Position numbers and translations under genes: made by a program
Virus record (IMG/VR): IMGVR_UViG_3300013119_000376
Span: 1-33,191 of that record
Source of the DNA: a virus
DNA length: 33,191 bases
Direction: 5' to 3' (one strand)
The notes under the pieces: generated by a model
The model's database searches: none
What the model saw: only the letters and a program-made list of their open reading frames with translations
Told to the model about the DNA's origin: nothing
Part shown: positions 1 through 33,191 of the stretch, piece after piece
How the letters are laid out: every line of letters starts with the position of its first letter
Numbering within the stretch: position 1 is the stretch's first letter

Positions 1-169
1 TAGTGGTGGTGGTGGTGGTGGTGGTGGTTCTATAATATTAAAATATATGACTATAACAGGAAGTGTACCGTCAGCTGATGTATCCGGTGGTATGGGTGGT
101 GCTGGTGGTTCTGGTGCCCTTCCTGGGAAGCCTGGTGGCACTGGTTATTCATTGATACAAGAATTATAA
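1..169 (+). CDS. C-terminal part of glycine-rich tail adhesin (continues from 32509 across the ends)
   Basis: From position 2 an open frame encodes 55 residues that begin Ser-Gly8-Ser, continue with a short beta-type stretch (IILKYMTITGSV) and then glycine-rich turns, ending YSLIQEL at a stop at 167-169. There is no start codon or ribosome site here. Base 1 completes a codon begun by the last two bases of the window (ag + t = Ser). Joining the ends therefore gives one 283-residue protein with the gene starting at 32509. Alternating Gly-rich and beta segments are seen in phage tail-tip adhesins. The joining is inferred from frame and composition; the Gly-rich reading frame itself is directly visible. 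Confidence 0.8.
   Translation, partial: SGGGGGGGGSIILKYMTITGSVPSADVSGGMGGAGGSGALPGKPGGTGYSLIQEL
5..28 (+). repeat. (GGT)8 triplet repeat
   Basis: Eight uninterrupted GGT triplets encode a polyglycine run in the tail adhesin. The contig begins only four bases before the run, so the copy number may be under- or over-counted by assembly, or may vary in the population by slippage. Changes in whole triplets would keep the frame. Confidence 0.9.
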
Positions 170-180
170 GGAGGTAGATC

Positions 181-525
181 ATGGCTACAGGTAGAAGAAA
201 TCTAATAGTCAAACAAGGTGATACATTCCGATTCACGCCTACATGGAAAGATCAAAACGAAGTAGCCGTGGACCTAACTGGTGCCACTGCGACGATGACG
301 ATAAAAACTGATAGGGATGCTAGCACAAATATTTTACAGCTTACGAGTGGAAGTGGGATAACACTAGGTGGTTCTGCTGGTACAATAGCTATTGTAATGA
401 CGTCCACTCAGACGGCTCTATTTTCGTTCACAGAGGCAATTTACGATGTACAAGTCACATTGTCTACCGGAGACCTTAGAACCATCCTGGAGGGCAATAT
501 TGAACTTATACCTGGAGTAACTTAG
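181..525 (+). CDS. Small virion/tail-associated protein
   Basis: A 114-aa protein preceded by a strong ribosome site (aaggaggt, 168-175). The N-terminal 'KQGDTFRFTPTWKD' followed by 'VDLTGATATMTIK' and a C-terminal 'LEGNIELIPGVT' resembles a small all-beta protein family found beside tail-fibre genes in many phages and prophages, where a 'dtf.f...w.d..g.pvdLtG' N-terminus and a '..l.G...v.pevT' C-terminus recur. The exact role is unknown; attachment or capping of tail fibres is inference. It directly follows the Gly-rich adhesin, which fits a virion-tip operon. Confidence 0.7.
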   Translation: MATGRRNLIVKQGDTFRFTPTWKDQNEVAVDLTGATATMTIKTDRDASTNILQLTSGSGITLGGSAGTIAIVMTSTQTALFSFTEAIYDVQVTLSTGDLRTILEGNIELIPGVT

Positions 526-753
526 GGATACGATAAAATAAAAAAAGGATTTAATTAAAATCCCTAAATTATCAATAAGGTATATTATATTAATTTAATT
601 AATTAATTTAATTCTTTTTATTATATTATTAAGTACTAGGTTCTATTATTAGTTTCTGTATTAGTAGGTATTAATTTAGTATTAGGTATTTAATTAATTA
701 ATTAATTAATTTTAAACATTAATATAGTCATTCATCGCAAAAAGGAGTAAGCC
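526..753. other. AT-rich intergenic region with (TTAA)n tracts and an element shared with 11340-11400
   Basis: There is no gene in these 228 bases. They are almost entirely A+T and hold alternating TTAATTAA tracts (about 590-612 and 689-713). A weak hairpin GGATTT/AAATCC at about 547-563 follows the upstream gene. The block TTAATTAATTTAATTC and then AAGTACTAGGTT (631-642) reappears in inverted orientation at 11348-11390. I see no convincing promoter. Possible roles are a DNA-unwinding element, a bidirectional terminator or a regulatory site; none is proven. Confidence 0.6.
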
Positions 754-1116
754 ATGACAAGATTCAGTAGCACAGGGTCAATAGATATAATCGAGACAGG
801 AATCCAAGGGCCAGCAGGAACTGCATCCAGGACCACTGTAACAAAATCAGCTGATGCGACATTGACAGCCAGTGAGGGTTTAGTATTAGTAGATGCTTCT
901 GGTGGTGTAGTAATAATAACCCTCCCCGACCCAACAACTGTAAGTGGTGTTGACTTTATGATAATTAAAAATGATAGCTCTACCAATACAGTCACTGTCA
1001 GTCCTAATGGGTCAGAGACTATAGACGGGGAATCAAGCTATCTGATGACAGCACAATTTGAAGGTGCGACAATGATCAGTGATGGCACAAATTGGTATGT
1101 GATAGGGATAAAATAA
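754..1116 (+). CDS. Virion structural protein with short collagen-like motif
   Basis: A 120-aa protein preceded by AAAAAGGAG (739-747). After a short N-terminus with 'GIQGPAG', a collagen-like fragment, the rest is a beta domain. Its 'SADATLTASEGLVLVDAS' then 'VIITLPD', 'NTVTVSPNGSETIDG' and 'DGTNWYVIG' segments are typical of small beta domains found in phage tail fibres and neck or tail appendages. It is probably part of a tail-tip or fibre complex. Its stop overlaps the next start (TAATG). The family resemblance is from memory of common phage proteins; the exact role is unknown. Confidence 0.7.
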   Translation: MTRFSSTGSIDIIETGIQGPAGTASRTTVTKSADATLTASEGLVLVDASGGVVIITLPDPTTVSGVDFMIIKNDSSTNTVTVSPNGSETIDGESSYLMTAQFEGATMISDGTNWYVIGIK

Positions 1117-1346
1117 TGATAGATGGATTAAATAATTTTGAAGAATTAGAAGTAGAGCATGTTGTAAGGTCAGTTATCAAAGAAGAAATGACTGAACTCA
1201 AGGAGTGGATGGGTTCACAGTTTGTTCAGAAAGTGGATTGTGTACGCCGAGATAGCACTGTTGAAAAGAAGATATATGCAGTAGGTATTATGGCTGTGAT
1301 AGGCATGGGTAGGAGTGCATGGGAAGTAATAAGGATGATACTATAG
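1116..1346 (+). CDS. Small protein with amphipathic N-terminus and C-terminal hydrophobic segment (XhlA-type candidate)
   Basis: A 76-aa protein whose ATG overlaps the preceding stop (TAATG, 1114-1118), suggesting translational coupling. An earlier ATG at 1092 lies inside the upstream gene and is less likely. The N-terminal 50 residues are charged and helical (VIKEEMTELKEWM), and the C-terminal 26 residues are hydrophobic (IYAVGIMAVIGMGRSAWEV). This 'soluble helix plus one TM' plan resembles XhlA/haemolysin-type lysis accessory proteins that sit beside holins, and a two-TM gene follows at once. Assignment is by architecture only. Confidence 0.6.
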   Translation: MIDGLNNFEELEVEHVVRSVIKEEMTELKEWMGSQFVQKVDCVRRDSTVEKKIYAVGIMAVIGMGRSAWEVIRMIL

Positions 1347-1356
1347 GGGGTGTGAT

Positions 1357-1539
1357 ATGGTCTGGAGAGTATTAATAACTGCTAGTAAAGCATGGTCCTT
1401 TTTGACATTAGTTTTATCTGTATTCCTGTTTGCCACCGGTGACCCAAACGCGATATACGTGATCAACCTCAGCTTTGGGGCAATTATGGGTAAGACAGGT
1501 GTTCAGTTCTTATTAGAAATGAAGAGGGGTGTTAAATAG
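1357..1539 (+). CDS. Two-TM membrane protein, holin candidate
   Basis: A 60-aa protein preceded by GGGGGTGTGAT about 6-12 bases upstream. Hydrophobic stretches are at residues 8-26 and about 31-52, joined by a short 'GDPNAIY' turn, and the C-terminus is basic (EMKRGVK). Size, two TM segments and a charged tail fit a small phage holin. It is the last gene before the terminator at 1574-1634 and so ends the late unit. A structural membrane role cannot be excluded. Confidence 0.55.
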   Translation: MVWRVLITASKAWSFLTLVLSVFLFATGDPNAIYVINLSFGAIMGKTGVQFLLEMKRGVK

Positions 1540-1573
1540 GTTTTGTAAGTAAATATATATAAGATTCATATCA

Positions 1574-1634
1574 AACGCTAGGGAGCCCAATAATCGCTGT
1601 ATACATCGATTAAGGTGGCACCCTGGCGTTTTTG
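1574..1634 (+). terminator. Rho-independent terminator of the late unit
   Basis: AACGCTAGGG (1574-1583) pairs with CCCTGGCGTT (1621-1630), a 10-bp stem with one G-U pair. It is followed by a T-rich run from 1629. The 37-nt apical part holds a second stem, AATCG (1592-1596) with CGATT (1607-1611). It lies 34 bases past the last structural-module gene and just before the control region, as expected for a late-transcript terminator. Confidence 0.75.
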
Positions 1635-1658
1635 TGTTTATTGGCATATATTTTATTT

Positions 1659-1688
1659 GGTTAATTTTATACAGGTTAATTTTATACA
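1659..1688 (+). repeat. Perfect tandem 15-bp repeat
   Basis: GGTTAATTTTATACA occurs twice head-to-tail (1659-1673 and 1674-1688). Each copy ends in TTATACA. The second copy, extended by CA, gives TTATACACA, which matches the DnaA-box consensus TTATNCACA. This looks like an iteron or operator pair rather than coding sequence. Confidence 0.8.
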
Positions 1689-1744
1689 CACCCAAAGCCA
1701 GTAATACCAATGCCCCTGTATATTATTATACACCAATTGTATAA
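1667..1744 (+). promoter_or_regulatory. TTATACA box cluster: candidate replication origin or operator
   Basis: Three forward TTATACA boxes (1667-1673, 1682-1688, 1726-1732) and one reverse copy TGTATAA (1738-1744) lie within 78 bp of AT-rich, gene-free DNA. The second reads TTATACACA, a perfect DnaA-box consensus; the third reads TTATACACC, one mismatch. The palindrome TGTATA-TTAT-TATACA (1717-1732) contains the third. Clustering supports binding by host DnaA or a phage initiator or repressor. Which of these it is cannot be told from sequence. Confidence 0.5.
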
Positions 1745-1745
1745 T
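1717..1745 (+). promoter_or_regulatory. Putative early promoter overlapped by a palindrome
   Basis: A perfect TATAAT hexamer at 1740-1745 sits 17 bases after TGTATA (1717-1722), a poor -35 with three of six matches. The -35 lies within the palindrome TGTATA-TTAT-TATACA (1717-1732), so a bound protein could block or activate it. It is placed between the late terminator and the first early gene at 1857, the right location for an early promoter. Confidence 0.45.
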
Positions 1746-1779
1746 TTTGAACAAACATGTATGAGAAAAAACTTGTACG

Positions 1780-1795
1780 TCAAGCTACGGCTTGA
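1780..1795 (+). promoter_or_regulatory. UACG-tetraloop hairpin in the early leader
   Basis: TCAAGC (1780-1785) and GCTTGA (1790-1795) form a perfect 6-bp stem around TACG. With the closing C-G pair this is a UNCG-class loop, known to be very stable in RNA. There is no T-run, so it is not a plain terminator. It would lie about 30 nt into a transcript from the promoter at 1717-1745, where it could protect the 5' end or bind a regulator. Confidence 0.5.
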
Positions 1796-1856
1796 TTCTT
1801 GAATTGGCACGGTTTGTGTAAGTAATAAGGCATCACAGGGAAAGGTGGTGATTATA

Positions 1857-1940
1857 ATGTTGGATGAAGATATGATAGATTATACAGCTGAGGAGATAAT
1901 AGAGTTATATAGAGTGGAGTCCATCAGGGATAACGAATAG
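1857..1940 (+). CDS. Acidic 27-aa mini-protein
   Basis: A 27-residue frame with AAAGGTGGTGA (1841-1851) as ribosome site. The product is acidic and helical (MLDEDMIDYTAEEIIELYRV). It is the first gene after the early promoter region. It is not recognised. Small acidic early phage proteins often bind and inhibit host enzymes, but nothing here shows a target. Its shortness makes the call tentative. Confidence 0.45.
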   Translation: MLDEDMIDYTAEEIIELYRVESIRDNE

Positions 1941-1955
1941 AGGGAGGTGAGAACA

Positions 1956-2105
1956 ATGAATATCCAGCGTGGGTTGATAGATCATAAGAATAAGATCGTG
2001 ACTATATATAGGCTGTGTAAGTATACACATTCATCATTCTGGCCCATGTTTGGTGTTATGTTTAACTTGAAAGACCTGTTGATAAATATAAAGGGACTGG
2101 ATTGA
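1956..2105 (+). CDS. Unknown 49-aa early protein
   Basis: The gene starts 7 bases after a strong ribosome site (AGGGAGGTGA, 1941-1950). The product is basic at the N-terminus (GLIDHKNKIVTIYRLCKY) and more hydrophobic at the C-terminus (SFWPMFGVMFNLKDLLI). Its stop overlaps the next start (TGATG at 2103-2107), implying coupling. No family is recognised. Confidence 0.55.
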   Translation: MNIQRGLIDHKNKIVTIYRLCKYTHSSFWPMFGVMFNLKDLLINIKGLD

Positions 2106-2245
2106 TGAATATTAAATTACAATATTTTGAATGGTTAGCAACTGAGGACCCATGTGGTGAATGTAGTAGTAAGCATTGTAAAGCTAAGTCTTGTTTTTAT
2201 ACCAGAATGGAATATGAAAAATACTTAAAAGGTGGCGACAAATGA
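2105..2245 (+). CDS. Cys-rich 46-aa protein (putative zinc binder)
   Basis: The start codon overlaps the preceding stop, and its own stop overlaps the next gene's start (ATGA at 2242-2245). Four cysteines lie in a C-x2-C-x4-C-x4-C pattern within 'CGECSSKHCKAKSC'. Histidine is also present, so a small zinc-binding knot is likely. The adjacent gene also has four clustered cysteines, so the two may be paralogues. Function unknown. Confidence 0.6.
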   Translation: MNIKLQYFEWLATEDPCGECSSKHCKAKSCFYTRMEYEKYLKGGDK

Positions 2246-2418
2246 ATTTTGATAAGTTTAAGAAAAAATTCAACAGTAAATGCGAGAAATGTGTCCATGA
2301 GTACTGTTCGCTTTGTGATGAACATAAGAAATACCAGGCAATAGATTTCTTGTCATTGGTATATAACGTTGACGATTTTAAGATTAGCCAGATCATGAAT
2401 ATCATAAATAAGGGGTGA
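2242..2418 (+). CDS. Cys-rich 58-aa protein (putative zinc finger)
   Basis: Four cysteines arranged C-x2-C-x4-C-x2-C (CEKCVHEYCSLC, residues 14-25) form a compact putative zinc knuckle after a lysine-rich N-terminus. The rest is helical and ends 'IMNIINKG'. It overlaps the preceding gene by four bases (ATGA), so the pair is probably translated together. It could bind nucleic acid or act as an anti-host protein; neither is shown. Confidence 0.6.
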   Translation: MNFDKFKKKFNSKCEKCVHEYCSLCDEHKKYQAIDFLSLVYNVDDFKISQIMNIINKG

Positions 2419-2423
2419 TCAAT

Positions 2424-2540
2424 ATGTATGAAAATGATGGTGATTTTGTAGAACCTGATGATTCTCTGGAATGGTTTAATGGCTTGGAAGGAGGTGACCC
2501 AGATGATAACGACAAAACATACAACAAAATTGATCAATGA
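2424..2540 (+). CDS. Acidic 38-aa mini-protein
   Basis: A short frame starting five bases after the preceding stop, with AAGGGGTGA (2410-2418) as ribosome site. The product is strongly acidic and Asp/Asn rich (DGDFVEPDDSLEWF, then GGDPDDNDK). The 3' part carries the ribosome site (GGAGGTGA, 2490-2497) for the overlapping gene at 2503. It is not recognised; an acidic DNA mimic is possible but unsupported. Confidence 0.45.
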   Translation: MYENDGDFVEPDDSLEWFNGLEGGDPDDNDKTYNKIDQ

Positions 2541-2706
2541 ATTATCGGGCCTTAATATTAGATTATCATCAGCCCTTATAAGGCTTGATAATGAAGCAGG
2601 AGTGATGAGTTCTTATGATTATGCTGAATTTTTATCCTTATTGTCCAGGTATAGGGGGTTGTTAAAGGATATTATGGATTATGAAAAAGGGACATATAAG
2701 GGGTGA
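2503..2706 (+). CDS. Unknown 67-aa helical protein
   Basis: The ATG at 2503 is chosen because it lies 5 bases after GGAGGTGA; an in-frame ATG at 2458 has no such site. The product is mostly helical and amphipathic (LINELSGLNIRLSSALIRLD, then YAEFLSLLSRYRGLLKDIMD), probably a small helical bundle or coiled coil. It overlaps the previous gene in another frame by 38 bases. The next gene, a sigma-like protein, begins four bases after its stop and uses its last codons as ribosome site. Confidence 0.6.
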   Translation: MITTKHTTKLINELSGLNIRLSSALIRLDNEAGVMSSYDYAEFLSLLSRYRGLLKDIMDYEKGTYKG

Positions 2707-2710
2707 TCAC

Positions 2711-3103
2711 ATGTTAGGCGATAAGGATATATATAATATAGCCAAGAGTGTTGCAATCAAAATACTCTCAAGTAGATCCATGGCAACTATTGCTGGTATA
2801 TCTTGGATGGATATACTTGAGGATGCTATACAGGAGGGTGTTATAGAAATCCTGGTTAATCTCGACGGCTTTGACAAGGCTAGAAGCAAGAGCATTAAGA
2901 AATATGCAGCAGCACTTGCATCAAGAAGAATAAAATCGTATATAAGATCGATACAGAGGGACAAGAGGAGGTTGATAGTATCTGGCATTTTCCAGGGTTG
3001 TAATTTCAAGGTCGGGACAATGCACAAGATCATGAGGGAATTTGACTCTGCACGTGCAAAAAATATTATACAGGAGGATTGTGATGATACATGTCGATTG
3101 TAA
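2711..3103 (+). CDS. Sigma-70 region-2-like protein
   Basis: A 130-aa protein; the start at 2711 follows AAGGGGTGA (2698-2706) at good spacing and is preferred over 2681. Residues 28-55 (SWMDILEDAIQEGVIEILVN) match the 'DL.Q.g.i.l..a...FD' core of sigma-70 region 2.2, followed by a basic 'RRIKSYIRSIQRDKRR' helix as in region 2.4. No region-4 helix-turn-helix is evident; the C-terminus is short. It may be a region-2-only factor or an antagonist that occupies RNA polymerase. A second sigma-like gene lies at 7577. Confidence 0.6.
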   Translation: MLGDKDIYNIAKSVAIKILSSRSMATIAGISWMDILEDAIQEGVIEILVNLDGFDKARSKSIKKYAAALASRRIKSYIRSIQRDKRRLIVSGIFQGCNFKVGTMHKIMREFDSARAKNIIQEDCDDTCRL

Positions 3104-3281
3104 TATACACAATGTGAAAGAAATAAAGTTTCACGGCACAGAAGAGAGTGACATATGTGCTTATCGAATACTTGTGATAACCGAGCATGATAACACTCAG
3201 CATAGTATTACGTTATATTCTAATGAGATCAATAGTTTACAGGATATAGTAACGGAGAGGAGGAATGAAAATCATGAATGA
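3084..3281 (+). CDS. Unknown 65-aa protein upstream of recT
   Basis: The ATG at 3084 is chosen because AGGAGG (3072-3077) sits six bases upstream; an in-frame ATG at 3042 lies well inside the previous gene. The product has a beta-like pattern (VKEIKFHGTEES, YRILVITEHDN, HSITLYSNEIN) and an acidic and basic C-terminus. It overlaps the sigma-like gene by 20 bases and the annealase gene by 8. No family is recognised. Confidence 0.6.
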   Translation: MIHVDCNIHNVKEIKFHGTEESDICAYRILVITEHDNTQHSITLYSNEINSLQDIVTERRNENHE

Positions 3282-4035
3282 GATTGTTAAATATGAAACG
3301 TCAAAAGGCGATGTCGAACTGTCACCGGATATAGTCCGTAAGTATATTTGTGGAAATAATTCAGTTACGGACCAGGAAGTTTTTATGTTTATGCAGTTAT
3401 GTAAGATGCAACAATTAAATCCTTTTCTAAGGGAAGCATATCTCATTAAGTATGGCTCTGGGGCGGCCAACATCGTTGTTGGCAAGGAAGCATATATGAA
3501 GAAAGCCATTCGCTCCCAGAAGTATGCTGGGCATGAGGTTGAGTGTGATGGAGAATTGCCAGACATGACGGCCACGTGTAGGGTGCATATACATGGGTAT
3601 AAGGTGCCGATATCAGTTACAGTGGATTTCAAGGAGTATGCCCAGAAGTCATCTATATGGAACGGGAAGCCAAAAACCATGCTAAAAAAGGTCGCAGTCG
3701 TGCAAGCCCTAAGGGAGGCTTTCCCTGAAGAATGTGGTGGCATGTACAGTGAGGATGAGATGCCAGTCGATCAAGATAAGATGCCAAAGACGCCAGTGGA
3801 TATAAATAATGATTCGACAATCATCGACGTGGCAGCAGAAGTCAAGGTCGAGAAAGGAGCTAGTGACAAACAATTGACTATGGTGCGCAGGCTAATAGCA
3901 CAGAAAGAGTTTGATATGGAAAAGTTTCTTGAGCATTTTGGGGCCATACCAGACATGACTAGTGAGCAAGCGTCAGAAGCTATAAATGGATTGACGGCTA
4001 AACCAAATAAAAGAAAGGAGGAGCAACAGTGCTAA
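3274..4035 (+). CDS. recT: RecT/Bet-family single-strand annealing protein
   Basis: A 253-aa recombinase that anneals complementary single strands. The N-terminal half carries the Redβ/RecT hallmarks: 'LCKMQQLNPFLREAYLIKY', 'NIVVGKEAYMKKA', and then 'SSIWNGKPKTMLKKVAVVQ' with 'ALREAFPEECGGMYSEDEM'. These closely follow the Bet family pattern. The acidic linker after residue 165 and a helical C-terminal domain are also usual. The ribosome site (AGGAGG, 3258-3263) is one base from an ATG at 3265 and ten from one at 3274; I prefer the latter. It ends overlapping the RuvC-like gene, so annealing and resolution are coupled. No partner exonuclease is recognised. Confidence 0.9.
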   Translation: MNEIVKYETSKGDVELSPDIVRKYICGNNSVTDQEVFMFMQLCKMQQLNPFLREAYLIKYGSGAANIVVGKEAYMKKAIRSQKYAGHEVECDGELPDMTATCRVHIHGYKVPISVTVDFKEYAQKSSIWNGKPKTMLKKVAVVQALREAFPEECGGMYSEDEMPVDQDKMPKTPVDINNDSTIIDVAAEVKVEKGASDKQLTMVRRLIAQKEFDMEKFLEHFGAIPDMTSEQASEAINGLTAKPNKRKEEQQC

Positions 4036-4523
4036 TAGCAATAGACCCATCGGTTAATTATATAGGGGTGGCAGTTTTCAGTGGTAAGGAATTGATTACA
4101 GCAGACCTTATAAACTTAGTGAAACATAAGAGTTTGGGTGATAAGTTAGCCGTATTTATAGAGCGGCTTAATTCCATAGTCGATGATAAGGGCAGTGAAG
4201 ATGATGTGACATTCATCTTTGAACACCCGTCGTTTTATTATCACGACAAGAGTAAAAAAGGAATAATGAAACTTTGGCACTTCATCGGGGCACTAGAATC
4301 CCTGTGCGTGATACAGGGTATGGCAGTAGAGTCGGTGGAAGTCTGTGACTGGAAGGGTAGAACTAGTAAGGACATAACTGAACTTACCGTAAGGGCTATG
4401 TATAGGGCAGGCTGGGAGACGGTAAGGAATAATGTAGCTGTAAGCTATAGGCATAATGTTTATGATGCGATAGCACTAGGAGATTGGAGGATAAAAAATG
4501 GTACCCTGGAACCAGGTGTGTAA
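4029..4523 (+). CDS. RuvC-like Holliday junction resolvase
   Basis: A 164-aa protein with a GTG start at 4029 inside the recT 3' end (ribosome site AAAGGAGGAG, 4014-4023). The RNase H fold is visible: 'IAIDPSVNYIGVAV' with the first Asp at residue 6, an acidic 'FIFEHPSF' with Glu65, and a C-terminal 'HNVYDAIALGDW' with Asp146. This matches RuvC-type nucleases, which cut branched DNA made during recombination or replication and can clear branches before packaging. Length is close to bacterial RuvC. Confidence 0.8.
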   Translation: MLIAIDPSVNYIGVAVFSGKELITADLINLVKHKSLGDKLAVFIERLNSIVDDKGSEDDVTFIFEHPSFYYHDKSKKGIMKLWHFIGALESLCVIQGMAVESVEVCDWKGRTSKDITELTVRAMYRAGWETVRNNVAVSYRHNVYDAIALGDWRIKNGTLEPGV

Positions 4524-4674
4524 CCTTATTTATAATTATAGGGTTGAGATATTGTTAATGGTGTTTTATGTTTTCCTGGGTATCTCGGCATACTACAGGC
4601 AAGAATACGCAAAGATAGGTTACTGGTTGTCAGCAATCGCAATAACTATTAGCGTTATGTTTATGAAAGGATGA
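4498..4674 (+). CDS. Two-TM 58-aa membrane protein
   Basis: The frame begins within the last codons of the resolvase gene, with GGAGGATAAAAA (4485-4496) as ribosome site. Two hydrophobic segments (ILLMVFYVFLGISAYY and IGYWLSAIAITISVMFM) flank a polar 'RQEYAK' turn. This hairpin plan is compatible with a small membrane effector or holin-like protein. It fills what would otherwise be a gap. Function unknown. Confidence 0.6.
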   Translation: MVPWNQVCNLIYNYRVEILLMVFYVFLGISAYYRQEYAKIGYWLSAIAITISVMFMKG

Positions 4675-4678
4675 TAAT

Positions 4679-5245
4679 ATGGACTTAAATAATTACATTG
4701 AAGAGATACATGAGAACTCAAAGGACAAGGGTTGGTGGGATAAACCACACTCAGTACTTGAAACGCACGCCTTGATACATAGTGAAATAGCAGAGGCCAC
4801 TGAGAGTGTCAGGAATGGTGACCATGCTGTTTTTATAAACCCAGTGTGTTACCCTTGCCCAGGCGCGACACATGATTGCACTGAGATGGACTGCCCGGAT
4901 GCTATAGAGAAGCCGGAGGGTGAGGCAGTCGAACTCGTTGATGCTGTGGTAAGGGTATTGGATTATTTTGGTCATAAGGGATGGGGGTGTACAAACTTTA
5001 AGACAACGATATTGACCACACCAAATGCGCTTAATAAGCATGCTGTATTTCATGCTCAGGTGGGTATGGCAGCAACAGGCGCATTAATCGATGACGAGGA
5101 CTGGGAATCGGACTATTTAAATAATGTAGTTAATCAGATATTGGAATATTTCGAATTGCGTAGTTGGGATTTTGAAGAAGTGCTAAAACTTAAAATGGCT
5201 TATAATAAAACGAGGTCATACAGGCATGGTGGTAAAAAACACTAA
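4679..5245 (+). CDS. MazG-like nucleotide pyrophosphohydrolase
   Basis: A 188-aa protein preceded by AAAGGATGATA. It shows the MazG-type metal-binding plan: an E-x2-E motif in 'HSEIAEATESVR' (Glu36, Glu39) and an E-x2-D motif in 'EAVELVDAVVRVLDYF' (Glu85, Asp88), ending with the usual 'KMAYNKTRSYRHGGKK' basic tail. Such enzymes hydrolyse (d)NTPs or alarmone-linked nucleotides, and phages use them to adjust nucleotide pools. A Cys-rich insertion (C57, C60, C67, C72) lies between the two motifs and might bind zinc. Residues 118-165 look like a second, degenerate half. Confidence 0.75.
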   Translation: MDLNNYIEEIHENSKDKGWWDKPHSVLETHALIHSEIAEATESVRNGDHAVFINPVCYPCPGATHDCTEMDCPDAIEKPEGEAVELVDAVVRVLDYFGHKGWGCTNFKTTILTTPNALNKHAVFHAQVGMAATGALIDDEDWESDYLNNVVNQILEYFELRSWDFEEVLKLKMAYNKTRSYRHGGKKH

Positions 5246-5256
5246 AGGAATCGACA

Positions 5257-5358
5257 ATGAAAGTAAGTATAATCGTGATTTTGTTAGTGTTACTCCTTGT
5301 AAATAATGATACTGAAGAACAATATCATCAGATGTATGAAGATGGGTGTTTACAATAA
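5257..5358 (+). CDS. 33-aa membrane or exported mini-protein
   Basis: After GGAATCGACA comes a short frame with an N-terminal hydrophobic stretch (MKVSIIVILLVLLLVNN) and a polar acidic tail (DTEEQYHQMYEDGCLQ) with a single Cys. The upstream region has a weak ribosome site (AAAGGAA). It could be a single-pass membrane peptide or a secreted micro-protein. Size makes the call tentative. Confidence 0.45.
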   Translation: MKVSIIVILLVLLLVNNDTEEQYHQMYEDGCLQ

Positions 5359-5370
5359 AGGGAGTAAGAC

Positions 5371-5535
5371 ATGATTAACTATATAGCTGGTATATTAACA
5401 ATAATACTATTTTTACCATTAATACTGGTAGGGTTTATATTGTTACAGTATTCATATGACACGTTGACTAAGACACACAACGAGATATATATGGACTATA
5501 TGAACTATTGGCACAAATGGAATAAAGGGGAGTGA
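5371..5535 (+). CDS. 54-aa single-TM protein
   Basis: The gene starts 12 bases after the previous stop with AAAGGGAGTAAG as ribosome site. Residues 5-27 are strongly hydrophobic (IAGILTIILFLPLILVGFI), followed by a polar, Tyr-rich tail (HNEIYMDYMNYWHKW) that would face one side of the membrane. It lies just before the methyltransferase gene. Function unknown. Confidence 0.6.
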   Translation: MINYIAGILTIILFLPLILVGFILLQYSYDTLTKTHNEIYMDYMNYWHKWNKGE

Positions 5536-5541
5536 TGCCTA

Positions 5542-6261
5542 ATGCCTAAGAAACTTCGATTGCTCGATTTATTCTCTGGCATAGGGGGCTTTTCATTGGC
5601 GGCAGAATGGACTGGTCAGATAGAAACTGTAGCCTTTTGTGAGAAAGAGGATTACCCACAACGGGTATTAAGAAAACACTGGCCAGATGTACCGATATTT
5701 GATGATATATATAATCTAGGAAGGGGTGACATAGATGGAGCAGTTGACATTATTACCGGCGGATTCCCTTGTCAGCCGTTCTCCAAGGCCGGGAAGCGCA
5801 GAGGCAAGGCGGATGACCGTTACCTCTGGCCGGAAATGTTTAGAATCATCAAAGAATTCAAGCCCAGTTGGGTTGTTAGCGAAAACGTTACTGGCATCAT
5901 CAAGGTGGCTCTCGATGATATACTCCTTGACCTGGAAGGTGAAGGCTACACCACGGTATCGTTTGTATTACCAGCTTGCTCCGTCAATGCACCGCACAGG
6001 AGAGATAGAGTATGGAACATCAGTAAGCTGGCCAACACCGACAGTGGCAGACACTTTCACGGGGAACCTAAAGAGCCGTCAACAGAAACCAGGGAGCAAA
6101 CACAGCGTGAACCTTTGCCAAGCAGTTGGTGGGACATTGAACCCGGAATGGGTAGAGTGGTTAATGGGTTACCCTCCAGGTTGGACCGAATTAGATGCTT
6201 AGGTAATAGTATAGTGCCACGGGCGGCGTATGAGATACTTAAAGGGATAGGAGATGTGTAG
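5542..6261 (+). CDS. dcm: DNA (cytosine-5) methyltransferase
   Basis: A 239-aa C5-cytosine MTase. All core motifs are visible: motif I 'LDLFSGIGGFSLA' (SAM binding, residues 8-20), motif IV 'GGFPCQPFS' with catalytic Cys77, motif VI 'ENV' (114-116), motif VIII 'APHRRDRVW' (150-158), and motif X 'GNSIVP' (221-226). The target-recognition region between VIII and X is short (about 45 residues). It probably methylates phage DNA against host restriction, since no restriction enzyme is adjacent. Bases 5735-6202 also encode a second protein in the +1 frame, which constrains this gene's codons. Confidence 0.92.
   Translation: MPKKLRLLDLFSGIGGFSLAAEWTGQIETVAFCEKEDYPQRVLRKHWPDVPIFDDIYNLGRGDIDGAVDIITGGFPCQPFSKAGKRRGKADDRYLWPEMFRIIKEFKPSWVVSENVTGIIKVALDDILLDLEGEGYTTVSFVLPACSVNAPHRRDRVWNISKLANTDSGRHFHGEPKEPSTETREQTQREPLPSSWWDIEPGMGRVVNGLPSRLDRIRCLGNSIVPRAAYEILKGIGDV
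5735..6202 (+). CDS. Overlapping +1-frame protein inside the methyltransferase gene
   Basis: A 155-aa frame lies wholly inside the methyltransferase gene, one base out of phase. It has its own ribosome site, AAGGGGTGA (5721-5729), six bases before ATG 5735; the same sequence precedes the sigma-like gene at 2711. The product resembles a family I recall next to or within phage cytosine methyltransferases: 'SLVSRSPRPGS', 'TSGRKCLES', 'SLTWKVKATPRYRLYYQLA', 'WPTPTVAD' and 'LNPEWVEWLMGYPPGWTEL'. The last motif shares bases with the MTase 'WWDIEPGMGRVVNG' motif. It begins 'MEQLTLL', like a beta-clamp-binding peptide. Function unknown. The frame, start site and motifs are seen; family membership is from memory. 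Confidence 0.65.
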   Translation: MEQLTLLPADSLVSRSPRPGSAEARRMTVTSGRKCLESSKNSSPVGLLAKTLLASSRWLSMIYSLTWKVKATPRYRLYYQLAPSMHRTGEIEYGTSVSWPTPTVADTFTGNLKSRQQKPGSKHSVNLCQAVGGTLNPEWVEWLMGYPPGWTELDA

Positions 6262-6305
6262 TGAGTGATATAAATTAAAATAGAGAGGTTAATAAGGAGA
6301 TAATC

Positions 6306-7028
6306 ATGTGTAAGTTCTTTAGTTTTATGAGTAACGGTAAAGGGAAGTATTTGTATTTCAATGACGAGCAACGTAAGGGGTTATTAGAGAGCAACCCTAA
6401 TCAATACAATCCAGACAGCCATACATCGATAGCCCATAATTACAAGGTCAACGAAGACATGTTCAACAAATACGAGTACGACTTCTTTGCAAGGGAGTTC
6501 ACAGTTGACCAGATAAATGCAAAGACTGATGACAGCAAACACGCAGAGGAGTGGGCACGTCGGTTGGATAGCAAAACGATAGTCAAGGAGCTTATCATTA
6601 AACCGATAATACATCCGTTTAAGGATAAGGAGAGAGGGAGAGTGACCCAGAAGGATATAGAACTACTTAAAGTTTGGGATAGTGTCCGGGGTAGTGTCCA
6701 TGATAGCGTTAGGGATAGCGTCAGGGATAGCGTTAGGGTTAGCGCCGGGGATAGTGTCTGGGTTAGCGTCTGGGATAGCGTTAGGGTTAGCGCCGGGCAT
6801 AGCGTCTGGGATAGCGTCTGGGATAGTGTCTGGGATAGCGTCTGGGCTTACATATCCAGCTTCTTTGAAGTAAGGAAATGGAAATACATAGACCATAAAC
6901 CAGGGGTTAACCCATTCCAACCTGGTATTGACCTATGGGAACGTGGGTTAGTGCCAATTTTCGATGGTGCTGCTTGGAGGTTACATGGGGGTAAGGAGGG
7001 TAAAGTATTATATAAAATGGAGGTATGA
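6306..7028 (+). CDS. Protein with tetrapeptide DSVW/DSVR repeat array
   Basis: A 240-aa protein with AAGGAGATAATC as ribosome site. The N-terminal ~120 residues (MCKFFSFMSNGKGKYLYF..., 'SHTSIAHNYK', 'YEYDFF') and the C-terminal ~60 ('KYIDHKPGVNPFQPGIDLW', 'GLVPIFDGAAWRLHGG') are conserved-looking domains seen together in phage and metagenomic proteins of unknown function. Between them lie fourteen tetrapeptides of the DSVR/DSVW/VSAG type, encoded by 12-bp repeats at 6678-6845. The array length is probably variable. Alternating hydrophobic and polar residues could build a beta-solenoid or amphipathic helix. Confidence 0.75.
   Translation: MCKFFSFMSNGKGKYLYFNDEQRKGLLESNPNQYNPDSHTSIAHNYKVNEDMFNKYEYDFFAREFTVDQINAKTDDSKHAEEWARRLDSKTIVKELIIKPIIHPFKDKERGRVTQKDIELLKVWDSVRGSVHDSVRDSVRDSVRVSAGDSVWVSVWDSVRVSAGHSVWDSVWDSVWDSVWAYISSFFEVRKWKYIDHKPGVNPFQPGIDLWERGLVPIFDGAAWRLHGGKEGKVLYKMEV
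6678..6845 (+). repeat. 14 tandem copies of a 12-bp repeat
   Basis: Fourteen imperfect units of consensus GATAGCGTCTGG (variants GATAGCGTTAGG, GTTAGCGCCGGG, GATAGTGTCTGG) lie head to tail and in frame. Units 5-8 and 9-12 form a higher-order 48-bp duplication (DSVR-VSAG-xSVW-xSVW). The period is a multiple of three, so gain or loss of units keeps the frame. Open frames on the other strand and in the +1 frame here arise from the repeat itself. Confidence 0.92.
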
Positions 7029-7052
7029 GCATAAAAAGGAAGGGAGGTAGAA

Positions 7053-7286
7053 TTGAAAATGGATAAAGATGAACCAACTGTAGAAGACTATGACCCTGAT
7101 TTTGACTCTAGATTTTTCAGTAACGACGAAATGATTTGCCCATGGTGCGGCTGGGAATACGAAAATAGTCATGAATATGACCAAAGCGGAAGTGGTGAGG
7201 AGGTAAGGTGTGATGAATGTGGGGATGTGTTTGAAATGTTTGCCGAGATAAGCATTACCTATAGCACTTACAGGGTTGAAGAGTAA
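7053..7286 (+). CDS. Zinc-ribbon protein
   Basis: A ~77-aa acidic protein with GGAGGT at 7043-7048. Translation begins at TTG 7053 or at ATG 7059; the former has the tighter spacing. Two CxxC pairs, 'CPWCGWEY' and 'CDECGDVFEM', separated by about 23 residues, form a classic zinc ribbon. The flanks are acidic. Such proteins may bind nucleic acid or RNA polymerase; the role here is unknown. Its stop is followed immediately by the next ATG. Confidence 0.7.
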   Translation: MKMDKDEPTVEDYDPDFDSRFFSNDEMICPWCGWEYENSHEYDQSGSGEEVRCDECGDVFEMFAEISITYSTYRVEE

Positions 7287-7574
7287 ATGAATTACATAAA
7301 CCCGGATTTTGCAACGATAAGCCCAAATAGGCTGGTTCCATACTATCTGATGTCATGTTACCTGTATTATGAACTAAACACAGCTGTTATAACGGATATC
7401 GAGTTTGATTATTTGTGTAGCATGATACTCAAGAACTGGGATGATATAAACCATAGACACAAGAAGTACTTAACTAAAGAGACGTTACAGTGTGGGTCTG
7501 GGTATCAATATTATTGGTTTGATATGCCGACCATAATCAAATCAGCAGCAGTACACTGGTATAAAGGGGGGTAA
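7287..7574 (+). CDS. 95-aa protein resembling the N-terminal motif of NAD-dependent DNA ligase
   Basis: The ATG abuts the previous stop (TAAATG). The segment 'YLYYELNTAVITDIEFDYLC' (residues 25-44) mirrors the 'YY.ld.p.iSD.EYD.L' motif of ligase LigA domain Ia, which binds NMN. The rest ('NWDDINHRHKKYLTKETLQC') is not ligase-like and no nucleotidyltransferase domain follows. I have seen similar small phage proteins annotated as hypothetical. It may be a shrunken ligase relative or an unrelated helical protein. Confidence 0.6.
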   Translation: MNYINPDFATISPNRLVPYYLMSCYLYYELNTAVITDIEFDYLCSMILKNWDDINHRHKKYLTKETLQCGSGYQYYWFDMPTIIKSAAVHWYKGG

Positions 7575-7576
7575 AT

Positions 7577-8083
7577 ATGGAAGAAAGCAAGAAAACAAAA
7601 ACCATGTTTATGTGTGAATACGTCCTGGGTGTAGCAACAAAAGCGGCTATAGGTTACACGATGAATCGTGGCATAAGATCATTTGATCTTGATGATTATA
7701 TCCAGGAGGGGTGTATGGGTATATATAAGATGATACAGCAAGGAAAGATAACACATGATTCCACAGAATCGTTTATTTTTTACTCTGCTTATAATTTTTG
7801 TAGATCATATTATCGTAGTTACATAAAGCGTCATATGGTATGTGAAGACGGTGTGGATGTCAATATATTATCTTCATGTGATAATGATAGCAGGGTGATA
7901 TTAGAAGATATCGCCTCTGTGATGAGTAAGAAACATGCAGCCTGGTTGCATGATATGATACGTGGTGATTACTCCCTTCGCGAGGTTGCGAGGTTAAATG
8001 GTAGGAGCGATGGTGCTGTAATGCTGGCCTTTAAGAGGGGTGCACTAAGAAAGGGGTATATTAGTAATAATAAGATGGCATGA
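7577..8083 (+). CDS. Sigma-70-family-like protein with C-terminal helix-turn-helix
   Basis: A 168-aa protein with AAAGGGGGGTAAAT as ribosome site. Residues 36-53 (SFDLDDYIQEGCMGIYKM) match sigma-70 region 2.2, and an aromatic helix follows ('FCRSYYRSYIKRHM'). Residues 130-158 (SLREVARLNGRSDGAVMLAF) form a region-4-like helix-turn-helix. It would direct RNA polymerase to phage promoters. It is the more complete of two sigma-like genes here (the other is at 2711). Confidence 0.7.
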   Translation: MEESKKTKTMFMCEYVLGVATKAAIGYTMNRGIRSFDLDDYIQEGCMGIYKMIQQGKITHDSTESFIFYSAYNFCRSYYRSYIKRHMVCEDGVDVNILSSCDNDSRVILEDIASVMSKKHAAWLHDMIRGDYSLREVARLNGRSDGAVMLAFKRGALRKGYISNNKMA

Positions 8084-8111
8084 TATCATTATTAAATGGG
8101 AGGGATAGATC

Positions 8112-8795
8112 ATGATCAATATTTCTGGGGACACGAAAGTTATCTTTGATGTTGATAGGACGTTAATAGATAACGATAAGCAAATACATAGGGCATATAA
8201 GGAAATACTATATTCCAGGAAGATAAACGTAAGACCCGGAGAAACATTCCCTGGTGCGACACTATTTGATAAGCTTGCATTGATGAAGTTAAATTATGGT
8301 ATAGATGACACTATTGAGGAGTTGGCAGCGGAACGCACTGGAAGATATTTATATATTATTGATAATTTCAGGATATATATGCTTCCTGGTGCTTCGCTTA
8401 TTATTCACCTACTAAAGGGTAAGGGGATTAGTATTTCATATTGTAGTAGTTCAGCGAAAATATTTACTGATGCCCTTTTTAAGGGGACTGGTATTGATAC
8501 TGATATTTTTGATGTAGGCATAAACTGGGCGCCTGGCTTAAAAAAGAAACCATCGCCAGACTTGTACGAGATAGCTATACAGCGATTAAATACAACACCA
8601 AGTAACTGCTTGGTATTTGAAGATGACTGGACTGGTGGCGAAGCCGCAAGTCGTGCTGGGTGTAATGTAGTTTTTGTGGGCAGTGGCAAACAGGTCGAGT
8701 ATGAAGCTAAGTATCATGGGTATGAGTTATATAATAATTTCATGGAGGTTATTAAAAATATTGAGATAGGAGGTGCGAGGTTATGGAAACAATAG
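8112..8795 (+). CDS. HAD-superfamily phosphatase
   Basis: A 227-aa haloacid dehalogenase-fold hydrolase. Motif I is 'VIFDVDRTLID' (Asp13 nucleophile, Asp15), motif II 'ISYCSSSAK' (Ser112 region), motif III Lys in 'KKKPSPD' (~146), and motif IV 'LVFEDDWTGGEAASRAG' (Asp171/172). A helical cap lies between motifs I and II, as in the beta-phosphoglucomutase/nucleotidase branch. It probably dephosphorylates a nucleotide or sugar phosphate; the substrate cannot be told. The gene lies between sigma-like and primase genes, consistent with nucleotide metabolism. Confidence 0.85.
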   Translation: MINISGDTKVIFDVDRTLIDNDKQIHRAYKEILYSRKINVRPGETFPGATLFDKLALMKLNYGIDDTIEELAAERTGRYLYIIDNFRIYMLPGASLIIHLLKGKGISISYCSSSAKIFTDALFKGTGIDTDIFDVGINWAPGLKKKPSPDLYEIAIQRLNTTPSNCLVFEDDWTGGEAASRAGCNVVFVGSGKQVEYEAKYHGYELYNNFMEVIKNIEIGGARLWKQ

Positions 8796-8869
8796 GCCCA
8801 GAATTGACTCGATATGTTTGTGTAATGGTGGGGCTGGTCATACTGATGATGATAAAGAGTGATAGATAA
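8783..8869 (+). CDS. 28-aa single-TM mini-protein
   Basis: The start lies inside the end of the phosphatase gene and has a strong ribosome site (AGGAGGTGCGAGG, 8768-8780). The product has one hydrophobic segment (YVCVMVGLVILMMI) and a short basic end (KSDR). Its stop overlaps the next start (TAATGG). Function unknown. Confidence 0.5.
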   Translation: METIGPELTRYVCVMVGLVILMMIKSDR

Positions 8870-9057
8870 TGGAAGATTACAGCTATGGTTTTATCGCTAG
8901 AATACACTGTACAAGGTATAAAGATAGAACATGCAAGGTTGGATATGGGTGCGGAGGTTGCGAATACAGGGGTGTGTTTGAGAAGATATTCATAGAACCA
9001 TATTTAAAGATATTGGAAACTGAGCGTAGAAGAAGCATTAAGCATAATTCAAGCTAA
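8869..9057 (+). CDS. Cys-rich 62-aa protein
   Basis: The start overlaps the previous stop. Cysteines at residues 14, 22, 28 and 31 ('CTRYKDRTCKVGYGCGGC') could hold one zinc ion. The C-terminal half is helical and basic ('LKILETERRRSIKHN'). It precedes the primase gene by 9 bases, so it belongs to the same transcript. No family is recognised. Confidence 0.6.
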   Translation: MEDYSYGFIARIHCTRYKDRTCKVGYGCGGCEYRGVFEKIFIEPYLKILETERRRSIKHNSS

Positions 9058-9066
9058 GGGGATGTA

Positions 9067-10815
9067 ATGACTACTGAGCAATATATAAATATTAAGTTCC
9101 CTCACGCTAAAAAGGAAGGGCGTCATGTTGTTACAGATTGTGTCTTTTGTGGTAAGGAAAAACATATGTATATCAATCTTGACACTGGAGCCTGGGACTG
9201 CAAGAAGGGTTGTGATGCTGGAAAGACTATTTATAAGATAAAGGAATACTTTGGAGATATAGAGCCAGTGTCAAGTATAGGTTCAGCTTTAGGTATTACC
9301 CGTAAAGTCGTACTACCTGACCAAAAGAAGCACATAGGATACAATAAAGCACTACTATCGTCTGAAAGGTGGCTAGGGTGGCTTCTAAAGCACAAATGCA
9401 TTAATAGGGATACCGTCAGTAAGTTACTAATAGGTTTGACGCCAGGCGGTGAATTATCCATACCTCATGTTAAAAAGGGAAAAGTGGTCAATATTAAATA
9501 TTTTAAATATGATTACAATACCGGGAAGAAAAGTGGGAAGCCAAGGCAAGAGAAAGACGCAGAGAAAATACTATATAATCAGGATTGTATTGATAGCTCT
9601 ACCAGTAAGGTAATAGTGACTGAAGGTGAATGGGACGCTATAACATTACTGCAAATAAGGTCAGATGCGAAGGTGGTAGGTAATACTGGTGGTGCTAGCA
9701 CGTGGAAGCCTGAATGGACGGCCCTATTGTATAATTGTATGGATATCTGGTTAGCATATGATAATGACGAGGCTGGTCAAAAATGTGTCCAAAAGCCATA
9801 CAATGCGCTTGGTAAAGATAGGTGTACGATACTGATACCGCCACTAAACGATATAAACGACTGTATCTGTGATGGTATGTCATGGGCTGATATTCTAGAA
9901 AAGGGTGAAGTATTAGAATCCAAGATGGATGAGCTTGGACATATATCAGCACACCTGGAGCGTGTTGTAAAAAACATCGGCAACAAAGAATACATAGAGG
10001 GACTACCTCTGCCACTAAAATGTTTAGAATCGGTTGTTAAGCTTAGATGTGGTGAGTTGAATGTAATAACTGGTGAGACTAATCATGGGAAGACGACATT
10101 TACCAATTACTTACTGTATAACTGGGCCAAATCAGACCATCCGGTCTGCTTCATGTCATTAGAGTTAACGATAGATGATATAGTAGAGCAGTTGATGTCG
10201 ATGGATTCTGGTAAGTCTTATTTTAACGGTATGAGTGGTCAGGATGCGGAATCAACAGGTGCAAGGTTGTCAAATATGCCGATATATTTTTATAACAAGT
10301 TTGGTAAGGTCAGTGCTGATAACCTGTATAAAGCAATAAAATTTGCCAGAAGAAAATATGGTGTAAGAAACTTTGTTGTGGATTCATTACAATATTTTTC
10401 TGATACAGCCGGCAGTAAATACGGCACAAGCGAAGAGAGAATAAGGGAAGCATTAATAAACTTCAATATAATAGCAAAAGATATGGATGTAAATATAATA
10501 TTGACTGTTCAGGGGAATGCCAGGAAAGAAGTAGGGAAAAAAGTAGAACTTGAGCATTTAAAGGGTGCTTCTGCTATCTCACAGATGGCGTGGAATATAA
10601 TCAGGGTATGGGCAAATATTAGGGAAGAGACCGATAAAGCACCATATGCAGAGATAACAAATCTAAAAACCAGAAAAAGGACCGGTCAAACATCTACAGG
10701 AGGAGTGAAACTATCATTTGACCGTGATTCATGTTTATATTCAGATACACACATAGATACAGGTGTAGATTCGCCTGAGACATCAATTAAACACCCTAGG
10801 AGGGATATTTATTGA
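9067..10815 (+). CDS. Primase-helicase (TOPRIM primase fused to DnaB-type helicase)
   Basis: A 582-aa replication enzyme of the T7 gp4/Twinkle plan. Residues 25-49 hold a zinc-binding module (CVFC ... CKKGC). TOPRIM follows with 'VIVTEGEWDAITLLQ' (metal Glu186, about 182-196) and the 'AYDNDEAGQK' Asp-x-Asp (232-234). The helicase domain begins near 312; Walker A is 'GETNHGKTT' (336-344) and Walker B about residue 435 ('FVVDSLQYF'). Late motifs 'LTVQGNARK' and 'LKGASAISQMAWNI' fit RecA-like hexameric helicases. It would prime and unwind phage DNA. No DNA polymerase gene is seen, so it probably works with the host replisome. Confidence 0.92.
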   Translation: MTTEQYINIKFPHAKKEGRHVVTDCVFCGKEKHMYINLDTGAWDCKKGCDAGKTIYKIKEYFGDIEPVSSIGSALGITRKVVLPDQKKHIGYNKALLSSERWLGWLLKHKCINRDTVSKLLIGLTPGGELSIPHVKKGKVVNIKYFKYDYNTGKKSGKPRQEKDAEKILYNQDCIDSSTSKVIVTEGEWDAITLLQIRSDAKVVGNTGGASTWKPEWTALLYNCMDIWLAYDNDEAGQKCVQKPYNALGKDRCTILIPPLNDINDCICDGMSWADILEKGEVLESKMDELGHISAHLERVVKNIGNKEYIEGLPLPLKCLESVVKLRCGELNVITGETNHGKTTFTNYLLYNWAKSDHPVCFMSLELTIDDIVEQLMSMDSGKSYFNGMSGQDAESTGARLSNMPIYFYNKFGKVSADNLYKAIKFARRKYGVRNFVVDSLQYFSDTAGSKYGTSEERIREALINFNIIAKDMDVNIILTVQGNARKEVGKKVELEHLKGASAISQMAWNIIRVWANIREETDKAPYAEITNLKTRKRTGQTSTGGVKLSFDRDSCLYSDTHIDTGVDSPETSIKHPRRDIY

Positions 10816-10876
10816 TTTCTAGTATTAAACTATACGTAGGAATAAAAGCACCTTAGAATTAAAATGGAGGGTTGTT

Positions 10877-11077
10877 ATGGTTAGAACTCATTACTTTAGT
10901 TGTGGGGTGTACCTGCATGGAAAAGATCCGTTAGAGGGTGAAAGGAATATGAAAGCGATAAAGGATCATTATGATTTTATCCTCAAATTAAATAGGGACC
11001 ATGGAATAAGCCAGGATGGTAAAAAATATACTGGCCCACAATATTGGATACAACATAAACAGCTGGAATTATTTTAA
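10877..11077 (+). CDS. 66-aa protein ending in a beta-clamp-type QLELF motif
   Basis: A short basic protein preceded by AAATGGAGGG. It opens 'MVRTHYFSCGVYLHGKDP' and ends with the residues HKQLELF. A C-terminal QLxLF is the canonical peptide for binding the bacterial sliding clamp DnaN. The gene lies right after the primase-helicase, so recruitment of, or competition for, the host clamp is plausible. The motif is directly seen; binding is inference. The protein has no recognised fold. Confidence 0.6.
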   Translation: MVRTHYFSCGVYLHGKDPLEGERNMKAIKDHYDFILKLNRDHGISQDGKKYTGPQYWIQHKQLELF

Positions 11078-11095
11078 TCTAAGGAGGTGATAATA

Positions 11096-11287
11096 ATGCT
11101 TGAGACTAGGATAGAAGAATGTGACCATTGGCTTTGTCCTAAGTGTGGTGCAACATACTATAGACTTAACAGTGGTGCAAAAGATAAATGTTTCACGAGT
11201 GGTATCAAATGTTCTTGGTGTAACTGTTCAACATTGATCAGTGGATATAAATACAAAGGAAAAATCGAGGATACACTTATTGAATAG
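11096..11287 (+). CDS. 63-aa zinc-ribbon protein
   Basis: AAGGAGGTGA (11081-11090) lies five bases before ATG 11096, which is preferred over an in-frame ATG at 11087 inside that site. The product has two CxxC-type pairs, 'CPKCGATYY' and 'CSWCNCSTL', about 20 residues apart. This is a zinc ribbon, possibly nucleic-acid binding. It ends just before a long AT-rich stretch. Confidence 0.65.
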   Translation: MLETRIEECDHWLCPKCGATYYRLNSGAKDKCFTSGIKCSWCNCSTLISGYKYKGKIEDTLIE

Positions 11288-11479
11288 TACTATTAAACTA
11301 ATTAGAGATATCTATTCATAATACTATAACGAGTAATAAATATATATAACCTAGTACTTATAATAAAAAAAAGAGAATTAAATTAATTAAAAGCATAGTT
11401 AATATTGTTATAGATATAATATTATTAATTAAATTAATTAATTAATTAATTAATACTATGTAATAGGGAGGTGAAAAAA
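11288..11479. other. AT-rich intergenic region, counterpart of the 526-753 region
   Basis: Nothing coding is evident in these 192 bases. They hold a run of TTAATTAATTAATTAATT (about 11434-11453) and A8 at 11364-11371. At 11348-11359 lies AACCTAGTACTT, the exact reverse complement of 631-642. Just after it GAATTAAATTAATTAA is the reverse complement of a block at about 598-613. The two elements thus share about 45 bp in opposite orientations. It may be an origin element, terminator or regulator. Confidence 0.55.
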
Positions 11480-11644
11480 ATGTGCTGTGAAGATTGTGTG
11501 TATTACGAAGAACCGTGGAATGGAAATCGCGCAACATGTGAGTTTCATGACCTGGTCATATATCAGCCAGATAGTATATGTCCAGACTGGACACATGTCA
11601 GTATAACTACTGATACCAGAATACGATCAGTAAAGGAGGTTTAA
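11480..11644 (+). CDS. Cys-rich 54-aa protein
   Basis: AGGGAGGTGAAAAA gives a strong ribosome site for ATG 11480. The protein carries five cysteines ('MCCEDCVYYEE', then 'ATCEFHD' and 'SICPDWTH'), similar to small phage proteins with a 'C..C.yy......g.C...h' plan that probably bind zinc. It ends by overlapping the ribosome site of the next gene (GGAGG, 11635-11639). Function unknown. Confidence 0.65.
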   Translation: MCCEDCVYYEEPWNGNRATCEFHDLVIYQPDSICPDWTHVSITTDTRIRSVKEV

Positions 11645-11797
11645 ATGTCAAATATATTGAGTGTGATTATTTATGTATTATCGGCACCATTGATATTAGT
11701 GTTCTTTATAATCAGTGCTATATTTTATCTTATTAGATCACTTTTTGAAAGGATAAATGTAGAAATAGATGCAGATGTAGAGGACTATGAAATATAA
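11645..11797 (+). CDS. 50-aa single-TM protein
   Basis: The ATG abuts the previous stop. Residues 5-31 are strongly hydrophobic (LSVIIYVLSAPLILVFFIIS); the remaining tail is acidic (ERINVEIDADVEDYE). It is a probable single-pass inner-membrane protein with an acidic soluble end. Function unknown. Confidence 0.6.
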   Translation: MSNILSVIIYVLSAPLILVFFIISAIFYLIRSLFERINVEIDADVEDYEI

Positions 11798-11811
11798 CTA
11801 AGGAGTATAAT

Positions 11812-12084
11812 ATGAGCGATAGAGAATGGGATTCAGAGATAGTTTTTAGTCAAAAAGCTAAGATGTGCAAAATATGGGGACATACAGATAAAAACGGGAA
11901 TATCTGGATGAATGGGAAAATAGGTACAAATTGTGCACTGATAATACAAAAAGCACTATGGAATGATGCAAAGGATAATGAATACGTGGCTTATATATGT
12001 CCTATTAATTACACCAAGAAAGGAGATAACAGCGAACCAAAGACAGAGAAAAAAAATGAAGCAGATCAAGAAGTACCGTTCTAA
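11812..12084 (+). CDS. Small protein with SSB-type acidic C-terminal tip
   Basis: A 90-aa protein with AAGGAGTATAAT as ribosome site. The body has a small beta-barrel feel ('KMCKIWGHTDKNGNIWMNGK', 'NEYVAYICPINY'), like short phage proteins that replace or bind ssDNA proteins. A charged linker follows (KKGDNSEPKTEKK), and the end is 'EADQEVPF'. An acidic tip ending in Pro-Phe is the hallmark of bacterial SSB C-termini that recruit replication proteins. It may be an ssDNA-binding protein or an SSB mimic; the fold is not certain. Confidence 0.5.
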   Translation: MSDREWDSEIVFSQKAKMCKIWGHTDKNGNIWMNGKIGTNCALIIQKALWNDAKDNEYVAYICPINYTKKGDNSEPKTEKKNEADQEVPF

Positions 12085-12103
12085 CCACTTAAAGGAGGTC
12101 GAT

Positions 12104-12184
12104 ATGATAGGGTATCTTGATTTTTTGTTTGCACATTGTAAGAGACTGGTTGCGTTGTTACACAGAGAAATAAGGAAGTATTAA
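12104..12184 (+). CDS. 26-aa mini-protein
   Basis: A very short frame with a perfect ribosome site (AAAGGAGGTCGAT before ATG 12104). The product (MIGYLDFLFAHCKRLVALLH...) is an amphipathic or membrane-leaning helix with a basic end (REIRKY). Its strong ribosome site is the main reason to list it. Function unknown. Confidence 0.4.
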   Translation: MIGYLDFLFAHCKRLVALLHREIRKY

Positions 12185-12185
12185 T

Positions 12186-12521
12186 ATGGAGAAAAAAATG
12201 GAAAAGAAAGAGGAATTTAGTGGTTTAGAGGTTATTGGTATATTATCGATATGTGTTATAATCGCATTTATTATTGTCGGGATCGGGATGGCTATAGCTT
12301 TTACATCTGAAGAGGTCAATAAGATCGAAGGTATTGAAAACAAGATAAGACGCATGGAGGGACAGGTTGATTCTATGCGTATGGATTTAATGGTACAAGG
12401 TGTACAGATGACTGTGATAGAGCGTGAGATAGATATTCTTCATGCCAGTGAATCGGATAAGGGTTATGAGATAGGTGAATCTGTAATGGAGGTGCAACAT
12501 GGTCAAGGTGACAGTCGGTAA
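12186..12521 (+). CDS. Membrane-anchored coiled-coil protein
   Basis: A 111-aa protein with a charged N-terminus (MEKKMEKKEE), one TM segment at about residues 16-39 (VIGILSICVIIAFIIVGIG), then a heptad-type helical region (IEGIENKIRRMEGQVDSMRM). The plan is like an inner-membrane spanin or a tethered coiled coil. It overlaps the next gene by 23 bases. It is not next to an obvious outer-membrane spanin, so the lysis role is only possible. Confidence 0.55.
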   Translation: MEKKMEKKEEFSGLEVIGILSICVIIAFIIVGIGMAIAFTSEEVNKIEGIENKIRRMEGQVDSMRMDLMVQGVQMTVIEREIDILHASESDKGYEIGESVMEVQHGQGDSR

Positions 12522-12690
12522 ATATTCGCTCAAGGATGATGTTGGTGATAATGAGATAATAAGGACTACACTGATAAGAATACAGGAAGATATCTTATTG
12601 ATAAATGATGCGTTAAGTAAACAGGATGAGATAAACAAAGGCATGATAGGGTATCTACAGTTTCTTGAAAAAGAAATCGGTGGTGTATAA
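12499..12690 (+). CDS. 63-aa helical protein
   Basis: It begins within the preceding gene with GGAGGTGCAAC as ribosome site. The product has an N-terminal beta-like 'MVKVTVGKYSLKDD' and a long helix ('TTLIRIQEDILLINDALSKQ', 'MIGYLQFLEKEIGG'). Overlap and helical nature suggest that it partners the membrane coiled-coil protein upstream. No family is recognised. Confidence 0.55.
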   Translation: MVKVTVGKYSLKDDVGDNEIIRTTLIRIQEDILLINDALSKQDEINKGMIGYLQFLEKEIGGV

Positions 12691-12728
12691 TACATGATAA
12701 GTATGGTTATATGGGAATCAGGTGATTT

Positions 12729-12878
12729 ATGAGTACAATTGATACTGATGACTACAGTGAAGCCCTTATTGAGCATATGATATCCAAAGCCATAAACCAA
12801 GGGTTACACACCAAATGGTACGTCTTGTCGTTGGCTTCTGGTGAGAATGAAATAGATGTGTATTATTCTTTGAATTAA
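12729..12878 (+). CDS. Unknown 49-aa protein
   Basis: A short frame with a weak ribosome site (CAGGTGAT). The product opens acidic (STIDTDDYSEALIEHMISKA) and ends 'ENEIDVYYSLN'. It lies just before the terminase small-subunit gene, which uses its last bases as ribosome site (AAGGTGAAAAG). Not recognised. Confidence 0.5.
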   Translation: MSTIDTDDYSEALIEHMISKAINQGLHTKWYVLSLASGENEIDVYYSLN

Positions 12879-12889
12879 GGTGAAAAGAT

Positions 12890-13279
12890 GTGGCTAAAGG
12901 ACAATGTAAACCAGAAGAAAAGAAACGTCGGTTAGCTGCAGTAGCTTTGTGTTTGATCAAGGGTGAGGAATATAGAGCTCTTGTAGATCGTTACCAGGAG
13001 GAATGGGGGGTAGGAAAGAGTACGGTTGAACATTATATCACCGAGGCAAGGAAACAAAGTATATCCTTGACAACCAGGGACAACAGAGGTGAGCGGTGGG
13101 TATATCACATGGAAGCCCGGGAGAAGCTGCTACAGATAGCCCTTAAAGCAGATAAACCTAGTCCATATGTAATACTGAATATCCTCCAGGATATGGCACG
13201 CCTGGAGGGACTCTATATCGATAAGGTGCAGATAAGTGATGATAGGGATTTTGATTCAGGTGATATTATTATTAAGTAA
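12890..13279 (+). CDS. terS: Terminase small subunit
   Basis: A 129-aa protein with a GTG start, chosen because an overlapping ATG at 12888 stops after 15 codons and AAGGTGAAAAG lies upstream. Residues 8-60 form a helix-turn-helix DNA-binding domain ('RLAAVALCLIKGEEYRALVD', 'GVGKSTVEHYITEARK'), followed by helices suited to oligomerisation and an acidic C-terminus. This matches small terminases that recognise the packaging site and hand DNA to the large subunit (15165). Identity rests on fold pattern, length and position. Confidence 0.75.
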   Translation: MAKGQCKPEEKKRRLAAVALCLIKGEEYRALVDRYQEEWGVGKSTVEHYITEARKQSISLTTRDNRGERWVYHMEAREKLLQIALKADKPSPYVILNILQDMARLEGLYIDKVQISDDRDFDSGDIIIK

Positions 13280-13596
13280 AGGAACGCAGTAGTTTAAATG
13301 TCCATACACTATCAGAGGGTATGCTTACCCCTAGCACTTGGCAAGAGTGTTTAGGGACTGATAAAATTCCCAGTTGGCCAGGGAGATGCGGGAAATGACA
13401 AGCTGCCTGTTATTCGATTATTCGACCCAACTATCCTGTATCCATCGAAGTCTTAAGTACCACTTAGGATTAAAACCGTAGATGGAACGGGAAGTGTGCT
13501 GGAGCTGCACAGTAGTAAACCAGCCAGGAATCACGATATGGGGCTAGATAGGACCGTCCACCTATTGATGCCCCATACATACAGGAAGAGGATAAG
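13280..13596 (+). ncRNA. Structured RNA candidate between the terminase genes
   Basis: No gene is visible in these 317 bases, but several strong stems are. E: 13329-13338 with 13346-13356 (10 bp, one bulge). B: TCCATC 13441-13446 with GATGGA 13481-13486. C inside B: 13451-13458 with 13462-13469 (8 bp). A: TATGGGGC 13537-13544 with GCCCCATA 13570-13577, continued by GATAGG/CCTATT inside. Weaker stems are CATAC/GTATG (13303-13323), TTCCC/GGGAA (13367-13394) and TGTGC/GCACA (13495-13511). It is richer in GC than its surroundings. It could be a ncRNA, a packaging RNA or pac/cos DNA. No known RNA family is recognised. Confidence 0.5.
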
Positions 13597-13689
13597 ATGT
13601 TAGAGGTTGTCTTAAATGTGTTCTTAGTACAGTTAATGATTTTATCTTTTTTTATTATGGGTGCCTTGATCAGTAAGTTGAAAGGGTAA
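13597..13689 (+). CDS. 30-aa single-TM mini-protein
   Basis: A short frame preceded by AGGAAGAGGATAAG, the first coding unit after the structured stretch. It is almost entirely hydrophobic (VVLNVFLVQLMILSFFIMGA) with a basic end (SKLKG). It may be a small holin or antiholin of the lysis cassette that follows. The short length lowers confidence. Confidence 0.5.
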   Translation: MLEVVLNVFLVQLMILSFFIMGALISKLKG

Positions 13690-13693
13690 GGTA

Positions 13694-13888
13694 ATGGCTA
13701 AGATCAGCACAATAGGCACTTATCACTGCAATCGATGCTTCACTGTAGAGACAGGATACTCTTTATTGCAAAATGGAAAGGTGATATGTAAGAAGTGTGG
13801 TAGCGAAATGTCGTGTTACGATTGTAAGCCAGTAGACATGTCGATGATACAGTTCAAGGGTAGTGGTTATTACTGTAAGGATATCTGA
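13694..13888 (+). CDS. 64-aa zinc-binding protein
   Basis: A ribosome site AAGGTAATGG precedes ATG 13694. Cysteines occur as 'CNRC', 'CKKCG', 'CYDC' and a single C near the end, enough for at least one zinc ribbon. The order resembles small treble-clef or ribbon proteins. It lies in the lysis/packaging interval and is followed at once by the protease gene. Function unknown. Confidence 0.6.
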   Translation: MAKISTIGTYHCNRCFTVETGYSLLQNGKVICKKCGSEMSCYDCKPVDMSMIQFKGSGYYCKDI

Positions 13889-14557
13889 ATGAATAACAAA
13901 GATTATATTCTCAGAGTGGAGGACCAGGGGTCAGGTGCCAAGTGTGTAGCATATGCGTTGACTACTGTCATTGAATATCAAGCTAGGAGACAGCATGGCC
14001 TGATGATGAACTTATCACCAGACTATATCTACGACAGGCGAATTAATAAATCTGGTAGTGGCATGTATAAATCAGATGCTATAAATATAGCGAGTAATGG
14101 GGTTGCTACTGAATATCATCATTACAGGCGTCCAATAGGTCTTAAGACATATGTTAGTATCGGTTCGTACGTCAATCCGTCTAACATGGGTGAAGTTAGA
14201 AAGTTATTACGGGATGGGTTTATTGCACTACTTGGTGGTAGTGGTCACTCAAAGGTACTGGTGGAAGCTAGTGTACTGGTGGATGATGATGAGGAAGGGT
14301 TCCTGGTACTAGATACAGCTGGCAGTAAAAAATGGAAGTATATAAGTGGGTTAGGTATAGATCTAGGTCAGTGTTATTTCGTAACAGATGTGAAATATGA
14401 CAAACAGAATGACTGGGCACATGAAGGACAATGGTTAAAGATATTATATTATGATTGGTACATGCGGTTTGTTAGGAATCCTAATCTTGGTAAAGCGATA
14501 GTGATAGGGAGTGTATTTTTATTAGCGTTGGCAGTACGATTTTTATTAGGTTTATGA
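13889..14557 (+). CDS. Membrane-anchored papain-like cysteine peptidase
   Basis: A 222-aa protein with 'EDQGSGAKCVAYALTTVIE' (Cys19) as in C1 'DQG.cGsCwAf' motifs, 'GGSGHSKVLVEA' (His120) as the catalytic histidine, and 'GFLVLDTAGSKKW' where papains have the Asn-Ser-Trp loop; here Asp142 replaces Asn. The C-terminal 20 residues (IGSVFLLALAVRFLLGL) are a TM anchor after a basic stretch. It lies between zinc-ribbon, TM and M15 peptidase genes. It may cut host envelope proteins during lysis or process a phage protein. Family by motif is convincing; the target is unknown. Confidence 0.75.
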   Translation: MNNKDYILRVEDQGSGAKCVAYALTTVIEYQARRQHGLMMNLSPDYIYDRRINKSGSGMYKSDAINIASNGVATEYHHYRRPIGLKTYVSIGSYVNPSNMGEVRKLLRDGFIALLGGSGHSKVLVEASVLVDDDEEGFLVLDTAGSKKWKYISGLGIDLGQCYFVTDVKYDKQNDWAHEGQWLKILYYDWYMRFVRNPNLGKAIVIGSVFLLALAVRFLLGL

Positions 14558-14658
14558 TTACTTTACTAAGCCACTTAGCGTTATGCTTTGTGGCTCCAAT
14601 TGTATTAATGGGGATTATTGCTTGTTTAGTCATAGCGTTTAGGTCAAGGCAGGTATGA
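14554..14658 (+). CDS. 34-aa single-TM mini-protein
   Basis: The start overlaps the protease stop (ATGA, 14554-14557). The product is one hydrophobic helix (ALCFVAPIVLMGIIACLVIA) with a basic tail (FRSRQV). This plan suits a tiny holin-like protein between the two peptidases. Not recognised by family. Confidence 0.5.
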   Translation: MITLLSHLALCFVAPIVLMGIIACLVIAFRSRQV

Positions 14659-14683
14659 TCGCAATACAGAATGGATATAAGCC

Positions 14684-15064
14684 ATGGGTGATTTATCAAA
14701 ACATTTCTCTCATTATGAGTTTGCCTGTCGTTGTGGTTGTGATTTTAAATATCCTAAACCGTTGCTTATCCAGGAGCTTGAAATCATTAGGGAGTTACTT
14801 GGTGGACATACTATCACTATCGCAAGCGGTTGTAGATGTAATAAATACAACCTGCAAGTCGGTGGAAAACCCAATTCAAAGCATAAAAAGGGACAAGCAG
14901 CGGATTTTATAGTAGGGACAGTAGGTGATGATGGTATCACTTATTTCAAATCACCTGATACAGTACACGAAGCGTTATCTATCATGTACGCTGGCAAGTA
15001 TGGCCTAGGAGAGTATAGTGATTTTACGCACCTTGATACGAGGGAGGGGATGGCAAGATGGTAG
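14684..15064 (+). CDS. M15-family peptidase, endolysin
   Basis: A 126-aa single-domain peptidase. Residues 12-20 ('EFACRCGCD'), 'IASGCRCNKYNLQVGGKPNS' with 'KHKKGQAADF' (His and Asp zinc ligands), and 'DFTHLDTREGMARW' (final His) are the M15_3/VanY-type signature. It would cut peptide cross-links of peptidoglycan. It has no export signal, so a holin would release it. Length matches small phage M15 endolysins. Its stop overlaps the next start. Confidence 0.9.
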   Translation: MGDLSKHFSHYEFACRCGCDFKYPKPLLIQELEIIRELLGGHTITIASGCRCNKYNLQVGGKPNSKHKKGQAADFIVGTVGDDGITYFKSPDTVHEALSIMYAGKYGLGEYSDFTHLDTREGMARW

Positions 15065-15162
15065 ACACACTGGGTATTTTGGTTCTTTTTATCGCATTAA
15101 CTTTTATTATTTATATTATTATAGATTTCTTCTCGATAGCTTGGTGGATAAGGCATAGATAA
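15058..15162 (+). CDS. 34-aa single-TM mini-protein after the endolysin
   Basis: The start lies inside the last codons of the endolysin gene, with GAGGGGATGG as ribosome site. Residues 5-24 are hydrophobic (LGILVLFIALTFIIYIII); the tail is aromatic and basic (SIAWWIRHR). Overlap with an endolysin gene is typical of holin or spanin components. Too short to assign. Confidence 0.5.
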   Translation: MVDTLGILVLFIALTFIIYIIIDFFSIAWWIRHR

Positions 15163-15164
15163 TC

Positions 15165-16499
15165 ATGCCTAAAATAATATTCCCGGCGACTATCGATGGC
15201 CATGATAAACAGGAGCAGGTATGGAGAGATAAGCATAGATTTATCGACATCTTAGCAGGGAGACGTGGTGGTAAAGACTGGATATGTGCCAGGGTAGCGG
15301 TAAAGCGTGCTTATCAAGACCTAGTCGATGGTAAGGGTTATAAGGACTGGAGCATAGAATCAGGGATACCACGATTATTGTATTGGTGTGTAGCACCTGA
15401 TTACAGTATTAACAAGGTACAGCAGAAAGAGATACTAAAGATAGCATTACCAGCTGGTCTTGTGATAAAGAACGAACTAAAGAGTAAACCACCAAGGCTA
15501 TGGCTAAAGGGTGGGATACTATTTGAATTTAAATCGGCTGAACATCCAGACAAGTTAGTAGCTGAGGGTCTTAACGGGATATACGTCACAGAGACAGCCC
15601 GTCTGAAGCCGACAGTATGGAACGACAATTTAAGACCGACACTATCAGATAACCAGGGATGGGGCTTATTTGCGACTACCCCGCTAGGCTACAATTGGTA
15701 TGCTGACCAGATACGCAAGGTGGCTGTAGAGGGCGAATATCACGACAATGAGTGGAAGGCGTACTATTGGAAGACTATAGATAACACAAAAAAACCAGGG
15801 TTAGTAGAAGAAGTAGAGAAAGCCAAGGCAACGATGCCAGCTAAGTATTTCTGTAGGAACTATGAAGCTAGCTTAGACGCCTTCCAGGGGCAGATATATG
15901 ATGGATTCGATTATAACGTTCACGTCGATGATATCAAGTTTGAACGTGACAAGTATAAGATTGTGGTCGGAGGTATTGACTGGGGATATACTCACAGAGG
16001 GGTCATTGTCGTTGCAGGTATCACCACTGACGATAACGTTCATGTCCTCGTTGACATGGCCGAGTCCAGGATTCCTGTGGTATCAAGAGATGATTCAGCA
16101 GATGATTGGTGTAAGCGTGCTTTAAGGTTACAAGAAGAATATGATGTCGAGATGTTTTATGCAGGACCAGACCAACCTGAATCTATCGACCAGATGGCGT
16201 ATGAGGGTGTAAGGGTACAGAAAGCTAACAACTCAGTCATGGAAGGAATCCAGGCTGTATCGACCTTGATGACAATAGATGATAACGGACATACCAGGTT
16301 AAGGATAGATAAGAATTGTACAAACCTTATCCAGAATATAAGAGCACAACGTTGGATTCAGCAAAAAGATGGTGACGAGAGCGAGAAGCCAGAAAAGATC
16401 AACGATGATAGTAATGATGCTCTGAGATACGCAATCTATAGTGCGGGACACTGGTTTGATCATGGGTTCGAAGATAGGGTAGAGCATATTTATTTATAG
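15165..16499 (+). CDS. terL: Terminase large subunit
   Basis: A 444-aa packaging motor. The N-terminal ATPase has Walker A 'AGRRGGKDW' (residues 31-39) and a motif III 'GLFATTPLG'. At the Walker B position it reads 'GIYVTETARLKP' (about 138-149): the catalytic Glu is kept but the usual Asp is Thr. The C-terminal RNase H-like nuclease shows 'GGIDWGYTHRG' (Asp272) and 'INDDSNDALRYA' (about 413-424). It cuts concatemeric DNA and drives packaging with terS. A short upstream lysis cassette separates the two. Confidence 0.9.
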   Translation: MPKIIFPATIDGHDKQEQVWRDKHRFIDILAGRRGGKDWICARVAVKRAYQDLVDGKGYKDWSIESGIPRLLYWCVAPDYSINKVQQKEILKIALPAGLVIKNELKSKPPRLWLKGGILFEFKSAEHPDKLVAEGLNGIYVTETARLKPTVWNDNLRPTLSDNQGWGLFATTPLGYNWYADQIRKVAVEGEYHDNEWKAYYWKTIDNTKKPGLVEEVEKAKATMPAKYFCRNYEASLDAFQGQIYDGFDYNVHVDDIKFERDKYKIVVGGIDWGYTHRGVIVVAGITTDDNVHVLVDMAESRIPVVSRDDSADDWCKRALRLQEEYDVEMFYAGPDQPESIDQMAYEGVRVQKANNSVMEGIQAVSTLMTIDDNGHTRLRIDKNCTNLIQNIRAQRWIQQKDGDESEKPEKINDDSNDALRYAIYSAGHWFDHGFEDRVEHIYL

Positions 16500-16522
16500 T
16501 TAAAAATATGGAGAGTATTAAA

Positions 16523-18577
16523 ATGGGGTTATTTACAACACTTGGTATGAAATTCCTTCAAATGGGAGGTTATGGCCAGAAAGATACTTCAGTACCACAG
16601 GATTGGTTCTTCTCAGGCTTCCCTGGTACTGATTCAGAAAGCTCTGTGACACTCAATAACCCAAATGAGTTTCTAAGGGCTTATCAGACAATAAATTACA
16701 TCGCTAAAGATACAAGTAGGATAGCGTCAGATATAGCGTCGTTAGAATGGAAAATAGTAGATAGCGATGACAGAGAGATAAGTAATAGCATTATATTTGA
16801 AATATTAAGACGACCAGCTGATGGCATAACTGGTAACCAGTGGCTAAAGATGATAGTCCTGCATCTTTTATTGGATGGCAATGCCTTTATATTAAAAGAT
16901 CATAAGAATATGCTCACTTTCGAACAGGGTAGATTTGATTCACTCCCGATATTAAATCCAGCGTTAGTGGATGTTATGGACCAGGATGGCGAGATAACAA
17001 GTGCTGGTGATGATAAACAGCTAGATAATATAAACAGATACAGGCTTTCATTAGCCAAGAATAGAACGATAAGCCTGGAACCTGATGTAATACACCATAT
17101 CAAAACATTGGGCCCGAATAATACTCTAAGGGGTATGGGCGTAGTGCAACAGAATGCACCTGCGCTAGACGCAAACAGAATACAGACAATTTTTAATAAC
17201 CAGTTCTTTAAACATGGTGGCAATACTAACATGGTCGTTGAGATGGAAAAGGCCATGGGTCCACAGGAATTTGCGATGTTTAAACGTCAATTCCGTGGTG
17301 AATATGGCGGTAGGGATAACTGGAGTAAGATAATGGTCGCACCATCAGGTGCAAAGGTTAAGGCCTTAAACCTCTCACAGCGGGATATGGAGTTCTTGGA
17401 ACAACGAAAGATGACACGTGAAGATATTGACGCGATGTTTGGTATCCCGCCATTGATAAGTGGTGCGTTTAACCAGGTCAAGTATGACACAGCGAGAGAG
17501 CAGGAGCGAGTATATACGACACACACGCTGATGCGGTTAGCTAATCCGATAGCGGATTCGTTGAGTATCCTCATCCAGGAGATACAGCCCAACGTTTTCT
17601 TTAAGTTTGTACCACCACAGATAATCGACAAAGAAAAGGCCAATACTATAGCTAAGGATCTATTTGACCGTGGTGTTATAACTGGGAATGAATATCGTGA
17701 GATGCTAGGTAAAGAGTTAAGTGATGATCCAGAACTAGAAAAGCGTTGGATAACATTCAATTACGTACCCCTGGATTTTGCTGCTGAACCAGCTCCGGTA
17801 AACACAGAGAATCCTGTCAAGCCAAATGAAGATAGTAAGAAAGACTTACAATGTGGTTGTAATAGCTTGACAAAAGCAACAGGGAAACAATTACAGATAC
17901 ACAGACGAGCAAGGCGCACAAAGGACGTTATAGAGAAGAAGATATTTAAGGAGGTCCAGAAGTATTATAAGGACCTTGAATCACGTGCATTGGCTGGATT
18001 AGAGAAGTCTTGGGGTGATATGCAGGAAAAGGGTATAAATATCGATGATGTGTTTGATTTCACTGAGGAAGTCATCGAGGCTACAGCTGCTGGTAAGAGG
18101 ATGTTTACTTCAGCGATAACAATAGGGCTGAAGGATGTAAACGAGATATTTGATATTGATATAGATACTACTACTAAGAATCCACGGTTAGTCCTAGCGG
18201 TCGAAAAGGTAAATCGTGATTATGTAGCACAGACATTAAACACACGCAGGGAAGAGCTAAGGAAAATAATATTCACAGCACAAAACGAGGGTGTATCTGT
18301 AGCTGAGGTAAAAGGGAGAATAGAGGATAGCTTTAAGAAACTCAATCATGGACCACAGGAGGCCTGGAAAACCATGAGGATAGCCAGGACAGAGGCTGCC
18401 AATGCTTGGGATCAGTCAGCGTTTATCGGATATGAGGAACTAGGTGTCACGGTTGTCGATGTAGTAGGCTGTGAGGATAACGAGACGGATTGTAATAAAC
18501 AGAATATCCCGATGAACGAAGTGGCTGGTCTTGTGTTCCACCCAAACCACACAGGCACCATCGTTCCACGGGGTTAA
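16523..18577 (+). CDS. Portal protein fused to MuF-type head morphogenesis domain
   Basis: A 684-aa protein. The start at 16523 is chosen because GGAGAG (16510-16515) precedes it; an ATG at 16508 has no ribosome site. Residues up to about 420 form an HK97-type portal ('AYQTINYIAKDTSRIASDIA', 'HLLLDGNAFIL', 'FNNQFFKHGG', 'DIDAMFGIPPLISG'). After a linker, residues 450-684 show a phage-Mu gpF-like domain ('MRIARTEAANAWDQSAFIGY', 'VVGCEDNETDC', 'FHPNHTGTIVP'). Usually these are two genes; here they are one. The portal is the DNA gate and connector; MuF domains sit inside the head. Confidence 0.85.
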   Translation: MGLFTTLGMKFLQMGGYGQKDTSVPQDWFFSGFPGTDSESSVTLNNPNEFLRAYQTINYIAKDTSRIASDIASLEWKIVDSDDREISNSIIFEILRRPADGITGNQWLKMIVLHLLLDGNAFILKDHKNMLTFEQGRFDSLPILNPALVDVMDQDGEITSAGDDKQLDNINRYRLSLAKNRTISLEPDVIHHIKTLGPNNTLRGMGVVQQNAPALDANRIQTIFNNQFFKHGGNTNMVVEMEKAMGPQEFAMFKRQFRGEYGGRDNWSKIMVAPSGAKVKALNLSQRDMEFLEQRKMTREDIDAMFGIPPLISGAFNQVKYDTAREQERVYTTHTLMRLANPIADSLSILIQEIQPNVFFKFVPPQIIDKEKANTIAKDLFDRGVITGNEYREMLGKELSDDPELEKRWITFNYVPLDFAAEPAPVNTENPVKPNEDSKKDLQCGCNSLTKATGKQLQIHRRARRTKDVIEKKIFKEVQKYYKDLESRALAGLEKSWGDMQEKGINIDDVFDFTEEVIEATAAGKRMFTSAITIGLKDVNEIFDIDIDTTTKNPRLVLAVEKVNRDYVAQTLNTRREELRKIIFTAQNEGVSVAEVKGRIEDSFKKLNHGPQEAWKTMRIARTEAANAWDQSAFIGYEELGVTVVDVVGCEDNETDCNKQNIPMNEVAGLVFHPNHTGTIVPRG

Positions 18578-18587
18578 GGAGTCCATT

Positions 18588-18662
18588 ATGTTTGAATGTA
18601 CACTGGCGATATCACTAAGTATCTTATTGTATGTAGTAGCGGCTAATTGGCCAAAAAGATAA
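18588..18662 (+). CDS. 24-aa single-TM mini-protein
   Basis: A tiny frame with a clear ribosome site (TTAAGGAGTCC, 18575-18585). It encodes a short hydrophobic helix (CTLAISLSILLYVVAANW) and a basic end (PKR). It sits between portal and protease genes. It may only couple translation of its neighbours. Tentative. Confidence 0.35.
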   Translation: MFECTLAISLSILLYVVAANWPKR

Positions 18663-18675
18663 AGGAGTTGATTTT

Positions 18676-19533
18676 ATGTTGCAGGTAGTGGTCGATAATA
18701 GCGATTTTGACAATTTGAGGACAATATTTATAGATAAAGGGAAGGGAATCAAGGCTGAGGTAGGAATCATCGGAAAAAAGACAAAAATAAAAAGTTTTGT
18801 CTTTCCCGAGCAATCAGGATGGTGTGTAGCCACCATGAAAGCATGGGTTGATAGTAATAGTACAAAAATATCACATTTCGACTTAGAAGACGATATAGAC
18901 GCCAAGGCGTTGGAATTGCTATCTAACTCAGAAGAGTATGACTTAAAAACGATACTTATAGGTAAAAAGTATGGGGAATTCAGTATCAAGAAGACTGACG
19001 ACGAATCAAGGGATGGAATTCGTATCAGTGGGCTTGCTTCGACGTTTGGGAATATTGACAGGCATGGTGATATTATTGCCAAGGGTGCTTTCAAGAAGAC
19101 CATTCGCGGGCTGGGTAAATTACCGATGCTTATGGATCATTCACATGAGACTAACTCACAGGCTGGCAGCTTCGATAAGTTTAAAGAGACTGACGAAGGG
19201 CTTGTAGTAAGTGGATTCCTGTCGAGGACACAACAAACGGAGCATGTGATAAGACTTATCGAAGATGGTCATCTAGACACATTATCTATAGGTGGCCTTT
19301 TTAAGTTTGCTGTCGAACCAAACAAGAAAGGAAACAGTATAATCGAGGAGGTGAATCTATTCGAAGTCTCAATAGTTACAATACCAGCTAATCCAAAAGC
19401 TCAATTCGGGCTTAAATCGCTGATGCTTCCAGGGAAACCGGAGATACTAGTCGATAAATCGACGAACTCAAAGGGATTATCACCAGAAGAGAAAGCGGAA
19501 TGGATCAAAAAAGAAATAAGGGAGGGAAAATGA
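18676..19533 (+). CDS. HK97-type prohead protease
   Basis: A 285-aa protein with AAAGGAG upstream. The first ~105 residues (including 'SFVFPEQSGWCVATMKAWVD') match an N-terminal domain found in fused protease-scaffold proteins of phages (XkdF-like). The serine protease begins near 113: 'ISGLASTFGNIDRHGDIIAK', 'LPMLMDHSHE' with catalytic His about 153, and 'HLDTLSIGGLF' with catalytic Ser about 204, as in the U35 family. It cleaves the capsid delta domain during maturation. Its end overlaps the capsid gene start (ATGA). Confidence 0.88.
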   Translation: MLQVVVDNSDFDNLRTIFIDKGKGIKAEVGIIGKKTKIKSFVFPEQSGWCVATMKAWVDSNSTKISHFDLEDDIDAKALELLSNSEEYDLKTILIGKKYGEFSIKKTDDESRDGIRISGLASTFGNIDRHGDIIAKGAFKKTIRGLGKLPMLMDHSHETNSQAGSFDKFKETDEGLVVSGFLSRTQQTEHVIRLIEDGHLDTLSIGGLFKFAVEPNKKGNSIIEEVNLFEVSIVTIPANPKAQFGLKSLMLPGKPEILVDKSTNSKGLSPEEKAEWIKKEIREGK

Positions 19534-20876
19534 TGGAAATCGGAATCAGGATATCGGAATTATTCGGTCAAGGGAAGTGCGTGGATGAGATAGTGGATGT
19601 GGTATGTGCCGAATACACTGATAAAGATGCTGAGTTTATAAAAAAAGCAGTGCAGGAGGTGCAGGTGGACATCAAAAAACAGAAAGATGAATCAGATAAG
19701 AAAGAAGCTGATCTACAGAAGCTGATAGATAAGGCTGTTGACGAGAGGTTGAAGAATATCAAATCACCAGGTGTGATAGAAACGAAAGGAGTTGACGTAA
19801 AGGTGGACCCTAAAATAGAAGTTAAGGAGAGCCCTGATCTTTGGAAAAAAGAAATGGCTGATATGCTTTTAGCAAAAGATGCTATTTCTAAGCGTAAAGC
19901 TAGTGAGAAAGATTACGATAAAGTCCGTGATCTCAACAGAAAATGGGCGGAACAGAGAGAAAAGGCTACTGGTGTACGTACTGATAGTGATGCAGCAGGT
20001 GGTTATTTTGTTCCTGAAACATTTGATGCAGAAGTTGATAAGTTGATTTATAGAGACTCACAATTACTCAACGCTATTACCATCCGCCAGGGTGGAGAGC
20101 ATACAGAGATCAACGGGTTAGCTACATTTGATCTTTCTTTCAGGTCTGATCAAAATACTGCCTTTGGGACAACAGTGCCTACATTCAGCCGTAATGAGAT
20201 AAAATATCGTGAAGCTGGTGTTCTCGTTCCAGTATCTAATGCGGAATTAAGAAGCTCGTTTTACAATGTTATTTCCGAGTTGACCGAGCAGGCTGCTGAT
20301 GCGCAGATCAGACTGCTTGAACCACTGGTTATTCATGGTAAGACTGCGACTGATCCATTCTTGGGTATATGGCATACGTCGGGTATTACCAGCGTTGACG
20401 CTGCCAATAAAGCTGGTTCCGGTGAAGTCAAGAGTGCAGACCTTACAAATGCTTACGCAAATATTGCCGCACAAGACAGAGTGGGTGCAAGCGCAGTTAT
20501 GGATACCCGTGAAGCATTAGTGTTACTAACCGAGAAAGCTTCAGATGGCCATAATCTTGGCGAAGTGATACGTGAGGGGGGTGGCCTTATTCATGTACCT
20601 ACTGGGATGAAGATCGTGATTTCTGATACATTGACAAGAGTTCTTACTAAGACCGCTAACAGTGGCGGGACAATGGTTCCCGTTGTCTGTGGTAATCTCA
20701 GGGCCATGAGAATCTATCGTGAAGGCGGTTTAATGGTTGATACATCTAACGAAGTATACTTTACGTCTGACCAGCTTGGAGTGCGATTTATGGTACGCTA
20801 CAAGCAAGGGGTACCTGATAATTCAGTGACAAAGTTTGTAAGGATCACAGACCTGAAGAATAACGCGCCATCCTAA
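19530..20876 (+). CDS. Major capsid protein, HK97 fold
   Basis: ATG 19530 is preferred: GGGAGGG (19520-19526) precedes it and it overlaps the protease stop; a start at 19500 would lie deep inside that gene. The 448-aa product has an N-terminal helical delta (scaffold) part of about 140 residues ('EADLQKLIDKAVDERL'), then 'DSDAAGGYFVPETFDAEV' where HK97-type proteins are cut and the mature protein starts. The remainder (for example 'VPVSNAELRSS', 'SAVMDTREALVLLTE', 'GLMVDTSNEVYFTSDQLGVR') fits the HK97 A- and P-domains. Confidence 0.9.
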   Translation: MMEIGIRISELFGQGKCVDEIVDVVCAEYTDKDAEFIKKAVQEVQVDIKKQKDESDKKEADLQKLIDKAVDERLKNIKSPGVIETKGVDVKVDPKIEVKESPDLWKKEMADMLLAKDAISKRKASEKDYDKVRDLNRKWAEQREKATGVRTDSDAAGGYFVPETFDAEVDKLIYRDSQLLNAITIRQGGEHTEINGLATFDLSFRSDQNTAFGTTVPTFSRNEIKYREAGVLVPVSNAELRSSFYNVISELTEQAADAQIRLLEPLVIHGKTATDPFLGIWHTSGITSVDAANKAGSGEVKSADLTNAYANIAAQDRVGASAVMDTREALVLLTEKASDGHNLGEVIREGGGLIHVPTGMKIVISDTLTRVLTKTANSGGTMVPVVCGNLRAMRIYREGGLMVDTSNEVYFTSDQLGVRFMVRYKQGVPDNSVTKFVRITDLKNNAPS

Positions 20877-20897
20877 AGGCAGAAAGGAATAACTAAA

Positions 20898-21263
20898 ATG
20901 AAGAAGTTAATAGCATTGAGTTTAGTTGCCCTGTTCTCCTGCTTGGCAGTTGCGGAAATTATAACAACCACAGCAATCGGAACAGCGTCAGTACCTGCAA
21001 TTGTGACTATCAATTCCCAGGCTGGTAGGCAGATCATTGTATATAGTGCAGAGTCGGTAGCGGAGACAACTCATAAAATCGGGATATACACCGGTTCTTA
21101 TGCAGGCGGGACCACGATGAATGAACTAGTCGGTACCGTAAATAGTGACACGCTTGCTGGTAACAATGGGTTGCCTGTTTATGTTGAGGGTATAAATGAA
21201 GCTGTCAGATTTCTGACGACTACTACAGTCAACGCGCTCATAGTTTCTTATGAGATAAGGTAA
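20898..21263 (+). CDS. Exported small beta protein after the capsid gene
   Basis: A 121-aa protein with AAAGGAATAAC as ribosome site. It starts with a textbook Sec signal peptide (basic MKK, hydrophobic core to residue ~16, AVA cleavage site at about 17-19). The mature part is beta-rich and polar ('ITTTAIGTASVPAIVTINS', 'HKIGIYTGSYAGG', 'NALIVSYEIR'). Position suggests a head-decoration protein, but a signal peptide would take it out of the cytoplasm. Signal peptide seen; role unknown. Confidence 0.75.
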   Translation: MKKLIALSLVALFSCLAVAEIITTTAIGTASVPAIVTINSQAGRQIIVYSAESVAETTHKIGIYTGSYAGGTTMNELVGTVNSDTLAGNNGLPVYVEGINEAVRFLTTTTVNALIVSYEIR

Positions 21264-21274
21264 GTAGTCTGGTA

Positions 21275-21306
21275 TATGGGTGGGGGCTTTTCAACCTCCA
21301 CCCATA
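21275..21306 (+). terminator. Strong hairpin, attenuator or mRNA-stability element
   Basis: TATGGGTGGGGG (21275-21286) pairs with CCTCCACCCATA (21295-21306), 12 bp with one G-U pair and an 8-nt loop. No T-run follows, so it is not a classic terminator. It lies after the capsid and first exported protein, where it could reduce read-through to the rest or protect abundant capsid mRNA. Confidence 0.6.
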
Positions 21307-21328
21307 CAAAACTAAAGGAGTAAAAAAA

Positions 21329-21763
21329 ATGTTTAAAAAAGCTAGCATATTATTGATGGCTATCATCGTGGCGCTAGCCCTGAATAGTGGGTTAGCTTTT
21401 GCAATCGGATATCAGTTAGGTCCAAATGTAGTCGATGATGTTTTAATACTTAACACCGGTAGTTATATCGAGTTTAGCTTTGCTGACTTCCAGATAACAC
21501 CAAATAATACCGTTTATGTCGATGTTGATGGGGTAGGTGATTTTGAAGGTATAGATTGTGTATTCCCGTATGTATCATCTGGCAGTATTACAACTGTCGG
21601 ACTCGACTGGTATAACCTGCAAGGGGTATCGATCAACAATGAAACGCTGACAAGCGGCACTGATATTACAGACTTTGATAGTAATATAGTCAGGATCAGT
21701 ATCACTAATCCTGATAATACAAATACCGTTAATATTACGGGGAATATTATTCTTAGAAACTAA
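21329..21763 (+). CDS. Exported beta-rich protein
   Basis: A 144-aa protein with AAAGGAG upstream. Residues 1-25 form a signal peptide (MFKKASILLMAIIVALALNS, then AFA). The mature domain is rich in Asn, Thr, Ser and Asp with beta alternation ('NTVYVDVDGVGDF', 'GSITTVGLDWYNLQG', 'TNTVNITGNIILRN'), like a jelly-roll surface protein. It belongs with the next two exported proteins. No family is recognised. Confidence 0.7.
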   Translation: MFKKASILLMAIIVALALNSGLAFAIGYQLGPNVVDDVLILNTGSYIEFSFADFQITPNNTVYVDVDGVGDFEGIDCVFPYVSSGSITTVGLDWYNLQGVSINNETLTSGTDITDFDSNIVRISITNPDNTNTVNITGNIILRN

Positions 21764-21777
21764 CAAGGAGTAGATGA

Positions 21778-23949
21778 ATGAAAAAATTAGCTACATTATT
21801 TTTATTTGCGCTATTAGCTGCAAGTATATCATTTGGCATCACCAAAAAAGGGACTGATGGGACTATATTTATCTATAATGTAGTTTCAACAAACGCTATT
21901 GCTGTGACTAATGATAATGTAGCTATTGGACGTACTACAGCAGTTGTTAAATTACATGTGGGTGGAGATGTATCTGCAAACAATTATTATGGAAATGGGT
22001 CTAATCTTACTGGTATTGTAGCTACCGATATTGTAGATACTGCTGTTACTAATAATTATTTTTTCAGTGCAGTATCCATCAATAATAATGTTAGCGTAAA
22101 TCAGCTGATATCAGCGGGGACAGTAAATGCAAGCGTATTTATAGGAGATGGCTCAAATCTTACTGGTTTGCCAGTCAGTGGGCTTACTACCACCAACGCC
22201 GATGCCAGATATCTACTTGAATCCAATAATCTTTCTGATCTTGATAGCGCCAGTACAGCCAGGACTAACCTTGGCCTTGGTTCTTTGGCAGTTAAATCTA
22301 ATATAAATAATGATGATTGGTCTGGTGCTGACTTAGCAATAGTAAATGGCGGCACTGAATCTAGTACTGCTGCCGGTGCAAGGGTTAATCTAGGACTCGA
22401 AGATATGAGTCTACAAGCAAGTAATAATATAACAATCACTGGTGGCTCAGTAACTGGTATTACAGATATTGCTGTAGCTGATGGTGGTACAGGAGCAAGT
22501 GCAGCTAGTTCTGCAAGAACTAATCTAGGATTGGGTGATATATCATTACAGGCAAGTAACAACGTAATAATTACTGGTGGTTCCATAACAGGATTATCCA
22601 CCTTGGCTTCAAATGTAATACTTTCTACAACAGTTTCGGCTAGTGGCACAATATCAGCCAACGCTTTTGTTGGTGACGGGTCAGCATTAACCGGGTTACC
22701 AGGCGGTGGTGATATGTCAGCAGCTAATAATTTGTCAGATGTAGCTGATATAGGTACATCGAGGACTAACTTAGGGCTAGACGACATGGCCCTACAGGCA
22801 TCGAATAATGTTACAATATCAGGTGGGTCTATTACAGGGATAGCAGACCTTGCAATAGCTGATGGGGGTACTGCAACATCTAGCGCCACCGGTGCCAGGA
22901 TCACTCTTGGAATGGATGACATGTCCATACAAGCAAGTAATAATGTTAATATTTCTGGTGGTGCCATTACTGGTATTACTGACTTAGCAATAGCGGACGG
23001 TGGAACCGGGGCATCAGATGAGGCTACAATGAAATCAAACCTCAATTTAGAGACAGGAACGGATCTACAAGCATGGGATGATGATCTTGATGATATTGCT
23101 GCTCTTAGTCAAACGTCGCCGAACATAATGATATCGGACGGTACCGATTGGACTGTCATCAACCCCGACACGGATGAGTGGCGAGGTAAATCAGGTTTGG
23201 CAATAGATAGCGATGTACAAGCATGGAACACGCATCTTGACGACCTTGCAGATGGAGAGTTGACTGGGTCAAAAGTAGGTAGCGGAATAAGCGCGACCAA
23301 TATAACCGCGGGCACACTTGCGGATGCTAGGCTTGAGACCACTGTTAATGTGAGTGAAGTCGCGACTGATAGATTGACTATGGGTGGGAATATAGATATG
23401 GGTGCAAATTATATCAGCGGCGATGGCGACAGTGAGGGTATTTTTATTGAGACAGACGGGAAAGTGGCGATAGCTACTGGCAACGCCACTGTTGCCTTGG
23501 AAGTGTTAGGTACAGTAAACGCAACAGCATTTTCTGGGGATGGAAGCCAGTTAACAGGAATAGCTGCCGGAGGAGGTGGTGGTGCTGCAACAACACATAA
23601 TATAGCATTTTCAGTAAACGGTGAATGGGCGCAATCAGTTACAACCAACATACTGGAAAATTACCTGCTGACATTCTACGAGTGGAATGGTGGGGCTGCC
23701 ACTATGACGAGTTTTAAAGCAAGGGTGACGGATGAGGATACTGGTGCCTCAGAGCCTGCCGCTAGATTATTTATCAACGGCAGTGCAGTATCGACAGTGA
23801 ACACGGCTGCAGGCTCCTGGACCACTTCGACAACTTTTGTATCGGCAGCTTTGGTAGATGGTGATGATATAGAGATTGGTACTGTAGCTGGAGGTTCTAA
23901 TAATGATTCAAAAAACCTTACAGTACATATCATAGCTGTGGAGGATTAA
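21778..23949 (+). CDS. Exported 723-aa tail-fibre-like repeat protein
   Basis: It starts with a signal peptide (MKKLATLFLFALLAASISFG). The next part has several 'GDGSxLTG' units (including 'ANNYYGNGSNLTGI', 'ASVFIGDGSNLTGL', 'ANAFVGDGSALTGLPGG', 'ATAFSGDGSQLTGI') and a series of 45-residue units of 'ARTNLGL..M.LQASNN' and 'GGSITGI.DLAIADGGT' type, as in phage side-tail fibres. The C-terminus (from ~610) has a Gly-rich hinge and a beta domain ('HNIAFSVNGEWAQSVT', 'LTVHIIAVED'). The fibre plan says host binding; the signal peptide says export. That contradiction is unresolved. Confidence 0.8.
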   Translation: MKKLATLFLFALLAASISFGITKKGTDGTIFIYNVVSTNAIAVTNDNVAIGRTTAVVKLHVGGDVSANNYYGNGSNLTGIVATDIVDTAVTNNYFFSAVSINNNVSVNQLISAGTVNASVFIGDGSNLTGLPVSGLTTTNADARYLLESNNLSDLDSASTARTNLGLGSLAVKSNINNDDWSGADLAIVNGGTESSTAAGARVNLGLEDMSLQASNNITITGGSVTGITDIAVADGGTGASAASSARTNLGLGDISLQASNNVIITGGSITGLSTLASNVILSTTVSASGTISANAFVGDGSALTGLPGGGDMSAANNLSDVADIGTSRTNLGLDDMALQASNNVTISGGSITGIADLAIADGGTATSSATGARITLGMDDMSIQASNNVNISGGAITGITDLAIADGGTGASDEATMKSNLNLETGTDLQAWDDDLDDIAALSQTSPNIMISDGTDWTVINPDTDEWRGKSGLAIDSDVQAWNTHLDDLADGELTGSKVGSGISATNITAGTLADARLETTVNVSEVATDRLTMGGNIDMGANYISGDGDSEGIFIETDGKVAIATGNATVALEVLGTVNATAFSGDGSQLTGIAAGGGGGAATTHNIAFSVNGEWAQSVTTNILENYLLTFYEWNGGAATMTSFKARVTDEDTGASEPAARLFINGSAVSTVNTAAGSWTTSTTFVSAALVDGDDIEIGTVAGGSNNDSKNLTVHIIAVED
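22381..23000 (+). repeat. 45-codon repeats in the exported fibre-like gene
   Basis: 'LQASNN'-type units begin at 22411, 22546, 22792 and 22927. The spacing of 135 bases (45 codons) is seen twice, with a different segment of 111 bases inserted between the second and third. Each is accompanied by a 'DGGT' linker and an 'ARTNLGL'-type turn. The reverse-strand open frame across 22101-23045 is an artefact of this repeat. Confidence 0.75.
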
Positions 23950-23950
23950 C

Positions 23951-24706
23951 ATGAGATATTTATACCTAGTGTTCATTTTTATGAGTGTGTCTGTATCAAT
24001 AAACGCAACTACCGGTATATTGGATAGAGGAGGGCTTGGTAATGATGCCTTCACAGTGCTATTAGTCCAATCTGATACTAATGATGAGTCAACAACATTC
24101 ACCGACACATCAAGAGGAGGAACCCTACATACTGTGTCTGCACAAGGAAATATTAATCATGAAGTAGACCAGAAGAAGTTCGGTTCCACTTCTATTCAAA
24201 GTGATGGCACAACAGATTATCTTACTATTCCTGACAGTGATGATTGGTATATGGGTGGTGGTGATTGGACTATTGATATGTGGGCTAGATTTAACGTATT
24301 GGATGTACAACAGAATTTTTACTCCCAGTGGGTTGATACGGCTGGAGGGCATATTAATTTCTACTGGGATGCTACTAATGGCCCAACGATAGTGATGGGT
24401 CGCCCAGGGGGAGCAAAATATCTTAATTATTTAAATCCAGGGAGTGTTGCTGGATGGAGTACGAATACCTGGTACCACATTGCGCTGGTAGTAAATAATG
24501 GCACTTGTAACATATATCGGGATGGGGTGTCCCTCGTTAGTGGTGCAACTTCTGGGGATTATCCGCAGATAGCAACAAATATTGGTTTAGGGGCGCTGAG
24601 TCACAGCGGCGCTAATAGCCTTAACGGGTATGCGGACGAGATTCGAATCACTAAAGGTTTGGCTAGGTGGATAAAGGATTTTACACCACCTAATAGAATG
24701 AATTAA
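23951..24706 (+). CDS. Exported LamG/concanavalin-like lectin protein
   Basis: A 251-aa protein starting two bases after the previous stop. Residues 1-20 are a signal peptide (MRYLYLVFIFMSVSVSINA). The mature part shows the LamG pattern: 'KKFGSTSIQSDGTTDYLTIP', 'GGGDWTIDMWARF', 'STNTWYHIALVVNNGTCNIY', 'NGYADEIRITKGLARW', and an ending at 'FTPPNR'. A related LamG domain is built into the tail protein at 29812. LamG domains bind glycans or proteins. It is probably exported together with its upstream neighbours. Confidence 0.8.
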   Translation: MRYLYLVFIFMSVSVSINATTGILDRGGLGNDAFTVLLVQSDTNDESTTFTDTSRGGTLHTVSAQGNINHEVDQKKFGSTSIQSDGTTDYLTIPDSDDWYMGGGDWTIDMWARFNVLDVQQNFYSQWVDTAGGHINFYWDATNGPTIVMGRPGGAKYLNYLNPGSVAGWSTNTWYHIALVVNNGTCNIYRDGVSLVSGATSGDYPQIATNIGLGALSHSGANSLNGYADEIRITKGLARWIKDFTPPNRMN

Positions 24707-24716
24707 GGAGGATATT

Positions 24717-25097
24717 ATGTATGCAGTAAGAAAGAGCCCTATTGAAGTAATCGAAATAATAGCGGGTGATAGTATAAATAATTATCCAGAAAATAAATTC
24801 CGGACAATGAACGCTGTGCCAGGTTTAATAAATCGTCATCTGAAATGGCATAATGGCAATCCAGATACAGGGATCTTAATAGAAAAAACTAGCATAGAAA
24901 AAATTATTGCAGATCAACAGATGTCAGATTCTAGTATCGATACATTGAGAAAAGATAAACTAAAAGAATTACGGAAAAATATACTTGAAAAAATAATTGA
25001 CCAGGATTTAGTTTACCAACAAAAGGGTAGCGAGATACTGGCAGCACAGAATGAAGAAGAACTCGCTCTTATAAATATTATAAACCTGACTGATTAA
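24717..25097 (+). CDS. Unknown 126-aa protein
   Basis: It has a strong ribosome site (AAGGAGGATATT) and an N-terminal 'MYAVRKSPIEVIEI', with no signal peptide. The middle ('VPGLINRHLKWHNGNPDTGI') is polar. The C-terminal half is helical and charged ('LRKDKLKELRKNILEKIIDQ', 'AAQNEEELALI'). It lies between the exported proteins and the neck genes. Position suggests a virion or assembly function; no family is recognised. Confidence 0.55.
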   Translation: MYAVRKSPIEVIEIIAGDSINNYPENKFRTMNAVPGLINRHLKWHNGNPDTGILIEKTSIEKIIADQQMSDSSIDTLRKDKLKELRKNILEKIIDQDLVYQQKGSEILAAQNEEELALINIINLTD

Positions 25098-25109
25098 AAG
25101 GAGTGTCTG

Positions 25110-25709
25110 ATGTCGGCAACAGTAGGAAGTATAACTAACGGCTATTGTACCCTGAAACAGCTCCAGGATAGCCTAGGACGCAAAATCAACGGACCTTTTG
25201 ATGCCAAGGGTACGATAATGGAGCAATCGATTACAAGGGCATCTAGGTTCATTGATAAGGTCACTAGTAGCATATTTTATAGCAACACGATAACAAGTGA
25301 ATCCATTGATGTGTATAACATATCTGACAGTGGGTTATTTATTGGGCCTGGCAATGAGTGTAGTGTGGTTTATTTTCCGGCTCCAGTTATATCTGATGTA
25401 ACAATAGTCGAAGGTGGAACAACCTTAGTGGAAGACACTGATTATTATATATACAAAACACAAGGTTTTATAGAAAAAGGTAGTGCATGGTCAAGGACTA
25501 GAAAGGATATTGTGATCACAGCTACGTATGGTTACGCTTCTGTGCCTGCCGATATAGAGCAAGCTTGTATTTCTATAGCCGAGATATTAAGTGGTCTAGT
25601 GTCCAAGATGCGCGTGACCGATGAGGGGGTATTTGAAGAGATAGGGGGTGCATCGATACCGTCAAATATCATGGATATATTGCGTAGGTATCGTAGAGAA
25701 TATGTCTGA
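25110..25709 (+). CDS. Head-tail connector (adaptor) protein
   Basis: A 199-aa protein with AAAAGGAG upstream. The N-terminal 'CTLKQLQDSLG' and helical 'IMEQSITRASRFIDKVTSSI', then 'DVTIVEGGTTLVEDTDYYIY' and 'DIVITATYGYASVPADIEQA' resemble gp6/gp15-like adaptors that dock beneath the portal. The helix-rich C-terminus ('SNIMDILRRYRREY') fits this fold. Its 3' end overlaps the start of the next gene. Identity is by pattern and position. Confidence 0.7.
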   Translation: MSATVGSITNGYCTLKQLQDSLGRKINGPFDAKGTIMEQSITRASRFIDKVTSSIFYSNTITSESIDVYNISDSGLFIGPGNECSVVYFPAPVISDVTIVEGGTTLVEDTDYYIYKTQGFIEKGSAWSRTRKDIVITATYGYASVPADIEQACISIAEILSGLVSKMRVTDEGVFEEIGGASIPSNIMDILRRYRREYV

Positions 25710-26148
25710 TTTTGAAGTAACATTTGATTCTAATGGTGAACTCAAAAACTGGATGACAAAGAATATCAGACGATTAATACCAGAAATGGATAAGGCCGTT
25801 CGAAACGCGACAATATTTGGGTTAACAAAAACTAAAACAACGCTATCAAAAAGAACTGGGATGTTAAGAAGATCATACAACCAAAGGAAAAGGGGTTCAT
25901 TATCACGAGAGATATTTAGCAATATAAAATATGCCCAGGCTGTTGAATTTGGATACAAGGCACACCTAATAAAACCAGTGCGGAAGAAAGCCTTATCCTG
26001 GAAGACTGGCGGTAAGAGGTTCTTCAGTAAGGGACACATGATACCAAGGTTCAAAGGTACACATAAAATTTCAGATATTGTTTTTCCTGGTGTAAAGAAT
26101 CGGTTTAGATTAGAGGTCATCCTGGCGATGCGGAGATTATTGAGATGA
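25702..26148 (+). CDS. HK97 gp10-like neck or tail-completion protein
   Basis: The start at 25702 is chosen since it overlaps the connector stop and begins a clean N-terminus (MSDFEVTFDSNGELKN); an ATG at 25648 lies inside the upstream gene. The 148-aa product carries the typical 'KTTLSKRTGMLRRSYNQRK' with 'SNIKYAQAVEFGYKAHLIKP' motifs of the gp10 family. These motifs suit a small protein that closes the head and binds the tail. C-terminal basic residues are common in the family. Confidence 0.75.
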   Translation: MSDFEVTFDSNGELKNWMTKNIRRLIPEMDKAVRNATIFGLTKTKTTLSKRTGMLRRSYNQRKRGSLSREIFSNIKYAQAVEFGYKAHLIKPVRKKALSWKTGGKRFFSKGHMIPRFKGTHKISDIVFPGVKNRFRLEVILAMRRLLR

Positions 26149-26465
26149 ATATAGTATCAATCTTTAAATTTGTACAAAATATTGCCGGCAAATTGCTTGG
26201 TGAGAGTAACCCTATCCAGCGTGTACTGACAAAGGGGCCGATGGATGTTGCATTAAAAGATGCTGAATCAGATAACTTATTACAAAGAAGCTGGAGGCCC
26301 ATTATTATGCTTGGGTCATTCCTGTTGATCTTAGCTGATAGCTTTGGGCTTGTAAGTAACGGGTTACATCCGATGTTTTATGAGATAGTCAAGGTCGGAA
26401 CTATAGGCTACATGGTTGTTGGTAGAACGCTGGAAAAGGCGATTAAATCTGTCTGGGGGAAATAA
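26145..26465 (+). CDS. 3TM holin-like protein
   Basis: A 106-aa protein whose start overlaps the upstream stop (ATGA). 'SWRPIIMLGSFLLILADSFG' and 'KVGTIGYMVVGRTLEKAIKS' closely follow the pattern of holins with the 'SWRP...' and 'G.GGYv.gRt.Ekii' motifs (3TM, gene-transfer-agent type). An amphipathic N-terminus is present. Its place among neck and tail genes is uncommon but occurs. It could let the M15 endolysin out. Confidence 0.7.
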   Translation: MNIVSIFKFVQNIAGKLLGESNPIQRVLTKGPMDVALKDAESDNLLQRSWRPIIMLGSFLLILADSFGLVSNGLHPMFYEIVKVGTIGYMVVGRTLEKAIKSVWGK

Positions 26466-26968
26466 TGGGAGTATACACAAGCTTATTAGGTGAAGTCTAT
26501 AACAGGTTGACAAAAGCACAGCTTGAAACAAAAAAGCTTGAGAATGTTAAGCGTGTAGATATAGGTGCCAGACAACTGACTTTTGGTATAGATGAGATGC
26601 CTGCTATATTTCTGAGTATTTCTAGCATACAGGAAGATTACAACTTGATATTAAGTCAAAACCGAATATCATCCGTAGTAGATATAAAGTTGACTGTGAT
26701 TGACGGGATAGAAGATCCAAGTGTATCGAACCAATATTATGATACTGATACACGCGAGGGAATACTTTACTTGATAGAAGAAATATTGGATGTATTAAAT
26801 GAGGATACATCACAATCTCTTGACCCAAGATTTGGCAAAAACGCATTAAAGGCAAATACGGCTTTTATGGGGCCAATAGAAAAGGTCAGTGATAATATTC
26901 TTATGTGTGACATAACAATAACAGCACGTACAAATCAGTTTACTATAAATAACAGGAGAGGAGGTTGA
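26465..26968 (+). CDS. Tail terminator-like minor tail protein
   Basis: A 167-aa protein that begins directly at the end of the previous gene. Sequence features are an N-terminal helix ('SLLGEVYNRLTKAQLETKKL'), a beta core ('QLTFGIDEMPAIFLSISSIQ', 'SVVDIKLTVIDGIEDPS', 'ILMCDITITARTNQF') and a helix ('LYLIEEILDVLNED'). Size, fold pattern and place before the tail tube suggest a tail-terminator/gpU-type protein. Not certain by sequence alone. Confidence 0.55.
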   Translation: MGVYTSLLGEVYNRLTKAQLETKKLENVKRVDIGARQLTFGIDEMPAIFLSISSIQEDYNLILSQNRISSVVDIKLTVIDGIEDPSVSNQYYDTDTREGILYLIEEILDVLNEDTSQSLDPRFGKNALKANTAFMGPIEKVSDNILMCDITITARTNQFTINNRRGG

Positions 26969-26970
26969 CA

Positions 26971-27132
26971 ATGAAAATAAAATTAGTCGGATGTAAATCT
27001 GTATATATCCCTACACTTAAAATAGCAGTAGAACGCGAACAGGTGTTTGAGGTAAACAAAGAAATAGGAGTTAAATTACTAGCACAGGGTGGTAAGTTTG
27101 AGGAAGTAACAATAAAGAAAGAGGAGGGATGA
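26971..27132 (+). CDS. Unknown 53-aa protein
   Basis: GAGAGGAGGTTGAC (26956-26969) is a very strong ribosome site for ATG 26971. The product is a small basic beta protein ('MKIKLVGCKSVYIPTLKIAV', then 'QVFEVNKEIGVKLLAQGGKF') ending in a Lys/Glu tail. It fits the common small phage protein that precedes a tail-tube gene. Function unknown. Confidence 0.6.
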   Translation: MKIKLVGCKSVYIPTLKIAVEREQVFEVNKEIGVKLLAQGGKFEEVTIKKEEG

Positions 27133-27135
27133 TAA

Positions 27136-28149
27136 ATGGCTAATGAGGTTTATGTACAAGGTTATGACGGGTATGTTGGAATAGGTCTGAAGCAATCAGC
27201 AATAGGAACCAGTATCGCAGCTGATAAATTTTTACAGGTAAATCCAGATATATCACTAGTTGAAATAGAAGACGGTAAAGAGGTACTTAATACCATCAGG
27301 TTTGGTCGTAGTATGTATTCGTACAAGAGAGGACTTAAAAGAGTAGAGGGGTCGATGAGTGGTCCACTATATCCTGACAATGAATGGATGTTTGGGTTGC
27401 TTATGGGTGACAAAAACACGGTAGCGGGTGATGCTGCAACAGGGTTTACGCATACATTCAACGAAGAGGACAGCACTAATCTTTTTAGTCAAAACGGTTC
27501 AACGGTCGAAGTACACCTTGGGACTAATGATAATGTCGCCTTGAAGGACTTTGCAGGGTGTTTCCTTAGTAAACTCACCCTTAATATGCCTGCTGATGAT
27601 ATTGTGACATGGGCCATGGACCTAGTCGGAGTAAGTATGGCTACAGCTGGTGTTATATCCGCACCTACTTATACTACTGAAAATCCATACGAGGGATTCC
27701 ATGTAGACCTACAGCTAGGTTCAGCTATTGGTAGCACCGCCACCACTGAGGCTAAAGATATAGTATGGTCTATGGATAATCAAATCAAGATGTTACCCAA
27801 GCTTAATAGCCAGGCACCTGTTGGACGTGTATTAGGTAATCGTATTGTGGAATGTAGTTTTACATCTAACTTAAAGGATTTTACGTTGCAGAATCTATAT
27901 AAAAACAATACTACACAAGCAGCTAAAATAATAATCACCCACACAGCTCTGGCTGGTAGTTCTAGTGGATTCTTCACAATAACTATCAATATGCCTAATA
28001 TTGTATTTCTTGGTGATGAGGCTAACCTTAATAACTCACAAGAGATAGATCAACCTATTAGGTTCCAGGCTATACATGATGCAACTGCAGGGTATCAAAT
28101 ACAGATAACAGCTAAGAACAGTGAAACTGGAGTCTACGACATAGCTTAA
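27136..28149 (+). CDS. Tail tube (major tail) protein
   Basis: A 337-aa protein with GAGGAGGGATGAT as ribosome site. The N-terminal 'DGYVGIGLKQSAIGTSIAAD', then 'RSMYSYKRGLKRVEGSMSGP' and 'WMFGLLMGDKN' match the phage tail-tube pattern in which a beta-sandwich subunit polymerises around the tape measure. It has repeats of beta strands and a C-terminal beta domain ('NLKDFTLQNLYKNN', 'SEIDQPIRFQAI'-like). Position directly before the tape-measure gene supports the call. Confidence 0.8.
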   Translation: MANEVYVQGYDGYVGIGLKQSAIGTSIAADKFLQVNPDISLVEIEDGKEVLNTIRFGRSMYSYKRGLKRVEGSMSGPLYPDNEWMFGLLMGDKNTVAGDAATGFTHTFNEEDSTNLFSQNGSTVEVHLGTNDNVALKDFAGCFLSKLTLNMPADDIVTWAMDLVGVSMATAGVISAPTYTTENPYEGFHVDLQLGSAIGSTATTEAKDIVWSMDNQIKMLPKLNSQAPVGRVLGNRIVECSFTSNLKDFTLQNLYKNNTTQAAKIIITHTALAGSSSGFFTITINMPNIVFLGDEANLNNSQEIDQPIRFQAIHDATAGYQIQITAKNSETGVYDIA

Positions 28150-28162
28150 TAGGACTGGTAAT

Positions 28163-29812
28163 ATGGCAGATCAAAAAGCAAATATCATAGTAGGTTTAAA
28201 GGATAGGGCTACAAAGGGACTTGGGTTCCTGAAGAAGTCCGTAACAGCACTTGGTAAGGCTGCTAAGAACGCTGCGAAGGTAGGGATAGCGTTACTGGTA
28301 GCTGGCCTTGGGTTTGCCACAAAGGCAGCCATAAAGCAAGAAGAAGCTATTGTATCCTTAAACGAAGCACTGAAGGATACTGGTGCGTTTTCTGTAGAAG
28401 CAAGTGAAGAGATGCAGGCGTTCGCTTCCGAGCTACAAAAGGCTAGCACGTTTGGCGATGAGGCGATACTGATGGCCCAGTCCTTGCTTGTAAGGCTTGG
28501 TAAGTTATCTGGTGAAGGGCTAAAGGGTGCTACACAGGCTACTGCTGATTTATCAGCAGCCTTGGGCCTGGAACTTGAAGAAGCAGCAAAGTTGGTCGGC
28601 AAGACGCTATCAAGCTCGACAAACGCACTGACAAGGTATGGGGTAGAAGTAACTGGCGCTGTCGGTAGCCAGGAGCGGCTTAATAGTTTGATTACCAATG
28701 CCGGCAAAGTCTTTGGTGGTGCAGCACTATCAAAGACAAAATCACTCACAGGCCAGATGACACAGTTTAAGAACGAAGTCGGTGATGTTGCTGAACAGAT
28801 AGGGTCAGTATTGATTCCTGTATTAAGAGAAGAGCTGATCCCGAGGCTTAGGGAAGCAACAGAATTCTTCAGTAAATTATTTGGTAAGTTTTCTACTGGA
28901 ACAAAAAGCGTAAAAGAACTAAAGGAGGAATACCAGGGGTTAGCTAAACGATTAGAAACGATAAATAAATTAGCAGAAAAAACATCATCATTTGATTTCA
29001 CGCCTGAAATAAGCAGGATTAAATCTAATATGAATAAGATATTAGATGTATTATCTGAGAGGGAAAAAGCCGAGGCAGCCAGGAATAAGCGGTTGAAAGC
29101 AGTGAGGGATATAGCTGCACAAGATGAATTAGATACAGAAACTAAGAAATGGAACAAAATAAGAGCTATAAGGGAGGAAGCCTTTATTTTATTGGAAGAG
29201 CAAGAGATAGCACATTTCCTGAGAATGGAGGAAAACAGAAATAAGGATTTCCTTAAACAAAAATCAAGATTAGAAAAACTAAAACTATTAGAGGAACAGA
29301 TAACGGAAGAACAGGCTGAGGTCTTCAGAGAGATATCTGAAGAAAAAGTAGCAGAGGGTGAGTTTGCAGCTCAGCAGTTAATCGAGATCGCTGAAAATGG
29401 TGGCAAGGGGATTATACAGGTCGGAAAGAATCTGGCTATAAAAGAAATAGGTATATGGGTAGAAAAAGAGATAGCCAAAGCACTGGCAGCAGCTCCTGCA
29501 ACACTGGGTGCATCCCTTGCCAATATACCGCTAGTAGCCGCCGCGGGTGCCGCTGGGGTATCTGCTGTGCAAGGTATATCGTTCCGGGATGGTGGCGTAG
29601 TAAATGAATCTAATTCCGTACCAGTAGGTGGTGCTGATGATAGCCAGCGACTAGTGATCGCGGAGATGGGTGAGACTTTTAATGGTGATGGTAATGGGAG
29701 GGCTACAGATAGTAGTTCAAGCCCTATCCAAGTAAACGTAATGGTTGATAAGAAAGTATTGGCAAGAACCATTGTGGATATTACAAAACAGCAATCGGAG
29801 GGTTTGATATAA
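28163..29812 (+). CDS. Tail tape-measure protein
   Basis: A 549-aa helical protein. It begins 'IIVGLKDRATKGLGFLKKSV', followed by a hydrophobic segment ('VGIALLVAGLGFATKAA') and a phage tail tape-measure core ('AFASELQKASTFGDEAILMA', 'ATADLSAALGLELEEAAKLV', 'LTRYGVEVTG'). Long coiled-coil helices follow, and a second hydrophobic stretch near 430-470. At about 1.5 A per residue it predicts a tail near 80 nm. No tail assembly chaperone pair is present between tube and tape measure. Length sits at the short end for siphoviruses. Confidence 0.88.
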   Translation: MADQKANIIVGLKDRATKGLGFLKKSVTALGKAAKNAAKVGIALLVAGLGFATKAAIKQEEAIVSLNEALKDTGAFSVEASEEMQAFASELQKASTFGDEAILMAQSLLVRLGKLSGEGLKGATQATADLSAALGLELEEAAKLVGKTLSSSTNALTRYGVEVTGAVGSQERLNSLITNAGKVFGGAALSKTKSLTGQMTQFKNEVGDVAEQIGSVLIPVLREELIPRLREATEFFSKLFGKFSTGTKSVKELKEEYQGLAKRLETINKLAEKTSSFDFTPEISRIKSNMNKILDVLSEREKAEAARNKRLKAVRDIAAQDELDTETKKWNKIRAIREEAFILLEEQEIAHFLRMEENRNKDFLKQKSRLEKLKLLEEQITEEQAEVFREISEEKVAEGEFAAQQLIEIAENGGKGIIQVGKNLAIKEIGIWVEKEIAKALAAAPATLGASLANIPLVAAAGAAGVSAVQGISFRDGGVVNESNSVPVGGADDSQRLVIAEMGETFNGDGNGRATDSSSSPIQVNVMVDKKVLARTIVDITKQQSEGLI

Positions 29813-31239
29813 TGGCTACGTTTAACCCTAAGTTTTTGAATAAAAATCTTATCACTGATAGTTCACAGTTGATACTATCAAGTGCTGATAATAGTGCTAA
29901 TAAAGATAAGTTATTTGATAGGAATATTGAGACACAATCATCTACATCAGGAGAGACAAGTGGCACGAGGACTATAAAATGGACTACAGGATCCAATAAT
30001 ACAATCGATAGATTTTATATTCAAAACTGTAACTGGAAGGACTTCGAAATAAAACACAATTACGATTCAATAGATATCTATACAGACCTCCTGCTAGATT
30101 TCGATGGCGACCTTGTAGATGTATCCGAAACACCATTGACCGTAACTGCCAATGGTAATGCTACAACATCAGCTGCCCAAAAGAAGTTTGGCACAGAAAG
30201 CTTATTACTTGATGGCACTGGTGATTATATAACAGTGCCAGCTGATGCAAGGTTTGCATACGGTACTGGTGATTTTACATACGATTGTTGGTTTTACTTA
30301 GCTACCGACCCTAGTGTAAGCGGTGACCAAGCTATAGTAGGGACGAGAGTGAGACCTGGTGAGGTAGAGATAACTTTGACACAAGTATCTGGCTCGAATT
30401 TTACAGAAGTAGATGTCATGTTAGGTAATAATTTAGAGACCTTTACAGGCGCTACTATAACAGATTCGACGTGGTATCATATAGAAATAAGTAGGAGCAG
30501 TGGAACTTTAAGATGCTTCATTGATGGTACTTCACTTGGCACTGCCGATGCAGCTGCATATGATATTGATCAGAGCCAGATAGTCGTTGGTGTAAATGGT
30601 GGCTTAGGCAATGATTTTGACGGTTATATTGATGAGTTTAGGATAAGCAATGTAGCGAGACATACTTCGAATTTCACACCCGAAGTAGCAGCCTATGCTG
30701 CAAACACATCTGGATGGTCATTTTCTCCATCACTGGCGGTGTCTTCAGATACTGATACTGATTACTATTTTGAGATAACTAGTAGCTCATTACAGAATGT
30801 TATCGTTGCTATAACGGACACCAATACTGCGACCCAAGAGGTAAAGACCGGTCAGTTATATATTGGTACAGAAAGATTTGAGATGACAGCAGCCCAGGCT
30901 GGTAAGATAGATATTACACCAAACACGACCCAAAGACTTTTTAAATTATCAGATGGTACTAACCAAAAAGTCTTCATCAGGAAAACTATTGGATATGATT
31001 TAAACCTAAGAAATGTATCATCAACTGAAAAGGCTAATTATAAATCACTTTATGATCTGAATCAACGCGAGACATTTGTTTTTATACCTAGGCCAGCAAC
31101 ACCTACAGATTCATTTGATGGTCTAGCAACACACGTGAATTGGGTAAATAGTTTTGATATGGAGAATTACGAAGGTGATATCGATGCCAATGGGTTTTTG
31201 GGGAGGGTAAGACTTCTGCAGTCCGGGAGGTTTGGTTGA
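29812..31239 (+). CDS. Distal tail protein with inserted LamG domain
   Basis: A 475-aa protein without a signal peptide whose ATG overlaps the tape-measure stop. Residues 1-90 ('LNKNLITDSSQLILSSAD', 'FDRNIETQSSTSGE', 'RFYIQNCNWKDFEIKHN') and 305-475 ('YYFEITSSSLQNVIVAITDT', 'TGQLYIGTERFEM') are the tail parts. Residues about 93-297 form a LamG lectin domain ('KKFGTESLLLDGTGDYITVP', 'STWYHIEISRSSGTLRCFID', 'DGYIDEFRISNVARHTSNF'). That domain is clearly related to the exported LamG protein at 23951. Host-glycan binding at the tail tip is a fair inference. Confidence 0.75.
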   Translation: MATFNPKFLNKNLITDSSQLILSSADNSANKDKLFDRNIETQSSTSGETSGTRTIKWTTGSNNTIDRFYIQNCNWKDFEIKHNYDSIDIYTDLLLDFDGDLVDVSETPLTVTANGNATTSAAQKKFGTESLLLDGTGDYITVPADARFAYGTGDFTYDCWFYLATDPSVSGDQAIVGTRVRPGEVEITLTQVSGSNFTEVDVMLGNNLETFTGATITDSTWYHIEISRSSGTLRCFIDGTSLGTADAAAYDIDQSQIVVGVNGGLGNDFDGYIDEFRISNVARHTSNFTPEVAAYAANTSGWSFSPSLAVSSDTDTDYYFEITSSSLQNVIVAITDTNTATQEVKTGQLYIGTERFEMTAAQAGKIDITPNTTQRLFKLSDGTNQKVFIRKTIGYDLNLRNVSSTEKANYKSLYDLNQRETFVFIPRPATPTDSFDGLATHVNWVNSFDMENYEGDIDANGFLGRVRLLQSGRFG

Positions 31240-32507
31240 TGACAGTTGTCCGAGACCTGATAAAAAGAAGTGTAACTGAAGTATTTAGAAGAGCCTCTAT
31301 AAAGCGAGTTAACTTTGATGGCACCTATGAGTCTAGCTGGTTAGATATTTCGCCTTATATCGTATCTTACGGTACAATCAAGCGAAGCTTTGGTGATGAA
31401 GTGTTTCTTGGTGATTACCAGATAGATGGTATTGACTTAGTTATAGATAATTCTATACGTAAATTTTCAGATGAGGGTGATTCTGATTCCCTGTTTTCTG
31501 GATTCCGGACAAGATATAGGACAAAGTTCAAAGTAGAGGCTGGTTATATCGATGATGATGGTTCTGAGGTCGAGGGTATAGTTTTTTATGGTATTTTATA
31601 TTCAGAACCGACTACGAGTGATGATGGTACTGTAAAATATAGTGTCGCGCCATTACTGAAGGTATTGGAAAACGAAACTGCTTTTGGTGTAGATACCACA
31701 AGTACAGACACTGAGACATTGATAGACAGGCTGGTAAAAAGAGAAAAAAGTGGCATCAGATTATTTGATAAGTTTTTTGAGGGTGCCGGTGATGGTAATA
31801 AGTATAAGATCAATCCAGACTCAGTAGCGACTACGACCATATCATCAGTTAATATTAAGGAACGTGATACTGTTTGGGATAAGATAAGTGACTATAGTCT
31901 TTATGATAACTTCTTCCCGTATGTGGATAACACTGGGGCCTTTGTCTGGGACACAAAAGACGCAACTGATTCGCTTATATATAAGTTCCAGGGTCCAGGG
32001 GAAGTAATAGACACAGCATATGGTGTCAATATAATCAGTGTAGGTGAAGAGCGTGGTGGTATAAATAACATTTGGACTAGGGCTGCGATTGAATATAGTG
32101 ATGATGCCTTTGCAACATCTAGCGCATCCTGGCAGCCAGGGGATGGTAGCGTACAGGATATATATGGGGAGCGTACGTTTAGACGAGACTTAAAAGAATT
32201 ATCCGAGACAGAAGCCCAGGGTATAGCAGATAGTATTAGGACTAATTACCAGAACCCTAAAAAGGAATGGGATATAACAACTATTTTTATACCACATTTA
32301 GAACTAAAAGATAAAGTGCAAATAACGTATCAGGGTGTGAATATTATTGAAAATGCGTTTACGCTTGGCTCATCCCTACTTGATGGTTCGGATGTCCTAG
32401 GTAGAAGATCATCGAGTATAATACTCGACAGGCAACTTGCAAGGATAATAAAAATAGACATAAACCTGGACACACTTGTCACAGGATTCACATTAAGGGA
32501 GGTATAG
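31239..32507 (+). CDS. Tail hub/baseplate protein
   Basis: A 422-aa protein. ATG 31239 overlaps the preceding stop (TGATG) and GGGAGG (31225-31230) lies upstream; a TTG at 31236 is in frame too. Features include 'FDGTYESSWLDISPYIVSYG', 'FLGDYQIDGIDLVIDN', 'SGFRTRYRTKFKVEAGYIDD', 'VFYGILYSEPTT', and 'DTVWDKISDYSLYDNFFPYV'. These match gp27/hub-like tail proteins that form a ring at the tail tip. It is followed by the adhesin gene after one base. Confidence 0.75.
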   Translation: MTVVRDLIKRSVTEVFRRASIKRVNFDGTYESSWLDISPYIVSYGTIKRSFGDEVFLGDYQIDGIDLVIDNSIRKFSDEGDSDSLFSGFRTRYRTKFKVEAGYIDDDGSEVEGIVFYGILYSEPTTSDDGTVKYSVAPLLKVLENETAFGVDTTSTDTETLIDRLVKREKSGIRLFDKFFEGAGDGNKYKINPDSVATTTISSVNIKERDTVWDKISDYSLYDNFFPYVDNTGAFVWDTKDATDSLIYKFQGPGEVIDTAYGVNIISVGEERGGINNIWTRAAIEYSDDAFATSSASWQPGDGSVQDIYGERTFRRDLKELSETEAQGIADSIRTNYQNPKKEWDITTIFIPHLELKDKVQITYQGVNIIENAFTLGSSLLDGSDVLGRRSSSIILDRQLARIIKIDINLDTLVTGFTLREV

Positions 32508-32508
32508 A

Positions 32509-33191
32509 ATGAAGAAAATATTAGGGATATGTTTATTTTGCCTGATGGTATTTACCATCCTTGCAACAGATATAACTCCAACATTTCAGGTATCAGCTGT
32601 GTTGACATCAGCCGAATTGAATAATTGGTTAGATGAAAGAACTGGAGATGTAAGGCCGATAAGTGCGACTAATAATAATTACATAGATAATAACTTAGAC
32701 CTTGGTAGTACCGCGTATAGGTGGGCAGAAGCACATATTACAGAAATATTTTCCAGTAGATTAGGGGTTGAGGATATTGTTGTTTTTGGTGATGGTTCAG
32801 ATGGTTCGTTTACTGCTACTGCAAATTCAGAGCTTTGCGGCTTTTATGAGTTCACCGACCTAGTAGTTGCGTCCCCGAATCTATTAACAGTAAGCAGTAA
32901 CTGTAAGTGGGCTGTGGTCAGGTGTACTGGCACATTCACATTTTCCGGCAGGGTGTCATTGGATGGCAAGGGTGCAGCTGGTGGCACCACCAGTGCAGAA
33001 ACGGGTGTTGTAGGATTTACCCTCGGGGGTAGTGGGGGGGGTAGTGGCGATGCTCAACCAGCTGTAAGTGGTGGCACTGGTGGTGCTAGTGAATCTTTGC
33101 ATTCAACTTACATAAGCAATACTGCCGGTGGTGGTGCGAATACTACTGGTAATTCTGTATTACAAAACTTCACACGGCTATATGAGGAGAG
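32509..33191 (+). CDS. Exported glycine-rich tail adhesin (N-terminal part, runs off the end)
   Basis: AAGGGAGG precedes ATG 32509. Residues 1-20 form a signal peptide (MKKILGICLFCLMVFTILAT). Next is 'NNLDLGSTAYRWAEAHITEI', a tail-fibre-type motif, then a beta domain ('CKWAVVRCTGTFTFSGRVSL') and glycine-rich turns ('LGGSGGGSGDAQPAVSGGTG'). It continues in frame into 1-169, for 283 residues in total. Gly-rich loops of this sort sit on phage receptor-binding tips. A signal peptide on such a protein is unusual. Confidence 0.8.
   Translation, partial: MKKILGICLFCLMVFTILATDITPTFQVSAVLTSAELNNWLDERTGDVRPISATNNNYIDNNLDLGSTAYRWAEAHITEIFSSRLGVEDIVVFGDGSDGSFTATANSELCGFYEFTDLVVASPNLLTVSSNCKWAVVRCTGTFTFSGRVSLDGKGAAGGTTSAETGVVGFTLGGSGGGSGDAQPAVSGGTGGASESLHSTYISNTAGGGANTTGNSVLQNFTRLYEE

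Follow-up and report, generated by a model that had tools for sequence, protein, structure and literature searches.

A candidate cassette of Sec-exported, virion-type proteins next to the capsid gene of an uncultivated tailed phage

Introduction

Virion proteins routed through Sec are familiar from the filamentous phages, whose coat proteins assemble in the membrane. Capsid decoration and head fibres of the T4 Hoc and lambda gpD type involve small beta proteins and adhesive fibres whose genes lie close to that of the major capsid protein; those described are not known to bear leaders and are added to the capsid inside the cytoplasm. Exported morons also include those of the Cor, Bor and Llp type. 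In lambda, the exported protein Lom is encoded between tail genes (PMC12309495).

Here we analyze an uncultivated, metagenome-derived virus record, IMG/VR IMGVR_UViG_3300013119_000376, over its full length of 33,191 bases (the window). What the locus at 20898-24706 has in common with Lom and the exported morons is a Sec leader on products of late tailed-phage genes. Those systems, however, are single genes for outer-membrane proteins or lipoproteins without virion-type domains, whereas this phage has up to four predicted-soluble virion-type proteins plus a tail-tip gene, in an arrangement that sits beside the capsid gene and is conserved between distant phages. The likeness to Hoc and gpD lies in the small beta proteins and adhesive fibres near the capsid gene; neither the product of gene 20898 nor that of 21329 (genes are named by their first base), however, had a sequence match to such a protein, and fold searches with a low-confidence 21329 model gave no significant match either. 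Genes 21778 and 23951 share their repeat and domain content with GDGSxLTG/NGGTGAS fibres and LamG tail proteins, but a relative in locus L008 and the window's own LamG tail protein (29812) have no leader. Sec routing is also common to filamentous phages; the window, in contrast, encodes a terminase, a portal and a tape measure and belongs to a tailed phage of the HK97 fold.

Materials and methods

Export leaders were scored with our own rule-based scorer, which applies fixed rules for the n-, h- and c-regions. Relatives (designated by locus numbers, L008 etc.) were gathered from IMG/VR by capsid, terminase and portal protein searches. The interval between capsid and adaptor genes (the slot) was compared in 12 distinct phages, the window included, whose capsid gene matched well and whose slot could be read.

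Results and discussion

The first-pass annotation had placed the leader-bearing genes inside the structural module, and this was borne out by Pfam and PHROG searches. Terminase, portal, protease and capsid genes (15165-20876) lie to the left of the cassette; adaptor, neck, holin-like, tail and tape-measure genes (25110-29812), followed by tail-tip genes, lie to the right. The left border of the slot is the HK97-type major capsid protein gene at 19500-20876 (Phage_capsid PF05065, 7e-20), and the cassette begins directly after it, which is a usual place for capsid decoration genes. The slot holds, in this order, 20898, 21329, 21778, 23951 and a small cytosolic protein gene at 24717-25097, whose product is partially similar to its L095/L016 counterpart and whose type is often the single gene in the slot of leaderless relatives. 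The right border is formed by a head-tail adaptor gene at 25110-25709 (phrog_442, 3e-14; 35% identity to the L016 gene and 41% to the L017 gene). The slot genes and the two border genes are on the plus strand, and those of the cassette are spaced by 1-65 bases with a strong ribosome site at each. A strong plus-strand stem-loop (-23 kcal/mol) at 21264-21328, between the first and second cassette genes, has no T run and was not called as a terminator. The holin-like gene in the neck region (26145-26465; PF11351, phrog_3427) lies apart from the M15-type endolysin gene at 14684.

An uncultivated, metagenome-derived record could in principle be a chimeric assembly or a phage contig with host genes in it. 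Such an artefact is exceedingly improbable here and was rejected: two more metagenomes yielded contigs with the same cassette, agreeing over both borders at 99.9-100%, five relatives have the same arrangement (see below), and the GC content is even, with no foreign base composition. Between the window and one of these contigs, 3300013118_000277, there are 15 differences over 13.7 kb, 13 of which fall within 98 bases (22695-22792) of the fibre gene 21778, where 8 of the 11 differing codons are synonymous. Copying of this segment from another repeat of the fibre gene was ruled out, and the variant looks like an imported allele.

Genes 20898, 21329, 21778, 23951 and 32509 had been annotated as beginning with signal peptides, and our reanalysis confirms both the starts of these open reading frames, each preceded by an AGGAG/AAGGA-type (Shine-Dalgarno) ribosome site, and the leaders themselves. 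The latter read MKKLIALSLVALFSCLAVA followed by E (20898), MFKKASILLMAIIVALALNSGLAFA followed by I (21329), MKKLATLFLFALLAASISFG followed by I (21778), MRYLYLVFIFMSVSVSINA followed by T (23951) and MKKILGICLFCLMVFTILA followed by T (32509). By our scorer all five have a basic n-region, a hydrophobic h-region and small residues at -3 and -1 with no lipobox, as is characteristic of Sec/SPase I leaders, and they are the top-scoring plus-strand genes of the window (20898, 7.3; 21329, 7.8; 23951, 5.3; 32509, 6.5). Among 400 shuffles of each N-terminus the real score was reached by none for 20898 and 21329, by 11 for 21778, by 9 for 23951 and by 3 for 32509; the leaders of 21778 and 23951 are therefore the weakest and only moderately strong. 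A threshold of 5.3 was passed by 0.99% of 2,529 control genes from other phage loci, a background comparison that is flattered in that the threshold equals the score of the weakest of the five and was picked after the five were known. The recurrence of leaders in relatives, however, does not hang on this threshold alone, and in 95 terminase-related loci there was no other locus with more than two leader genes in a row.

Judged from these sequences, the five proteins are very probably exported. If the leaders were instead hydrophobic N-terminal extensions serving normal virion assembly in the cytoplasm, this would agree with the resemblance of all mature parts to virion proteins. This scenario is nevertheless very unlikely, given that most members have an A-x-A-type site at the right distance, a basic n-region and a length of about 16-25, that a homologue of 32509 has no leader, and that a distant relative encodes a leader-bearing protein with 126 cysteines.

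The mature parts had been described as fibre repeats, LamG lectin and beta proteins, and they indeed proved to be virion- or adhesin-like. Gene 20898 (20898-21263, signal peptide 20898-20954) encodes a predicted exported small beta protein of 121 aa with a mature part of 102 aa, here called family B. Its homologue L114:5693 (28% over 130 aa, E 7e-6) likewise follows the capsid gene directly and has a leader; homology to L097:10923 was not supported, and a single-sequence structural model was unusable (pLDDT 48). Gene 21329 (21329-21763, signal peptide 21329-21403) encodes a predicted exported beta-sandwich protein of 144 aa, family A, whose low-confidence model (pLDDT 63) is all-beta. Fold searches with this model found generic beta-sandwiches only, none of them significant. 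Neither the 20898 nor the 21329 family has a match above cut-off in Pfam, PHROGs or NCBIfam, and both are unannotated there. Nanobody-like profile matches were judged to be chance. Gene 21778 (21778-23949, signal peptide about 21778-21837) encodes a predicted exported phage fibre of 723 aa with GDGSxLTG and NGGTGAS repeats, which matches tail-fibre PHROGs and Rhizobium phage tail fibres. Gene 23951 (23951-24706, signal peptide 23951-24007) encodes a predicted exported LamG/ConA-like lectin of 251 aa (Pfam Laminin_G_3 PF13385, 9.5e-16, 58.7 bits against a cut-off of 27.6); a leader-bearing protein in the same slot of another phage, L107:7424, shows a weak, sub-cutoff LamG match. PADLOC anti-phage defence models gave no match at E 0.01.

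Across phages the mature parts of cassette proteins are related at about 20-30% identity. The 21329 family has members in the window, L104, L097 and L114, all in the same slot, and a mature-part profile run over all open reading frames of the loci gathered at that stage recovered these four only. The window protein is 30% identical to the L104 member over 140 aa (E 9e-13), and the relationship to the L097 member is seen in a shuffle test (z 6.6, 0/500). A leader is present in 4/4 members, that of L114 following from an internal start at 6387. The 20898 family, known from the window and L114, has a leader in both, and L114 also contains a leader-bearing relative of the fibre (L114:7042, E 5e-6); L107 possibly has another. 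The order 20898-type gene, 21329-type gene, fibre gene is common to the window and L114, while a third leader-bearing family (DTFRVI) is common to L097, L104 and L115. Retention of leaders at such low mature identity argues for selection on export.

Whether related phages keep the cluster had been raised as a check in the first-pass annotation, and the answer is yes in part: 6/12 phages carry leader-bearing genes in the same slot, namely four each in the window and L107, three each in L097, L104 and L114 (where the contig ends) and one in L115. In L017, L095, L108, L118, L120 and L123 the slot has no leader genes and at most one small cytosolic gene. The cassette is thus not essential, since half of the close relatives do without it. 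In a capsid-plus-portal tree both main groups hold carriers and non-carriers and three changes are needed, which favours neither a single origin nor transfer of the cassette.

Further leader-bearing genes were seen near the capsid genes of other phages. L136/L179, of a more distant portal lineage, have four scored leader-bearing genes in the capsid-proximal region; at 4766-9307 of L179 one of them encodes a protein of 1,513 aa with 126 cysteines, beside the three further ones. Such a protein is plausible only if folded in an oxidising compartment, an observation that is suggestive and stands outside our core claim. In L139 a leader-bearing protein of 597 aa (12712-14505) is encoded directly before the capsid gene; by eye a metalloprotease-like motif, HEIAHSMGFSS, can be made out along with two calcium-binding repeats resembling those of dockerins, and Pfam gave no match. 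Upstream of the terminase in L110, L111 and L112 we noticed, again by eye, sugar aminotransferase-like and glycosyltransferase-like genes, suggesting glycan modification by these phages.

The fifth leader-bearing gene, 32509-33191 on the plus strand (signal peptide 32509-32565), encodes a predicted exported Gly-rich tail-tip adhesin and is cut by the record end. Its reading frame carries over without a shift to the left end of the window (base 1) and reaches a stop near base 166, giving a full protein of about 283 aa. As this gene links the two record ends in frame, the record probably represents a complete, circularly permuted genome of about 33.2 kb, in which no terminal repeat was found. 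The protein matches L095:18369 (38% over 50 aa, E 1.8e-6), which occupies the same place after a tail gene of the 31236 type (47% identical) but begins immediately behind the stop that precedes it and lacks a leader. Either the tail-tip protein therefore gained an export signal or the relative lost one. The neighbouring tail protein 29812-31239 contains an inserted LamG domain that separates two parts (43% and 39% identity) which adjoin each other in the homologue L095:16323-17111.

The reading we prefer, at slightly less than an even chance, is that 20898-24706 is an accessory cassette of Sec-exported, SPase I-processed proteins which attach to virions outside the cytoplasm. Starting from the leaders, homology, position and recurrence, which can be read directly from the sequence, we infer export, a soluble state and a function along the following lines. 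The proteins would be expressed from the phage's late head operon, exported via Sec, cleaved by signal peptidase I and folded outside the inner membrane. There they would stay soluble for want of an anchor, because all five lack a lipobox and a second transmembrane segment and their C-termini show no sorting signal recognisable by eye. When the cell lyses they would meet the virions, families A and B, the fibre and the lectin attaching to the capsid and 32509 to the tail tip, and the outcome would be an adhesive particle decoration added outside the cytoplasm. Attachment to virions is favoured by the location beside the capsid gene, by the fibre and lectin domains and by the apparent change of route of the tail-tip protein.

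The chief rival is an exported shield, in which soluble periplasmic or surface proteins mask receptors or glycans and block superinfection in the manner of single-gene morons. Export signals combined with glycan-binding-type folds are in line with such a role, lambda Lom provides a precedent for an exported protein encoded among tail genes (PMC12309495), and the cassette is optional in the group, as accessory genes are. Against this, no membrane or outer-membrane anchor is present, and one of the five proteins is a tail-tip homologue. Matches to a promoter or terminator of the cassette's own were at chance level only, so that expression looks tied to the late head genes, which would be late for exclusion; a lysogeny-style moron with its own promoter likewise found no support above chance. 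Also, no integrase or repressor was recognised among the genes examined and there is thus no sign of a lysogenic stage. We regard the shield as rather unlikely and, with modest confidence, favour virion attachment outside the cytoplasm over it. Surface display on the infected cell, as proposed in the first-pass annotation, is not supported as worded, since no anchor was seen and a partner would be needed. The accompanying statement that such proteins should not be exported was too strong in view of the single exported late-region phage proteins already known (lambda Lom, PMC12309495).

Quite unlikely is a third scenario, in which the proteins leave with the lysate as adhesins or decoys, bind debris, matrix or competing cells and never rejoin a virion. 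Soluble, secreted and adhesive proteins, as predicted here, would suit it; position in the head operon and the phage-fibre kinship of 21778 and 32509, however, give no reason for a free form.

No cultured relatives were found for the capsid, 20898 and 32509 proteins or for the 21329 homologues in L097 and L104, and tblastn with 20898 and the latter two retrieved nothing from 50,697 phage records. In the search for a host, a capsid scan of GTDB genomes found nothing, a terminase scan gave 31-36% matches only, and a capsid profile had no match in the genomes of L098, L099 and a few phylum-mates of L098. A description of such a cassette was not found in the open-licence literature.

Conclusions

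The new element here is a conserved cassette, beside the capsid gene, of several genes for virion-type proteins with export leaders. More tentatively still than virion attachment itself, we suggest that some uncultivated tailed phages may assemble part of the virion outside the cytoplasm, with Sec-exported late proteins coating finished capsids and tail tips at lysis. If true, proteins folded in the periplasm would give the particles an adhesive coat beyond the reach of cytoplasmic folding. The virions of tailed phages are taken to be assembled entirely in the cytoplasm; the cassette would either break this rule, by decoration from outside, or shield the infected cell with the exported products of several genes. 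Under either reading, further systems of this kind could be sought by a simple computational search for the leader.
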